Assembly: GCA_943333275.1 (NCBI GenBank) | Contig: CALQSQ010000002.1 | Span: 49,271-113,270, forward strand | Reading direction: 5' to 3' | DNA: 64,000 nucleotides | Source: Akkermansia muciniphila | GTDB taxonomy: Bacteria; Verrucomicrobiota; Verrucomicrobiia; Verrucomicrobiales; V1-33 | Shown here: in pieces, positions 1-64,000 of the stretch | Layout: every line of letters starts with the position of its first letter | Position numbering within the stretch: the stretch's first letter is position 1 | The notes under the pieces: generated by a model | What the model was told of the DNA's origin: nothing | The model's database searches: none | What the model saw: the letters and a program-made list of their open reading frames with translations, nothing else | Made by a program: the position numbers and the translations under genes

Positions 1-1023
1 CCGGTTGCTGCTCGCCTTGGCTTTGGCCTCAGCCTCCAGCTCAGCCACGCGGTTCCGACTGCTCTTGCCAGGACCTTTGGTGATCGGACCACCGGGAGGC
101 GTTCCGCGACGCGCGGACGGACGAACGATGGTGACCGGACGTCCGCTTTTCTTGGGCAGGTCCGGGGCCACTGGCACGAGCGGCTTGCCAGTGCGGATGT
201 CCTCCAGCAACTGGCGGACCTCGGCGGCATTTTGAAATCGATTATCCGGCTCCTGCCTCAGACAGCGGACGATCACATCATCCACACGTCCATCCACCTT
301 CAGGGCCGTGCTCGGCAGGGCAAACGTTCCCTGCGGCACCGTCCGCATCAGCATTTCATAATAGACCACGCCCAGGGCGTAAATGTCAGTGCGGGGGTCC
401 GGCACCGCTCCCCGTTCGTATAGCTCGGGCGCGGCATATTCCGGCGTGCCCATGGGCACCCACTCCGCATTCGCATCGCTTTGCTCATGCTCCATGAGCC
501 GCGCCAGACCGAAGTCCAGCAGCTTCACATCGCCGTCGGAATTTACGACAATGTTGGAGGGCTTGATGTCCCCATGAACGATCCCCTTCGAGTGCGCATA
601 GCTCAGCGCATCACACACCTGCGCCAGTAATGGCAACGCAATCTCCGGAGTCACCTGGCCATCAATGATGAGTTCATGGACATTACGCCCCTCGACATAT
701 TCCATCACAAAATAACACTGCCCATCCTTCACACCGAAATCGTAAATGCTGACGATGTTCGGATGGTTCAGTTTCGCCATCGCCCGGGCCTCACTACGAA
801 AACGATTCAGCGATTCCGCATCCGTTCCCGCCTCGGGCGGCAGAATCTTGATGGCCACCATCCGGTCCAAATCCTTCTGGCAGCCTTTATACACAGCCCC
901 CATTCCCCCCGAAGCAATCAGCGATTCCACATCATAACTCGGCAGCATCACCCCCAGTTCCTCGATCGTCGGCGGGACAAACGGAACAGGATCGGGCTCA
1001 GCCGCATGGGAAGGGGTGGACAT
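1..1023 (-). CDS. Serine/threonine protein kinase, partial (3' end runs off the window)
   Basis: Reverse-strand reading frame open to the window edge, starting ATG at 1023. Translation contains kinase motifs: SGGMGAVYKG (G-loop), VAIKIL, HGDIKPSNIVV (catalytic loop), LLDFGLARL (DFG), GTPEYAAPE (APE). Listed plus-strand ORFs here are antisense. Confidence 0.9.
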   Translation of the reverse strand, partial: MSTPSHAAEPDPVPFVPPTIEELGVMLPSYDVESLIASGGMGAVYKGCQKDLDRMVAIKILPPEAGTDAESLNRFRSEARAMAKLNHPNIVSIYDFGVKDGQCYFVMEYVEGRNVHELIIDGQVTPEIALPLLAQVCDALSYAHSKGIVHGDIKPSNIVVNSDGDVKLLDFGLARLMEHEQSDANAEWVPMGTPEYAAPELYERGAVPDPRTDIYALGVVYYEMLMRTVPQGTFALPSTALKVDGRVDDVIVRCLRQEPDNRFQNAAEVRQLLEDIRTGKPLVPVAPDLPKKSGRPVTIVRPSARRGTPPGGPITKGPGKSSRNRVAELEAEAKAKASSNR

Positions 1024-1361
1024 GGCAAAACAGGCGCTCTAGGGAAATGACTTGTAAAGGGGACGGCAAACACCGCATCCATCGCCACAATCCCAACATT
1101 TGGCAAGTCCCGCTTCATTCCAAAGCAGGGAAAATATCGCCCCATGACCAATTCCTGGCCTTTCCGAAAACGGCGGAATCAGGGCCTTTCTTGCTTCCAA
1201 TCCATGGCCACACCCCTTCCTGCTGGAGCCGATTGGAAAAAATTTTCCCATCACAAAACTTTTCTTGAAACTCGCCGCCGGGGATCCGCAGAAGCATCCT
1301 CAACAAACCCGGGGCCCAGCCCGGCTGATTCACCTTCGATTTCCTAAACCAAACACCAACC

Positions 1362-3329
1362 ATGAATCCACAATTCCATCGATCCCTACTCCCTGCCATT
1401 TTCGCGGGCTGCCTGATGCTTGCCTCCCTGGCCTCTGCTCAAACGGATCTCATCACCTATCAGGGCCGACTCGAGCAGGACGGTGCCGCCGTGACCGGAG
1501 CTGTCAGCATGCGCATCAGCATCAGGGATGCAGTCACGGGGGGCAATGAACTCTTTTTCTCCTTCATAACGGTGACAGTAACCAATGGCGAATTTACCGC
1601 CCTCCTGGGGCCGTTCGGAGCCGGCGTTTTTAATGGTGGAAACCGCTGGATTGAAATCGCTGTGGATGACCCCGCAGTGGCGGGGCTTAACTATGTGCCG
1701 CTCACCCCCCGCCAGCCATTTACGGCTGCGCCCTATGCCTTGCGCGCCACCGTGGCAACCAGCGTGAGCGGTTCCGTGCCTGCGGCTCAGATCACGGGAA
1801 ATCTGCCTACAAGCCAGTTGAGTGGCACCATCAGTCCAACCATCCTCTCTTCCGGCACCACCGCCGGAACGATCACGTTCAGTCCGGCTGCAGGTGCCCC
1901 CTTTCTAGTCAGCAGCACCACCAAGGTGCTCAATTTAAACAGCGATCTGCTGGATGGATTGGATTCGACGGCCTTTCTTCAAAAGAGTGGCGGCACCATG
2001 ACGGGAAATCTCAGCATCGCCAATCCCGCCGTGGTGGATTTCGGAAGCACCACCAGGCAGATGCTCAATCTCTGGGGCACCACCTATGGCATCGGCGTGC
2101 AGGGTGCGGCGCTTTATCAGCGCTCCAATGCGGATTTCTCCTGGTTCAAAGGCGGGGTCCACAGCGACACGCAGAATTCCCCCGGAGCAGGTGGCGTGGA
2201 AAATATGCGGCTGGATAGCGTGGGCACCCTTTCCCTGTTCGGCACGGAGGCGGGCTTCTCCGTGGAAAACAGGTCGGATGCCACCAAGCGCTGGGTGACC
2301 TACGCCGACGGCGCGGGCGCACTTGACACGTTCCGCCTCTGGAGTGGAGTCACCGGCGATCGATTGACGGTCACCGAGGGCGGCAACATGAATGTCGTCG
2401 GCTCGGTCACCGCACCTTATATCGTCGCCAGCACCAATGATACCTCGCAGCATGCTCTGCAGGGTTACCATACCTCCGCGTCTGGTTCCGCAGCAGGGGT
2501 CTTTGGGCAGTCGAGCAGCACCGGGGGTTTCGGGGTTTATGGTGTGGGGATCAGTGGAGGCTACGGGAGTAAATTCGTCTGCAATGGAGCCGCGGGATGG
2601 GCCGTGTATGGAGTGAGTGATGTCGGCTATGCCGGCTACTTCCAGGGCAAGGTTAATATTAGTTCCTCCCTCAGCGTCTCCGGTTCCACCACCTTTCAAA
2701 ATGAAGTCACCGCTCAGGGCTCGCTGGGAGGCTTTGCCGTGAAGAATAGAAATGATCAGGCCAAACGCTGGGTCATGTACGCGCGCAACGGTGGTGGCGT
2801 GGACCAGTTGTCCTTCTACAGCGATACCACGGGAGACGTGGCCTCGCTCTCCCCCACTGGGGACATGTATCTCGTGGGGGCTCTTTCCACCACGGTGCTC
2901 ACCATCCGCGGTGGTGCCGACGTGGCGGAGCCGTTTGAAATGACCGAGCCGGAGGAACTCGAACCCGGCAGCGTCGTCATTATCGATGAAGACCATCCCG
3001 GCAAGCTTAAGCAGAGCACTCAGGCGTGCGACACCCGCGTCGCGGGCATCATCAGCGGCGCGGGTGGTGTGAAGCCCGGTCTGCGACTGCACCAGGACGG
3101 CGTGCTGGACGGAGACCACCATGTGGCCCTCAGCGGGCGTGTCTATGTCAAAGCCGATACCAGCGGCGGCCGCATCAAGCCGGGAGATCTTCTCACCACC
3201 TCCATCACGCCCGGTCATGCCGCCAAAGTCACCAATCACGAACGTGCCCAGGGCGCCATCCTTGGCAAAGCCATGAGTGGCCTGGATGAAGGCACCGGCC
3301 TCGTCCTAGTGCTCGTAACCCTGCAATAA
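1362..3329 (+). CDS. Secreted protein, fibre/peptidase-S74-like repetitive architecture
   Basis: 655 aa ORF with signal peptide (MNPQFHRSLLPAIFAGCLMLASLASAQ) followed by ITYQGRLEQDGAAVTGAVSMRISIRDA and C-terminal beta-rich fibre-like segments. Confidence 0.7.
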   Translation: MNPQFHRSLLPAIFAGCLMLASLASAQTDLITYQGRLEQDGAAVTGAVSMRISIRDAVTGGNELFFSFITVTVTNGEFTALLGPFGAGVFNGGNRWIEIAVDDPAVAGLNYVPLTPRQPFTAAPYALRATVATSVSGSVPAAQITGNLPTSQLSGTISPTILSSGTTAGTITFSPAAGAPFLVSSTTKVLNLNSDLLDGLDSTAFLQKSGGTMTGNLSIANPAVVDFGSTTRQMLNLWGTTYGIGVQGAALYQRSNADFSWFKGGVHSDTQNSPGAGGVENMRLDSVGTLSLFGTEAGFSVENRSDATKRWVTYADGAGALDTFRLWSGVTGDRLTVTEGGNMNVVGSVTAPYIVASTNDTSQHALQGYHTSASGSAAGVFGQSSSTGGFGVYGVGISGGYGSKFVCNGAAGWAVYGVSDVGYAGYFQGKVNISSSLSVSGSTTFQNEVTAQGSLGGFAVKNRNDQAKRWVMYARNGGGVDQLSFYSDTTGDVASLSPTGDMYLVGALSTTVLTIRGGADVAEPFEMTEPEELEPGSVVIIDEDHPGKLKQSTQACDTRVAGIISGAGGVKPGLRLHQDGVLDGDHHVALSGRVYVKADTSGGRIKPGDLLTTSITPGHAAKVTNHERAQGAILGKAMSGLDEGTGLVLVLVTLQ

Positions 3330-3338
3330 TTCACCCTC

Positions 3339-4385
3339 GTGAATCGCATGAAAAAACTGCCTTTCCTAGCCACCACGCTTCTGCTTGCCCTGTTCTGCGG
3401 GACACAGGTTCATGCCGAAATGGTCATCCGCATTTCGGTCAAATTCATCCTTGGCCCGGCGGACGAACACCCTGACAACGCCGGCGGAATCATCGGTCCC
3501 ACCGGCGTTAATCTCAACTCCACCCAGGCCATCCGCGACAATGTGGCCGTGATGAATGCCATTCTTCACAAGCAGGCGCAGGGCATGTCTGTGGCACTCA
3601 GAAACGACACTGTTTATGAAGTCAGCGGATTGGGCGGATCCTGGTTCACGGAAAATTTCCGCTCCTCCACCGCGCGCACCGCCGTCTATGACATCGCCAC
3701 CGCCAGCGCGGCCAGCAAGACCACCTGGAAGTGGCACGATGATTCAGTGAACATCTACATCAATGACTCCAGTTCGGGCTACTGCTCTCCAGTCTCAGAC
3801 AACAAGCCCGTGATCGTAGCAGGCGCGGGAGCCTATCAGGAATTGCTCCTGCATGAGATGGGGCATTTCTTCAACCTCGCTCACACTCACAGCGGGGATG
3901 GAGATGGCGTATTGCCCACCGGTGCGTGGCAGGATGGCGATGGCTTGTCCGAGACCCTCGCCGACGATGCGGATGTCGGGGATGGTGCCACGGCGCTTGC
4001 CAATATCACCGCCAAGTATCCGCTGGCCACGCAAAAGCAACGGGAGGACCTGGCCTACAACCTCATGTCCTACCACCAACCCCAGGACCGTTTCGTGCCG
4101 CAGCAGCGCCAGATCTTTCTGGAAGCAGCCAATGCCGATCGGGCCCCCATGGTGGCCGGCAGGGCCTATTTCATTGCTTCCACGGGCTTGAATGGGAATG
4201 ACGGACTGACCTGGGCTGAACGGAAGAAAAACATCGGAAACGCCTACACCATCTCCACCACCGCCAACGATATCCTCCTCATCGAAACCGGCAGCTACAA
4301 CGCAGCCACCGAGAGCCTCCCTCTCACCCTCACCAAGCCCATGGTGCTCAGCGCCTGGCGCGGAGCCGTCAACATTACCAGATAA
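3339..4385 (+). CDS. Secreted zinc metalloprotease of metzincin type
   Basis: Signal peptide; LLHEMGHFFNLAHTH (HExxHxxNxxH) and downstream Met-turn YNLMSYH. Confidence 0.75.
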   Translation: MNRMKKLPFLATTLLLALFCGTQVHAEMVIRISVKFILGPADEHPDNAGGIIGPTGVNLNSTQAIRDNVAVMNAILHKQAQGMSVALRNDTVYEVSGLGGSWFTENFRSSTARTAVYDIATASAASKTTWKWHDDSVNIYINDSSSGYCSPVSDNKPVIVAGAGAYQELLLHEMGHFFNLAHTHSGDGDGVLPTGAWQDGDGLSETLADDADVGDGATALANITAKYPLATQKQREDLAYNLMSYHQPQDRFVPQQRQIFLEAANADRAPMVAGRAYFIASTGLNGNDGLTWAERKKNIGNAYTISTTANDILLIETGSYNAATESLPLTLTKPMVLSAWRGAVNITR

Positions 4386-4389
4386 ATAT

Positions 4390-5748
4390 ATGAGCCTCCC
4401 ATCCTTTCTCCTCCACTGCGGACTGGGCATCCTGATCCTGAGCGCCGGGCTCCCGCAGTTGCACGCCGCCGACCCCGATGGCGATCCCTTGCACATCTAT
4501 GTGGACTTCTCATTCAAACTCCTCAAGACCAATACTGCCGGGCCGAATCCAGGAGCCACCCAGACGGCCATTGACGATCTCTGCGCCAATGCCAACAAGG
4601 TCCTGGACCAGCAGCAACGCGGATGGCGCATTCGCTGTGTGGAGCGCGTGGAAATCAATCCCACCCTTCCTCCCGCGAGCAGAACGTTCTACACTGGCAC
4701 CCAGATTCTGGGGAACGGCAACGCCTTCCATCCCAATGTCCAGGTCGTGGGCATGAACAACTGGTATCAATGGTATTCACAGTTGGATGCGAACGGCTGC
4801 GCGGTGGCCCCCGCCAACTTTTCCGGATGGGCGAATCAGACCACTCCCGCCGCTGAGCAGGCGGTCACCATCAAATACGCAGATCAGATCAACGACATGT
4901 TCACCACCGCCGTCCTGGCCAATCCCGTCATGTTCCATTACCGCACGGATGTTGGCAATGCCTACGTCATCCATGGCAGCAACTGCGGAGGCTATGGCAT
5001 GTTTCCAAATCAGAATCATGCCTCCACGAATTTTTTCCTCCTCAGCACCGTCGGCGACCTCTCTTTCTTCCTACATGAAATGGGCCACTACAGCAATCTC
5101 GAGCACACCTTCGCCACCAAGGAAGGCACCGCCGGCGTCATTGGTGACGAAGGCACTGCCCTCTCGGACACCCTTCAGGACGTCTGGGACTTCGGCACCA
5201 ACAGCCCGCTCCTCGCTGAAGTCACCCCAGCCCCGGCCCGATGGGATTCCCTCGCCCAGCGCATGTATGGCGGAAATTACTCCACGCTCAATGGCCCGCA
5301 GAAATTACAAGTCCGCACCATGGCCTCCATTGGCGATCAGAACTTCGGCGCCAGTTACACCACGGATCAGATTGAAAAGATCTGGCTCGTCTGGGAAAAT
5401 TTGATGAGCTACCACAAGGGGGCCGATCCTGACTCCACCAACTGGCTCTTCTCCGAGCAGCAAATGGACCGCTGGTCGGATGCCTACGCGCTGCAGCGGC
5501 CCATCGCCTCCGGGCGCATGTGGTACTTTGGCGGCAATGGAGGCTTCATCCGTTTCGGCACCGCCCAGGACCCCTACCTGAGCATCCAGAGCGCCAATGC
5601 CGCCGCCAGTTCCGGCGGCGCGGACATCATCGTCGGGCGTCCCGGGAGCTATGCCTCCCCCGCCGCCAATGGAGCCTCCTACACGCTTAGCAAACCCGTC
5701 ACCATCCGCGCCACCCGGGCCGGAGCCTTCAGCATTTACGGCCATTAA
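4390..5748 (+). CDS. Secreted zinc metalloprotease of metzincin type (second, adjacent paralog)
   Basis: Signal peptide; FLHEMGHYSNLEHTF and Met-turn ENLMSYHKG; starts 4 bp after the preceding stop. Confidence 0.75.
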   Translation: MSLPSFLLHCGLGILILSAGLPQLHAADPDGDPLHIYVDFSFKLLKTNTAGPNPGATQTAIDDLCANANKVLDQQQRGWRIRCVERVEINPTLPPASRTFYTGTQILGNGNAFHPNVQVVGMNNWYQWYSQLDANGCAVAPANFSGWANQTTPAAEQAVTIKYADQINDMFTTAVLANPVMFHYRTDVGNAYVIHGSNCGGYGMFPNQNHASTNFFLLSTVGDLSFFLHEMGHYSNLEHTFATKEGTAGVIGDEGTALSDTLQDVWDFGTNSPLLAEVTPAPARWDSLAQRMYGGNYSTLNGPQKLQVRTMASIGDQNFGASYTTDQIEKIWLVWENLMSYHKGADPDSTNWLFSEQQMDRWSDAYALQRPIASGRMWYFGGNGGFIRFGTAQDPYLSIQSANAAASSGGADIIVGRPGSYASPAANGASYTLSKPVTIRATRAGAFSIYGH

Positions 5749-5760
5749 AATTCCACCGCC

Positions 5761-6201
5761 ATGAAATCCAAAATCCTCCTCCTCATCCTCAGTTCCGCCC
5801 TCGCCACCTGGGCCGCCTTCACCGTCCCGTGGCAGACCAACGATGCCGGCGGCGGCGCCAGTTCCGCCACCATCGGCGTCACCACTTGGAAACTCACCGG
5901 CACCATTGGCCAGTGGGATGCGCATGCCACGTCGAGCACCAATGCCGCAGGCTATGCCCTTAATGGCGGCTACTGGGCCATTGCCGTTCCCACCGAGGGC
6001 GGCGGGCCACGGCTCACCATCACCCTCTCCGGCCCCACGGCCCTCATCAAGTGGAACGCCGATGCCGTCGGCTACAAACTCCAATACTCCCACAACCTCA
6101 CCCAGTGGACGGACTACGAGACCACCATCACCGGCGCCTCCGGCATCTACTGGTCACTCGGCAACGGCCCCCGTTATTTCTTTCGATTGAAACATCTCTA
6201 G
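5761..6201 (+). CDS. Small secreted protein of unknown function
   Basis: 146 aa with signal peptide, in the same transcriptional direction 12 bp after the protease gene. Confidence 0.6.
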   Translation: MKSKILLLILSSALATWAAFTVPWQTNDAGGGASSATIGVTTWKLTGTIGQWDAHATSSTNAAGYALNGGYWAIAVPTEGGGPRLTITLSGPTALIKWNADAVGYKLQYSHNLTQWTDYETTITGASGIYWSLGNGPRYFFRLKHL

Positions 6202-6242
6202 GCCCCCAGCCCCGCCGCCCGTCCACCCATCCGCCCCACCCC

Positions 6243-6971
6243 CTACCACCGGATGCCCCGCACCGTCAGGTACTCCGGGCTACTCTGGTTATACTGCCCC
6301 TTCACCGCCTCCTTCACTGCCTGGAACTTCTTCTCCAGACAATCCCCCACATAATACAATCTCCTCCGCGCCTCCCGCGCCGTCGTCAGCGGCGGCGTCA
6401 GATTGGAAATGGACGTATTCGCACTCGTAAACTGCGTCAGCAGCGAACCAAACGTCGCCAGACTGATCCCCGTCGCCGTCGGCGTATACGGCGAGCACGC
6501 ATTCAATGCCGTGATAAAAGTCCCCAGGTGCGCCGCCAGTTCCACATACCCCTGCTCCCCCTTGCTCCGCGCCACCTCCGCCGGCGGCACTGGCCCACCC
6601 GGCGGCACCTCCACCGGCGCCTTCGTACTCTTCGGCGGACGCACCCCCCGCATCTTATCCGCCGCCGCCTTCACCGACTTGAACTGGCTCGCCCACGCCT
6701 TGTTACTCTTCACATACCCCACCGCCTGCGTCACCGTCGCCCGGATCAACTTCACCAGATTCACCCGCGCCGTCGCCGCATTCGTATACCCCACCGTCAG
6801 ATTCTCCACCAGCGTATTCGCCGTCCCCACCGACGTGATAAACGTCTGAAATGACGACACCGTCAGCGCCGTATCCGCCGGAGCATACGCCGGCGTAAAC
6901 GACGCCACCGCATCCTTCAACAACTGCGCCTTACCCTGACGATCACGAAAAGACTTCTCAGAAACGGACAT
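6243..6971 (-). CDS. Hypothetical protein (helical, unknown)
   Basis: 242 aa ORF with plausible start; no recognised family. Confidence 0.6.
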   Translation of the reverse strand: MSVSEKSFRDRQGKAQLLKDAVASFTPAYAPADTALTVSSFQTFITSVGTANTLVENLTVGYTNAATARVNLVKLIRATVTQAVGYVKSNKAWASQFKSVKAAADKMRGVRPPKSTKAPVEVPPGGPVPPAEVARSKGEQGYVELAAHLGTFITALNACSPYTPTATGISLATFGSLLTQFTSANTSISNLTPPLTTAREARRRLYYVGDCLEKKFQAVKEAVKGQYNQSSPEYLTVRGIRW

Positions 6972-7041
6972 AATAGGAAAAAGGAAAAGAGATTCACCAA
7001 CTCACCGCCCCCTCTCTGGCATCCACCTGAAAGAAACTAAG

Positions 7042-7256
7042 GCGATTTTCAGAGACTCTTACACCATTTGCAGAGACTGTCAACCCATAAATAAAGAGTC
7101 TTTTGCTCTCTTACCCATCTCTCAGAAGCTCTTACTCGTCACTTCCAACCTCTTGCCCGTATCTTACCTCATTATCAACGACTCTCAGACCCTAAACAAA
7201 CATCCTTACCTCATTTGCAACGACTCTTACCCCAACCGCAACTTATTTACGCCCCA
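7042..7256. repeat. Degenerate ~21-bp-period repeat, CTTAC(C)xCATTTGCAxxGACT type
   Basis: CTTAC units at 7058, 7110, 7131, 7163, 7205, 7226 plus CTTGC at 7152: spacings 52, 21, 21, 11, 42, 21. Confidence 0.5.
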
Positions 7257-7379
7257 AGAAACCCTATTTCTCTCCCACTCCCCGCCAAAAATGCCCAAAA
7301 ATTCCCCGAAAAAATCCCACACCTCTCTGCTCAGGCAATTTCTTACCCTTCAAAAAATCAACGAGATTTCAAAGAACAA

Positions 7380-8483
7380 TTATTTCAACTCACTTTTTTT
7401 GAGATTTTCCTCGATAAATTTGAGAATTTTTTGGGTATCGCTGCTATCAGAAGGCTCTTTACCGCAAAAATCTTGCTCAATGCGCTGGGCTTCCATGAGC
7501 AACGGCCCAACTTCAGTGAAGCGTTTCATCGAAACATACAACAAGGACAGGTGTTTTAGAACACTGGCAACATCGGCGCAGTTCATGCCAAATGCTGACT
7601 CGAAAATGGCGAAAGCGCCAAGGCAGCATTCCTCTGCCTCCTCCAGGTGGTTCGTCTCGCTAAGCAAACACCCTAGTTTATCGAGTAGGGAGGCCACGCG
7701 GGGGTGCTCTTTTCCAGACACGGATTCCTCAATGGCCAACGCGCTACGTATAAGCTTTTCCGCCTCCTCCAGTTGGTTTGTCTTCATCAGAAATGCAGCG
7801 AGATTTTCGAGAGGAATAACCACCCTGCCATGGTTTGGAGCTGTCTTCTCCTCTGCCAGGCTCAAAATTTCTCGCAGGAGAGCTTCCTCCTCTTTGTAGC
7901 GCTTCAAACAGTCAAGCGCATAGGCCGCACATGTAGCATTTGACACCCACGCCTGATCTTCGGTGACTTTATCACTAAGGGCCAGGGCGCTCTGGTAGTG
8001 AATCAGTGCGGTAGGGCAATCTCTTTTGTCGAAGGCAATCAAGCCCTTGCCTTCATGCGTTTGACGCAGGCGTTTAGAATCGGCAGGGTTGGCGGCAAGA
8101 ACTTTGTCAAAGGCTTCGTCGGCCTTGGTGAGTTCTCCATGCCCCAGCAACGTCAGACCGTGCACCAGCAGGTCGTCGCATTGAATCCCTTTTTCGAGCA
8201 ACGCATGCACCTCGTCTGTGGAGAGTTTCATATTGCGGGCCAATTCCTTTTCCAAAACCTCGTTCCTTGTGGTGGCAAGACAATACCCTCTCCGCCAAAG
8301 GGAGTAGATGCCTCGATAAAGACCCGGCATTTTCTCCGCAAGCCCCTCCTCCTTGCTCGTGCTGGCGGGCGGCTCTGCATGGAGCAGCGTGGCCAGCGTG
8401 AGAATTCCAAAACAAAGAGAGACGAGGCGGGGCGTTTTCATGAGTGGAGGGGAAGAGTTAGCCTGCATGGGGGCGGTTGGCAA
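7380..8483 (-). CDS. Tetratricopeptide repeat protein, secreted
   Basis: 367 aa; N-terminal signal-like segment; TPR patterns such as LEEAEKLIRSALAIEESVSGKEHPRVASLLDKLGCLL and LEEAEECCLGAFAIFESAFG. Confidence 0.75.
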   Translation of the reverse strand: MPTAPMQANSSPPLMKTPRLVSLCFGILTLATLLHAEPPASTSKEEGLAEKMPGLYRGIYSLWRRGYCLATTRNEVLEKELARNMKLSTDEVHALLEKGIQCDDLLVHGLTLLGHGELTKADEAFDKVLAANPADSKRLRQTHEGKGLIAFDKRDCPTALIHYQSALALSDKVTEDQAWVSNATCAAYALDCLKRYKEEEALLREILSLAEEKTAPNHGRVVIPLENLAAFLMKTNQLEEAEKLIRSALAIEESVSGKEHPRVASLLDKLGCLLSETNHLEEAEECCLGAFAIFESAFGMNCADVASVLKHLSLLYVSMKRFTEVGPLLMEAQRIEQDFCGKEPSDSSDTQKILKFIEENLKKSELK

Positions 8484-8495
8484 GGCTGGGGCGCG

Positions 8496-11400
8496 TTAGT
8501 TGGGGGTGAGGAGGATGCCTTGGACGGGGGTGGGGTCCGGGGCGGGGATGGGGGGGGCGGACCAGTCGAGGTGGAGGGTGGCGAGGGAGGTGCGGAGGCG
8601 GTGGAGGTCCCAGAGCTGGATGTTGTATTGGCTGCCGTTGATGGCGAGCCGGGAGCCGGTGTGATCCAGGGCGAGCCAGCCGATGGAGCGGGCATCCGGG
8701 TGATCAAGGGTGGCGAGGAGGGCGCCGGTGGTGGGATCGATGAGGTCCACGCCGTGGGAATTTCTTGAAATGGCGAGGGTGTGGCCGTCGCCGGAGAGGA
8801 CGGGGTAGTTGTAAACCTGGAGCGCGCCGGGGTTGGGTCGCGTCCAGCGCGGTGCCCAGGTGCCGACGTCCCACGCGGCGAGGCCGGCGTGGCTGGCAGT
8901 GTAAAGCGTGCGGCTGTCGGGACTGAAGACCATGTAGCACTGGAGGGTATCCGGGAGGCGGTGGACAAGGGTGCGGGTCTGCACGTCCCAGACGCAGGAG
9001 AGTTCGGCATGGTTGTCGCAGGAGGCGGAGACGATCCAGCGGCCATCGGGGCTTTGTTTCACGGGGTTCATGGGCACGCCGGGCAGGGTGAGTTTCTGCG
9101 CAGCAGCGTGCTCCCCGCGCGTGGGGACGAGCCAGAGGTCATCGCCCGCAGTGGCCGCGATCAAGCCGGTGGCGGGGCTCTGGCTCATGCGGGCCATGCT
9201 GAGCCGCGTGCCCCAGACCAACTGCGGGGCGGTGACGGACCATACGCCGTTGTTGATGGCTGAGAGCCTGCTCTGGTAAATGCCCCGGCCGGGCGCGCAA
9301 ATCCAGAACCCGCCTCCCTCGGGCGCAAACGAGACTTCATTGACGAGGCCGGTGGATAATTTCAACAACTTGCGTCCATCCGCGGCATCCAGAATCCATG
9401 TGCCGAGCGAGCCGCCTACGACGGCGAATTTTCCATCCGGAGAAAGCGCCACGCCCCAGGGGCCGCGCTGGATATTCTCATCAGGTGCCTGCCGGGGCAG
9501 TGCGACGTGCCGGACGACGTTGGGAACCGTCATGCCATAGCGCACTAACTCATGGCGGTTGGTGTCGTTGACCAGCAATGTCCGGCCGTCGGTGCTGAAT
9601 TGCAGATCGTATCCAAAGGCTGGTATCACCGCGCCGGTGCGGCCGCTGGAGAGTTCCCAGAGTCGCAGCGTGTAATCAAAGCCGATGGTCGCCAGCCATT
9701 CGCCGCTGGGATGCCAGGCCACGCCCTGCAGCTCGGAATGGTGGCCCATGAAGCGCCGGCGATGCGGGGACGGGCCATCGAGATACCAGACGAAGAGGTC
9801 GGTGACGCCGGTGCCGATGGCGATGGCCTGGCTGTCGGGACGCCAGGCGACGACGGGGAAAAAGGAATTGCTCCAGCGTGGATTTTCCAAAGTGTGGACC
9901 GTCTCACCCGTCGCGGTGTCATGGATTTCCAACGTGCCGCTCTCCCGCGCCACAATGGCCAGCCATTTTCCATCCGGGCTGAACGCCTTGGGGGCGGGAT
10001 TGGTGAGAGCGGATGAAAAACGAATGCGCTGGGTGGGATGGCGCCAGTCTTCAATCGTCACCATTTTGCCATCGATCTCCCCATAGGCGATCGACTGCCC
10101 ATCCGCAGAAAAGACCAGCCCCCAGACCCCGGCGTATTTCACTTCTGCCCAGGCCTTTTCCTTGACCTGCCAGATGCGAAAGAGGGAACCTTCGAAACAG
10201 ACAAGCAGCGCATTTCCATCCCCACTGAAACTCGTGGCCTCTTGAAAGACCAGCGAGGGATCGGGCGGGGAAATTTCCTCGTCGGGGATGGAGGATTTGA
10301 AAGTTCGCAGCCAGAGACGTTTCTCCTGCACCTCGGCGTAGATTTCTCCATTCGGCATGATGGCGGTCCAAGTGGTCTGGTGAAAGGGACGACGGTCCAC
10401 TTCGCGGAAGCCGGGCGTGGCCAGCAGGGTGATAGCATCGCTGCGTAAATCGAGATCATTTCCCAGCAGCGCAGCTTCCCTGGCCGCCTCCAATCCCGCA
10501 TCTCTCAATTCCCATTGGCCACTTTGACGGATGGCATTCACCTGCTGCGTCAGTGCCTGGTGGGATGTGGCTCGCAGGGAGGCATTGGCCCGCTGCTGGA
10601 TGACGACTCCCGTAATCACCGCGGCGGCGAGCAGCATGCTGAGGGCGGCAAGCGCCGGATGGCGTTTGGCATAGAGCCACACGCGCTCCATGGAGGAAAC
10701 CGGCCGGGCCGCGATGGCTTCGCCCGCCAGCCAAGACCGCAAATCCGCAGCAAAGGCGGCGGCAGATTCATAGCGGCGCGACGGATCCTTCGCCAGGGCG
10801 GTATGCGTGATCGTGGCCAGATCCAGTGGCACCCCCAGTTTCCGCAGCGGGGAGGGTTCGGTCTCGGCAATCTCCCGGAGCAATGCCGGCAAGCCTTCCG
10901 CCACAAAGGGCGGACGCTGCGCCAGCAATTCATAGAGGATGGCACCCAGACTGTAAACATCACTGCGCACTGTGGCCATGCGCGCATCCTTCGCCGCTAC
11001 CTCCGGCGCCAAATACTGCGGCGTGCCCAGCATCGCAATGGAACGCGTGAGATTGCTGTCGGTATTGGCGATTTTCACCAGGCCAAAATCTGCGACATAA
11101 GCGCGGTCGGTTTCATCAAAAAGAATATTTCCCGGCTTCAGATCACGATGCAGCACGCCATGCGCGTGGGCATGCGCCACGGCATCCGCCAGCTCCGCCA
11201 GCAGCGTGGCAATCTTCCGCCACTCGCCTGCAAAACGCGCGCGCCGCTCCGCCAGCGTCCCGCCGGATGCCAGCTTCATGGTGAAAAAGGGAACGCCCGC
11301 CCATTCGCCAAATTGATGCAATGGCAGGATGCCCGGGTGATTCAAATCCGCCATGGTGCGGGCTTCGAGCCGGAATCGTTCGCGCAATTCATCGGTGATC

Positions 11401-11663
11401 GACTGTGGCAGCAGCATCTTGATCGCCACCTCGCGCTGCGGGGCAATCTGCCGCGCCTGATACACAATCCCCATGCCACCCCGCGCCAGTTCGCGCAGGT
11501 TCTCATGCCCCGGAATACAGAACGATTCGGCCGGTCTGTCCTCGCGATCCAGCTCGTGAGTGACGACCACCGCCCCCCGCATCAGACATCGCGGACACAG
11601 TCCCCGCAGCCTGCCGGGAGAAAGCGCGCTGCCACAGGAAATGCAAAGGTTGGGCGGAGTCAT
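8496..11663 (-). CDS. Serine/threonine protein kinase with C-terminal WD40 repeats
   Basis: Start taken as MTPPNLCISCG (zinc-ribbon-like CxxC...CPRC). Kinase motifs ARGGMGIVYQA, HRDLKPGNILFDE, DFGLVK, GTPQYLAPE; C-terminal WD40-like repeats (SPDGKWLAIV, WHPSGEWLATIGFDYTLRLWEL). Confidence 0.9.
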   Translation of the reverse strand: MTPPNLCISCGSALSPGRLRGLCPRCLMRGAVVVTHELDREDRPAESFCIPGHENLRELARGGMGIVYQARQIAPQREVAIKMLLPQSITDELRERFRLEARTMADLNHPGILPLHQFGEWAGVPFFTMKLASGGTLAERRARFAGEWRKIATLLAELADAVAHAHAHGVLHRDLKPGNILFDETDRAYVADFGLVKIANTDSNLTRSIAMLGTPQYLAPEVAAKDARMATVRSDVYSLGAILYELLAQRPPFVAEGLPALLREIAETEPSPLRKLGVPLDLATITHTALAKDPSRRYESAAAFAADLRSWLAGEAIAARPVSSMERVWLYAKRHPALAALSMLLAAAVITGVVIQQRANASLRATSHQALTQQVNAIRQSGQWELRDAGLEAAREAALLGNDLDLRSDAITLLATPGFREVDRRPFHQTTWTAIMPNGEIYAEVQEKRLWLRTFKSSIPDEEISPPDPSLVFQEATSFSGDGNALLVCFEGSLFRIWQVKEKAWAEVKYAGVWGLVFSADGQSIAYGEIDGKMVTIEDWRHPTQRIRFSSALTNPAPKAFSPDGKWLAIVARESGTLEIHDTATGETVHTLENPRWSNSFFPVVAWRPDSQAIAIGTGVTDLFVWYLDGPSPHRRRFMGHHSELQGVAWHPSGEWLATIGFDYTLRLWELSSGRTGAVIPAFGYDLQFSTDGRTLLVNDTNRHELVRYGMTVPNVVRHVALPRQAPDENIQRGPWGVALSPDGKFAVVGGSLGTWILDAADGRKLLKLSTGLVNEVSFAPEGGGFWICAPGRGIYQSRLSAINNGVWSVTAPQLVWGTRLSMARMSQSPATGLIAATAGDDLWLVPTRGEHAAAQKLTLPGVPMNPVKQSPDGRWIVSASCDNHAELSCVWDVQTRTLVHRLPDTLQCYMVFSPDSRTLYTASHAGLAAWDVGTWAPRWTRPNPGALQVYNYPVLSGDGHTLAISRNSHGVDLIDPTTGALLATLDHPDARSIGWLALDHTGSRLAINGSQYNIQLWDLHRLRTSLATLHLDWSAPPIPAPDPTPVQGILLTPN

Positions 11664-11667
11664 GGTC

Positions 11668-12414
11668 CTAATACTCTGCGGAAATCGGCGGGGAAGTTTC
11701 TGACGGAAAGCCCGGGCTGGCCAGCACCTCATAGAGATGCCTCATCTCCTCCGCGACCTCATGCGGCGCGCTCACGGTCCGGGCGATTTGCAATTCCAGT
11801 CGCTCGCGAAATTGTTGACGCAGCCGCAGGATCTGCGATTTCACGGCGCCCAGACTCATTCCCAACTGCTCTGCCGCCTGTTCATAAGGAATCGGCTGCG
11901 AACCTGCAGGTAAAAATGCCAGCAGCACCTGCAGCGCCGCACCTCGTCCGTCCTCCTCCCACTCCGTCGCCAGCGATTCCAGGGCCGCATCCATGACTTG
12001 CTCCGCCCAGGCCTGGTCAAATATTTTCGTCGTGGCCACGTCCCAATCCCCGGGCTCGAATCCTTCCTCTGCCATGGCATCAAGGCTGGCCAGCATCTGC
12101 CCTCCACCACGTTTCTGAGCATGGTTGTGTTCGCGATCTTTGTGCAGCACCCGCATCAGCGCGCCCAGGAGAAAATTCCGAAATTTACCCCGCGCCCGAT
12201 CCGCCCGATGCCAGCCCTTGGAGGCCAGCAGTGAACTGAAAAATTCCTGCGTCATATCCTCCGCATCCGCCTGCTTCCATCCCTGCTGCCTAAGAAAATC
12301 CGCGACCGGACGCCAGTAGGCCTGGCACAACTTTCCCAGAGCCTCGCGCCCCGCAGCATCGCCGTTCATCGTGGCCCGGGCCAGCACGCTCCAGTGTGTC
12401 GTGGGAAAGTTCAT
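11668..12414 (-). CDS. RNA polymerase sigma factor, ECF type
   Basis: MNFPTTHWSVLARA...LCQAYWRPVADFLRQQG...DAEDMTQEFFSSLL; region 4 MSLGAVKSQILRLRQQFRERL. Directly upstream of the kinase gene on the same strand. Confidence 0.85.
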   Translation of the reverse strand: MNFPTTHWSVLARATMNGDAAGREALGKLCQAYWRPVADFLRQQGWKQADAEDMTQEFFSSLLASKGWHRADRARGKFRNFLLGALMRVLHKDREHNHAQKRGGGQMLASLDAMAEEGFEPGDWDVATTKIFDQAWAEQVMDAALESLATEWEEDGRGAALQVLLAFLPAGSQPIPYEQAAEQLGMSLGAVKSQILRLRQQFRERLELQIARTVSAPHEVAEEMRHLYEVLASPGFPSETSPPISAEY

Positions 12415-12547
12415 CGTTAACCTGTGGCGATCCTATCAGGCAGCCCACAGCGGGCAATCGCAAAAATTTCTGAAAACCTGCAAGGACAACATTTCCATCC
12501 CAAAATTCCCTGCTGGCAACGGCGGGAATTTACGTTATTTCATTTCC

Positions 12548-13807
12548 ATGAACTGGACCCGCGCCTTGCTCACCACTCTGATGCTCACACCCTTCGCCGC
12601 CGCGCCCGCAGAGGACGCATCGGAGGATGAACTGCTATTCTTTGGCACGGGAGTGGAAACCCCCACACCCATCAAGGCCCCGCCTCCCCCGCCCGTCGAT
12701 CCTCCCGAGCCCGCACCAGCAGAAGCCGCATTGAAACTGGACGTTGCTTCCCTCGGTCTTCTGCTGCTCGACGCGCCAAGGCAATCCGCCGTCGTGGCCC
12801 GGCCGGAACTGCTCAAGGCCAGCGGCCGTCAAAGCGGCACCGGGAAACCGGAACTCAATTTCCAAAAAGGCGGCGACGCCATGCAGACCGCGCTGCAATA
12901 CGCGCTGGCCGCCGTGCGCCAGCAGAAAGTCGCCGTGCCCTCAGGTGTCACCATCACCTATCAACTGGCCGGTGACTATGCAAACCATGAGCACGACAGC
13001 GCAGGCCTGGCCGCCGGTGTGCTACTGCATTCCATGATCACAGGGACGAAAGTGGATTCCAATATCATCCTCTGTGGCGGTCTGGGCAAGGCAGGCGTCG
13101 TCACACCCGCCAATGCGCTCGGGCTGCGACTGCGCGCCGCCCCGGATAACGGCACGATGACGCTCGGCGTGGCCCTGGAATCCGAACCAGAGATCCGCGA
13201 CCTCGCGCTGATGGGCGAACCCGCCACGCTGCTGCGCTGTGAAGTCATCGGCCTCGTCACCTTTCCCGATGCCCTCGCCCTGGCCTCCGCCACCCCGCCG
13301 CCAAACCTCGCCAAAGCACGGGAAATTTTCCAGAGTATCCGCACCGCCTGCGCCGCAACTCCCGTGGGCACCTTTATCAAGAACCCGAAGGTCCAGCAGA
13401 AGCTGAATGAAGTGCTCACGCTCGCCCCACAGCACCTCTCCGCCCGCCTGCTCCTGCAAGCAGGCACCGGAAAACTTCCCGGTCGCATGACCTACCTCAC
13501 CAGCCAGCAGGCCATCCTCACCGCCACGCAACCGTTCGTCATCGCCCTCAGAAAACAAGACGCCGCCGAGATGCGCAAGACCGCCACCTCCGGCGGAAAC
13601 ACCCTCAGTCTCATGCAGGCGCGCATTCATCCGACCGTGGAGCGCTACCTCGTCACCACCCGCGCCTTCATGCGCGCGACCAACAACTATCTCGAACTCA
13701 GCACCGCCCCGCAATTCGCCGGCATGCGCCAGAAGGCGCGCGATGAATGCATCAAACTGGAGAATGATCTGAAGGCTGAGAAGGTGAAATTGGAGTCAAA
13801 GAAATAA
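12548..13807 (+). CDS. Secreted hypothetical protein
   Basis: Start taken as MNWTRALLTTLMLTPFAAAPAEDA (signal peptide) inside ORF 12371..13807. Confidence 0.65.
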   Translation: MNWTRALLTTLMLTPFAAAPAEDASEDELLFFGTGVETPTPIKAPPPPPVDPPEPAPAEAALKLDVASLGLLLLDAPRQSAVVARPELLKASGRQSGTGKPELNFQKGGDAMQTALQYALAAVRQQKVAVPSGVTITYQLAGDYANHEHDSAGLAAGVLLHSMITGTKVDSNIILCGGLGKAGVVTPANALGLRLRAAPDNGTMTLGVALESEPEIRDLALMGEPATLLRCEVIGLVTFPDALALASATPPPNLAKAREIFQSIRTACAATPVGTFIKNPKVQQKLNEVLTLAPQHLSARLLLQAGTGKLPGRMTYLTSQQAILTATQPFVIALRKQDAAEMRKTATSGGNTLSLMQARIHPTVERYLVTTRAFMRATNNYLELSTAPQFAGMRQKARDECIKLENDLKAEKVKLESKK

Positions 13808-13843
13808 GGCCCCCGTGCCCCGGCGTTTCCATTTCCATTTCAA

Positions 13844-15079
13844 ATGAATTCGCCGACTCTTTCCCGCACCGCCTGGCTCACTGTGGCCCTGCTCTGGCCG
13901 GTGGCGATGCTGAACTACCTCGACCGGCAGATTTTCTCCACGATGAAGCAGTCGATCATGGCTGGCGTGCCGGACATTGGCAATGATGCGAGGTTCGGGG
14001 AACTGATGGCGGTGTTTCTTTTTGTCTATGGACTCTTCAGCCCCATCGGAGGTTACGTGGCGGATCGTTTCAACAGGCGATGGGTCATCATTGGCAGCCT
14101 GGCAGTCTGGTCCACGGTCACCTTCCTCACCGGGCACGCACGGACCTACGAGCAACTCTGGTGGGCGCGCGCGCTCATGGGCGTGAGCGAGGCGTGTTAC
14201 ATTCCAGCAGGCCTCGCCTTGCTCGCAGACTTCCACGCAGGCGGCACCCGCTCGCGGGCCATCGGCATTCACCAGTCGGGAATTTATTTCGGCATCATTC
14301 TCGGAGGCACCGGCGGACTCATCGCCGATTCCAGCCACGGCTGGGGCGCGGCATTCACCTGGTTCGGACTCGCAGGCGTGATCTATGCGGCCGTGCTGGT
14401 TTTCTTTTTAAAGAATGCCCCGCGTGATGAAGCGGCTGTTGGTGGCGATGGAAATGGCAGCGTGTGGTCGTCGCTGCGAGGACTCTTCGGCATTGGGTCC
14501 TTCCTACTGCTGGTGCTGTATTTCACCCTTCCTGGCATGCCGGGATGGGTGGTGAAAAGCTGGATGCCCGCGCTGCTGGCGGAAACATTTCATCTCGGCC
14601 AGGGTCACGCCGGTGTCTCCGCCACCCTCTGGGTCACCATCGCCTCGCTCGGCGGTGTGCTGCTGGGCGGCGCGCTCTCAGACCGCTGGATGCGACGCTC
14701 CCAGCGCGGACACATTTACATCAGTGCGCTGGGCATGGTGCTCTGCATCCCGGCGCTCTTCGGCATTGGTTACGCCCCCACCCTCAACGTGGCCATCGGC
14801 TTTCTCATCCTCTTCGGACTCGGCTGGGGATTCTTCGACACCAACAACATGCCCATCCTCTGCCAGATCGTCCCCGTCCGCCTGCGCGCCACCGGCTATG
14901 GCCTGATGAACATGGCCAGCATCACCGTGGGTGGTTTCGCAGTGAAAAAAGTGGGGGCCATGCGCGATGCCGGAGCACCGCCATCATTGATCTTTGGCAT
15001 CTGCGCCATTGCCGCAGCCGTTGCCGTCGCACTGGTCCTGTTCATCAAACCCCGGCCTGCGGAGTCTCCCCTCGTATAA
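13844..15079 (+). CDS. MFS transporter
   Basis: 411 aa multi-span protein; NYLDRQIFSTM, GYVADRFNRRWVIIGSLAVWS, GALSDRWMRRSQRG typical of MFS loop motifs. Confidence 0.88.
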   Translation: MNSPTLSRTAWLTVALLWPVAMLNYLDRQIFSTMKQSIMAGVPDIGNDARFGELMAVFLFVYGLFSPIGGYVADRFNRRWVIIGSLAVWSTVTFLTGHARTYEQLWWARALMGVSEACYIPAGLALLADFHAGGTRSRAIGIHQSGIYFGIILGGTGGLIADSSHGWGAAFTWFGLAGVIYAAVLVFFLKNAPRDEAAVGGDGNGSVWSSLRGLFGIGSFLLLVLYFTLPGMPGWVVKSWMPALLAETFHLGQGHAGVSATLWVTIASLGGVLLGGALSDRWMRRSQRGHIYISALGMVLCIPALFGIGYAPTLNVAIGFLILFGLGWGFFDTNNMPILCQIVPVRLRATGYGLMNMASITVGGFAVKKVGAMRDAGAPPSLIFGICAIAAAVAVALVLFIKPRPAESPLV

Positions 15080-15101
15080 GGTAGAGACCGCAGATTTCCG
15101 C

Positions 15102-16481
15102 CTAAGGTTTTTTCAGATCCTTCTGCAAATCCTTCTGCATCTTGTTGAGGAACTGCTCCACCCAACCGATGTTGTATTTCCCGCTCTTGAAGTCCGAGTT
15201 GTCGAGAATGGCCTGCTGGAAGGGAATGGTCGTCTTGATGCCCTCGACCAGAAACTCCGTCAGCGCGCGCTGCATCCGGGCGATGGCGATGTCCCGCGTC
15301 GCGCCCGTGACGATCAATTTGGCGATCATCGAGTCGTAATAAGGCGGCACCTGGTAGCCGGAGTAAATGTGTGAATCAACCCGCACGCCGCGTCCACCCG
15401 GGGCGTAGAAATTCTTAATCCTTCCCGGACTCGGCGCGAAGTTGTTGAAGGGATCCTCCGCATTAATCCGGCATTCGATGGAATGGCGGCGCGGCTCGTT
15501 TTTCTTCACGTGAGGCGAGAGCGGCTCACCGGAGGCAATCCGGATTTGCTCCTTGATGAGATCGCAGTCGTAAACTTCCTCGGTCACAGGATGCTCCACC
15601 TGAATCCGCGTGTTCATTTCCATGAAGTAAAAATTCTCCTTGTCGTCCACCAGGTATTCAATCGTCCCGGCATTGACGTAGCCAATCTCCTCACAGAGCT
15701 TGACCGAGGCGGCACCCATGCGCTTGCGCAAACGTTCGCTGATGAATGGCGACGGGCATTCCTCGATAATCTTCTGGTTGCGCCGCTGCAGGCTGCAATC
15801 CCGCTCGCCGAGGTGCACCACATTGCCCTTGGAATCACCAATGATTTGAAACTCAATGTGGTGGGGATTTTCCACCAGCTTCTCCATATACATGTCCCCG
15901 TTGCCGAAACATTTCTCGGCCTCGGCCTTCGCCGCCGCAAAGGAGGACAGCAGCGTGGCTTCATTGTGCACAGCCCGCATGCCTCGTCCACCACCACCGG
16001 CGGAGGCTTTGATCATGACGGGGTAACCAATTTTCGCCGCCCATTCCTGCGCTTCCTTCTCCGTGGAAATAAGTCCGTCCGTCCCGGGGGTGATCGGAAT
16101 CTTGTATTTCCTGGCTGTGGCCCGGGCGCGGTTTTTGTCGCCCATCAGATCGATGACATCCGCGCTTGGCCCGATGAACTTGATTTTGCAGCTCTCGCAA
16201 ATCCGGGCAAACTTCGCGTTCTCACTGAGGAATCCGTATCCCGGGTGGATGGCATCCACATTCGCCACCTCGGCCGCGCTGATGATCCGGTCGATCATGA
16301 GGTAACTCTGACTGCTGGGACCGGGCCCGATGCAAATGGCATCGTCCGCCAGCTGCACATGCATCGAGCGCTCATCGGCTTTGGAATATACGGCCACGGT
16401 ACGCACACCCAGCTCTTTGCAGGCACGAATGACACGCAGGGCGATTTCGCCGCGGTTGGCTACGAGGATCTTTTTAAACAT
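15102..16481 (-). CDS. accC: Acetyl-CoA carboxylase, biotin carboxylase subunit
   Basis: [33 protein letters not shown]...[14 protein letters not shown]...[14 protein letters not shown]...[16 protein letters not shown]. Confidence 0.96.
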
Positions 16482-16588
16482 GAACGGGGGATGGAGGGAG
16501 GCCGGGGATTGGATGCAAACCCCTGGAACGGTGGCGAGTCGGAACGTGCAAGGGCGGGACGAATGGGAGAATCAAGACGGCAGTGAAT

Positions 16589-17065
16589 CTACTTTAATTC
16601 AAACAGAGGCTGGTCGTATTGCACTGGCGTGCCATCGCTGGCGAGAACCCTGGCCAGTGTGCCGGCCTTCTCAGACTTGATTTCATTCATGACTTTCATC
16701 GCTTCGATGATGCAAACAATCATCCCCTCCTCAATCCAGTCCCCCTCCTTCACGATGGGCGACTCTCCGGGAGAGGTGCTCCGGTAAAAAGTTCCGACCA
16801 TCGGGGAATCAATCGTCATTCCGTTGGGGGCAGCCGGCTCAGCCGAGGGGGACTCAGTGGCGGCCGGGGGTAGCATCGGGCTCACTGGCTGCGGGGCCAC
16901 GGGCGCGGCCGGAGGCTGCGGCGGATGGGCCATCGAATTGAGAAAGGCTTCATAATCCATGCCCTTCTTGAGTTTGATTTTCATGCCATCCCGCTCCATG
17001 TGAAAGAGCGAGAGGTCGTGGCGCTTCATCATTTCGATGATCTGGCGGATTTCTTTAAGGTCCAA
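16589..17065 (-). CDS. accB: Acetyl-CoA carboxylase, biotin carboxyl carrier protein
   Basis: 158 aa; DLKEIRQIIEMMKRHDLSLFHMER; Ala/Pro-rich linker; biotinylation motif CIIEAMKVMNEIKSE. Upstream of accC on the same strand. Confidence 0.95.
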   Translation of the reverse strand: MDLKEIRQIIEMMKRHDLSLFHMERDGMKIKLKKGMDYEAFLNSMAHPPQPPAAPVAPQPVSPMLPPAATESPSAEPAAPNGMTIDSPMVGTFYRSTSPGESPIVKEGDWIEEGMIVCIIEAMKVMNEIKSEKAGTLARVLASDGTPVQYDQPLFELK

Positions 17066-17378
17066 GGTAATGGCTCCAGGTGGATGATTGATAAATGTTG
17101 GGTGGCGCGGGGTGGCTAAACCCCGGCGAGAATAGTGATCGAGACCAACGCTGGCCCCGGAGGCATGGCGAAATTAGAATTAATCTCCCCATCGTCAAGT
17201 GTCTGATACATGCCCCCTGCCCATCCGGCAATCCTAATATTTTCCCCACCCCCGACCCGAATTGCACCCCCCGCCTCCGTTTCCGCCCCCTGTCACGCAC
17301 CTCCAATCAGAACAATGTCAAAAATCCGCTTGCAATACCCCTCCCGATAGCCACTATGCCAGCCCGCGCAAGCTAAAC

Positions 17379-17453
17379 GACCTCTTCGTCCAGCGGTTAG
17401 GACACGGCACTTTCACTGCTGTAACACGGGTTCGATTCCCGTAGAGGTCGCCA
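17379..17453 (+). tRNA. tRNA-Glu (anticodon TTC), CCA encoded
   Basis: Acceptor GACCTCT pairs with AGAGGTC; anticodon loop CTTTCAC; T-loop GGTTCGATTCC; terminal GCCA. Confidence 0.95.
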
Positions 17454-17849
17454 TTCCTTATCCAAGGCTGATTCCAGCGTTTTTGAGTGAGGCAAAAGGG
17501 GTGAAGTAATACAGAAAGTAATACGCCTCGTCAGATTATTCCACCCAGTATCACAGTAGTTCAAAGCAAGAGCGTTCGGAAAGTCGCAGGGAAATATGAG
17601 ACGAACTTGTTTTTGCTGAGGAACCCGGGATTTCTCCAAAAATTCGCAACAATGCGATCTTGGCAGGACCGTCTCTGACTTCAATGCCGAGCCGCTTTCA
17701 CACGATGTCCTCTTGCTCCAGAGCACTTCAAACCACTTAATCCCTCGCGCGTGCGCGGGAGAATTGCATCTGCGCCTCTAGATTGGGGTTTTTCAAAGCA
17801 ATAAGACACCCTTGGTTGGAATGGCCTCAAATCAATTTTGAGCCATGGA

Positions 17850-18150
17850 TTCTGAAAGTGGCTGAGAAAACCGTCCGGAAATGCTAAACCGTTTCCGGAC
17901 GCTGTCGGCCCGGCGATCACGAGCGAAATATGCGCCGAGCCTTGCCGCAACCCGCCCTTGGACCCATGATTCATCTGAGGATGATGAGCAGGATGTTGGG
18001 CTTCGAGGGCTCGGCGGCAATGACGAAACCCGATGCGAACAGAAGACACAGGAGACGTGCCTTGATGCAGGGAACCAACAGCACACGAAGAACGAATCCG
18101 GACAGGAGTTTCTGGGGTGGGCAGGAGGGTCGGCTCCCTTCGCCCACCGG
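17850..18150 (-). pseudogene. Sulfatase N-terminal remnant, frameshifted
   Basis: Minus-strand signal-like segment followed by AAEPSKPNILLIIL (sulfatase N-terminal strand), then stop; the +1 frame continues SDESWVQGR. No downstream sulfatase body. Confidence 0.5.
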
Positions 18151-18404
18151 GGAAAAGAGACCCGACAACCACGCCTTCCTTCCCCGATCAAATATCTTGC
18201 ACGCACCTCCCATCCGCGCTCTCATCCCGTCGTCTGATGAACCTCAAACCCGCCAGCCTTCTTCTCAAGCGAGCCGTCGTCACGGCCCGCCGAATTTGGC
18301 TGGCCTGACCACCACGGTTTGAGGAACTCCCGCGCTGTCGCTTTTCATCATTTAAAGCCATCAGACACAGCCCATCCGGGCGGAACCTCAGACCGGTTCC
18401 TCCC

Positions 18405-19340
18405 ATGGGCACTGCCTCCTCCGATCCACCCCCGCATCACCCGGCACCGCGCATCGATCTGCGTCGCGGCACCCTGTGGATGTTGCTCTCCCTCGGCTGC
18501 TTCACGGCCAACTCGCTGCTCATCAAGCATCTTTCCACGGACCGCCACATCGATCCGTGGCTGACGATGAGCTTCCGCTGTGGCATCGGCCTGCTGATGA
18601 TAGCGATCGTGTTCGGGCCGTCCGGCGCGCTCAATGTCCGGCGTTCGTTCCTGAGCTGGTTGCTCGCCTCCCGCGGCGTGCTCGGCGCCCTGGGCACGGC
18701 GGCCTATTATACAAGCGTGGGACCGCTGGGTGCAGGCAAGGCCACCTTGATCGGCAACACCTGGTGCGTGTGGGCCGCCATCATGGCGGCGTTCGTGCTG
18801 CATGAGCGGCTCGGGCTGATGAAGGTCCTCGGCATCGTCATCGCCATCGTTGGCCTGGGTCTGCTCACGGACATCTCACCGGAATCGCTGGCGCACGATG
18901 GCAAATGGGTGGCCGTGGCCCTGGCCGGGGCCATCCTCGCGGCGCTGGTCGTGGTGGTGATCCGCCAGCTCACGAAGACCGAAACCACGGCCACCATCTT
19001 CGCCTCGCAGTGCATGTATGGCCTCCTGCTCGCGCTGCCTTTCGCGGCCAGGCATGTGATTCATCTGACCGCCATCGATGTGACGCTGCTGCTGGTCGCG
19101 GCAATGTGCGCCGGCGTGGGACAGATCGGGATGACGGAGGGCTTCCGCTATCTCACCGTGGCCGCGGGCGGCGCGTTCCAGATTACGTTGCCGTTGTTCA
19201 TTTCAACCGGCGGCGTGCTGTTCTTTGGCGAGCGCTTCAGCCTCGTGCAGGCGTTGGGCGGCGCCCTGATCCTCGCAGGATCGTTTCAAACGGTGGCCGG
19301 CATCCGCTGGCGCAGGGCATCCGTGGCGACAGGGAACTGA
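18405..19340 (+). CDS. DMT superfamily (EamA) transporter
   Basis: 311 aa, about ten hydrophobic spans in two repeats; GVLGALGTAAYYTSVGPLGAGKATLIGNTWCVWAAIMA and GMTEGFRYLTVAAGGAFQITLPLFISTGGVLFFGERFS. Confidence 0.85.
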   Translation: MGTASSDPPPHHPAPRIDLRRGTLWMLLSLGCFTANSLLIKHLSTDRHIDPWLTMSFRCGIGLLMIAIVFGPSGALNVRRSFLSWLLASRGVLGALGTAAYYTSVGPLGAGKATLIGNTWCVWAAIMAAFVLHERLGLMKVLGIVIAIVGLGLLTDISPESLAHDGKWVAVALAGAILAALVVVVIRQLTKTETTATIFASQCMYGLLLALPFAARHVIHLTAIDVTLLLVAAMCAGVGQIGMTEGFRYLTVAAGGAFQITLPLFISTGGVLFFGERFSLVQALGGALILAGSFQTVAGIRWRRASVATGN

Positions 19341-19547
19341 GCCCACCCGCATCCCGATATTTCAGCAGGTTTCCCCTCGGATGGCAACCCCTATCCCGAA
19401 GCCTTCCCTTCCCCTTCCGTCACTCCCACGGCGCAACCGGGGCTGGATCCGCCCACAGTCCTCGGCGTATTGCACGAGCTTAACGATGCGCGACCCGAAA
19501 CCGAATTTCTCCTCGCTATCATGCTGGAATCCGCTATCTCATCAACC

Positions 19548-20330
19548 ATGAAGGCATTACTCGCTACGCTTGCTCTCACGTTCGGACTGCTTTGTGCGTC
19601 AGTTTCCGCAAAGGAAAAGAAGGACGATGCACCCGATCCCAAGAAATTTGAGGAATACAAAGCAGGGGCCGAGAAGGGAGATGCCCAGGCTCAGGCCATA
19701 CTCGGAGTTTGCTACGCTACAGGCACCGGCGTGGCGCAGGACTACGGGGAGGCAGCAAAGTGGTGGCTCAAGGCGGCGGAAAAGGACAATGCCACTGCTC
19801 AAGTCAGTCTCGGATTCTGCTACGCTAACGGCATCGGCGTGGAGAAGGACGCAGGGGCGGCAGTGAAATGGTATCGAAAGTCTGCTGGGCAGGACAATGC
19901 CGCTGCTCAATACAATCTCGGATTTTGCTACCTTAGAGGCAATGGGGTGGAGAAGAACGGTTCGTTGGCAGTGAACTGGTTTCGCAAGGCTGCGGAGCAG
20001 GACAATGCCGCTGCTCAATACCATCTCGGAGCCTGCTACCAAGACGGCATCGGCGTGGAGAAAGACGCTGCGGAGGCAGTGAAATGGTTTCGCAAGGCTG
20101 CCGAGCAGGGCTTCGATCAAGCCACGGATAAACTCGCTAAGATGTGCGAAGATGGACAAGGCATGGACAAAAATTTGGCGGAAGCGTATGGTTGGTATGC
20201 CCTCTCCTCAAGAAAACACCGCTGCGAGGCCCTGCAGTCAATAATGTCGAAGGAGCAGTTGGAGGAGGGAAAGAAACGTGCCAAGGAATTGCGCGAACAG
20301 ATTGATGCCAGAATGAAGAAAGGCAACTGA
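19548..20330 (+). CDS. Sel1-repeat (SLR) protein, secreted
   Basis: Start taken as MKALLATLALTFGLLCASVSA (signal peptide); repeats such as AAAQYNLGFCYLRGNGVEKNGSLAVNWFRKAAEQ. Confidence 0.88.
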   Translation: MKALLATLALTFGLLCASVSAKEKKDDAPDPKKFEEYKAGAEKGDAQAQAILGVCYATGTGVAQDYGEAAKWWLKAAEKDNATAQVSLGFCYANGIGVEKDAGAAVKWYRKSAGQDNAAAQYNLGFCYLRGNGVEKNGSLAVNWFRKAAEQDNAAAQYHLGACYQDGIGVEKDAAEAVKWFRKAAEQGFDQATDKLAKMCEDGQGMDKNLAEAYGWYALSSRKHRCEALQSIMSKEQLEEGKKRAKELREQIDARMKKGN

Positions 20331-20414
20331 CCCGGGTTTCCTGAGTCTATTTCTGAGCCTCCCCCTTCCGCCACTCCCACGGCGCAACCTAGCCCAACTC
20401 GCCAGAGTCCCGTC

Positions 20415-20516
20415 CTACTGCGTAATCTTAACGATGCGCGTCCTAAAGAACCGTTTCACCACGGTGCCCGTGTAGGTGCGGGGATTGGCAGGTGTCCAGT
20501 TCAATAGGTCGCTGCT
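20415..20516 (-). pseudogene. C-terminal remnant of a secreted protein
   Basis: Minus frame SSDLLNWTPANPRTYTGTVVKRFFRTRIVKITQ-stop without an upstream gene body. Confidence 0.4.
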
Positions 20517-20539
20517 TAACACGTTACACCAACTGTTAC

Positions 20540-20875
20540 TCAGGAGGCCACGTCATTGTGAATCTCCCCCTCTGCTGCTACCTCAAACGTCTCGTCACGG
20601 AAGTCGATGCCCCGCAAAACTTCCGCGAAGTTCGGGCCAGACCAAATACAAAGGCAAACATCCTCGCCGTCCTGACGACGGGCAAACTCGATGCTGTCAA
20701 TCAAGAGTCTGATGCCAGTCTCCGAATTCAATGGAACGCGAACGAACATGCCTCTCTGAATCTCGCCCTCGACTATCGATCCAGCCATGACAAATAGCTT
20801 CCGGTCAGGAATCTCGAAGGTGTCTCTGACGTGGAATCTAGGCATAGCGTGTGAGTGGCCTAACGATGAGCGCAT
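20540..20875 (-). CDS. Hypothetical small protein, beta-barrel/EF-Tu-domain-2-like
   Basis: Core MPRFHVRDTFEIPDRKLFVMAGSIVEGEIQRGMFVRVPLN resembles a translation-factor domain 2 fold by pattern; likely start at MPRFHV. Confidence 0.55.
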   Translation of the reverse strand: MRSSLGHSHAMPRFHVRDTFEIPDRKLFVMAGSIVEGEIQRGMFVRVPLNSETGIRLLIDSIEFARRQDGEDVCLCIWSGPNFAEVLRGIDFRDETFEVAAEGEIHNDVAS

Positions 20876-20881
20876 GCACCA

Positions 20882-20968
20882 CTACCAGCGGCGGCGCACG
20901 TCGATCACGGGGTTGAGGTTGTAGTTAGGGGAAAACATCGAAACAGGGCGGCTGGTAGTGGTTGTCAT
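20882..20968 (-). CDS. 28-aa small ORF, MTTTTSRPVSMFSPNYNLNPVIDVRRRW
   Basis: ATG overlaps the TGA stop of the upstream zinc-ribbon gene (ATGA, 20965-20968). Confidence 0.35.
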   Translation of the reverse strand: MTTTTSRPVSMFSPNYNLNPVIDVRRRW

Positions 20969-21345
20969 GACGCGGCTTGTTCTCCGGTCTTTTCTGTTGG
21001 AACGTCGATGAGATCAAAAGCCATTCGCCGACCAATACACAGAAGGCTCTGCTCCAACGCGGTTAATTCAGAAGGGCTCCGAGTTGCTGCGTCAATCAAC
21101 CGTCTGCGCCATCGTGTCCAGTTCGCCTCGATCCCCTCGACCGCTTCACTCGATGCAAGGGGCGAGTCATCAAAGCCGAACTCAAATCCGCAGTCACACA
21201 TCTCGAAGGACGCCGATCCGTCATCAAAATACGGCGGCTCGGCAAACGATTCGCTGCCGCAGACGGGGCAAAGATACAGGCCATTCTCAGCTTGGTGCAA
21301 AACGAAGACTTCGCCGCTCGGGTGATGGCAGGAATGAGTCTTCAT
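20965..21345 (-). CDS. Hypothetical zinc-ribbon-like protein
   Basis: 126 aa; paired cysteines CPVCG and CDCG. Confidence 0.55.
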   Translation of the reverse strand: MKTHSCHHPSGEVFVLHQAENGLYLCPVCGSESFAEPPYFDDGSASFEMCDCGFEFGFDDSPLASSEAVEGIEANWTRWRRRLIDAATRSPSELTALEQSLLCIGRRMAFDLIDVPTEKTGEQAAS

Positions 21346-21489
21346 TTCTTGGAGAACAGTGTTATTCTGTGTCCAACGTGGACGCTGTGCAGAAAAGAGG
21401 GTTGGACACTGTGCGGGAGGGTGGAAGGTGAGTTCCCGATGAGAGGGAGGGTGGCGATGGGGGAAGGGTGTCCAAATTGGGCAGGAACG

Positions 21490-21711
21490 TCAATGACAAA
21501 ACCGTCCAGTTTCCGGATTGGTCGGCGCGGCCGCGGGAGTTGGAGGTGGAGGTGTTGCCTGTGGCGGGGAAGGCTGGTGCAGAAGCTGCGGGAGAAGCAG
21601 TATGCGGGGCGGACGGTGGATACTTATGGGCAGTGGGTGGAGATGTTCCAGCAATGCTGTGCGGCGAAGGGGATGGGCCTGGAGGCAGTGAGCGGGGTCG
21701 TGGATGGTTGA
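21490..21711 (+). pseudogene. Tyrosine recombinase N-terminal (SAM-like) fragment
   Basis: Frame of ORF 21292..21711: VQKLREKQYAGRTVDTYGQWVEMFQQCCAAKG then stop; no catalytic domain follows. Confidence 0.5.
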
Positions 21712-21753
21712 ATTTCGCGTTTGATTATTGCAATCAATAGGCAATAATGGTGA

Positions 21754-22416
21754 ATGGCCAAGAAACTTAACTGGACCGCTCATTCCAAGTTTGCCCAAGG
21801 CATCGCTGAGGGCATGTCTGCCACCCGTGCCTATATGGAGGCAAGGCCAGGTGCCAACCTCGCCCAAAGCTATGCGGCCAAGGAGGCTTGTGGATTATTA
21901 AAGCAGGGTAAAATCATCGGAATGGTTGAGCACTATCGCAAGGCGCTCGTGGAGCGTGCGACGGAGGAGTTTATCCTGACCCGTAACGAAATCCGCCGTG
22001 CTCTGACGTTGGTCGTGACCACGCCGGCCACCAAGCTCCAGGAACCCGATAACGAGTGGCTGGTGCAAGAGTTGTCTGTCACGGAAGGGCCAAACGGGAC
22101 TACGACGAAGGTCAAGGGAATGTCTAAACTGGGGGCGCTGCAAGAGTTGGCAAAGTTAGACGGTCACTATGAGGCGGAAAAGGCCCCGCTTCCACCCAAG
22201 AGCCTCACTTTCGGGATCGAGGATGCCCACGAGGCGTTTTCCCACGATCCGATGTACCTGGAGTTCCTCAAGGAGGCCGCGGTCTTCGAGGCAGCCAAGC
22301 GCGCCAAGGTGATCGAGATTCAGGAGGCGGCACTTCCGCCGGCCCGCCGGACCCAGGCGGACTTGGACGCGGCACTGGACGCTGATGAGGAGTTTCAACA
22401 ACTCATCAGATCATAA
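21754..22416 (+). CDS. Terminase small subunit-like protein
   Basis: 220 aa; SKFAQGIAEGMSATRAYMEARPGANLAQSYAAKEACGLLKQGKI and EFILTRNEIRRALTLVVTTP...SKLGALQELAKLDGHYE. Confidence 0.6.
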   Translation: MAKKLNWTAHSKFAQGIAEGMSATRAYMEARPGANLAQSYAAKEACGLLKQGKIIGMVEHYRKALVERATEEFILTRNEIRRALTLVVTTPATKLQEPDNEWLVQELSVTEGPNGTTTKVKGMSKLGALQELAKLDGHYEAEKAPLPPKSLTFGIEDAHEAFSHDPMYLEFLKEAAVFEAAKRAKVIEIQEAALPPARRTQADLDAALDADEEFQQLIRS

Positions 22417-22514
22417 AAACGAAGGATCCACCCGAACTGTGTTCAAATAATCACCCTCGGAATTTGCGCTGAGTTGAACCGGGAGAATCTGCGGGAAGGC
22501 GGCTATAAAGTGAG

Positions 22515-22540
22515 TTCAGGAATACATTTGTATTTCTGAA
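22515..22540. promoter_or_regulatory. Imperfect palindrome upstream of serine recombinase
   Basis: ttcaggaataca-tt-tgtatttctgaa, one mismatch pair, 21 bp before the ATG at 22562. Confidence 0.4.
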
Positions 22541-22561
22541 TACACTCGACTACTGTTCAAC

Positions 22562-23194
22562 ATGAGCAAGCCACCAATCCCAGCCGTCATCCTCGTCCGA
22601 GTATCCACCGTCAAACAGGATTCTGACCGCCAAGTTACCGAACTCCGGGCGGTTGCCGTCTCCCGAGGGTGGGAGGTGGTGGAGGTCTTGGAGGAAACAG
22701 TTTCGGGTCGGGCGGACCAATCGGAGCGGTCCGGCCTGCACCGGGCGGAGGAACTGGCGCTAACTGGTAAGATCAAGAAGGTGCTGGTTCACGAGGTCAG
22801 CCGTGTGGCCCGGAGGGTAAGTCTGGTGCATTCCTTCGTGGAGATGCTGGAATCCTACGGGGTATCGCTCTACTGGCACGCTCAGGCCATCGAGACGCTG
22901 CTGCCTTCCGGTAAGCGCAACCCTGCCGCGGGGATCATGCTGGCGGTGCTGGCTGAGATGGCACGGGCCGAGACGGAGACGCTGCGGGAGAGGATCAACA
23001 GCGGGCTGGCAGAGGCCCGGCGCAAAGGGGTCACTCTTGGCCGGCCCAAGGGCAGCGGGGCTACTGAGCGGCAATTTCTGGCCAAACACCGGGATGTGGC
23101 CAAGCTGCTGCGGGAAGGTCAAAGCATCCGCAATGTTGCCAAGATCACGGGGAAAGGAATCTCCACGGTCCAGCGGGTGAAGGCGGCTAGCTGA
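22562..23194 (+). CDS. Serine recombinase (resolvase/invertase family)
   Basis: VILVRVSTVKQDSDRQVTELRAVA (catalytic Ser), VHEVSRVARR, AEMARAETETLRERINSGLAEARRKGVTLGRPKG, C-terminal HTH. Confidence 0.93.
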   Translation: MSKPPIPAVILVRVSTVKQDSDRQVTELRAVAVSRGWEVVEVLEETVSGRADQSERSGLHRAEELALTGKIKKVLVHEVSRVARRVSLVHSFVEMLESYGVSLYWHAQAIETLLPSGKRNPAAGIMLAVLAEMARAETETLRERINSGLAEARRKGVTLGRPKGSGATERQFLAKHRDVAKLLREGQSIRNVAKITGKGISTVQRVKAAS

Positions 23195-23273
23195 AAGGTA
23201 TCATTTCCGCTTAGGCGGAGACCTGAACGAGGAAGCTGCGCCCACATAGGTTTCAAAATGGGAAGGGGATCCG

Positions 23274-23783
23274 TCAGCTCACGGCACGGATGTTTCCGAT
23301 GACCTCCCCTTGCCAGGGGGATTCCGGCCATCCCGGGCGTCCCGCCTCCTGATAACTGCGATCCAGTAATCCGCGTATTTCATCGCAGGGGAAGCCAAGG
23401 GAATGCAGAAAGCCTCCGATCACCGTTCCCGTCCTGCCCCGCCCCCCGACGCAATGGATCGTCACACCCTCCTGCTGGAGACCTGAGCGGAGGAGGTTGA
23501 CCGCCCGATTGACCTGTTGCTCCTCGAAGTCCGGGGCGGTTGGCATTTCTTCTTCGTACTGATCTTCCAAGGGGATCATTCCTAGCATCCGGAGCGGTGC
23601 CGGGTCATAGGGTTGTGACTCCTGGCTGAGGCGCAGGACTAGGGCAATACCAAGTTCGTGGAGTTCATTCCAGCGTGTGGCCGCATCGGGCTGACGCATC
23701 GCGACCAAGGGATGCCATCCCTCAACGGACAGACGAAAGTGGATCCATGGGAGCGGGCGGTCGATGGAAAATGCGCGAAGCAT
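23274..23783 (-). CDS. Dual-specificity/tyrosine protein phosphatase-like
   Basis: Signature HCVGGRGRTGTVIGGFL (HCxxGxGRTG). Start taken at MLRAFSIDRPLPW. Confidence 0.8.
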   Translation of the reverse strand: MLRAFSIDRPLPWIHFRLSVEGWHPLVAMRQPDAATRWNELHELGIALVLRLSQESQPYDPAPLRMLGMIPLEDQYEEEMPTAPDFEEQQVNRAVNLLRSGLQQEGVTIHCVGGRGRTGTVIGGFLHSLGFPCDEIRGLLDRSYQEAGRPGWPESPWQGEVIGNIRAVS

Positions 23784-23977
23784 GATCGGGAGAATAATGG
23801 CTGGGCTGCAACAAAGGATGGCGCAGACCCTATCGCCGTCAAGGTGACAGGGGTGACGCAGCCCCCTCACTCCCCAATCGCGATCCCCCCTCCTACGCCG
23901 CCCTCGAAAAGGAAATTCCTTTCAGCCAGAGCGACAAAAATCAACGCCAGTGCTACACCACTCAAGTGTTCCAAGGT

Positions 23978-24301
23978 TCAGTCATCCATCCTCTCCACAA
24001 CCTTGATCGTGGAAATCTCCGGGTCGCCCGGCTTCAGAGCTTTAAACTTCAACTCCGCGCCTCCATAGCGGCCGAATGGACGCGCCGGATGTTGGTCCAC
24101 CGTCATCGGCACCATAACCAACCCGCGCTGTCGGCACCAGGCATCCGCCTTCTGGTAAGCCGCAGCCTTCGCGCGGCCACCATTTGTCAGCCCCACCTCC
24201 GTGGTCGATATCATATACGTCTGCGGACCCGCCGGCACCACGCCCGTCGAACATCCAGTTAGGATTAAGGCCAGTCCACACGCTTGCACAAATCGCTTCA
24301 T
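23978..24301 (-). CDS. Small putative lipoprotein
   Basis: Start taken as MKRFVQACGLALILTGCSTG (lipobox LTGC). Confidence 0.65.
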   Translation of the reverse strand: MKRFVQACGLALILTGCSTGVVPAGPQTYMISTTEVGLTNGGRAKAAAYQKADAWCRQRGLVMVPMTVDQHPARPFGRYGGAELKFKALKPGDPEISTIKVVERMDD

Positions 24302-24555
24302 GCCTAGACCTCTAGCGTCCAGCCTTTCCCACTGCAACCGCCAAAGCACCCGCATTCATAAAGACCACGCTCAGTCGGCGAGAATCCTGAACCGCATTTT
24401 CAGTGACTGATCTTACTGGGAAACCCGCCGACGGGAAATGGATCAAATTATTTTGAGGATTGGGATGAGAAGATTTTTTCAATTCAGAGTGGAGATTTGA
24501 AATCGAATGGCGTGATCGGTGAAGATTGGAGGTGACTCGTAGTGTTGTTGATTTG

Positions 24556-27500
24556 CTACGGATTCGAAATCCGGAAACGCATAAACATCCGCTTGTTGGT
24601 GCCAACGGGCACGCTGAAGGCGTGCTGCGGGGGGATTCCGGTGTCGGGGATCGCTGTCCAAGTGGCGGGGAGCAGGGAGGTGCTCCACTCCGCTCCGTAG
24701 GTGATTCCAGAGACGCCCGGTGGGTGGTTGAAATAAACCACGAAGTTCCCGCCGATGATCTGCCCAACCGGCAGTTGCCCATCGCCGCCCACTTTGGGGT
24801 TAAATCCGAAGGCAAACTCTGTCAGGTTCACCAGTCCATCGTGGTCGTAATCATTCAGGTCAGCACCGTCCCCGCTGTTTGCAATGCTCCCAAAATGTGT
24901 CTGCCGCCAGACCTCCACCGCTGTGACATTGCCTAGCAGCGCGAGGTCGAACGGATTTTCGTCAGCGTCATTACTGGCCAGGCGCAGGGCCGCCGTTTTG
25001 GGGCCGGCGGACGTTGGGGCGAACTGCACTATGAACGTCGTGCTGCCCAGCGGACCGGCAACGGGGGCCACAGGCGGGACTGTCACGGTAAACATCCCCG
25101 CGTCCGCCCCATCAATCAGAATCCCCAATCCCGTCAGATCTCCCTGCCCTGTATTCTTGATCGTGAAAATGAGGCTGCTGGTCCCATTTACCGCCACAGT
25201 GCCGAAACTCTTCACTCCTCCGTCCGCGAGATTGGTGGAGGCGGGTTGCCTCACTTGGATCTCGGGCGGACCTGGCAGGAAGGTTGCACCAATGGTCTTG
25301 TTGGTATCCATAATCACTCCGAGCGGATTGGTTGCACCTGAGGCGTCACCGCTCCATTCGCTGAAAAAATATCCCTGATCTGGCGTTGCTGTTAGGGTGG
25401 CAGTAGCCCCCGGAGCGAATGGCCCATCCCCTGTAACCGTGCCATGGGAGACAGGAGAAACCGTAAGCACCTTAGGGTTCTCGGAGGCGAATAACTGGCC
25501 AACTTCAATCGCGGATAAAGCGCGGTTGTAAATGCGGACGTCGTCGAGGCTTCCCGCAAAAAAGCTCTGATCTCCGCCAATCCTCAACGGTTGGGCACCC
25601 TGGTTCAAATCTCCTGTCGCGGCGATACTGGCGTCGAGCACTCCGTCCACGTAGATTTTCAGTGTGCTCTTATCCCATGTGAACACGACATGATGCCAGG
25701 CCACGGTGGGTAACTGTGCTGACGAATCAACGAGCTGCTGTCCTCCTGAAGTAAAAACAGCCGCCCTGATTTTTCCTGATTGCTCAAGCTGCAATGTCCA
25801 CTGGCGCTGCGCTCCGTCCTTATTCACCAAATCACTTCGGACCCGCCCGCCCGGACTGAGCGCCGCCACATTGAGCCAAACAGAAACTGCGATCGCATCC
25901 CCTTCGAACGCAGGAGCTTCAGGCACCTCAACTAGTTCGTTTGTTCCATCGAATGAAAAACTGGCAGTCGGAATCAGGAAGCGGTCGGCAATGGGCGCTG
26001 CACCCTGATTGGTGCCGTGATGAATGAAATCCGTTAAGTCATCCGCATTCCCATTGAATGGATAATACGCCACCAGCCCCCTCCAAACACCGCTATCAAT
26101 TCCAGTGAGCGTAAGCGAGGCGACATTGCTCATGACGGTGCCATTCGTGTCAGTGACTTTTACCGTGTAGTTCCCAATGTGCCAAGGCTGGGCGCTGACG
26201 ATGTTGTAACTGCTGCCCGTGGCATTCGGTATATCGACGCCGTCTTTCTGCCACTGGTAGCTGAGCGTGCCTTGCCCGGTTGCGGTGATGCTGAAGGTCA
26301 CCGGCTGGCCACGCTGCACGTTTGCGGTTGAAGGTTGGCTGCTGATCGTAGGAGCAACTATCGCCACCGTGTGATAATGTCCAGCCGCAATGGCTGTCAC
26401 CCCGGTTAGCCCGGCAGGCACGATAGCCTGCCCGAATTCAGGGTAGGCACCTGTGTTGGTCTGGCCTGAACCCCAAGCCACCAACGTGCCATTGCTCTTC
26501 AAGGCCACAGAGTGAGTAACGCCTCCCGCTATGGCAGTGACTCCGCTTAAGCCCAGAGGCACATTCGTTTCACCCCAGGCGTTATCTCCCCACGCCACCA
26601 CAGTGCCATCGCTCTTCAAGGCAATCGAATGATACCAACCCGCCGCAATGGCTGTCACCCCAGTCAAGCCACCAGGAACGCTGATTTGACCAAACTCATT
26701 TCCTCCCCATCCCACCACCGTGCCATCGTTCTTCAGGGCCAAAGTGTGGGTAGCTCCTCCTGCAATGGCTATCACTCCAGTGAGGCCCGGAGGAACGCTG
26801 ATCTGACCAAATTCATTCCCTCCCCACCCCACCACCGTGCCATTGCTCTTCAATACAACCGTGTGCTGTTCTCCCCCTCCAGCAATAGCCGTTACCCCAT
26901 TCAGGCCGACAGGAATATTTGTTTGGCCGTAGTCGTTTCGCCCCCAGGCCACTATTGTGCCATCACTCTTCAGGGCCACAGAATGGCTTGTCCCCCCTGC
27001 AATGGCAGTAACACCATTTAAGCCAGCAGGAACGTCTGCTTGGCCATAGTTGTTGGCTCCCCATGCCACTACCGTGCCATCTCCCTTCAAGGCCAAACTG
27101 TGACCTCCATTGGCACCTCCCCAAAGCGCTGTCACCCCAGTTAAGCCTCCGGGAACGGTTGTTGCGGAGCTATGGCCCCACGCCACCACGTTGCCAGTCG
27201 GAGCAATCGAAGTCAGCACGAAAGAGTCGTTAGATGTCAGCGCGCCATCACTTACGGTTATTGTGATGGTGGCAACCCCGCTCTGCCCACCGTGCAGAAA
27301 AGCCTTCGGTGTCACCGTTACCGTGCGGTTCGCGCCGCTGCCACCGAAGACAATGTTCGAGTTCGGCACCACCGCCTGGTTACTTGAGGTGCCGCTTACG
27401 ACGAGGGAGGCTGCAGCCGTCTCGGCATCACCCACGGTGAAAGGAATCGCTGCCGTGCTCACGCCCCGATTTGTGCTCTGATTGGCGATATCGCTAATCG

Positions 27501-28848
27501 TTGGGGCCGTATTTGGATCCCCAAGGTAGCGGACTGCCGCGAAGCCTAGATTGCCATCGATGTAAGCACCGGCAGCGATGACGATCTTCCCATCACTTTG
27601 TATCGCAACGCTGTGCCCGACAGAATCACTCTCGCCAAGAGCAGTTGTAAGCCTGCCAGTGCCATTGAAGCTGGTATCCAAGGTGCCGTTGGTGTTATAG
27701 CGCACCACTGCGAGATCGCGGTTGCTGCCGTTAAACGAAAACCCCGTCATGACGATTTTTCCGTTGTTTTGCAACGCCATCCTGAGCCCCCAATCATCAC
27801 CCCCGCCGACAGTAGTCGTCACTATTCCGCTCCCGTTGAACGTCGTGTCGAGCGTGCCATTGGTATTGTAGCGAACCACTACGAAATCGCGATTGCTGCC
27901 GTTGCCGGTAGATCCTGAGACTACGATTTTCCCATCACTCTGCAGAGCCATACCGTAGGCAACATCGTCTCCATTTCCGATGGACGTGGTCACTTTCCCC
28001 CCGCTGCCAAAGCCCGCGTCCAACGTTCCGTTAGAGTTGAATCGTGCGACGGCAATATCAGTATTGCTGCCGTTAAATGAATCCCCTGCCACAACGATTC
28101 TCCCGTCAGTTTGGACTGCCACTTTCCATCCGGTATCGCTGCCAGAGCCGATTGGCGTGATAACTTTTCCAGTGCCATTGAAAGTCGTGTCTAAGCTCCC
28201 GTCAATTTGGTAACGCAGCAGCGCAAAGTCGTTCTGACTCACGCCCGACAGGAGAATTTTTCCATCACTCTGCAGCGTTACACTGAAGGCGATGTCGTCG
28301 CCGACGTTCGTAATGACCTTCCCGGTGCCACCAAAGCTCGAGTCCAGGGTTCCGTTGGGGTTGTAGCGTAACAGCACGAAATCGTTGTCAATGCCATTGT
28401 GCGAAATAACAGAGACGACAATCTTGCCGTCGTTTTGAACAACGACCCCCGTGCCTTGGTCGCCGATGAGCCCTATACTGGTGGTGACCTTGCCGGTGCC
28501 GCCAAAACTCGTATCCAAACTCCCGTCGGCATTGTAGCGCACCAATGCACAGACCTGTCTGGTGCCGTTATCGGAATATCCTGCGATGACGATTTTCCCA
28601 TCACTCTGGACCGCTATGCTCCAGCCCTGATCATCGTTGCTCCCGATTGCGGTGGTGACCTTCCCTGTGCCGCCAAACGTGAGATCGAGCTCCGCAGGAG
28701 CAGCGTTAGCCGTGAAGGTCACGCTTCCCACAAGCAGGAACGCAATCGCGATAAAACTCAATAGGCGGTAATGTGCGCGTCTCTGGCTCATCGTATTTTG
28801 CCTTCCGAAGGTGATGTTATCGGGGACAGGTGAGGGTCGTTCAATCAT
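24556..28848 (-). CDS. Large secreted protein: delta-60 repeats, RCC1-like repeats, Ig-like, LamG-like, choice-of-anchor-D-like
   Basis: 1430 aa; repeats LDTSFGGTGKVTTSIG...GKIVVSG (delta-60), GVTAIAGGxxHSVALKSDGTVVAWG (RCC1-like), LamG-like LVAYYPFNGNADDLTDFIHHG, FGTVAVNGTSSLIFTIKNTGQGDLTGLGILIDG. Start may be MSQRRAHYR (28791). Confidence 0.85.
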   Translation of the reverse strand: MIERPSPVPDNITFGRQNTMSQRRAHYRLLSFIAIAFLLVGSVTFTANAAPAELDLTFGGTGKVTTAIGSNDDQGWSIAVQSDGKIVIAGYSDNGTRQVCALVRYNADGSLDTSFGGTGKVTTSIGLIGDQGTGVVVQNDGKIVVSVISHNGIDNDFVLLRYNPNGTLDSSFGGTGKVITNVGDDIAFSVTLQSDGKILLSGVSQNDFALLRYQIDGSLDTTFNGTGKVITPIGSGSDTGWKVAVQTDGRIVVAGDSFNGSNTDIAVARFNSNGTLDAGFGSGGKVTTSIGNGDDVAYGMALQSDGKIVVSGSTGNGSNRDFVVVRYNTNGTLDTTFNGSGIVTTTVGGGDDWGLRMALQNNGKIVMTGFSFNGSNRDLAVVRYNTNGTLDTSFNGTGRLTTALGESDSVGHSVAIQSDGKIVIAAGAYIDGNLGFAAVRYLGDPNTAPTISDIANQSTNRGVSTAAIPFTVGDAETAAASLVVSGTSSNQAVVPNSNIVFGGSGANRTVTVTPKAFLHGGQSGVATITITVSDGALTSNDSFVLTSIAPTGNVVAWGHSSATTVPGGLTGVTALWGGANGGHSLALKGDGTVVAWGANNYGQADVPAGLNGVTAIAGGTSHSVALKSDGTIVAWGRNDYGQTNIPVGLNGVTAIAGGGEQHTVVLKSNGTVVGWGGNEFGQISVPPGLTGVIAIAGGATHTLALKNDGTVVGWGGNEFGQISVPGGLTGVTAIAAGWYHSIALKSDGTVVAWGDNAWGETNVPLGLSGVTAIAGGVTHSVALKSNGTLVAWGSGQTNTGAYPEFGQAIVPAGLTGVTAIAAGHYHTVAIVAPTISSQPSTANVQRGQPVTFSITATGQGTLSYQWQKDGVDIPNATGSSYNIVSAQPWHIGNYTVKVTDTNGTVMSNVASLTLTGIDSGVWRGLVAYYPFNGNADDLTDFIHHGTNQGAAPIADRFLIPTASFSFDGTNELVEVPEAPAFEGDAIAVSVWLNVAALSPGGRVRSDLVNKDGAQRQWTLQLEQSGKIRAAVFTSGGQQLVDSSAQLPTVAWHHVVFTWDKSTLKIYVDGVLDASIAATGDLNQGAQPLRIGGDQSFFAGSLDDVRIYNRALSAIEVGQLFASENPKVLTVSPVSHGTVTGDGPFAPGATATLTATPDQGYFFSEWSGDASGATNPLGVIMDTNKTIGATFLPGPPEIQVRQPASTNLADGGVKSFGTVAVNGTSSLIFTIKNTGQGDLTGLGILIDGADAGMFTVTVPPVAPVAGPLGSTTFIVQFAPTSAGPKTAALRLASNDADENPFDLALLGNVTAVEVWRQTHFGSIANSGDGADLNDYDHDGLVNLTEFAFGFNPKVGGDGQLPVGQIIGGNFVVYFNHPPGVSGITYGAEWSTSLLPATWTAIPDTGIPPQHAFSVPVGTNKRMFMRFRISNP

Positions 28849-29023
28849 AATAACGCACGATACTCGTTGTTCGCTCCCATTGCCAGCTGAAAAATTCTGA
28901 TAGGAATTTGCTTTTTAAGGGGGGCGTTGGATTGGGGATCGGAATCGGGAAGCGTGGGGGCAGTTTTTCGCAGGTGGCGTGATGGATGAAAATTGGAGGC
29001 CATTTGTATTGTGGTTGGTTTTG

Positions 29024-32000
29024 CTACGGACTAGACACCCTGAAGTGCATGAAGATCCTTTTGTTGATGCCCATCGGGACGCTGAAGGTATGTTGGTTGC
29101 CAGTCCCGGTGTCGGCTACTGGCAGCCAGGTTCCGGCGGCCATCGTCGGGCTCCATTCTGCGCCGTAGGTGATGCCGCTGACTCCGGCGGGTTGGGTGAC
29201 GTTCATCACCAGATTGCCTCCGATGCGTTGCGCCTGTGGCAGGGATCCGGCGCTGTTCTGCTTGGGGTTTAGTCCTAGGGCAAATTCTACCAGATTCACG
29301 ACTCCATCCTTCTCGATATCATTCAAATCGGCTCCGGCTCCGGTGTTGTCGGGGCTTCCAAAGTTGGTAAGGCGCCACAGTTCCAAGGGAGTCAGTCCGA
29401 CATAGAGGACGAAAGTGTCGTTGGCGGTATTGGTTCCATCGCTCGTTTGGACGGTGATGGTGGTCGTCCCCTTCTGGTTGGCGGCGGGTGTGACGGTGAC
29501 GGTGCGGTTGGCTCCGCTGCCCCCGAAGACGATGGCGGTATTTGGCACCAGGGTGGTGTTTGAGGAACTGCCACTCATGGTCAGGGTTGCCGGAGCCGTT
29601 TCCACATCGCCAATCGTGAACGTGAGGGCTCCGGTGTTGGCGTTCAGGTTGATGATCTGGTTGGAAATGTCGGTGATCGTTGGGGCATCGTTGATGGCCA
29701 GGACGGTGAGGACGAAGGTATCGTTCACGGTCAGCAGGCCGTCACTCGTGGTCACGGTGATGGTGGAGGTTCCACTTTGGTTCGCTGCCGGAGTCACGGT
29801 CACAGTGCGGGCTGAACTGGTGCCACCGAAGACAATGTTTTCATTCGGAACCAGGGCCAGATTGCTGGAACTGCCGGTCAGAACCAATAGAGCCGGAGCG
29901 GTTTCGAGATCGCCGATGGTGAAATTGAGCGCCCCGGTATTGGCGTCCTCGTTGATCGATTGATTTGTGATATCCGAAATGGTCGGCGCGTCGTTCACTC
30001 CCGTGACAGTGAGCAGGAAGGTGTCGGTGCCCGTTGTATTGCCATCACTCACCGAGACGGTAATCGTCGCGGTGCCATTCTGATTGAGTGCAGGGGTCAC
30101 GGTGACGGTTCTTGAGGCCCCCGAACCACCGAAGACAATATTGGCATTCGGGACCAGGGTCGTATCGCTGGAACTGCCGCTCACGGTGAGGGAAGCCAGC
30201 GCGGAGTCCAAATCCCCGATGGTAAAGGCCACGGCCCCCGTGTTGGTATCCTCGTTGATGGTCCGGTTCGCGATGTCCGTGACCGTCGGGGTGTCATTCA
30301 CGACCGTTACGGTGAGGAGGAACGTGTCGCTGGCGGTCAGAACCCCATCGCTGACCGTGACCGTGATGGTTGCAGTGCCGCTTAGATTGGCCACGGGGGT
30401 GACCGTGACGGTGCGGGAGGTGCCTGTGCCTCCCAGCACCACATTAGCCAGGGGCACCAGAGTCAGGTTACTGGAAGCACGGGTCACGACCAGCGCGGTC
30501 GCCGCCGTTTCCGGATCTCCAATGCTGAAGGCGACAGCCCCGGTAGTGGTGTCCTCGTCAATGCTGCGGTCCGCAATGTTTGTGATGGTCGGGGCATCAT
30601 TCACAGCGGTGACGGTGAGCAGGAAGGTATCGCTGGCCGAGCCTGCTCCATCGCTGACCGTAAGGGTAATCGTGGCGGTGCCTGCCTGATTGGACGCAGG
30701 AGTGACCGTGACCGTGCGCGAGGCCCCGCTTCCGCCAAAGACAATGTTCGCATTGGGCACCAGGGTGAGATTATCGGAAGTGCCACTCATGGTGAGGCTG
30801 GCGGTGGGCGTTTCCAAGTCCCCGATGGTAATTGCCACCGCTCCGGTGTTGGCATCCTCGTTGATCGTTCGGTTCGCGACATTGCTGATGGTCGGCGGGT
30901 CATTGACTGGATTGACCGTAAGCAGGAAGGTATCGCTGGCGGTGACGGTGCCATCGCTTACGGTCAGAGTGATGGTGGAGCTGCCGCTCAAATTGGCTGC
31001 GGGCGTGATATTCACCGTGCGTGAGGCCCCAGTGCCCCCGAGCACCACGTTCGCCAGGGGAACCAGCGCCAGATTGCTGGAAGCACGGGTGACGGTCAGT
31101 GAGCCCGCGGCGGTTTCGATATCGCCAACCGTGAAGGCAATCGCTCCGGTTGCGGTGTCCTCATTCGTCGCCCGATCCGCAAGGTCCGAAATCGTCGGCG
31201 CGTTGTTCAGGCCCGTGCCGGCCAGAGCGATATCAAAGGCATTCTCATCGGCATCATTGCTGGCGATGTGGATCGCCGCCGTGCGCGCTCCCAGTCCTGT
31301 AGGGGTAAAGATCACCGACACCGTCATGCTTTCTCCGGCGGCCAGAGTTGTCTTTGGCAGGCTGCTTAACGCAAAATTCGCCGCATGGGTGCCATCCTTG
31401 GTGATCGCCAGCCCGGTCAAAGGCGTGGCCCCGACGTTCCGGATCACGAAGGAAACCGGAGCAGTGCTGTGGGTGAGGGTGATGGACGGACAGGTAATGG
31501 TGGCGGCGGCATCTGTCAGATCCGTGTCCACCGGCTGCTCCACCGCAATCTCGGGCGCGGCCGTTCCCCGACTGATGCGGTTGTTGTTCGAGTCCGCCAC
31601 AAACAGGAGTCCTGCCGAGGTGGAGGCAATACCGTAGGGTCCATCGAATCTGGCGTTCATCCCCCGTCCATTGGCACTCCCCGTGAGACCAGCCACGCTG
31701 CCAAGCGTCGTTACCGTCCCGGCAGAAGTCACCTTGCGGATGGTTCCGTTAACCGTGTCGGTCACATAGAGATTTCCCGCGCCATCGATGGCGATGCCCG
31801 AGGGGTTATTGAACCGTGCCTCGCTGCCCGTCAGATCCAGCGAACCCGTCGTCTCCGCCAGTCCCGCAAGTGTCGTCGTCAGTCCGGCGGCGGTGATTTT
31901 GCGGATCGTCTGGTTAAACTGATCGGCCACACAGACATTGAACAGCGTATCCACCGCCACTCCGTTCGGAAAATAGAACTGTGCCGCCGTGCCGGTGGCG

Positions 32001-35000
32001 TCCGTGCTGCCGTGGGTTCCCGCTGTGCCGGCGAGCGTGCTCACGACCCTGGCGGAATTGATCTTGCGGATCAGGTGGTTGTTGGTGTCCGCCACATAGA
32101 CGTTGTTGTTCGTATCCACCGCCAGGCCATGCGGGTAGTTGAATTTCGCTCCGGTTCCCGGCCCGTCATTGCTGCCGGTGGTTCCAACCACGCCTGCGAA
32201 GGTCGTGACCACTCCGGCGGAGGTGATTTTCCGGATGGTGTGGTTGTTGGTATCCGAGACGTAAACATTGCCTGCCGCATCCACGGCGAGGCCTGAGGGA
32301 TTGTTGAATCTGGCGGCGGTTCCGGTGCCATCCGTGCTGCCTGCGGTGCCAGCCAGTCCTGCCAGCGTGGAAACGGTCCCGGTAGCGGTGATTTTGCGGA
32401 TGGTGTGGTTGTTGCTGTCGGTCACATAACTAATCCCGGCCGTATCTACTGCCACCGCGTTGGGATACGAGAACCGAGCCGCCGACCCCACCCCATTCGC
32501 GCTTCCGGTCAGCCCCGGCGATCCTGCAAAGTTGAGCCAGACGTAGGCTTCCACCGCTGTGCCTGCCAGGCCAATCACGAAATCCCCCTCGTTCACATCA
32601 TTGCTGGTCAAATGCAGGTCAGCCCGGCGATACCCCGCCGCCACCGGAAGGAAGGTCACGGTGAAGGTGGTGCTCGCCCCAACCGCCAGCGTGGTCGCGC
32701 CTAGGCTTCCGACCAGGTAGTCCGCCACATCCCCGCTGCCCATGCTCAGAGCCAGTCCGGTCAGGTTTGTCGTGCCCGTGTTGCGGATGGTGAAGGTCAC
32801 CGGACTACTCTTGCGTCCCAGATTCACACTTCCGAAATTGGTGACCGACGTGCCATCGATCAACTCAACGCCTCCCGGCCCCTCCACCACAATTTCCGGG
32901 GCATTCACAGAGAGCAGGAAGGAAACGCTGGTCGTGAGCAATCCATCGCTCACCGATACCGTGATCGTCGCACCGCCAAACTCACTGCCCGCGGGTGTCA
33001 CGGTCACCGTGCGGGCAGCACTGCTTCCGCCAAAGACAATGTTCGCCACTGGCACCAGCGTCGGGTTCGAGGATCCGCCGGAAAGGGTGAGTTGATCCGC
33101 TGGAGTCTCAAAATCTCCAATCGTAAACGGAAGGGCGCTGGTGGCGGTGTTGAAATCGATCACCTGGCCCGCGATTGCCGTGATCGTCGGGGCATGGTTG
33201 ACTATGAGCACGAACGTGTCCGACGCGGTCAACTGGCCATCGCTCACGGTTAGCGTAAGGGTTGTGGTTCCAAATTGATTGGCCGCCGGCGTCACCGTCA
33301 TGCTGCGGGAGGTTCCGCTTCCAGTGAAAACGATATTCGCATTTGGCACGAGCGCCGTGTTGCCGGAGGTGCCCGTGACCGTCAGACTGCCCGCTGGGGT
33401 TTCAAGATCGCCGATGGAAAAGGCGATGCCTCCCGTGCTGGTATTCTCATTGATGGTTCGGTCTGCGATGTCCTCGATCGTGGGGGCGTCATTCAAGGGA
33501 CCAACCGTCAGCACGAAGGCGGAACTGGTGGTCGCCGTGCCATCACCAACCGTCACCGTGATCGTCGCCTGCCCGTTCTGATTTGGCAGGGGAGTGACCG
33601 TGACAGTGCGCGCCATGCCGCTGCCGCCGAGAACAATGTTCGCGTTCGGCACCAAGGTCGTGTTGCTCGAGGTGGCGCTCAACGTGAGGGAGCCTGCGGC
33701 GGTTTCCACGTCGCCAACCGTGAAGGAAATGGCCCCGGTGTTCGTGTCCTCGTCAATGGTGCGGTCAGGGATGCTGGTGATGGTTGGAGGATCGTTCACG
33801 GGCGTCACCGTAAGGAGGAAGGTATCCGTGGCGGTGAGTTGACCATCGCCCACCGTCACAGTGATGGTGGTCGTGCCCGATTGATTCGGAAGAGGCGTCA
33901 CCGTCACGGATAGGGAGGCCCCGAGGCCACTGAAGACAATGTTCCCGTCGGGCACCAGTGCCGGGTTGCTGGAGGTGCCGGTGACCGTGAGTCCAAGCAG
34001 CGCGGTGTCCACGTCGCCCACCGTGAAGGCTACTGCTCCGGTGTTGGTGTCTTCGTCGATGGTGCGATCCAGTATGTTCGTGATCGTCGGCGCATCGTTG
34101 ATCGGATTGACCGTCAGCAGAAAGGTGGTGCTGGTGGTGGCGGTGCCATCACTCACGGTCAGGGTAATGGTGGTCGTCCCGAATTGGTTGGCCGCCGGCG
34201 TGACCGTCACGCTGCGGGAGGCTCCGCTTCCGCCGAAGACGATATTGCCATTGGGGACCAGCGTAGCGTTGCTGGAGGCACCGCTCACCGTCAGGCTCGC
34301 GACGGGGTTTTCCACATCGCCAACCGTTAAAGCAACCGCCCCTGTGTTGGTATCCTCATCGATAGCGAGGTCGACGATGTTGGTGATGGTTGGCGCGTCA
34401 TTGACAGCATTGACCGTCAGCAAAAAGGTATCGACACCGGCCAGGGCTCCATCGCTCACCGTCACGGTGATGATGGCCGTCCCAGACTGATTGGCGACTG
34501 GCGTCACGGTCACCGTGCGGGACGCACCGCTTCCGCCGAAGACGATGTTTGCATTCGGAACCAGGGAGGTGTTGCTCGATGTCCCAGTCACGGTGAGAAC
34601 GGGACTATCCACATCGCCAACGGTGAAGTCCACGGATCCGGTGTTGCCGTCCTCATCAATGGTCCGATCGGTGACGTTGCTAACCGTTGGCGCATCGTTA
34701 ATCGGATTGACCGTCAGCAGAAAGGTGTCCTGGGTGCTGAGATCTCCGTCGCTCACAGTCACGGTGATGGTGGCCGTTCCGGACTGATTCGCTGCAGGAG
34801 TGACGGTCACGGTGCGGGAGGCCGCGCTTCCACCGAAAACGATGTTGCCGGTGGGAACCAGCGCGGCATTGCTCGAAGTGCCGCTGACCGTGAGACCCGC
34901 CACCGGATTGTCCACATCACTAACAGTGAAGGCGATCGCACCTGTGTTGCTCTCCTCGTCGATGGTGCGGTCGACGATGTCCGTGATCGTCGGTGCATCG

Positions 35001-38000
35001 TTAATCGGATTTACCGTCAGCACAAAAACTTCGTTCGTTAAGGTCCCGTTACTCGCTGTCACGGTGATGGTGGCCGTGCCCGACTGATTTGCTGCAGGCG
35101 TCACAGTCACGGTGCGGTTTGCCCCACTCCCTCCGAACACAATATTGGCATTCGGGACGAGCACGGCGTTGCTGGACATTCGACTTAGAATGAGTGCATC
35201 GGAGGAGCTTACGCCATTGCCGACTATGAACGGTAGGGCTTCGGTGGCTGTATCTTCGTTCGTACCAGTATCAGCGATGCTAGTGATTGACGGTGGAATG
35301 ACTATTGCAGCGGTGTGTAAACCGCCTGCCGCAATGGCCGTCACGCCGCTCAAGCCGGCAGGGACGGTCGTTTGACCACTCATGTTCCATCCCCACGCTA
35401 CCACCGTGCCATCGCTCTTCAAGGCCACGGTGTGATTACGCCACGCCGCAATGGCCGTCACCCCGCTCAAGTCGGCGGGAACTGTCGTTTGACCATTGGT
35501 GTTTTTCCCCCAAGCCACCACCGTGCCATCGTTCTTCAAGGCTATCGTGTGATAATCCCCCGCAGCAATGGCCGTCACGCCGCTCAGGCCAGCGGGGACT
35601 GTCGTTTGACCATCGTCATTGCCTCCCCACGCCACTACCATGCCGTCGCTCTTTAAGGCCACGGTGTGACGTTCACCGGCAGCAACGGCCGCCACCCCGC
35701 TCAAGCCGGCGGGAATGGTCGTTTGACCTTGGCCGTTGTATCCCCACGCGACCATGGTGCCATCGCTTTTCAAGGCCATAGTGTGGACAACACCTGCCGC
35801 AATGGCCGTCACCCCACTTAAGCCGGAGGGAACGGCCGTTTCGCTGTATCCCCAGGCCACCACCGTGCCATCGTTCTTCAAGGCTACTGTTTGATAATCC
35901 CCCGCAGCAATGGCCGTCACGCCGCTCAGGCCAGCGGGGACTGTCGTTTGACCATCGTCATTGCGTCCCCACGCCACCACCGTGCTATCACTCCGCAAGG
36001 CCACGGTGTGCATAAAACCCGCCGCAATGGCCGTCACTTCGCTCAAGTCGGCGGGAGCGACCGTTTGGCCATAGCCGTTGTATCCCCACGCCACCACATT
36101 GCCTGCCGGAGCAATCGCAGCCAGCACAAAGCTGTCGCTAGATGTCAGAACGCCGTCGCTCACTGTAATCGTGATTGTTGCAACGCCGCTCTGCCCTCCG
36201 TTCAGAAAAGCCTTCGGCGTGACCGTCACGGTGCGGTTTGCACCACTTCCTCCGAAGACAATGCTGGCATTCGCCACCAGCGCCTGGTTGCTTGAAGTGC
36301 CGCTCACAATCAGCGAAGCTGCTGCTGTCCCAACATCACCCACAGTGAAAGGAATTGCCCCCGTGCTCACGCCTCTGTTTGTGCTCTGATCTGCAATATC
36401 GCTAATCGTCGGTGCATCGGTGTTGGTGATTGCCAAAGTGTGATAAGTTCCCGCGGCAATGGCTGTCACCCCGGTTAAGCCCGCAGGAACGATGGCTTGA
36501 CCATAGTTCGATGCTCCCCAAACCACCACGGTGCCATCGCTCTTCAGGGCCACAGTGTGATCACTTCCAGCCGCCGCAATGGCCGTCACTGCGCTCAATC
36601 CGGCTGGAACGGTCGTTTGTCCCTTGTCGTTCAATCCCCAAACCACCACCGTGCCATCACTTTTTAAGGCCACAGTGTGATTCCACCCCGCAGCAATAGC
36701 CGTCACCCCACTTAAGCCGGGAGGAATGGTAGTTTGCCCAAGTTCATTGTTTCCCCACGCCACCACATTGCCGTCGTTTTTTAAGGCTACAGTGTGATTC
36801 CACCCCGCAGCAATAGCCGTCACCCCACTCAAGCTGGGAGGGACGGTCGTTTGATCATAGCCGCTGTATCCCCAAGCCACCACGGTGCCATCGCTCTTCA
36901 AGGCCACTGTGTGATTTCCCCCTGCCGCAATAGCGGTCACTCCGCTCAGATCGGCAGGCACCGTCGTTTGAGCATCGAAGCTGGCTCCCCACGCCACGAC
37001 TATCCCATCGCTCTTTAAGGCCACTGTGTGATACGAACCCGCCGTAATGGCCGTCACCCCGCTCAAGCCGAGGGGAACGGTCGTTTGAAGAGAGGCGTTG
37101 TATCCCCATGCGGCCACCGTGCCATCGCTTTTTAAGACCACAGTGTGACCATACCCAGCCGCGATGGCCGTCACCCCGTTCAAACTGGCGGGAACGTTCG
37201 TTTGTCCAAACTGATTGTACCCCCAGGCTGTCAGGGAGCCTTGAGGAGCAACCGAAGTGAGCACAAAACTGTCGCTAAATGTTAGCACGCCATCGCTCAC
37301 GGTTATCGTGATCGTGGCAATCCCGCTCTGCCCTCCGTTCAGAAAAGCCTTTGGCGTCACCGTCACCGTCCGGTTTGCCCCGCTCCCGCCGAAGACAATG
37401 TTTGCGTCCGGCACCAACGCTTGGTTGCTGGACCTGCCAGTCAATGTCAGCGCAGCCGCCGGCGCGCCAACATCACCCACGGTGAAGGGAATTGCTCCCG
37501 TGCTCACTCCACGGTTCGAACTCCGATCCCCGATGTCGCTTATCGTTGGAGGGATGGTATCAACAGAGACATAGTCCGAATCAGCCGTAGTCATCGCAGT
37601 GGCGGGGATTGAATTGCAAACCAACCGGAAACCAAAATTGCCAATACCTCGGTATGTAGAATTTCTGATGAAACTGTCGCGGACCGCGGCCTTACATTCC
37701 TCGCTGTCTGATTGCGAACTGCCTCCCCGGTAAACATGGTCCCCACCACCACCATTCCAAGTGCCATAACACCATTCCCATACGTTGCCGCTCATATCGT
37801 GCAAACCAAAGCCATTCCCTGCCTTTGTTCCGACAGGTTGCTGTGATTCGGCGTTCCCCCGATACCAAGCCACCGTATTCAGGTCATTGCTTCCGCTATA
37901 CGCGCAGCATCCGTTTACACCCTGCTGGCCTCCTTGTGCCGCCCACTCCCACTCTATTTCATTTGGGAGGCGGTAGCCGTTCGCGCTGGCATTTACAAAT

Positions 38001-38755
38001 GGCAGGCCTCCCGACGATCTGATGACTGCACCACCATCTGTTGTGTAAACTGGAATCAATCCTTCTTTTTCACTACGCGCATTACACCACTTCACAGCAT
38101 CAAGCCAGGCTACGCCCCTTACAGGATAGGTGTTTCCGCCACCTCCAGCCGCCCCAATTTCATAGCTATTCGCTATTGCCCAAGTCGACACCGATTGCCA
38201 CTCCCCCAACAGCACTTCGTATTTACCCAAGTAAACGGAATCTACATGCGGCCATCCATAAAGTTGCCCCAACTCTGAATTTCCAAGTGAACCAGGAGGC
38301 ACCTGCACAAATTCCTCCTTGGTTGCCCTCAATCGAAACCTCATTTGCGATGAGAACTGCTGATTCCAGTCTGTGCCTGCATCCCAAGTGATGCGTCGAT
38401 TCACGCCAGCCTTCACCCTACTGCCAATCGCTCCCGTCGCTGAGGGCGATGGAACGGCCCATGTCGTTCCGTCATCCGAAGAAATCTCCAGCGAGATCGT
38501 CACAGATCCGAACGCCCCGGTTACATCATAATCAATATCCACCAGCTTTGTCCCCGCCCGCTGGACGGCCCGAACATTGTCCACCGTTAGTTGCGCCGCC
38601 ACAGGTCCGCAGGCCATTGCCAACACGCCAATCGCGGCTCCGAGAAAACGTATCCCAAAAGAAATTCGCCCAGTCTTACCCCGAGACTGCATCGCAGAGA
38701 AGGACACGGAGCGGATGAGTTTGCGAGCGAGAGGAGTGAGACGATCCATCATCAT
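29024..38755 (-). CDS. Giant secreted protein: FGE-sulfatase domain, RCC1-like repeats, cadherin/Ig-like tandem repeats, NHL-like repeats
   Basis: 3243 aa uninterrupted ORF. SUMF1/FGE motif run WLDAVKWCNARSEKEG...YRLPNEIEWEWAAQGG...GLHDMSGNVWEWC...RGGS...GNFGFRLV; RCC1-like blocks; about 15 repeats NDAPTITxIxDRTIDEDTNTGAVAFTVGDVE...; NHL-like FNYPHGLAVDTNNNVYVADTNNHLIRKI. Confidence 0.88.
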   Translation of the reverse strand: MMMDRLTPLARKLIRSVSFSAMQSRGKTGRISFGIRFLGAAIGVLAMACGPVAAQLTVDNVRAVQRAGTKLVDIDYDVTGAFGSVTISLEISSDDGTTWAVPSPSATGAIGSRVKAGVNRRITWDAGTDWNQQFSSQMRFRLRATKEEFVQVPPGSLGNSELGQLYGWPHVDSVYLGKYEVLLGEWQSVSTWAIANSYEIGAAGGGGNTYPVRGVAWLDAVKWCNARSEKEGLIPVYTTDGGAVIRSSGGLPFVNASANGYRLPNEIEWEWAAQGGQQGVNGCCAYSGSNDLNTVAWYRGNAESQQPVGTKAGNGFGLHDMSGNVWEWCYGTWNGGGGDHVYRGGSSQSDSEECKAAVRDSFIRNSTYRGIGNFGFRLVCNSIPATAMTTADSDYVSVDTIPPTISDIGDRSSNRGVSTGAIPFTVGDVGAPAAALTLTGRSSNQALVPDANIVFGGSGANRTVTVTPKAFLNGGQSGIATITITVSDGVLTFSDSFVLTSVAPQGSLTAWGYNQFGQTNVPASLNGVTAIAAGYGHTVVLKSDGTVAAWGYNASLQTTVPLGLSGVTAITAGSYHTVALKSDGIVVAWGASFDAQTTVPADLSGVTAIAAGGNHTVALKSDGTVVAWGYSGYDQTTVPPSLSGVTAIAAGWNHTVALKNDGNVVAWGNNELGQTTIPPGLSGVTAIAAGWNHTVALKSDGTVVVWGLNDKGQTTVPAGLSAVTAIAAAGSDHTVALKSDGTVVVWGASNYGQAIVPAGLTGVTAIAAGTYHTLAITNTDAPTISDIADQSTNRGVSTGAIPFTVGDVGTAAASLIVSGTSSNQALVANASIVFGGSGANRTVTVTPKAFLNGGQSGVATITITVSDGVLTSSDSFVLAAIAPAGNVVAWGYNGYGQTVAPADLSEVTAIAAGFMHTVALRSDSTVVAWGRNDDGQTTVPAGLSGVTAIAAGDYQTVALKNDGTVVAWGYSETAVPSGLSGVTAIAAGVVHTMALKSDGTMVAWGYNGQGQTTIPAGLSGVAAVAAGERHTVALKSDGMVVAWGGNDDGQTTVPAGLSGVTAIAAGDYHTIALKNDGTVVAWGKNTNGQTTVPADLSGVTAIAAWRNHTVALKSDGTVVAWGWNMSGQTTVPAGLSGVTAIAAGGLHTAAIVIPPSITSIADTGTNEDTATEALPFIVGNGVSSSDALILSRMSSNAVLVPNANIVFGGSGANRTVTVTPAANQSGTATITVTASNGTLTNEVFVLTVNPINDAPTITDIVDRTIDEESNTGAIAFTVSDVDNPVAGLTVSGTSSNAALVPTGNIVFGGSAASRTVTVTPAANQSGTATITVTVSDGDLSTQDTFLLTVNPINDAPTVSNVTDRTIDEDGNTGSVDFTVGDVDSPVLTVTGTSSNTSLVPNANIVFGGSGASRTVTVTPVANQSGTAIITVTVSDGALAGVDTFLLTVNAVNDAPTITNIVDLAIDEDTNTGAVALTVGDVENPVASLTVSGASSNATLVPNGNIVFGGSGASRSVTVTPAANQFGTTTITLTVSDGTATTSTTFLLTVNPINDAPTITNILDRTIDEDTNTGAVAFTVGDVDTALLGLTVTGTSSNPALVPDGNIVFSGLGASLSVTVTPLPNQSGTTTITVTVGDGQLTATDTFLLTVTPVNDPPTITSIPDRTIDEDTNTGAISFTVGDVETAAGSLTLSATSSNTTLVPNANIVLGGSGMARTVTVTPLPNQNGQATITVTVGDGTATTSSAFVLTVGPLNDAPTIEDIADRTINENTSTGGIAFSIGDLETPAGSLTVTGTSGNTALVPNANIVFTGSGTSRSMTVTPAANQFGTTTLTLTVSDGQLTASDTFVLIVNHAPTITAIAGQVIDFNTATSALPFTIGDFETPADQLTLSGGSSNPTLVPVANIVFGGSSAARTVTVTPAGSEFGGATITVSVSDGLLTTSVSFLLSVNAPEIVVEGPGGVELIDGTSVTNFGSVNLGRKSSPVTFTIRNTGTTNLTGLALSMGSGDVADYLVGSLGATTLAVGASTTFTVTFLPVAAGYRRADLHLTSNDVNEGDFVIGLAGTAVEAYVWLNFAGSPGLTGSANGVGSAARFSYPNAVAVDTAGISYVTDSNNHTIRKITATGTVSTLAGLAGTAGSTDGTGTAARFNNPSGLAVDAAGNVYVSDTNNHTIRKITSAGVVTTFAGVVGTTGSNDGPGTGAKFNYPHGLAVDTNNNVYVADTNNHLIRKINSARVVSTLAGTAGTHGSTDATGTAAQFYFPNGVAVDTLFNVCVADQFNQTIRKITAAGLTTTLAGLAETTGSLDLTGSEARFNNPSGIAIDGAGNLYVTDTVNGTIRKVTSAGTVTTLGSVAGLTGSANGRGMNARFDGPYGIASTSAGLLFVADSNNNRISRGTAAPEIAVEQPVDTDLTDAAATITCPSITLTHSTAPVSFVIRNVGATPLTGLAITKDGTHAANFALSSLPKTTLAAGESMTVSVIFTPTGLGARTAAIHIASNDADENAFDIALAGTGLNNAPTISDLADRATNEDTATGAIAFTVGDIETAAGSLTVTRASSNLALVPLANVVLGGTGASRTVNITPAANLSGSSTITLTVSDGTVTASDTFLLTVNPVNDPPTISNVANRTINEDANTGAVAITIGDLETPTASLTMSGTSDNLTLVPNANIVFGGSGASRTVTVTPASNQAGTATITLTVSDGAGSASDTFLLTVTAVNDAPTITNIADRSIDEDTTTGAVAFSIGDPETAATALVVTRASSNLTLVPLANVVLGGTGTSRTVTVTPVANLSGTATITVTVSDGVLTASDTFLLTVTVVNDTPTVTDIANRTINEDTNTGAVAFTIGDLDSALASLTVSGSSSDTTLVPNANIVFGGSGASRTVTVTPALNQNGTATITVSVSDGNTTGTDTFLLTVTGVNDAPTISDITNQSINEDANTGALNFTIGDLETAPALLVLTGSSSNLALVPNENIVFGGTSSARTVTVTPAANQSGTSTITVTTSDGLLTVNDTFVLTVLAINDAPTITDISNQIINLNANTGALTFTIGDVETAPATLTMSGSSSNTTLVPNTAIVFGGSGANRTVTVTPAANQKGTTTITVQTSDGTNTANDTFVLYVGLTPLELWRLTNFGSPDNTGAGADLNDIEKDGVVNLVEFALGLNPKQNSAGSLPQAQRIGGNLVMNVTQPAGVSGITYGAEWSPTMAAGTWLPVADTGTGNQHTFSVPMGINKRIFMHFRVSSP
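29395..31200. repeat. Tandem ~285-300 bp Ig/cadherin-like repeats inside the giant ORF (C-terminal block)
   Basis: Recurrent (plus-strand) ...gtcggggcatcattcac...gtgagcaggaaggtatcgctggc...gtgacggtgcgggaggc... units. Confidence 0.8.
32880..35300. repeat. Tandem Ig/cadherin-like repeats inside the giant ORF (central block)
   Basis: Same repeat family, about nine units, separated from the other block by NHL-like repeats. Confidence 0.8.
35310..37240. repeat. RCC1-like ~111-114 bp tandem repeats in two blocks inside the giant ORF
   Basis: Recurrent gcaatggccgtcaccccgctcaagccggcgggaacggtcgtttgacca units; some adjacent copies almost identical over ~100 bp (e.g. 35553-35640 and 35885-35980). Confidence 0.85.
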
Positions 38756-39158
38756 AATTCCTTCATCTTAGACCATGGGGTGGGACAAATACAGGCATAG
38801 AGTCGGAATAATTTGAGAAATCTTTGTTAAGGCACCCGAACCAATGGGCCCGCGATTTTCCTGCTCCGACATCACTCTGCTACCATGAAATGCATGACGA
38901 ACCAACCCAGAAATCGGAAATCGACGGGGGGACCAGGGAGAATGATCTGAAATTGCATCGACCTACCTACCTATTAACCCAACTGGAGAAATTTGTTTCA
39001 CCTTCCGAGCAGATTTCTTCTGTGCAGGGGGATTTTGTTCGGATTTGATCCAAAGCAGCGAAGGAAACAGGTCTGAATCACGAGGAAGCGATGATGCTGC
39101 CAAGTCTTTATCCCTTTTCCACATTGAGGGCGAGAGGGGATAGCGATTGATGCGCTCC

Positions 39159-39383
39159 TCACTCCATCGCCAGCATTTCCGGCAGCACTTCCACCGCCAT
39201 TGCCAGGCTCGCCCGGGTGGCGGTGGCCCGCTGGTTCCAGATCATCAATGTCTTGGGGCTCCTTGTGGCGAGTTCTGGCAGGCGGTATTCGCGGACTTCG
39301 GGGCGCGCGGGGTCGAGCAGCGCGATCAGCTTGTCATAGTGTCCGTGGATATCACCGATGAGGTCGTAGGGTTGTGTTTTCAT
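39159..39383 (-). pseudogene. Truncated/rearranged metallophosphoesterase
   Basis: 74 aa; starts YDLIGDIHGHYDKLIALL (GDxHG motif) but lacks the remaining metal-binding motifs. Confidence 0.5.
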
Positions 39384-39516
39384 GAAGGCGGAAGTGGTTT
39401 TTCGGAAAATTTATTGAAGAGCAGGCAAGCAATCATCAGGGACCGCTAATGGAACCAGAAATCCGATTCGCACCGGTTTTCGCCTGTGATTAGAGGTGTT
39501 CAAAGGATTGCTTCAT

Positions 39517-40671
39517 TCATTTTTCCCAGGATAATTCGGGATTGAGAAATGTCCCCGTCGCCGGGATCGTGCTCCAAGATACCCTTGTGAGGTCGAGATC
39601 CTGTCCAATGGCGCTGATGGAAAACCACTCCTTTCCTGGCAATTCCTGTTCCGATAGACTCTGCCACGGGGCATGAGGACCGGCCTGGACCTTGACGTCA
39701 CGCAAGCCGGGCACGTCTTCACCAGGGGCCCAGCCAAGGGTAACCATGGCCTGGTGGTGACCTGATTGAACCAGCCGCCGGGCCAGCTGGCGTGCCCTCA
39801 GGGCACCGCAGCGGTCAACCTTCCAAACATCCTTCCCGCACAGGGCGCCGCCGCCAATGGGCACCGAAGGACCGTAGTGATCGACCACCAGTTTCTTGCC
39901 GGAAAGCCCGTTATCACCTCGCGGACCTCCCACCACAAAATCACCGGCACCGTTGAGGTGCAAATGAGCTGGTTGAAAGGATTCGGAAGCTCCCACCAAG
40001 CCCCCGCCCTCCGCTTCCTGGAGACAGGCGCGCACCACCGGAATCAGATCCCGGTGCTGGGTCTCCATGTCAATTCCGCGGGCATGCTGCAGGCTGATGA
40101 CCAGTCGCCTCCAATGCACCTCCCGACCGTCGTCTTCAAGATCGGTGAAGATTTTGAAATCGGGGCCGTAGCGGTCTGGATTCGTAGTCCGGAAGATTTG
40201 CACGGCTCTTCCAAGGCGGTGTGCCAGCCAGTGGGCTGCGGGCAGGAAATTGGTCTCCGGGCGGGCCACGGCATAGCCATGCACCACATTCTGATCATCG
40301 GAAAACGGACGGATATCCGCCTCCTCCGACGTCAATACCTCCTCACAAACCCGGACGATGATTTCCAGGGATTCCGGCGACGGGCCCCAAATCTCGCCAT
40401 GTCCGGCATCGGCGAAGACACTTCGGACGATGGAGTCGAAGGGCACCGGAACGGGTCCTCCATCAATTGCCATGCGGCCGTCCACAAAAACTGTTCCATC
40501 ATGGACAGCGACCTCCACGCCAACGAGACTGCGGGAAATGAAATCAGGATGGGACTGTGTCTGGGCAAACTCGACGAGTCGCTCGGCGATGGTATCAGCA
40601 AGGCGGTCGGGGTGTCCGGCCGAGACATACTCGGCGGTATCGATGCGGGAGAAGGCGTTATTTGGGATCAT
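39517..40671 (-). CDS. Divergent S-adenosylmethionine synthetase-like protein
   Basis: 384 aa; EYVSAGHPDRLAD, SDDQNVVHGYAV, GPDFKIFTDLEDDGR, NGAGDFVVGGPRGDNGLSGKKLVVDHYG, IGGGALCGKDVWKVDRCGALRAR match MetK motif order; C-terminus diverges. Confidence 0.85.
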   Translation of the reverse strand: MIPNNAFSRIDTAEYVSAGHPDRLADTIAERLVEFAQTQSHPDFISRSLVGVEVAVHDGTVFVDGRMAIDGGPVPVPFDSIVRSVFADAGHGEIWGPSPESLEIIVRVCEEVLTSEEADIRPFSDDQNVVHGYAVARPETNFLPAAHWLAHRLGRAVQIFRTTNPDRYGPDFKIFTDLEDDGREVHWRRLVISLQHARGIDMETQHRDLIPVVRACLQEAEGGGLVGASESFQPAHLHLNGAGDFVVGGPRGDNGLSGKKLVVDHYGPSVPIGGGALCGKDVWKVDRCGALRARQLARRLVQSGHHQAMVTLGWAPGEDVPGLRDVKVQAGPHAPWQSLSEQELPGKEWFSISAIGQDLDLTRVSWSTIPATGTFLNPELSWEK

Positions 40672-42041
40672 GTTGGTAGTGGGGTAATGTCAGCGTTGAG
40701 AAGTTGGAGGTCATTGGGAGAACCTGGTGAAGTGAGCCCGGCGAGGAACCGCATCCCGCCAGATCGAAGATGAGCGAGCAGGTCCGACTGCGGGGTGCCC
40801 ACCCAGCCATCGGTCAGAATGACCACCCGGCGCGGCCGGCGGCCCTTGGGGATGGCGGCAAGATGCGCGAGAACACAATGGATATTGGTGCCCAGGGTAT
40901 TGCGCAGTTTATCCGTGTGGAGGCGGCAGGGCTTCACCTCATCGACGACCGTGGAGAACACAAAGAGACGCAGCAGTCCCTCCCGGTGGGGCTTGGCAAG
41001 GGCTCCACCCAGCACCGCCAGCACATTGTTCATCGAGCCGCTGATATCCAGATAGACATGAGCAATCGGGTGTTGCACCAGGCCATTGCGGACTTCGAGT
41101 GTCTGCGCATGAAAGATCACAGGCCACGTTCCATACAAGGCCCGCCATGCGGCCACCCGCCGGTCAGCCGCCTGTGGGACGACCGTTTCCACGGTTCGTG
41201 GTCGTGAAATCCGCTCCATTTTCCAGGTTGTCCCGCTTTCGCCCCGCAGGACTCCCGCGCGCTTCAGCAGAGTTTTCATGGCGGCCCGCAGCGGAGCGTG
41301 CGGATCGACGGGCTTGGTCATGAGCCATGCTTGGGCGGCCGCTCCCTCATCGCGCCCGCCGAGGTTGATCGGCGGCCGGGGCCAGGCACCTACGATCTTG
41401 ACCACGATCTCCTTAATCAGAGAGTCCCTGGGGGGGTCGCCCGAAGGATCCTCATGGTTGCCGATGAGGACGAAGGGGGTAGTTTCCGAAGCGGAACATT
41501 CCTCCACCAACAGCCTGAAAACCTCCAGATAGGTCACCCCATTTGGATTTGGCCCATAGAGCAGGGAGAGGACGCGCCTTTCCGCATCACTGGCGTCCTC
41601 CGCGAAACGAATCTGCTTTGGCCAACCCGCGGGGGGTCGCAGCAGGCGCGCCGGAAAGTCCTCAACCGGGTTGATCTCCTCGAAGAAGCCAGTGTAAATC
41701 GGTGCGGGAAACTGGATGCAAAGCATCGCATTGATCACGGCATCGAAGGCAATATTATGGGCGGGCGTCGGGCGATCGAAGAGCCGCGTGTGGCCCAGCA
41801 CCACATGATACAGTTCATGCATGATCAGCATGAAGAGGTGTTCGTCTGTGCGGCAATGGTCTCGCACAAACTGCGGATTGATGAGCAGCCGTGGACGAAT
41901 CGTGCACTCCACAGCGGCTGTGGGGATCGATTCGTCGATTGTGATGTCCAGCAGCCCGAGCAATTGCTCAAACTGCCAGGTGGCGGCGGGAACGACGTTG
42001 AAGATGCGGCGTCGCAGACTGTCGGCGGTGGGGCTGTTCAT
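40668..42041 (-). CDS. Putative metallopeptidase (DUF2201-N-like) fused to VWA-like domain
   Basis: HELYHVVLGHTRLFDRPTPAHNIAFDAVINAML (HExxH) and C-terminal VYLDISGSMNNVL (MIDAS DxSxS). Start at MNSPTADS (42041), ATGA overlap with the upstream stop. Confidence 0.85.
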   Translation of the reverse strand: MNSPTADSLRRRIFNVVPAATWQFEQLLGLLDITIDESIPTAAVECTIRPRLLINPQFVRDHCRTDEHLFMLIMHELYHVVLGHTRLFDRPTPAHNIAFDAVINAMLCIQFPAPIYTGFFEEINPVEDFPARLLRPPAGWPKQIRFAEDASDAERRVLSLLYGPNPNGVTYLEVFRLLVEECSASETTPFVLIGNHEDPSGDPPRDSLIKEIVVKIVGAWPRPPINLGGRDEGAAAQAWLMTKPVDPHAPLRAAMKTLLKRAGVLRGESGTTWKMERISRPRTVETVVPQAADRRVAAWRALYGTWPVIFHAQTLEVRNGLVQHPIAHVYLDISGSMNNVLAVLGGALAKPHREGLLRLFVFSTVVDEVKPCRLHTDKLRNTLGTNIHCVLAHLAAIPKGRRPRRVVILTDGWVGTPQSDLLAHLRSGGMRFLAGLTSPGSPNDLQLLNADITPLPT

Positions 42042-42481
42042 GGCTGTGCCTCCCGGGTCAATTTTTGATCGCGCCAATCCTCCACACGAAATGGAGAGCC
42101 CAGGAGCGACCCGATGGAATAGTCGGGGGTGCGGGCTTTAATGAACAGGCCATCGATTCGCCGCGACAGCAGGGCGATGACCAGCGCGACGCTCCGCACC
42201 TTCACACTGCGGACGACTTCCGCCTTGTCGGGAAATCCAATCAGAAATCCGGGGAGGCGATCCACGGCCGCCTCCACTTCCTCCACGGGGGGGATTTCCT
42301 CCCAGCCAAAATCGAAGATGCCTTTCCTGTCGGAATGTTCCTGGCTCCGAACTTTCAGGGCGGGAATGATAGCGCTCAGACTGAAGACGAAATGCCGTGC
42401 GGCCACGGGCCTTTGCGCCACCACCACCTCCGTGCGGGGAGGGCAGCTCATGTTGTGCAGGAGGGAACCGGCGAAGTTCAT
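42038..42481 (-). CDS. Unknown protein in MoxR-VWA operon
   Basis: Start MNFAGSLLHNMS (42481) overlaps MoxR stop (42478); stop overlaps VWA start. Confidence 0.7.
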   Translation of the reverse strand: MNFAGSLLHNMSCPPRTEVVVAQRPVAARHFVFSLSAIIPALKVRSQEHSDRKGIFDFGWEEIPPVEEVEAAVDRLPGFLIGFPDKAEVVRSVKVRSVALVIALLSRRIDGLFIKARTPDYSIGSLLGSPFRVEDWRDQKLTREAQP

Positions 42482-44064
42482 GATGGATTTGGCCCGTGTG
42501 GGTTGACCAGTCCAAACTGCTTCCACCAGACATTGAATTTTTTGTGAACCGCTTCCGGCTTTATATCTCCGAAACCATCCGGCAGCAGCCCATTGAGCAG
42601 ATTCCTGCAATGAGCGTCCCGCTCGTAATGGGCGTGGGTTGAATCCTCTGTAAAACTTCCGCAGATGGACGCGACCTCCCGGCACGCGGTCAACTGGCTT
42701 CCGTGCACCATGAATTTCTTCGTCCCATGACTCAGCACCCGCCTCAGCTCGCCCGCCAGCATCTCCACAGCGATGCCCGGCAGATCCCGCGCCAGGCGCA
42801 GACGCAGGTAAACGACCAGAGCCAGAGTCGTCCGCAGGGCCCGCACGGGTTGCGACGCCAGTGCATCACTCACCAGACTGGCGAAATCGACGTTGGCCAA
42901 TTTTTCCCCCAAGCGACAGGCAAGTGCCAGCCGTTTCGCTGGATCGGTCACTGCAAGCAACTGCTTCCAGGGATCGTTTGCTTCCAGAGCACACAGCCGC
43001 CAGGCTTGACGGTGCGAGGCAAACAGGGCGGCCTCCTGAATTGGCGTGCCCTGGGCCAGTCCCGGCAACCCATGCCGGAATGCCAGCCATGCGGCATCCT
43101 CCCAATCCGGCCTCGCCATCCCGGCGAACTCCGACAGCACTGTCCGCGCCGCCTGCACTGCGAGAATCGAACGCAAGAGCATGGTGACTCGCCGGGTGGA
43201 AAGGGTGTGCCCGCAGGCGGCGGCGTGAGGCGCGAGGGCAATCAGATAGTCGGCCAGCGTTTCCGGGGGCGACGAGGTCAACGCCTGGAATAATTCCTGC
43301 CCCCGCTCCACCAGCGCCTCCACCGTGACGGGAAACTCATGCGGACCCCGAAATTGATCCAGCAGCACACTGCGCCGCTGCGTGTTATTGAGGTTCTCCC
43401 AACCGGGGGCCTCCACGATGAATGCAAATCGGTCTGCGAGCGCTGGATCAAGCGGTTCCGCTCCAAAGTAGGTGGTGCCGTCGTCCTCCGCATCGCGGGC
43501 CGGCGGCGGATTCATGGCGGCCCAGCGGTAGCGCAGCCGGTGCAGATCCACTCCTTGCACGCGCCGTTCATGGATGATGGGAAAGAGTTTGTTCTGCAAT
43601 TCCGGCCGAGCTCGGCTGAGTTCGTCGATAAACACGACCTCGGCATCCCAGATTGACGAAGGCGTGGAGATATAGCGCAGCGCGGTCTGGTCCTCGTTGG
43701 GCAACGGAATCCCCACCAGGTCATCGTAGTTCACGAGCGATGCATTGTAGAATCGGAAGACCAACCCCAGCGACGCAGCAAGACGCTCCAGCAGGAAACT
43801 TTTTGCCGTTCCATGCCTCCCCACCAACAACAGCGGGTCGCCAGAGATCAGCGACGCCAGCACTACGGGTTCCAAGGCCTCCCAGCCCTCTAGCCCCAAC
43901 GGTTGCGTCAGCAGGGAACGGATCCGGCCATGGCGGGATGCCGCAGGTGGGGGTTCTATGGATTCCTCCTCCACCGGTTCCGGTGGCGAAACTGGATTCG
44001 GTGTCACAGGCTGTGCCTGATTTCCCTTGGTGACGGGCTGGCGTTTCGCGGTGAGGGCACTCAT
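42478..44064 (-). CDS. MoxR-type AAA+ ATPase
   Basis: Start MSALTAKRQP (44064). LLLVGRHGTAKSFLLERLA (Walker A), AEVVFIDELSRARPELQNKLFPIIHER (Walker B), WAAMNPPP (sensor 1). Confidence 0.88.
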   Translation of the reverse strand: MSALTAKRQPVTKGNQAQPVTPNPVSPPEPVEEESIEPPPAASRHGRIRSLLTQPLGLEGWEALEPVVLASLISGDPLLLVGRHGTAKSFLLERLAASLGLVFRFYNASLVNYDDLVGIPLPNEDQTALRYISTPSSIWDAEVVFIDELSRARPELQNKLFPIIHERRVQGVDLHRLRYRWAAMNPPPARDAEDDGTTYFGAEPLDPALADRFAFIVEAPGWENLNNTQRRSVLLDQFRGPHEFPVTVEALVERGQELFQALTSSPPETLADYLIALAPHAAACGHTLSTRRVTMLLRSILAVQAARTVLSEFAGMARPDWEDAAWLAFRHGLPGLAQGTPIQEAALFASHRQAWRLCALEANDPWKQLLAVTDPAKRLALACRLGEKLANVDFASLVSDALASQPVRALRTTLALVVYLRLRLARDLPGIAVEMLAGELRRVLSHGTKKFMVHGSQLTACREVASICGSFTEDSTHAHYERDAHCRNLLNGLLPDGFGDIKPEAVHKKFNVWWKQFGLVNPHGPNPS

Positions 44065-44294
44065 TCCGCCCCCCTTTCCGATGCCCCGTGACGTGCGAAG
44101 ATTGTGTCCCGACGCAATCTTGCCTTTTCGAGGTCCGGCGTGCGGAGTGAAATCCGCACCCGCCGCTTGGTGAAGTCCGGCAGATGCACCGTGGCATGGC
44201 ACCACCAGGTGCCGTTGTTGTCCCAGAGGTGGTGGTTGGCATTCCGGAGATTGGTGCGCAAGGCCAGTTGGGGCGCGGGGATCGATTGGCTCAT
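44061..44294 (-). CDS. Small protein resembling the N-terminal DNA-binding domain of tyrosine recombinases
   Basis: 77 aa; GTWWCHATVHLPDFTKRRVRISLRTPDLEKARLRRDTIFARHG; stop overlaps MoxR start (ATGA). Confidence 0.5.
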   Translation of the reverse strand: MSQSIPAPQLALRTNLRNANHHLWDNNGTWWCHATVHLPDFTKRRVRISLRTPDLEKARLRRDTIFARHGASERGAE

Positions 44295-44798
44295 GGGATG
44301 GTTCGGTTGATGGACGATTTTACTTCGCGCATCAGGAACGGCCCCTCGGCCAGATGTCTCCCGCAGCCCTCCTTGTTGCCTTCGGAGTGCCGCCAGATTC
44401 ATCTCAGAGAATACTCTTGTTCGGGCCGGTGAAGACCCGCACATCGGACCGGAACCGAAGTTCCCGCCCAAGGCACCTTTGCGTTCTCTACGCCAGGTTG
44501 CCAGGTTCGTCGCCGCCGACGAGCCGTTCTTGATGCTAACGTGGACAGAGTAACCCAACTTTGCCAATTTTCAAGTCCAGCCTGTGTCATAAAGACAATT
44601 CATCGGAAGCTGTCGAGCACTCGGGATTCCGGCTGTCCGAGAAATTCACCCACAGATGGCAATGAATATCTGCACCGCTCTCACTTCTCCTGAACTCCAA
44701 AGAGGCCCGTTATGACACGCCCGAGGTTTGAAAGACGACGGAAATCGATTAGTATTGTGAACACAATCCCCCTCACCTGCCAGCAGGGTTCTCCCTGT

Positions 44799-45192
44799 TC
44801 AGTCCCACAAGGCCGGGGGCCTGAAGTCCCAAACACGAAGCGGATCAATGATGGCAATCCCGTGGCCCTGATGGATGTGATGGAGGATGAGTTTGCGCAA
44901 CAAGGTGGATTTTTCCCGAACCCTTCTTCCCAATGATGTAGGTATGAAAACGCCCATCCTCGGGATGGATCACGAGTGGGGCCTCTCCGCCACAAGTGGA
45001 ACGACCGAACCATTGCGGGGTGCGGGAAGTTTCTGCATACACTTTGGAAGTTTTCCATTTGACTTCCACGCTTGTTCTGGAAACTTCCCACATCCACCCC
45101 TCCAAAAATGCAGACCGACGATTACGAGCTTTCATTCCCAGCCTTGCGAGGTGTCCAGGCTGGTAAAGAGTATTACGTTGCGATGTGTCCAA
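44799..45192 (-). pseudogene. HerA/VirD4-type P-loop ATPase N-terminal remnant
   Basis: Minus strand APLVIHPEDGRFHTYIIGKKGSGK then, after a one-base shift in an A5 run, STLLRKLILHHIHQGHGIAIIDP, then stop at 44799-44801. No downstream ATPase body. Confidence 0.6.
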
Positions 45193-46205
45193 TCAACCTT
45201 GTTGTCGATCTGATCAAGATCAACGACGACGACGACGGGGTTCCAGCCGATCTCAGGGCCCAGCGCAGCATGAACAAGGCCCGGATTCCGGCGATTACCG
45301 ACTACATCCTCCAGAATCCGACCAGCTACGCGTTCTCCTCTCTCACGGTCTCAATCGACAGCAGCGTTGAGTTTTCCCCCTTTGGAACCGAGGGACTTGC
45401 CCGCCGGATGGGCATTTTGAAGGTTCCCTACGGAGTGACCTACCTGATCAATGATGGGCAGCATCGAAGGGCGGCGCTTGAGCAGGCCCTCAGAGAAAAG
45501 CCGGAACTCAGGAACGAAACGATCTCTCTGGTGATTTACATTGACCAAGGTCTCAAGCGTTCCCAGCAACTCTTTGCTGACCTGAACCGTTATGCGGTCC
45601 GGCCAACCACTTCGCTGAGCATACTTTACGACAATCGAGATCCTATGTCCCGCCTCATGCAGGACGTCGTGGATAACGTAATGATCTTCCGTGATTTGAC
45701 TGAGAAGACCAAAACAACCATTTCGAACCGTTCCCGGAAACTATTCACCCTCAGTGTCCTATATCAGGCAACCGCCGACCTTCTAAGAAAGAAGAAGGGA
45801 ACGGAACCAACCGCCAAGGACCAGCAGATTGCAGTGGCTTACTGGACCGAAGTGGGCAAGAACATCACGGAGTGGCAGCAAGCGGCGGACCGAAAAGTAG
45901 CGACATCGGACCTTAGGCGGGACTGTATCCACGCTCACGGAATTGCGCTACGCGCTCTTGGCAGACTTGGCGTGGACTTGCTGGCATCACATCCCAATGA
46001 TTGGAAGAAGAGGCTAAGCGGACTAAAGACGGTGGATTGGAGTCGACAAGGCTCAGGACTTTGGGAGGGGCGGGCGATGACCGGTGGCAAAATCAGCAAG
46101 GCTCACAACAATATTCTTCTCACAGCCAACGTGCTCAAAGGGGCGGTTGGGCTTCCTCTGAATCCGCAAGAAGAGGAAGTAGAGACTCAATTCAAACGTC
46201 GATAA
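45108..46205 (+). CDS. dndB: DNA sulfur modification protein DndB
   Basis: Start MQTDDYELSFPALRGVQAGKEYYVAMCPINLV; INDGQHRRAALEQAL (DGQHR); first gene of the dnd cluster. Confidence 0.92.
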   Translation: MQTDDYELSFPALRGVQAGKEYYVAMCPINLVVDLIKINDDDDGVPADLRAQRSMNKARIPAITDYILQNPTSYAFSSLTVSIDSSVEFSPFGTEGLARRMGILKVPYGVTYLINDGQHRRAALEQALREKPELRNETISLVIYIDQGLKRSQQLFADLNRYAVRPTTSLSILYDNRDPMSRLMQDVVDNVMIFRDLTEKTKTTISNRSRKLFTLSVLYQATADLLRKKKGTEPTAKDQQIAVAYWTEVGKNITEWQQAADRKVATSDLRRDCIHAHGIALRALGRLGVDLLASHPNDWKKRLSGLKTVDWSRQGSGLWEGRAMTGGKISKAHNNILLTANVLKGAVGLPLNPQEEEVETQFKRR

Positions 46206-46232
46206 GAACACAGAATCGGATTAAGAAATTTC

Positions 46233-47645
46233 ATGAACGAAGAACGCATTACAGGGGAGCGCATTCAGGCTCTATTACAAAAAATTCGCGAGGTATACCT
46301 CAGCGACGGTCGACCATGGGTAATCGGCTACAGTGGGGGCAAGGACTCATCTTGTGTGCTTCAGCTCACTTGGTATGCCCTAAGAGGCCTTCCGGAAGAG
46401 CAACGAACGAAACCTATTTACGTAATTACATCAGACACCCTGGTGGAAACACCAGCGGTGGTGAACCAGTTGGTCGAGACGCTGAAGCAAATTGGCGATA
46501 AAGCCACTGCTGAAAAAATGCCAATCAGTGTTCACAAGGTGATTCCAGCCATACGTGACACGTTCTGGGTGAACATGATTGGCCGAGGCCTTCCAGCGCC
46601 ATATACCAATTTTCGGTGGTGCACTGATAGGATGAAGATTGCCCCAACGACCACATTTATCAAAAGCAAGATCGCGGAATACGGAGAGGTGGTAATTCTT
46701 CTCGGTTCCCGGCGTTCGGAGAGTTCGTCTCGCGGACAGGTCATGGCCAATCGCCGCGATAAGGGCGCTTACCTTTCCTGGCACAACGACATCGCCAACG
46801 CGCTCGTCTTCACACCGATTGAGGACTGGCATACGAATGATGTTTGGGAGTATCTCATGGCGGTTCCGAGCCCTTGGGCCGGACGCAATGACGCGATCGT
46901 CACGATGTATCGTAACGCTCAAGCCGGTGAATGTCCGCTGGTTATCGACAAATCGACGCCATCCTGCGGTGGGGGACGTTTCGGGTGCTGGACCTGCACC
47001 GTTGTGCAAAAAGACCGCTCCATGGAAGCCATGATTGAGAATGGCGAAGATTGGATGCAGCCGATGCTGGATCTTCGCGACTGGTTGACCGAAACCCAGA
47101 TTCCGGAAAACAAGCCAAAGATCCGTGATCACCGCCGCCGCAATGGCCGCGTGGAGTATTTCGACGCCGGAGGAGAAAAGAGAATCGTGTGGGGACCCTA
47201 TAAATTGGAATTCCGAAAGGAGATTTTGCGGAGATTGCTCCGCACTCAAATGACAGTCAGAGAAACCGGCCCGGATCCGGAAGTGCATCTGATCCGCCCG
47301 GAGGAACTTCATAAAATCCGCCAACTTTGGCTTCACGATGAGGGAGATTGGGAAGACGAACTTCCGGCAATCTATGAGGAGGAAACCAAAGAAGTCATGG
47401 ATTGGTTGGTAGACGACCATGCCGGCGTGGGGGGTGTCGAGAAGCAGCTTCTTGAGGACGTGGCTAAAAAGTCTGATTTGCCTGCAAACCTCATTCGTGA
47501 GCTCCTTGATGTTGAAAGGAATCATGCAGGAATGAGCAGACGATCCGGGATCTACGACCAGATCGACAAGATCTTCAACAAGGACTGGCGTGATCTTGAG
47601 GATGCGCTTTCTGAAACAGTAAACCAACCCGGCATCGACTCATGA
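46233..47645 (+). CDS. dndC: DNA sulfur modification protein DndC (PAPS reductase-like, Fe-S)
   Basis: VIGYSGGKDSSCVLQLTW and CGGGRFGCWTCTVVQKDRSM. Confidence 0.95.
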   Translation: MNEERITGERIQALLQKIREVYLSDGRPWVIGYSGGKDSSCVLQLTWYALRGLPEEQRTKPIYVITSDTLVETPAVVNQLVETLKQIGDKATAEKMPISVHKVIPAIRDTFWVNMIGRGLPAPYTNFRWCTDRMKIAPTTTFIKSKIAEYGEVVILLGSRRSESSSRGQVMANRRDKGAYLSWHNDIANALVFTPIEDWHTNDVWEYLMAVPSPWAGRNDAIVTMYRNAQAGECPLVIDKSTPSCGGGRFGCWTCTVVQKDRSMEAMIENGEDWMQPMLDLRDWLTETQIPENKPKIRDHRRRNGRVEYFDAGGEKRIVWGPYKLEFRKEILRRLLRTQMTVRETGPDPEVHLIRPEELHKIRQLWLHDEGDWEDELPAIYEEETKEVMDWLVDDHAGVGGVEKQLLEDVAKKSDLPANLIRELLDVERNHAGMSRRSGIYDQIDKIFNKDWRDLEDALSETVNQPGIDS

Positions 47646-49651
47646 TTTTCACCAAAATTGTCCTGGAGAACTACGGGCTCTTCTCCGGCCGAAACGAGTT
47701 CGACTTGCAGCCACGCGAGAAACGGGGGAAGGTTCGGCCTGTCGTTTTGTTCGGAGGAAAGAACGGAGCTGGGAAAACCACCTTCCTTGGTGCCATCCGC
47801 CTTCTATTTTACGGACGTCGTTCTCTTGGGGATCGCCTGAGCCAGAAGGATTATGACGAGGCCCTGGTCGCAAGAACTCACCGGAACAAGACCACTCAGA
47901 ATCGCGGATCCTATGGCAAAGTTGGCGTTGAGTTCGATTTTGTTCAGCAAGGAGAAAAAAACAGCTTCTATGTGGAACGGTCATGGACGATTTCAAGTTC
48001 AGGGACTGTGACTGAGTTCTTCCGCGTCGATAAAGAAGGAAAGCCATTTGATGAGATCAGCGCAACTCATTGGGAAGCATTCGTCGGGGATATCGTGCCC
48101 GAGAGGCTTTCACAGCTATTCTTTTTCGACGGAGAAAAGATCAAGTCGATTGCGGAAGACGCCTCCAGCAACGAAGCGATCTCGGAGGCTATCCAATCGC
48201 TCCTGGGGCTCGATGCAGTGCTTGCACTCAAGAGCGATCTTGCAGTTTATCGCTCAAAATTGCTCAAGAGCGAAGATCCAGCAGCCTATGAACGCGAGCT
48301 TCAGGAAATTACTAGAGAGCTCTCGTCATTCAGGACCCAGCTCGACTCGATTGACGAAGAAATTTCCAGCGTGAAAACACAGATAGATGGCGTCACTTGT
48401 TCGATTACAAACTTGGACTCACAGCTGCAGCAACGAGGTGGATCACTTGCGGAAAAGCGTTCTGAGAATCAGTTTCGATTTGAGCAGACCAAGGAATTGA
48501 TCACTCTTAAGGAACAGGGTATCCGCGAAGCATGCGAAGGCGCCGCTCCATTCGTGATGTGCCCGGGCATTGTATCGCTCCTTCAAAGTCAGCTTCATGC
48601 GGAGTCCGAAGGGCGTAGCCAGGCCGTGAGAGCCCGGACCGTCCAAGATGTGCGGGATCATCTCCTGCAAGCCAGTCAAGGGGAAGGTCGCCAGCAAACC
48701 TCAATCCGATCCTTCATTGATCAGCAACTCGATGAGTTTTTCCAGACGTCCATAGGCAATAAACCAGTCCGGACAATCCACGGCCTGTCCGAGAGGGCCT
48801 CCGTGCTCATGGAGGAAATTGTGAGTTCGGCTGGTCCCGATCAAGCTTCCCAGTTGGCGCAACTCTTTCTTGAACTGGAGGATGCCCACCAAACACTCAA
48901 GACGCTACAGCGCGATTTGAGCCACACTCCCGATCAGCGAGACCTTGCTGACCTTGTTACCTCCCTCAATGCATCCCACCAGCGGATGGGCAACTTGAAG
49001 CAGCAGGAACAGAAGCTCAATGAAGACCGGCGGCAAGTGGACATGAAGGTTGCCCAAGCTGAGCGCAACAAGGACCGGATTGAAGACAAACGCGCCACCG
49101 CCTCGAAGCAGCGTCTCAAGCTGGCACAGCTCCAAAAGCTCGGACCAGCCCTTGAGGAATACCGCCGCCGCCTAGCCCAAGCCAAAATTGAAACGCTTCA
49201 AAGTGAGGTGACTCAATGCTTCAACAAGCTTGCCAGGAAGGATGACTTCGTTCGTCGAATCGAGGTTGATTCATCCTCCTTTGCCGTCACCCTCTTTGAT
49301 CAACAGGGTAGATCCATCCCCAAAGAGGAATTGTCTTCTGGAGAGAAGCAAATCTTCGCAATCGCACTCCTCTGGGGCCTTGGCAGAACATCCGGAAGGC
49401 CACTACCAGTTGTCATCGACACTCCGCTTGGACGCCTTGATTCCGATCACAGGGCGAAGCTTATCGAGCACTACTTTCCCAATGCCGGGCATCAGGTGAT
49501 TCTTTTGTCCACCGATACCGAAGTGGATCAGCCGCTTTTCAAGCAACTTAGCCCCGCAGTTTCACATTGTTACCACCTCGAATATGACCAAAAAGAAGGC
49601 CGCACCAACGCCACGGAAGACTACTTCTGGCGCCCCAAGCAACTTGCTTGA
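47642..49651 (+). CDS. dndD: DNA sulfur modification protein DndD (SMC/RecN-like ATPase)
   Basis: LFGGKNGAGKTTFLGAIRLLFYG (Walker A), coiled-coil centre, LSSGEKQIFAIALLWGL signature, PVVIDTPLGRLDSDHR (Walker B). Confidence 0.95.
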   Translation: MIFTKIVLENYGLFSGRNEFDLQPREKRGKVRPVVLFGGKNGAGKTTFLGAIRLLFYGRRSLGDRLSQKDYDEALVARTHRNKTTQNRGSYGKVGVEFDFVQQGEKNSFYVERSWTISSSGTVTEFFRVDKEGKPFDEISATHWEAFVGDIVPERLSQLFFFDGEKIKSIAEDASSNEAISEAIQSLLGLDAVLALKSDLAVYRSKLLKSEDPAAYERELQEITRELSSFRTQLDSIDEEISSVKTQIDGVTCSITNLDSQLQQRGGSLAEKRSENQFRFEQTKELITLKEQGIREACEGAAPFVMCPGIVSLLQSQLHAESEGRSQAVRARTVQDVRDHLLQASQGEGRQQTSIRSFIDQQLDEFFQTSIGNKPVRTIHGLSERASVLMEEIVSSAGPDQASQLAQLFLELEDAHQTLKTLQRDLSHTPDQRDLADLVTSLNASHQRMGNLKQQEQKLNEDRRQVDMKVAQAERNKDRIEDKRATASKQRLKLAQLQKLGPALEEYRRRLAQAKIETLQSEVTQCFNKLARKDDFVRRIEVDSSSFAVTLFDQQGRSIPKEELSSGEKQIFAIALLWGLGRTSGRPLPVVIDTPLGRLDSDHRAKLIEHYFPNAGHQVILLSTDTEVDQPLFKQLSPAVSHCYHLEYDQKEGRTNATEDYFWRPKQLA

Positions 49652-50039
49652 TCTTACCCTACAGCGCATCCCCTTCGCGGAGTCCATCGACGCGAAAATG
49701 AGAACGTTGAGAGGACGCACGGGTATTACTCCGAACATCCTTGCTCGATTCGGCTTCTGCCTGTCACTCGAGGAACAAGGCTCTCCTCAGGATCCCTTCG
49801 AATCTGAAGGTGTGGGAAGGGAGATCAATCGCAATACTCTGCTTGGAGACAACGATTCGGTCTATATAGCCCTTCTGCGAACCTGGGTGGCCAAGAACGA
49901 CCTCATCGAAACCTGCACGCAGAAGCAGTTCAATGAGTTTCTCGTAGCGCACATGAACCGCGGCTTCGAATTGATCAGTTCGAGAATCCGTGGTCTTCCG
50001 GATCTTGCGTCACTTGTCGGTCGCGAATTCAAATCCTGA
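49584..50039 (+). CDS. dndE: DNA sulfur modification protein DndE
   Basis: 151 aa; TGITPNILARFGFCLSLEEQ and position after dndD, overlapping it by 68 bp in another frame. Confidence 0.9.
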   Translation: MTKKKAAPTPRKTTSGAPSNLLDLTLQRIPFAESIDAKMRTLRGRTGITPNILARFGFCLSLEEQGSPQDPFESEGVGREINRNTLLGDNDSVYIALLRTWVAKNDLIETCTQKQFNEFLVAHMNRGFELISSRIRGLPDLASLVGREFKS

Positions 50040-50044
50040 CAGCC

Positions 50045-51214
50045 ATGGATCAGTCGAAACGCCCCATTTACCTAGACTACCAGGCAACGACACCCGTCGA
50101 TCCCAGGGTCGTGGAAGCGATGCTCCCTTACTTTACGGAACACTTCGGGAATCCTGCTTCAAACAGCCACATCTATGGGAACGAGGCTTTGGCAGCAGTG
50201 GAGAAGTCCCGGGAGATTCTTGCGAAGTCCATTCAGGCAAAGTCACAAGAGATCACCTTTACGTCAGGAGCCACTGAGGCAATCAATCTTGCCATCAAGG
50301 GTGTAGCGATCGCCAACGAAAAAAAAGGCAGGCATTTCATCACTGCCGCAACCGAGCACAAAGCGGTTCTCGATTGTTTTGCATGGCTTGAAAGAAACGG
50401 CTACGAAACGACCATCCTGCCAGTAGACTCAGGTGGTTTGATTTCGATCGATGATCTGAAGTCCGCAATCCGACCAGACACGGTTATGATTTCAATCATG
50501 GCCGCGAATAACGAAATCGGAGTTCTTCAGCCGATTGAGGAAATCGGAGGCATCTGCCGTGAGGCCGGAGTCTACTTCATGACGGATGCCACCCAGGCTC
50601 TCGGAAAGATCCCAATCAATGTTCAATCGCAGAACATCGACTTGCTGGCTGCTTCGGCTCATAAAATCTATGGACCTAAAGGCATAGGAATGCTTTATGT
50701 GCGACGCAGCAACCCGAAGGTCCAACTGGTAGCTCAAATCGATGGTGGAGGTCATGAGCGGGGCCTGAGGTCGGGAACTCTACCCACTCCTCAAATCGTT
50801 GGATTCGCGAAAGCCGTTGAGTTGGCGAATATGGAATACAAGGAGGAGACGAGACGCCTCATGAATCTTCGTAATAAGCTTGAAGCTCAGATTCAGAACC
50901 TAATCCCCAGCGCAATTTTGAATGGAAATCGCGAAAGACGCCTTCCAAATAATTTGAATTTCTCATTTCCTGGGGTGGAGGCAGAGGCATTAATCGCCTC
51001 GCTCGTTGGTAAACTCGCTATTTCTTCTGGGTCTGCGTGCACGTCCGCAGAAATTAAGCCGTCGCACGTATTGGAAGGAATTGGCTGTAGCGTTTCGAGA
51101 GCAAGATCATCTGTGCGCATAGGGATCGGTCGCTTCACCACTGAGGAAGAAATTGACCAAGCCACAGATGCTTTGAGAAATGAGTTTCAACGCCTTTTAA
51201 CATTCTCAGCTTAG
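50045..51214 (+). CDS. dndA: Cysteine desulfurase, DndA/IscS type
   Basis: YLDYQATTPVDPRVVEAMLPYF, SAHKIYGPKGIGMLY (PLP lysine), SSGSACTSAEIKPSHVL (catalytic Cys). Confidence 0.93.
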   Translation: MDQSKRPIYLDYQATTPVDPRVVEAMLPYFTEHFGNPASNSHIYGNEALAAVEKSREILAKSIQAKSQEITFTSGATEAINLAIKGVAIANEKKGRHFITAATEHKAVLDCFAWLERNGYETTILPVDSGGLISIDDLKSAIRPDTVMISIMAANNEIGVLQPIEEIGGICREAGVYFMTDATQALGKIPINVQSQNIDLLAASAHKIYGPKGIGMLYVRRSNPKVQLVAQIDGGGHERGLRSGTLPTPQIVGFAKAVELANMEYKEETRRLMNLRNKLEAQIQNLIPSAILNGNRERRLPNNLNFSFPGVEAEALIASLVGKLAISSGSACTSAEIKPSHVLEGIGCSVSRARSSVRIGIGRFTTEEEIDQATDALRNEFQRLLTFSA

Positions 51215-51272
51215 GCCAAATTTAGGCGACATTTGATCGCTTACTTGTGCGCCTGGCTCGTCGCTACTTTTC

Positions 51273-52112
51273 CTATTCATCCGCAAAATAGTCACTATCG
51301 ATTCTATACGTTGAGTAGGACTTTAAAGTGGAAACGCCTACACCGTGTGTAATCATTAGATCACACAACCTATCCCCGTTGATTAAAACAATACTCTTTT
51401 GTTGTTTTTCAGCATAATCAATAGCTGTATTCGCAAATGAAGACGTCGTAATAAATACTCCCTTTTGAACATTTTCCATGGCCCCGACAAACTGTTGAAC
51501 ATCTGGGCGCCCAACCTTCTTTTCGGCGTACCTCTTAGCCTGAATATATATTTTACCTAAGCCTAACTCGTCTTCCTTAATTATCCCATCGATCCCGAAA
51601 TCCCCTGAGGATTCAGTCACTCGTCCTGCATCCTTGATGCTGCCACCGTAACCCATGGCAAGTAGTAGATCTACAACCAAGCGCTCAAAAAACGCTGGCG
51701 GAGAAGCGAGTATTTGATCTAGCAACATCGTCTTTACGGAAGATCGATGCTCCAAGTATGAATCAAATAACTTCTCCTCAGGTATCTTATCGTCGCTTGT
51801 CTCCTCTGATTGAACAGTATTTTTTGCTTCTAGAGTTGATTGGTGTGGCTCGAGTATCTTGTATAGCGTTCCATTCTTATTCTTGCTGTGGATGGCAAAA
51901 TGTTTTATCGGGCTGGCTGACGGGAAGTCTAGTCCATAGCAATGCTTCCTGATCTTATTATTTACTAGTCCATCAGGCGTCTTTGCTCCAAAAGTATACA
52001 GGCCACGGGCAATTATTTCGTTGTATATTTTTTTCGAAGTAAGGGGCGTGCCAGCGGTTGCGAGCACCTCTTTTATAGCCCCAACTATTGTCATGGAGTT
52101 TTTTGTATTCAT
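51273..52112 (-). CDS. HARE-HTH + Mrr-type restriction endonuclease
   Basis: N-terminus MTIVGAIKEVLATAGTPLTSKKIYNEIIARGLY (HARE-HTH); C-terminus FFERLVVDLLLAMGYGGS...DFGIDGIIKEDELGLGKIYIQAKRY (Mrr D-QAK core). Confidence 0.88.
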   Translation of the reverse strand: MNTKNSMTIVGAIKEVLATAGTPLTSKKIYNEIIARGLYTFGAKTPDGLVNNKIRKHCYGLDFPSASPIKHFAIHSKNKNGTLYKILEPHQSTLEAKNTVQSEETSDDKIPEEKLFDSYLEHRSSVKTMLLDQILASPPAFFERLVVDLLLAMGYGGSIKDAGRVTESSGDFGIDGIIKEDELGLGKIYIQAKRYAEKKVGRPDVQQFVGAMENVQKGVFITTSSFANTAIDYAEKQQKSIVLINGDRLCDLMITHGVGVSTLKSYSTYRIDSDYFADE

Positions 52113-52607
52113 CTAGAGGTCGGGATATACATCAAAAGCTAAAGATCTGCACTTTTCGATCTGAAAGTCCAGCCATGGCTTAAACCATCGATCTTCATTT
52201 TTCCACGGCAAAATGTGAATGTCATTGGATTTTGCAAGATTGTGAAGCTTGCAAAGAAAGACACGATTGAGTTGCAAAGTGGGCCCCCCCATAGAATATG
52301 GAAATAGATGGTCTTGTTGAATTTCTTCATCAAGATGACATTTATAACCCCACAATTCCTCACACTCGCAGTATGTTTGCAATCCGGATGAGGACGAAAA
52401 TGCGCGAGGGCCTTGAATTGCCTCTTGCAACTTGTTTCGTGATATTCCGATCGGCAATGCGAGTTCTTCGAGGTGTTCAGGGTGTAAAAGAGCGAGACGC
52501 TTATAAAGATCGTTGCCAACACCGGAATAGCTTTTACGCCAGCCGTGTCTCAAAGAGGCATGCAAGGCCTGTAGAAAGCGCGAACCATCCAGAAATTGGT
52601 GCATCAC
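52113..52607 (-). CDS. HNH endonuclease
   Basis: GTG start; QQDHLFPYSMGGPTLQLNRVFLCKLHNLAKSNDI (DH...N...HNxxK). Confidence 0.78.
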   Translation of the reverse strand: MMHQFLDGSRFLQALHASLRHGWRKSYSGVGNDLYKRLALLHPEHLEELALPIGISRNKLQEAIQGPRAFSSSSGLQTYCECEELWGYKCHLDEEIQQDHLFPYSMGGPTLQLNRVFLCKLHNLAKSNDIHILPWKNEDRWFKPWLDFQIEKCRSLAFDVYPDL

Positions 52608-54217
52608 TTCCAGTTGCTTAGTGAAACAGTGATACTCTCCTCATTGCCGCCGTAGACAATTATCTTCAGAGTAAGAATGAGCGGGTCTTGACTGGCCTTG
52701 TTGGGGTACACTTTTGGGGGAAGAAGATACTCCCCACTGGACTTGAATCGAATCGGATCGGCTGCACTGCTCTTTGCATCAAAGATCTCTAGATGTCTTG
52801 CGTTAGTCGATCTGCTTTTGACGCGGAAATATTTTCTTCCTGCCATCGGTATCGTTTTCTTTGTTCCCCTCATCAGGGTCTCATCGTGAATTCCCTTTTT
52901 AATCGCTTTCTTATTCCCATTCAAATGCTTGAATTCCATAACAACTTCGAGCTGATCTCCCGAAAGGTAATCCCAGATATTTGATACACCTGCTGGCAGT
53001 GCCTGATTCTGGAAGGAATATTCAAAGACATCTTTCGCTAATGTCTTTGATTTCTCGACCCATCGAGTCGAAGAAATGACGTGCTGTTGGAAATTCCAGT
53101 CGGTTTGACCAAAGTTAAGTTTATTGAATAGACTTTTCCAATCAGCTGAGGTTGGATTAGCATTACACTCTCTAAGGAATGTCAAAGCGCCACAGACGTA
53201 AGCATCGATCATTATTTTGTGGCAGAATTCTCTTTTGCCAAAGAATACCGACTTATCAGGTGCGCTCTGGACAGTTTGCTTCAAAATTTCGAATGAGTCG
53301 GAAAGTTGAGATGCGAGTTCTCTAGGTTCTATGTGTCCTTGTGATGCATTTAAACCATAATATGATTCATTTATAATGCTTTCGAGATCTGCGCAGTCAT
53401 ATTGGTGGCCTAAAAATTTAGGTTTTGAATCAAGCTTGTCGTTAAACTTTATGTCGTCGTGAAAGCCATTTTGGTTTCCCGTGAGGTGATTAGTTGGGGA
53501 TTTGCATAGATATGCAACGGCTTCCATAGAGCGATGATGCCCTCCATTTTTTTTGTATTTATCCAGTTCAAAGGCGAAAGTCAGCCACTCCTTATGCAGT
53601 GGGTCTAGCGGGGTGGCTTCCGTGGTGACTTGAGCAAATATTTTTGCTAGATTTCTGCCTGTATAAAATGTTCCAGAATTGTTGAGCAATAGAACGACCG
53701 GGATCAGATTGTCGCGTTGTTTGCAGAGAGAATCACCCAGGCCAGTGATGCGGTGCTGCCCATCGATAATCCACAGCGGTGGGGATTGACCACTTTGTGG
53801 GACTGGGAGATCGATAACTTTCATGGGGGTCGTGTATCCTCCTGGGGCCTGATAGGGTGATATTGTAATGCCAGTTGGTCCTCCTATGCATCGCTCAGCA
53901 ACTAGGACGGGATTAGGCATGAATTCCCCTGTATCATTGAACGTGTCGGTAATACGTTTGCTATTTTGGGGAATTAGTGGTCTTTGCCACTGCTTTACTG
54001 GCGGCGTCAAAACGTTAGTTGCAATGTCGTAGTTTGCCGTTTTTGTAGAAAAGTTTGGCACTTCGGCGATACTAAGAAGGTCTCCTGCCTTCAGAAATCC
54101 AACATATAGTGGGTATGTTGATGTGCCTGATTTGATGTAGTTTTCGAGAGCGTAGAGTTGCATCGGATTTATCTTATTGAGTATATCGTTATTAGAAGAA
54201 CTGAGGATGAGTGACAC
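52604..54217 (-). CDS. DGQHR-domain protein (DndB-like)
   Basis: PLWIIDGQHRITGLGDSL; 537 aa; overlaps HNH start and RSH stop. Confidence 0.85.
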   Translation of the reverse strand: MSLILSSSNNDILNKINPMQLYALENYIKSGTSTYPLYVGFLKAGDLLSIAEVPNFSTKTANYDIATNVLTPPVKQWQRPLIPQNSKRITDTFNDTGEFMPNPVLVAERCIGGPTGITISPYQAPGGYTTPMKVIDLPVPQSGQSPPLWIIDGQHRITGLGDSLCKQRDNLIPVVLLLNNSGTFYTGRNLAKIFAQVTTEATPLDPLHKEWLTFAFELDKYKKNGGHHRSMEAVAYLCKSPTNHLTGNQNGFHDDIKFNDKLDSKPKFLGHQYDCADLESIINESYYGLNASQGHIEPRELASQLSDSFEILKQTVQSAPDKSVFFGKREFCHKIMIDAYVCGALTFLRECNANPTSADWKSLFNKLNFGQTDWNFQQHVISSTRWVEKSKTLAKDVFEYSFQNQALPAGVSNIWDYLSGDQLEVVMEFKHLNGNKKAIKKGIHDETLMRGTKKTIPMAGRKYFRVKSRSTNARHLEIFDAKSSAADPIRFKSSGEYLLPPKVYPNKASQDPLILTLKIIVYGGNEESITVSLSNWK

Positions 54218-55118
54218 GAAGGCCTGCGGGTGTAGCGGCGTTCAGGACGAGAACGTCAAACCGAGTCTCGTCGACCATGCGAGAGAATGTGGAGTATTCC
54301 CTGAGTGCTTGTTCCCGCTCGGATTCTTTGAATTTGAATTCATGGAGAAGCTGTGCTCGCGTTCGGTCGTAAACGAGAAGGAATGATCCGGGAAGATTTT
54401 CCTCGGATTCCCACTTCGTGGCCTGCATGAACCGCTCAGTAAGAGTCGGTAGAATCGAGGTGAATGGGGAACGCTTCGAAACCAGAATTTGTGGCATCGC
54501 TTGCGAATCTGGCAAAGGCTCCCCGATCTCGATAGCTTCCACTCCATCGCGAATGTAGCCTAGGTAGCTAGAGACGTCCTCTGACGGTTTCCCTTCCTTG
54601 GTTTGTTCGCCGAAAGACTCCGATTCAATCGCCCAAAGATGCTGGGCCAGCGTGCGGAGTTGAATTTCCAAAAGCTGGCTTCCGTGACGAATGTTCAGGT
54701 GGACACATCGGTATCCGGAAGGTGGCGGATTTTTCCGGTAGTCATGAATATCCCGAAGATCCAGTTCTTTGATCAGGAGCTCCAACATTCGTTCCTGGGC
54801 AGCTACATTCTCGACCAAGAGGCGCAGGCCCACGATGTCCGCCACGCGGGACAGATCCATTCCGCGGTTCTGAACCCGCTTGAGTTTCCGGATGATCGAT
54901 TTAGTCCGCTTCGATCGGCCCGTGAGCAGGGACGGAATCTTTGTCGCCGCCAGTATCGCTTCCAGCTTCAGGGACATGTCGATCAGCAAGGGATCGAATG
55001 CGGCTCTATAGTCCTCCAGCTGGCGAATCAAGTCGTCGGAAATAGGCCCATCGCGGAGGGCCTTACCGAGTCGCTTGATCTGATTTCCTGAAAATTCCAT
55101 TTCTGAAGAAAATTTCAT
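54192..55118 (-). CDS. RelA/SpoT-type nucleotidyltransferase domain protein
   Basis: GRSKRTKSIIRKLKRVQ, RVADIVGLRLLVEN, HDYRKNPPPSGYRCVHLNI, LLEIQLRTLAQHLWAIESES: synthetase motif order; no HD hydrolase domain. Confidence 0.87.
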   Translation of the reverse strand: MKFSSEMEFSGNQIKRLGKALRDGPISDDLIRQLEDYRAAFDPLLIDMSLKLEAILAATKIPSLLTGRSKRTKSIIRKLKRVQNRGMDLSRVADIVGLRLLVENVAAQERMLELLIKELDLRDIHDYRKNPPPSGYRCVHLNIRHGSQLLEIQLRTLAQHLWAIESESFGEQTKEGKPSEDVSSYLGYIRDGVEAIEIGEPLPDSQAMPQILVSKRSPFTSILPTLTERFMQATKWESEENLPGSFLLVYDRTRAQLLHEFKFKESEREQALREYSTFSRMVDETRFDVLVLNAATPAGLRVTHPQFF

Positions 55119-55139
55119 TTCTGAAGGAAATTCCTTCTG
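55091..55139. promoter_or_regulatory. Palindrome plus 18-bp tandem duplication spanning the RSH start codon
   Basis: ctgaaggaaattccttctg (55121-55139) and aaaattccatttctgaag / aaaatttcatttctgaag (55091-55108 / 55109-55126). Confidence 0.45.
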
Positions 55140-55407
55140 AAAAGTTAATTACCTCAGGGAATCGGGCAGCGCCAGCGAATTCGACAGCCTTGAAAGGAAT
55201 CAGCAGGGCTTTACGCACCAAAATTCCAAAGAATGTCTAAGGGGCGATTCGAGCGGGATCGGGGCGTTTCTCACTCGGAGAAACAAATGCGTGACAGCAA
55301 GGCGCCTAAAAAGCGGATTAACCCATGATTTCCATGTTTACTTTAGATTAGAATAAGTAGAATTTGGTGAAATTTTGGTGCTTCGAATCTCTTGAAGGGG
55401 ATCTGAT

Positions 55408-57112
55408 TTATGGGAGAATTCCAACGACCGTCGGCTGGGAAGAAATTCGCCCAGAGGCAGTCATCCATTCACCTGTGTCCCGGTTGATCATTCGGGTATT
55501 CTTCCACCGCCGAGCAAGCTCCTCCTCCTGGTCTTCCGGAGTTCCCGCAATCAGATGATTCATGAGACGGTGTGCCCAAGATGCGTTACGTGTGAGAATC
55601 CTTCCACCGTCGACTGAGTAGGTTACGCCATACCAGGGGGAGCTTGGACGGTGGGCTTCGAACTTTCGGGCTTCGTCGAGCTCCTTTAATTTGCGAAAAA
55701 CTCCTTGCATGGAGCGGCCCCTTCCCCCGTCTTCTGGTAAGGTGATCATTGATGCCACGGAGTTCGCCAGAATTTCCTGTCCAAGTGGTCTCAGAAGGAG
55801 ATGGCCCCGGTTTTGCAGGGAATTGTCGAGCAGTTCACCCCGTTGGTTGACTTTGAAAAAATCCCGCCACTGGCTCAGTTCCCGACGAAAGTCATAGGCC
55901 GTATACTGCCGAAGTTCCCGAAAAATTGGCAGTCCGCTCACGGAGTTGAAGTATTCTACGGCCAAGGCTTCGGCTTCTTCGATTGCGGATTCCGACGGAC
56001 GGACCGCCACAGCACCGCGAATCTGGGGTTCCCAATGCCTGACCAGATGCTTGGCCGCGGCATGGAGGTAGGTGCGGACCACCGCCCTGATGGACTGAAG
56101 TGTGGTGAGATAGTGGTTCCCAACGGCAGGAATGCTCGTCCGTTTGAAGTCCACCAGAGAGGTGCCGTCGCGGAGTTTAAAAAGCCGGTGGGAGACGGCG
56201 ATTCGGCGTGCGACAATCGAAAACCCATCGTTTTCGTCGAGCAGGATGTTCTCACCCTTATCGGTTCGCTTGGCGTAGGAATTGATGGCGATAAAGACCG
56301 CACGCACCCGCCGATTCGCCTCGGCCCTGGTCTCACCCCGAACGACGGCGGGGATGTATTCAACCACGAGGGAATCATTCAGGACCGCTTGGAGACGCGG
56401 AATGTCCGTGTCGAATTCCTCCTGAAACTGCTCTTTGGTGATGGTGGTTCCCTTGGCCTGGCCATCTCTATTACGCATCTGCAGGAATCCCATGTCCCGA
56501 ACCTCCCGGATGCCACGGATTCCCAAGACACGGTGTTGGCCATCCAGCGCGAAAACCCTGGTGTCATCGAGATGGAGTCGCCCGACTCGGCCCTGCGGCT
56601 CGAGGGGAGCAAACTCAGTAGCGTTGACTTTCGCCCGTCCTTCGGCATCCCAGTTTTCGTGGTTGGGCTCGTCGATCCAAGCAGGGCTGACCACTGCAAT
56701 GATCGGACCGAATTTGCGCTCTGGGCGGGCCAAATAGGCTGCCAGGGCGGGCTGCCTTGTCCAATCCGGAGCCCGTTGCTTCACTTCGTCGGCGATGTTT
56801 TCATCGACTTTCAGGCGGCCGGTTTCCGGGTCGATATGCCCCTGCATGAACGGCATTTCAGACCCGAGCTTCACGTGCTGCCCGATCCATTCCAAGGAAT
56901 GTGTTACCACATACGAAGGAACCGCAACGGAACCATCCGACTGACTCGTACTTCCCATCTGACTCGAGAGAGCAACGAAGCTGCCAAGCTCTTCAACAAC
57001 ATTACTGAGCAGGCTCTCCAGAGCGTTACCCTCTCGTTGGCCCTGCATCCGCAAGATGCTTTCGATTTCGTCAAGATCCTTAATGGTGACTTTCTGTTGG
57101 TTCATAGCCATA
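55408..57112 (-). CDS. DGQHR-domain protein (DndB-like), paralog A
   Basis: RVFALDGQHRVLGIRGIREVR; start taken as MAMNQQKVTIKDLDEIES. Confidence 0.85.
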
Positions 57113-57184
57113 CAATCGGTGCAAGCAACCAAAAATCGCCCGCTTCCTCCAAAGTTGGAGAAAGCGGACGGCGAGGTTTTAAAG

Positions 57185-58870
57185 TTAAACGGGGTTGGGA
57201 AGCTCGATCTTTCCTTCATCGAACGGCCTCGCATCGCCGCCGTCGATCGGACGCCATGTTTTTCGGTTTCGATCTACCATGCGGGCCGTTGCGAAGTCTA
57301 CCCAGAGTTGGGAGAGGGCAGGTTCTTCCATCCCAGCGACGAGATAGACCAGTAAGTCATGCGCGAGCCCGCGCGATGAGGTGCTTGTGATCATTTTCTG
57401 ATCCATCGGATCGTAGGTTACCCCGAACCAAGCGTTCTCAGGCTGGTGTGCTTCGAACTTACCCTCTGAATCCAGCTTCGAGATTTTAACAAAAACCGCT
57501 TCAAGAGTCATTCCACGCCCCCCAAGGTTTCGTGGTTTGATGAGAGTCCCTACAGCTTCAGCAAGAATAAGCTGGCCAACCGGGCGGAGCAGCAAGTGCC
57601 CACGGTTATCAGGTTCATTTTCGCTTGGAAATTCCCTCCAGCGAGTAACAGCCTCCGCCCTGCGGTTCAAATCTCCTTTTTCCAGAACTTGAAACAGGGG
57701 GAGCATGTGCAGGTGAGACAGAAAATCGAAAAATTCGTCCTTCGCGACAGCTAGATCATCCTCACTTGGACGAATCGGCATCTGGCCGCTGAATTCGGTG
57801 TCCCAGTCCTTCGCTCTAACGGGATTGACCGCCGACAGATAGCCTTTTGCCATGTCCTTGATCGTCTGAAGTGTGGTATACCATTCGGTTCGTTGCTTCG
57901 GAATGGACGTAGTCTTCCAATTCACGCGATTATTTTTGTCGCTCGCGTTGAAAAGCTCATGGAAGATGCCGGCTTTCCTCGCGACGATTGCGTAGCCATC
58001 GGTCTCATCGAGAAGAATATTTTCACCCTTGTCTGTCTTCTTCGCGTATGAATTGATCGAGATGAAGGTGTTGCGGATTCGTCGTGAAGCTTCGGATCTG
58101 GATTCACCGGCAATCACCGCCGGAAGATACTCAACAATCATCGTCTCGTTGAGAAGTGACTGTAGCTCCTCCAAACTGAGATGGAAGCGATCCAGGAATT
58201 CCTCACGTGAGTAGGCTCGGTTTTTCTCCTTGCCGCTTTTATCCTTCATGACCAACCCGCGCGGCCCGTTTCTAACATCCCTAATACCCTGAATGCCAAT
58301 GACTCGATGCTGTCCGTCCAGTGCATAAACCTTGATTCCGTCAAGCTTGAGGAGTCCGATACGTCCTTCGAGATCGAGGGCAGAATATTCGGTCGCGCTT
58401 TTCAACGCACGGCCGTCCCTACTCCAATTTTCGTGCCTTGGATCATCCACCCAGTCCGGACTGACGACGGCAATGATGGGGCCGAATTTCCGCTGGGATT
58501 GCGCCAGATAAGCTGCCAAGGCAGGTTGACGACTCCAGTCCGGGGCGCGCTGCTTTACTTCCTCGGCATTTTCCTGGTCGATGATCAGTTTTCCGGCGGC
58601 ATCAATCTTGGTTTCCATGAAGGGCATCTGGGAGCCTAGTTTGATATTGTCTGCGATCCATTCGAGGGAGTGTGTTGCCGCAAAGGAAGGGACCAGTTTA
58701 GGGCTTCCGGATTCCGTCAACACTTTTCCCATCGCGCTAGCATGGACGAGGACGTAGCCTTTCTTATCGGTAGCCTCTTGTAAAAGCTGCGCCAGAATGA
58801 CTTTCTTGCGTTGATCTGCTTCCTGTTGCTCCCGCACAAGGCGGTCGAGTTCTGAATCGTTGGTGCTCAT
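57185..58870 (-). CDS. DGQHR-domain protein (DndB-like), paralog B
   Basis: KVYALDGQHRVIGIQGIRDVR; colinear similarity to paralog A (THSLEWI...KLGSxMPFM...VKQRAPDWxRQPALAAYLA...FGPIIAVVSP). Confidence 0.87.
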   Translation of the reverse strand: MSTNDSELDRLVREQQEADQRKKVILAQLLQEATDKKGYVLVHASAMGKVLTESGSPKLVPSFAATHSLEWIADNIKLGSQMPFMETKIDAAGKLIIDQENAEEVKQRAPDWSRQPALAAYLAQSQRKFGPIIAVVSPDWVDDPRHENWSRDGRALKSATEYSALDLEGRIGLLKLDGIKVYALDGQHRVIGIQGIRDVRNGPRGLVMKDKSGKEKNRAYSREEFLDRFHLSLEELQSLLNETMIVEYLPAVIAGESRSEASRRIRNTFISINSYAKKTDKGENILLDETDGYAIVARKAGIFHELFNASDKNNRVNWKTTSIPKQRTEWYTTLQTIKDMAKGYLSAVNPVRAKDWDTEFSGQMPIRPSEDDLAVAKDEFFDFLSHLHMLPLFQVLEKGDLNRRAEAVTRWREFPSENEPDNRGHLLLRPVGQLILAEAVGTLIKPRNLGGRGMTLEAVFVKISKLDSEGKFEAHQPENAWFGVTYDPMDQKMITSTSSRGLAHDLLVYLVAGMEEPALSQLWVDFATARMVDRNRKTWRPIDGGDARPFDEGKIELPNPV

Positions 58871-58875
58871 TATGG

Positions 58876-59236
58876 TTATTTGGTGTATCGAATTTTGTTG
58901 GTGAGTGGGGAAGTGAGGCGGATCAGCGTTTTTTCGGCTTCGCTGATCGCCGAGAGAGGAACTTCGTGGTGCCAGAACTCGTAGTTGCCGTGGGCGTCAC
59001 TAATCCGAGCTTGGGCCAAGTCGTCGTTATGCGAACGCGCGGGGCTCAAGTGCTGGGCAAAGACGTCTGCGAAGGTTGAAGGCTTTTCCGACATAGAGGA
59101 TTTCGATCGATGCCGGCAGCCCGAGGAAGCGGTTGATCCTCAGAATCCCGTAAATCCCCGATCGTGCGGGCACGGCTTTAGACGCGGCTGTGGAGAATTG
59201 GACTGAGTGCCAATTTTGTAGGTGTTGCTCATTCAT
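58876..59236 (-). pseudogene. GIY-YIG nuclease-like gene with a single-base frameshift
   Basis: Frame 1 MNEQHLQNWHSVQFSTAASKAVPARSGIYGILRINRFLGLPASIEILYVGKAFNLRRRL; frame 2 resumes AQHLSPARSHNDDLAQARISDAHGNYEFWHHEVPLSAISEAEKTLIRLTSPLTNKIRYTK. Shift maps to the T3 run at 59059-59061 (complement). Confidence 0.7.
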
Positions 59237-59343
59237 GAGCGGAGAATACACGATAAATCCATACGATGTCAACAACTTTTTTCTAGTTGGAGCAACAAAT
59301 TTGTAAAATCAGGATTTAGAGCCGTTGTTTTCCGTTTTATCTT

Positions 59344-59577
59344 TCAAATGAGCGAATATCGCCGTCCGTGCAATGCTCGGAAGACTTTGTCTGGGCGACT
59401 TCCGTCGGTCTCCACTCCAAGACAATGGCGGCGAATTGCCTTATTGACGACGCTTCCCGGGTATTTTGTTGGCAGGGGATGAAGTCCTCTCGCCCTAATT
59501 ATCGTCGCAATTTCATTTGATTGCATGGGGCGCCCCTCCGATTTGAGCACCTCGATCACGGCTTCACGAATTGTCAT
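59344..59577 (-). CDS. Stand-alone HARE-HTH domain protein
   Basis: MTIREAVIEVLKSEGRPMQSNEIATIIRARGLHPLPTKYPGSVVNKAIRRHCLG aligns with the N-terminus of the Mrr-type protein at 52112. Confidence 0.72.
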   Translation of the reverse strand: MTIREAVIEVLKSEGRPMQSNEIATIIRARGLHPLPTKYPGSVVNKAIRRHCLGVETDGSRPDKVFRALHGRRYSLI

Positions 59578-59797
59578 GGGTAGTTGGAGATTTTGGTTAA
59601 TTTGGCAGCAAATGCTTAATCCATGGACCTGGCACAGAGGGAATTTACCACCGACTGCCTGTTTGGCGACACCTTATACGCGCACTGTGATCTGTGAAAA
59701 CCCTGGGGACTAAGCGTGATCTGGAGGCCTCCGGCAGCCTTTGCGCTCTCCTGGAAGTCGGGGATGCCGGATTAGATGAAGGTGATTGAGTGGCGGG

Positions 59798-61828
59798 TCA
59801 CGCTGGAGGCAACTTCTTTTTTGGCATGAGGGATTCGGTCAAGCCATACCGGGAGCGGAGTTCCGCCAGGATCTCCGGAGCGAGGCCGTAGCCGGCGGAT
59901 TCTGGGGTGATATTCAAGCGGCGCAGGCGGTGGGAGAGCCGGTCGCAGGCGAGGCGCTCCGGATGATCCGGGCCGAGGAACCGCTCCTTGAAGCAGAGGA
60001 GTTGCTGGTAGGGAGGCTGGCGGTGATCGAAGACATCGGCGGACTGACGGCGAAGGTTGACCTTGATGCGCCAGAGCATGAGCGGAAACGGATTCTCAAA
60101 AAAGCTGTCGTAATACTGGAAGGTGACCTTGCCGGAGTGTTTGTGGATTTTGATGATGTCAGCTTCGTCTGGGTCTCCGTAGACGCGGGCGGCACAGAGA
60201 ACATAAATTCGAAGGATGGCAGGAAGCTCCGGCAGCAGGCTGCGGTGGATCTGGAGGGAATCGTCATCCGGGCAGCCGTGGGCAAAGGCTTCGCAGGATG
60301 ATTCGATATTACGCGAATCTCCGGCGGCGAAGAGCAATTCGCGTGCAGAGGCAAGCGAGGCCTCATAAGTGCCAAAGAAGGTTTTGATGTCGGCCTGAAG
60401 TCGATCGCTCATGTATTTAAGCGGAACCTTTTTCCGGAAATTGGCCAGAGCCAGGTAAGCCAGCAGGTCATCCCGTCGCTGTATGCGCGCAGCTTCCAGG
60501 GTGGTTTCCCCGTAGCGAGAGATAAAGATTTGATGAACTTTGCGCGGGGTGCCGACAACGACGCGGAGTTCCTCGAGCCTGGGGAATTCCGCAGCGGTGG
60601 GGAAACGGCCGCGATCCAGCATAACCTGCCAGCATGCGTCCAACAGTTCCTTGTTGGTCTCGTAGAGGTCCACGGCCTGGCGTTGGAGCCGTGGGCGGAG
60701 GAATCCGAGTCGGCGACTGAGGTTTTCCCAATCGATGACCCGGCGCGTGCGGCGGGCCATCCAATCCTGTGCCTCGCGTGGATCCCGAAAGATGGCGTAG
60801 ATTCCCAGACCGACAGGAAAGGCTTCTGCGTCCAGCGCATGTTCGATGAGGGCCTGAAGTTCTGCTGGCTCGAAATATTTCTGAAAGGTTCCCCGGCTTG
60901 TCAGGTAACCGTCGGCATGAGGGCGGATGGTAGTATATTCCTCCTGGCCATGCACCATGGTGGAGACCAGCAAGGCTCCTTCGGCGAGTTTCCAAGCTGC
61001 CTGCAAGACGCTAACTCGCTCGGCGGGCTTTTCGATGACATTGAGGACGAATCCGAGATTCACGAACCGAGCCGAGCGTTTGGTTTCGGAGGGAAAATGG
61101 GCTGGGTCCCATCCTGAGGCACTAAGGCCCAGTGCATTAAGGCCGACCACATCGGATCCCAATCCACAGCCGTAGTCAAAGAAGGTATCGGATTCGCGAA
61201 GCAGGCCTAATTCCAGAGCGACACGAACAGGCTTGGACAGCTCATTGCGCACGAGGGCCGTGCGGTGGCGGTGGATGGCGGGAGTTTCAGGCTCATCCTG
61301 GTCTTGGATTTGTTCCCCAAGCTCGGTTAAACTGTGCCCTCGGATTTGGAATCCTTTTTCCCGAAGCAGTTGTTCCCAATTCTCCCGAAATCCGATGGTG
61401 GATGTTTCCTGGTAGAGACCAGCAGCGACCTCTGCTTTGGTCAGACGCGAGAAGAGGGAGCGTTTGGGATGTTCCGGTGGCAGAAAGGTTTCTTTGCGGT
61501 GAAGTATCGGGGGATTCGAGTGCGTTGAGAAATCCGTGCGCTTCACCACCCCGGTGGCCAGATTCACCCGCACGGATTCGGCCAGAGCTGGATGTGCGAT
61601 TGAAAGAAAATCCGGGTAGCGCAGGAAGGAGATGGCGAAGTCTGCCGTCGAAAACTTGAGGATGTTAAAAGCGGCAGAGAGTCCAAGCCGTTGGAGGAGT
61701 TTTCCCACAAAGTTTGCAAGTCCTTGGGGCAGGGTGGACTCGTCCGGAGCAAAAACATAGATGGCCGTGGGCAAGCGTTTGCCAAAGGGAAGGTCGGCCA
61801 CGGCCTGTTGATATTCCGCCAGATTCAT
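59798..61828 (-). CDS. Putative DNA phosphorothioation-associated methyltransferase
   Basis: 676 aa; HRHRTALVRNELSKPVRVALELGLL, FFDYGCGLGSDVVGLNALGLSASGWDPAHFP (SAM-binding), FVLNVIEKPAERVSVLQAAWKLA; family known to sit beside dnd loci. Confidence 0.82.
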   Translation of the reverse strand: MNLAEYQQAVADLPFGKRLPTAIYVFAPDESTLPQGLANFVGKLLQRLGLSAAFNILKFSTADFAISFLRYPDFLSIAHPALAESVRVNLATGVVKRTDFSTHSNPPILHRKETFLPPEHPKRSLFSRLTKAEVAAGLYQETSTIGFRENWEQLLREKGFQIRGHSLTELGEQIQDQDEPETPAIHRHRTALVRNELSKPVRVALELGLLRESDTFFDYGCGLGSDVVGLNALGLSASGWDPAHFPSETKRSARFVNLGFVLNVIEKPAERVSVLQAAWKLAEGALLVSTMVHGQEEYTTIRPHADGYLTSRGTFQKYFEPAELQALIEHALDAEAFPVGLGIYAIFRDPREAQDWMARRTRRVIDWENLSRRLGFLRPRLQRQAVDLYETNKELLDACWQVMLDRGRFPTAAEFPRLEELRVVVGTPRKVHQIFISRYGETTLEAARIQRRDDLLAYLALANFRKKVPLKYMSDRLQADIKTFFGTYEASLASARELLFAAGDSRNIESSCEAFAHGCPDDDSLQIHRSLLPELPAILRIYVLCAARVYGDPDEADIIKIHKHSGKVTFQYYDSFFENPFPLMLWRIKVNLRRQSADVFDHRQPPYQQLLCFKERFLGPDHPERLACDRLSHRLRRLNITPESAGYGLAPEILAELRSRYGLTESLMPKKKLPPA

Positions 61829-62034
61829 CAGAGGAGTCTTGCATGATTTCGAAAAAGCGCGAGGGGTTTACCTCAATGGCTCCAAGCCTAATTTACCACG
61901 CAACCCTCAGGAGGGCGCTTTTTAAAAATGAAGCCTGATGTTCAGCATTGATGTATTTCAAAAATTCTGATTTTCGGCAACCAGTATGCAAGCGTATGAT
62001 TTAGATTCTCGATCTCTGATGACTGGGAGTCCAT

Positions 62035-62343
62035 ATGAGCATCGCGTTGGTGAAGCGAGTGGGCAGGGAATCCAATTACAAGCAGGTGCACATCGACCGG
62101 GAATCCTTTCGTCTGGAAAGCGGTGGCTACGCTCACGAAGAAGGCGTAGGCGGGCATTCCTTTGGCGGTATCCTTTTTGAGGCATTTGCTGGCGGTGGGC
62201 GGGATGGGGATTCCTACGAGGCCATGGAGTTCCTGGAAGCATTGCGAGAACGGGCAGGAGATCCCTCTACGCAGGTGGAGATTGATGATAACAGCGATGA
62301 GCCCCTACGCGACTGGGATCAGCTAATGCCGGATGATCTATAG
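62035..62343 (+). CDS. Hypothetical small acidic protein
   Basis: 102 aa ORF MSIALVKRVGRESNYKQVHIDRESFRLESGG...; no recognised family. Confidence 0.45.
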   Translation: MSIALVKRVGRESNYKQVHIDRESFRLESGGYAHEEGVGGHSFGGILFEAFAGGGRDGDSYEAMEFLEALRERAGDPSTQVEIDDNSDEPLRDWDQLMPDDL

Positions 62344-62423
62344 GGCGGAAGAAGGTGAGAAATCGTGATAATTTGGATAAAGGGGACACCCCAATCCTCA
62401 CGGGAAAACGGAGTGCTACGAAC

Positions 62424-62493
62424 TACGAAATTAACGAATTTACGAATTAAGCCCCCCTTTTTTCGTTAATTTCGTTAATTTCGTTAATTTCGT
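62424..62493. repeat. Inverted repeat with 9-bp tandem repeats (TTCGTTAAT)x3
   Basis: Left arm tacgaaattaacgaatttacgaatta; right arm ttcgttaatttcgttaatttcgttaatttcgt. Confidence 0.7.
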
Positions 62494-62507
62494 CGGCTTT
62501 GCTGCAC

Positions 62508-62822
62508 GAGTTCGTGCCTGTGCTCATCAAAAAATGGCGGCCCAAACTGAAGGTGCATGTGTCGAGTTACTTCCTCCAACGCATGAAAACCAAGTGAGAA
62601 AGCTGCAATCACAAGGCCGGGCACATCCGCCTTAACACCGAACTTGTGAAGAAACCGAAGGATCTCCTCGAATACGCCATCGTCCACGAAATGGTTCATT
62701 TAATTGAACCAACGCACAGCGAGCGATTTATGGATAACCTTGGGAAGCATTATCCTACATGGAGAGAATCGCGTGCGGAACTCAACGATCTTCCGCTTTC
62801 AGCGGAGACTTGGCGGGAGTGA
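62508..62822 (+). pseudogene. YgjP/WLM-type metal-dependent hydrolase remnant (5' truncated, in-frame TGA)
   Basis: Frame: EFVPVLIKKWRPKLKVHVSSYFLQRMKTK*ESCNHKAGHIRLNTELVKKPKDLLEYAIVHEMVHLIEPTHSERFMDNLGKHYPTWRESRAELNDLPLSAETWRE. HExxH present; TGA at 62595 replaces the W of the KTKWGSC motif. Confidence 0.75.
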
Positions 62823-62857
62823 CGCGATCACCTGGTTGAAGTCCTGGGCCAGAAATC

Positions 62858-63136
62858 CTAGAGGACTCCCTTTTTCCGACCTTTCGTGGATGGCACTGCA
62901 ACCGCCCCCGCCTGGCTGAGGAAGTCCGCCAGGTCCACCCCCAACCCTCCAGCGAGCTTGAGTAGAACCCAAAGCGTCGGCCGGGCTTCATCCGCTTCCA
63001 GATGCGTGACTGTAGTGCGACTGATGCCCACATTGAGCGCCAGTTGTGTGCAGGACAGGCCCTGCCGCAAACGCTCCCGTTTCAGCAGGAGCACAACCTG
63101 CCTTTCGACGGGATCGAGCTGAGAGGGATTTGGCAC
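62858..63136 (-). CDS. XRE-family HTH transcriptional regulator
   Basis: LLKRERLRQGLSCTQLALNVGISRTTVTHLEADEARPTLWVLLKLAGGLGVDLADFL. Confidence 0.9.
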   Translation of the reverse strand: MPNPSQLDPVERQVVLLLKRERLRQGLSCTQLALNVGISRTTVTHLEADEARPTLWVLLKLAGGLGVDLADFLSQAGAVAVPSTKGRKKGVL

Positions 63137-63195
63137 CCCTCCAAAATTCTCACATTGACGGGGAATGCACGGGCATTAAAATGCCTGAATCTATT

Positions 63196-64000
63196 ATGCC
63201 AACCGACACCAGAACAAATTGGATCGATGCGGTCCTGCTGATGGATTGCCCTAAATGCCAATCGACGGCAAAGGTCAAAGCGAAAAATTGTTACGAAGGC
63301 AGTCGCTTTTGCGACCGATGCCGGGCAAAGTCGCCCCGAACGGCTTGGACGAACCCCAGGGAGGAGGAAACCCAGATCTATTCAATAACCGCTGCCAACT
63401 TGATTTTCTCCCCAAAAGGGAGACTGAGCCGAAAGGCGCTACTTATTCTCTGGGCACTGGGTATTCTTCCCGCCGTGCTTCTTGCCGCTTTTGACCAACG
63501 CTTGGCGACGGTCCTTTACTGCATCGGGTTTTGGATATTCGTAGCGATGCCCTCAGCAGCCAAACGGCTCCAAGATTCCGGGAGATCAGGCGATCTTGTC
63601 TGGTTTTCCCCACTCTTCATACTCGTCCTGGCATTCGTCATCCCGATCTCAGTGGCTTTCCTTGTGGTTCTGCTTGTGTGTTTGTGCCTGCTTTGGAAAA
63701 AGGGCAATCCCAACGCAAATCGATTTGGACCGCCGTCCAGCCGCATCCACTGGAAGCGCGAAATCAAGGAAGCGCGCCACATCACCTCAACACAACCGAA
63801 TCGACCTATGAAAATACACGGATTTTCCGCATCGATCCCCGAAGGAACCTCAACCGACGAGGGGTATATCAAGATGGTCCACGGAACAGTTTACTCTATC
63901 TTGCTGGGAAACGACACGGATGAGGACTGCGATGTCGAAGTTTCCATCGATGGGCGTTCCGTTGGAAGCTGGCGTCTGAAAAGTAGATGGACTATTCGTC
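63196..64000 (+). CDS. DUF805-like membrane protein with N-terminal zinc ribbon, partial (runs off the window)
   Basis: Open frame to window end: MDCPKCQSTAKVKAKNCYEGSRFCDRCRAKS then LIFSPKGRLSRKALLILWALGILPAVLL...AAKRLQDSGRSG. Confidence 0.65.
   Translation, partial: MPTDTRTNWIDAVLLMDCPKCQSTAKVKAKNCYEGSRFCDRCRAKSPRTAWTNPREEETQIYSITAANLIFSPKGRLSRKALLILWALGILPAVLLAAFDQRLATVLYCIGFWIFVAMPSAAKRLQDSGRSGDLVWFSPLFILVLAFVIPISVAFLVVLLVCLCLLWKKGNPNANRFGPPSSRIHWKREIKEARHITSTQPNRPMKIHGFSASIPEGTSTDEGYIKMVHGTVYSILLGNDTDEDCDVEVSIDGRSVGSWRLKSRWTIR

Follow-up and report, generated by a model that had tools for sequence, protein, structure and literature searches.

A dndBCDEA operon and a convergent DGQHR-HNH-Mrr gene string as a candidate phosphorothioate-gated restriction module

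The window analysed here (the whole stretch of DNA, 64 kb) carries an intact dndBCDEA modification operon, and searches of the draft assembly that contains it (5.8 Mb in 215 contigs, 94.85% complete) turned up none of the known phosphorothioate-linked restriction modules. Tail-to-tail with dndA lies a string of three genes that encode a DGQHR-motif protein (DGQHR-3), a small HNH endonuclease and a HARE-HTH protein with an Mrr-type endonuclease domain (HARE-Mrr). We propose, at chances that we judge a little short of even, that these three proteins are a phosphorothioate-gated restriction module, of the DndI/SspE/GmrSD type but split, and the partner of dndBCDEA. Most Dnd modification loci lack DndF, DndG and DndH (FGH), which raises the question of what reads the mark in them. 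The present locus offers a compact and intact candidate, with one modification operon, one convergent nuclease string and the known alternatives not found in the genome; if the proposal is true, Dnd too has the sensor-plus-nickase logic known from DndI, SspE and GmrSD, with the two functions on separate subunits. The features of the island are the following:

45108..46205, + strand: dndB, DGQHR/ParB-Srx family (TIGR03233 453 bits, cut-off 328; PF14072 6.6e-127)
46233..47645, + strand: dndC, sulfurtransferase (TIGR03183 547 bits, cut-off 290)
47642..49651, + strand: dndD, ABC ATPase (TIGR03185 543 bits, cut-off 246)
49584..50039, + strand: dndE (TIGR03184 73.9 bits, cut-off 71.9; PADLOC DndE 7.5e-30)
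50045..51214, + strand: dndA/IscS-type cysteine desulfurase (TIGR03235 429 bits, cut-off 480; IscS 500 bits, cut-off 643)
51273..52112, - strand: HARE-HTH + Mrr-type endonuclease (PF04471, Mrr_cat, 2.5e-34; PF05066, HARE-HTH, 4.8e-7; PADLOC type IV REase 2.2e-54)
52113..52607, - strand: small HNH endonuclease (weak HNH_5/HNH_4, 0.003-0.01)
52604..54217, - strand: DGQHR-3 (TIGR03187 2.4e-8 over residues 36-181; WQRPL and IIDGQHR motifs)
54192..55118, - strand: RelA/SpoT-type nucleotide synthetase with a CapRel-like region, PADLOC candidate PDC-S33 (PF04607 3.9e-17; PDC-S33 2.3e-38 full length)
55408..57234, - strand: DGQHR-2, likely start about 57105 (TIGR03187 77.6 bits; PF14072 2.9e-12)
57185..58870, - strand: DGQHR-1 (TIGR03187 70 bits; PF14072 1.5e-9)
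about 58882..59235, - strand: GIY-YIG-type nuclease frame, interrupted by a frameshift in the sequence
59344..59577, - strand: lone HARE-HTH domain protein, 77 aa (PF05066 31.5 bits, cut-off 25.9)
59798..61828, - strand: TIGR04096 phosphorothioation-associated putative methyltransferase (548 bits, cut-off 150)

An earlier note on this DNA stated that the modification genes are all present, and profiles and motifs agree. The genes are colinear and intact (45108-51214), dndD overlaps dndC by 4 bases, and dndBCDE pass the curated cut-offs. Key residues are kept: SGGKDS and four cysteines in DndC, the P-loop, ABC signature and Walker B in DndD, SAHK and SSGSAC in the desulfurase, and the DGQHR, QR and FxxxN motifs in DndB. 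Since the desulfurase falls below the cut-offs of both DndA and IscS, "DndA/IscS-type" is the safe name for it. Judged by its gene content, the operon is expected to mark host DNA with phosphorothioate. The longest reading frame of dndB starts at 45072, and the true start of dndE may lie 3' of the ATG at 49584.

The same note saw no DndF/G/H in the window and pointed to the rest of the genome as the place to look for dndFGH, sspE and pbe genes. Profile searches extend the absence to the whole draft assembly. DndH (TIGR03237) had no match there at E<=1, the best DndF score (TIGR03238) was only 11 bits, and DndG (TIGR03236) had no match, a weaker result as no control genome gave one either. For PbeA (TIGR04095) only helicase background appeared in the assembly, scoring 45 bits at most where the cut-off is 600. 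DUF262 (PF03235), which is found in SspE, DndI and GmrS, had no match genome-wide, and DGQHR-3 gave only a hint of 14.8 bits, below the cut-off of 33.2. Neither HNH nor Mrr matched NF045808 (SBD-HNH, ScoMcrA type) at E<=0.01.

In the convergent string, DGQHR-3 and HNH have 4 bases in common at the end of the former and the start of the latter, Mrr follows HNH without a gap, and the HARE-Mrr gene ends 58 bases from dndA. Of the three motifs of the DGQHR domain family, DGQHR-3 has QR and DGQHR, the latter at D152-R156, with FAQVT replacing FxxxN; it scores 34 bits to TIGR03187 against a cut-off of 58.9, and its similarity to DndB is confined to the region around the motif (hhalign E 0.002). HNH is encoded by its own gene and not fused to the sensor; its HNH_4/HNH_5 scores are weak, but DHLFP...LN...LCKLHN...KSN is intact and the D-H-N-N residues are kept. 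With the NTPase motif of DGQHR-3 also kept, the pair therefore resembles DndI, SspE or GmrSD split in two. HARE-Mrr is intact, carries a D-GIDG...QAK motif and has its HARE-HTH fused to a restriction domain beside Dnd genes, as in the Dnd-linked HARE-HTH+REase proteins (PMC10853773). The string has a GC content of 43.7%, whereas the left 44 kb have 58.8%, which suggests a separate acquisition. A PDB sequence search gave no match for DGQHR-3 or DGQHR-1/2, and the AlphaFold models of DGQHR-3 and HNH, at pLDDT 31 and 40, were left out of fold searches. An alternative start of DGQHR-3 lies at 54163, where its relative in L002 begins; promoter and terminator scans gave only chance-level results.

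The slot that the string occupies is one where restriction cassettes are found in other loci. Tail-to-tail with dndA, a CxC/Pbe-type cassette is present in four dnd loci from this phylum (G132, G281, G350, G161) and in Rhizobium, and DGQHR with dptHGF in Aliivibrio. The nucleases and the methyltransferase had been noted earlier as occupying the position of restriction partners; this is right for Mrr and HNH, which are also the intact nucleases, and not for the methyltransferase and GIY-YIG, which lie 7-10 kb from the dndA slot, beyond RelA and two DGQHR genes. The GIY-YIG frame reaches 20.7 bits to PF01541 (cut-off 22.6), and only when read through its frameshift. Three further DGQHR proteins, the RelA/SpoT protein and the lone HARE-HTH had been overlooked.

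The 5.8-Mb genome has four DGQHR proteins, DndB included, and the 14-kb island encodes every one of them. DndB, DGQHR-1 and DGQHR-2 (the latter two 44% identical) have QR, DGQHR and FxxxN and exceed the TIGR03187 cut-off of 58.9. None of DGQHR-1, -2 and -3 matches TIGR04172 (phosphorothioation-associated DGQHR protein 1), which a Rhizobium protein passes at 466 bits. A small protein beside TIGR04172 DGQHR proteins was considered as an HNH and ruled out, as it reads as a membrane protein.

Several known systems help to place the string. DndI, a DUF262 (DGQQR)+HNH protein beside dndBCDE, is a phosphorothioate-sensing nickase, tested by experiment, whose protection does not need FGH (PMC11662687). 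The IscS-DndBCDE-DndI locus is like ours in combining dndBCDE with a DGQQR/DGQHR-type NTPase and an HNH nuclease, FGH not being needed, but DndI is one DUF262+DUF1524 protein, whereas here DGQHR and HNH are separate, DUF262 has no match in the genome and Mrr is added. SspABCD-SspE (PMC9646914) shares the motif logic of a DGQ(Q/H)R NTPase and an HNH nickase; there SspE is fused and DUF262-type, and the modification here is Dnd. GmrS and GmrD, a DGQ(Q/H)R protein and a D-H-N-N HNH protein, occur both split and fused (PMC4619093), although their target is glucosylated hydroxymethylcytosine and no DUF262/DUF1524 match exceeds the cut-off here. The DndCDEA-PbeABCD (CxC) cassette fills the same tail-to-tail slot in dnd loci of the phylum; the convergent operon here has neither a helicase nor a CxC ATPase, and PbeA has no match in the genome. 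A general pattern already in print is that of Dnd loci which lack FGH and carry HARE-REase, HNH or URI/GIY-YIG nucleases; for HARE-HTH+REase beside dnd, a role as true restriction partner was proposed (PMC10853773). In the portions of that paper's text covered by our search, there is no DGQHR-HNH-Mrr-RelA operon and no DGQHR protein is discussed beyond DndB. The general pattern is thus already published, and the present gene set seems undescribed so far.

In the mechanism that we infer, dndBCDEA would place phosphorothioate marks on host DNA, and DGQHR-3 would act as a DndB/GmrS-type sensor NTPase responding to marked DNA. The separate HNH may be its nicking subunit, the two halves being fused in DndI and SspE, and HARE-Mrr a further endonuclease that brings its own reader of modified DNA. 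The three, possibly as a complex, would leave the marked DNA of the host alone while cutting or nicking invader DNA that has no marks, and RelA, encoded first in the operon, could provide a fallback by halting growth if restriction fails. The RelA protein matches CapRel 7ztb at 5e-9; no paper naming PDC-S33 was found in the literature searched. We lean towards the split module because no known partner was found and because the four DGQHR genes cluster and the string is tight, has one low GC content in common and lies in the restriction slot. DGQHR-3 and HNH also keep the motif pair of GmrS and GmrD, and DndI as a precedent, the HARE-HTH+REase proposal and the TIGR04096 methyltransferase in the island argue the same way. 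The earlier idea of a non-canonical phosphorothioate-sensing restriction module thus gains an intact convergent nuclease operon and the absence of known partners from the assembly searched; its sensing part is still inferred, and the neighbours could be independent defence genes. It is rather less likely than not that a three-part machine (DGQHR sensor, separate HNH and HARE-Mrr), phosphorothioate-gated and with RelA/SpoT growth arrest as fallback, is a new Dnd-coupled class beside FGH, Pbe and DndI.

Counting against the split module are the missing FxxxN and the narrow match of DGQHR-3 to DndB, the low GC and the relatives. Searches for DGQHR-3, HNH and DGQHR-1/2 in plasmids, phages, viral contigs and 390 phylum genomes yielded only one relative, of DGQHR-3: another genome of the phylum has it on a 2-kb contig, where it stands divergent to a cytosine-5 methylase and no dnd gene is present. 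The operon did not recur with dnd in the 390 genomes or, beyond the phylum, in one low-sensitivity pattern scan. Relatives of HARE-Mrr and of the RelA family also stand alone on plasmids, and cytosine modifications are a suggested target of HARE-HTH as a reader (PMC11037411). HNH matches in viruses (L077-L079) were rejected as relatives, being motif-level only, with neighbours read as phage or glycan genes; the RelA protein close to dnd in Rhizobium gave no phmmer match to the island RelA, and the idea that the two are one family was dropped.

A real possibility, though short of probable, is that the island is a mosaic, in which dnd stands alone (epigenetic or regulatory, or with its partner lost or unassembled) and unconnected defence genes came to lie beside it, namely RelA, DGQHR-3-HNH-Mrr and those to the right. 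GC indeed differs block by block (dnd 52%, DGQHR-3-HNH-Mrr 44%, RelA 53%, DGQHR-1/2 54%, methyltransferase 57%), the plasmid relatives of RelA and HARE-Mrr are solitary, GIY-YIG is already broken, and the assembly is incomplete, the contig ending with the window 2.2 kb past the methyltransferase gene. However, all four DGQHR proteins and the phosphorothioation-linked methyltransferase cluster with dnd, and five proteins tested to its left have no PADLOC match, so the region does not resemble a broad defence island.

It is improbable that the string is instead a type IV-like system against foreign DNA with modified bases, independent of phosphorothioate. PADLOC does place Mrr among type IV methyl-directed enzymes, HARE-HTH is a proposed base-modification reader (PMC10853773, PMC11037411), the motif relative GmrSD is type IV (PMC4619093) and the DGQHR-3 relative adjoins a cytosine methylase, but the string faces dndA tail-to-tail in the slot of restriction cassettes and the genome's DGQHR genes all cluster with dnd. 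That the extra DGQHR proteins are dnd regulators, a role reported for DndB, rather than restriction parts is very improbable: DndB aligns with DGQHR-1/2 over 279 columns (E 2.9e-5) and the different family TIGR04172 accompanies dnd with or without FGH, but the overlapping frames joining DGQHR-3 to HNH and Mrr would be left unexplained.

By its profile score, the TIGR04096 protein is a member of a phosphorothioation-linked family, and dndC is found on at least 6 of 25 plasmids with this methyltransferase, against 0.02 expected. It carries a DYGCGLG motif, and its N- and C-terminal regions are mutually related (internal repeat 1e-7).

The window (G000:C2:49271-113270, in the source genome G000) ends on the right where its contig ends, in a draft assembly of 5.79 Mb in 215 contigs that is 94.85% complete. 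Profile searches place dndB, dndC, dndD, dndE and a DndA/IscS-type desulfurase on the plus strand. DndB, C, D and E each score above the cut-off of the curated model and the catalytic motifs are intact by inspection in these and in the desulfurase, so the modification genes are indeed all present, as the earlier note had stated. On the minus strand lie, in order of transcription, a TIGR04096 (phosphorothioation-associated putative) methyltransferase, a lone HARE-HTH protein, a frameshifted GIY-YIG nuclease, DGQHR-1, DGQHR-2, a RelA/SpoT protein, DGQHR-3, an HNH nuclease and a HARE-HTH+Mrr nuclease. The frameshift of the GIY-YIG gene may be either an assembly error or a sign of decay:

58882-59235, minus strand, GIY-YIG reading frame, frameshift near 59060

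Immediately to the left of dndB, in divergent orientation, a run of genes (39517-44205, minus) holds an S-adenosylmethionine synthetase of divergent sequence (143 bits to metK, against a cut-off of 309) together with a MoxR-type AAA ATPase and a VWA protein.

Searches of the whole assembly for dndFGH, sspE and pbe genes returned no DndH, nothing over background for DndF, only helicase background for PbeA, no DUF262 protein of the SspE/DndI/GmrS kind, and no DndG, the last being a weak search since no control genome gave a match. Since the assembly may lack about 5% of the genome, the absence of DndF/G/H is well supported without being absolute. Decoupling of DndABCDE from DndFGH is common according to Rakesh, Aravind and Krishnan (PMC10853773), who found at least one endonuclease nearby in 80% of taxa with modification genes, among them HARE-HTH+REase (proposed to be true restriction enzymes), HNH and URI (GIY-YIG) proteins. 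The locus described here is an instance of this pattern; the text of that study, as searched, does not mention the DGQHR-3-HNH-Mrr-RelA operon or the DGQHR-1/2 pair.

The convergent dndA and Mrr genes are 58 bases apart. Four further dnd loci of the phylum (G132, G281, G350 and G161) have an operon convergent to dndE that encodes an additional DndD-like ATPase, of the CxC/PbeC type, and a protein of some 700 amino acids, whose position and size suggest the helicase-nuclease PbeA. The convergent operon is a CxC cassette in Rhizobium leguminosarum, which shares the dndB-C-D-E-desulfurase order of the window, and in Aliivibrio it combines dptHGF with a DGQHR protein and one small protein; the CxC cassette is colinear with dnd in Ruegeria, Pontibrevibacter and Halorubrum. 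Based on this comparison, the earlier proposal that the nucleases and methyltransferase occupy the position of restriction partners holds for Mrr and HNH and fails for the methyltransferase and GIY-YIG. A Chlorohelix plasmid (L088, 17905-19958) offers another neighbourhood pairing a DndB paralogue with an HNH: there, dndE is followed by a further DndB-like gene, towards which an HNH endonuclease gene converges, and a CxC-type cassette adjoins.

A 4-base overlap joins DGQHR-3 to HNH, no gap separates HNH from Mrr, and the GC content of this string of three is 43.7%, compared with 52% in dnd and 58.8% across the left 44 kb. RelA, just upstream, runs 26 bases into the longest reading frame of DGQHR-3; with a GC content of 53%, it may be a separate addition. 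By analogy, and arguing from motifs and gene order, DGQHR-3 would be the sensor and switch and HNH the nickase. GmrS carries a DGQQR motif, resembles the DGQHR domain and has a ParB/Srx fold, its partner GmrD is a D-H-N-N HNH, and the two exist in split and fused forms (PMC4619093). Working with dndBCDE, the DUF262+HNH protein DndI restricts phage in the absence of FGH, sensing phosphorothioate through its N-terminal domain and nicking DNA (PMC11662687); SspE follows a similar scheme, but its activation requires the mark (PMC9646914). AlphaFold gave no usable structure for DGQHR-3 or HNH because of their lack of relatives. Overall, the observation is confirmed with the above corrections, and its reading as a non-canonical phosphorothioate-sensing restriction module is partly supported, by the absence of FGH and the placement of Mrr and HNH.

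A TIGR03187 search found exactly four DGQHR proteins genome-wide, all in the island of the window. DGQHR-1 and DGQHR-2 are tandem copies (44% identity) alignable to DndB across 279 columns; DGQHR-3 has diverged further, its alignment being confined to the region of the motif, and has a domain score under the curated cut-off. None of the three matches TIGR04172, the DGQHR family linked to phosphorothioation by phylogenetic profiling (PMC3226654), a model that the Rhizobium protein passes and that the Pseudoalteromonas and Aliivibrio proteins match below cut-off. We give no probability for the clustering of DGQHR proteins with dnd, since two things confound it: defence genes tend to lie in clusters, and DGQHR-1/2 have a tandem origin.

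Several findings weigh against a phosphorothioate-sensing module. The sole DGQHR-3 relative found among the phylum genomes, the plasmid, phage and viral collections and one pattern scan beyond the phylum (48% identity over residues 18-208) lies on a 2-kb contig (L002/L009, 1-1990, of G365), divergent from a cytosine-5 DNA methylase. This neighbour fits a modification-linked role rather than a phosphorothioate-specific one. Relatives of RelA and of HARE-Mrr also occur alone on plasmids, and the operon was seen with dnd nowhere else in the phylum, in the same collections or, beyond the phylum, in a single pattern scan that used two short peptides.

On plasmids, TIGR04096 (METHYLTRANSFERASE) shows a strong link to phosphorothioation: of the 25 records holding a nearly full-length copy, at least 6 carry dndC as well, against 0.02 expected (hypergeometric p ~3e-14, optimistic because the records are not independent lineages), and other records have Ssp-like genes. 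In two genomes of the same taxonomic order, G330 (L034/L035) and G280 (L036/L037), it is followed by a protein of about 190-200 amino acids and an SBD-HNH-like 'PT-DNA_restrict' reader (84-86 bits, cut-off 180); no match to DndD or CxC was found in either genome, so TIGR04096 accompanies readers as well as writers. In the window copy (59798-61828, minus), related N- and C-terminal regions flank the SAM-binding core (BLASTP 1e-7). In G263 (L040/L041), a split TIGR04096 gene occurs with a desulfurase; a nearby convergent operon encodes an FtsK-type protein of 1748 amino acids and a MAD7-like one of 512, with a PAPS-reductase-like protein further along.
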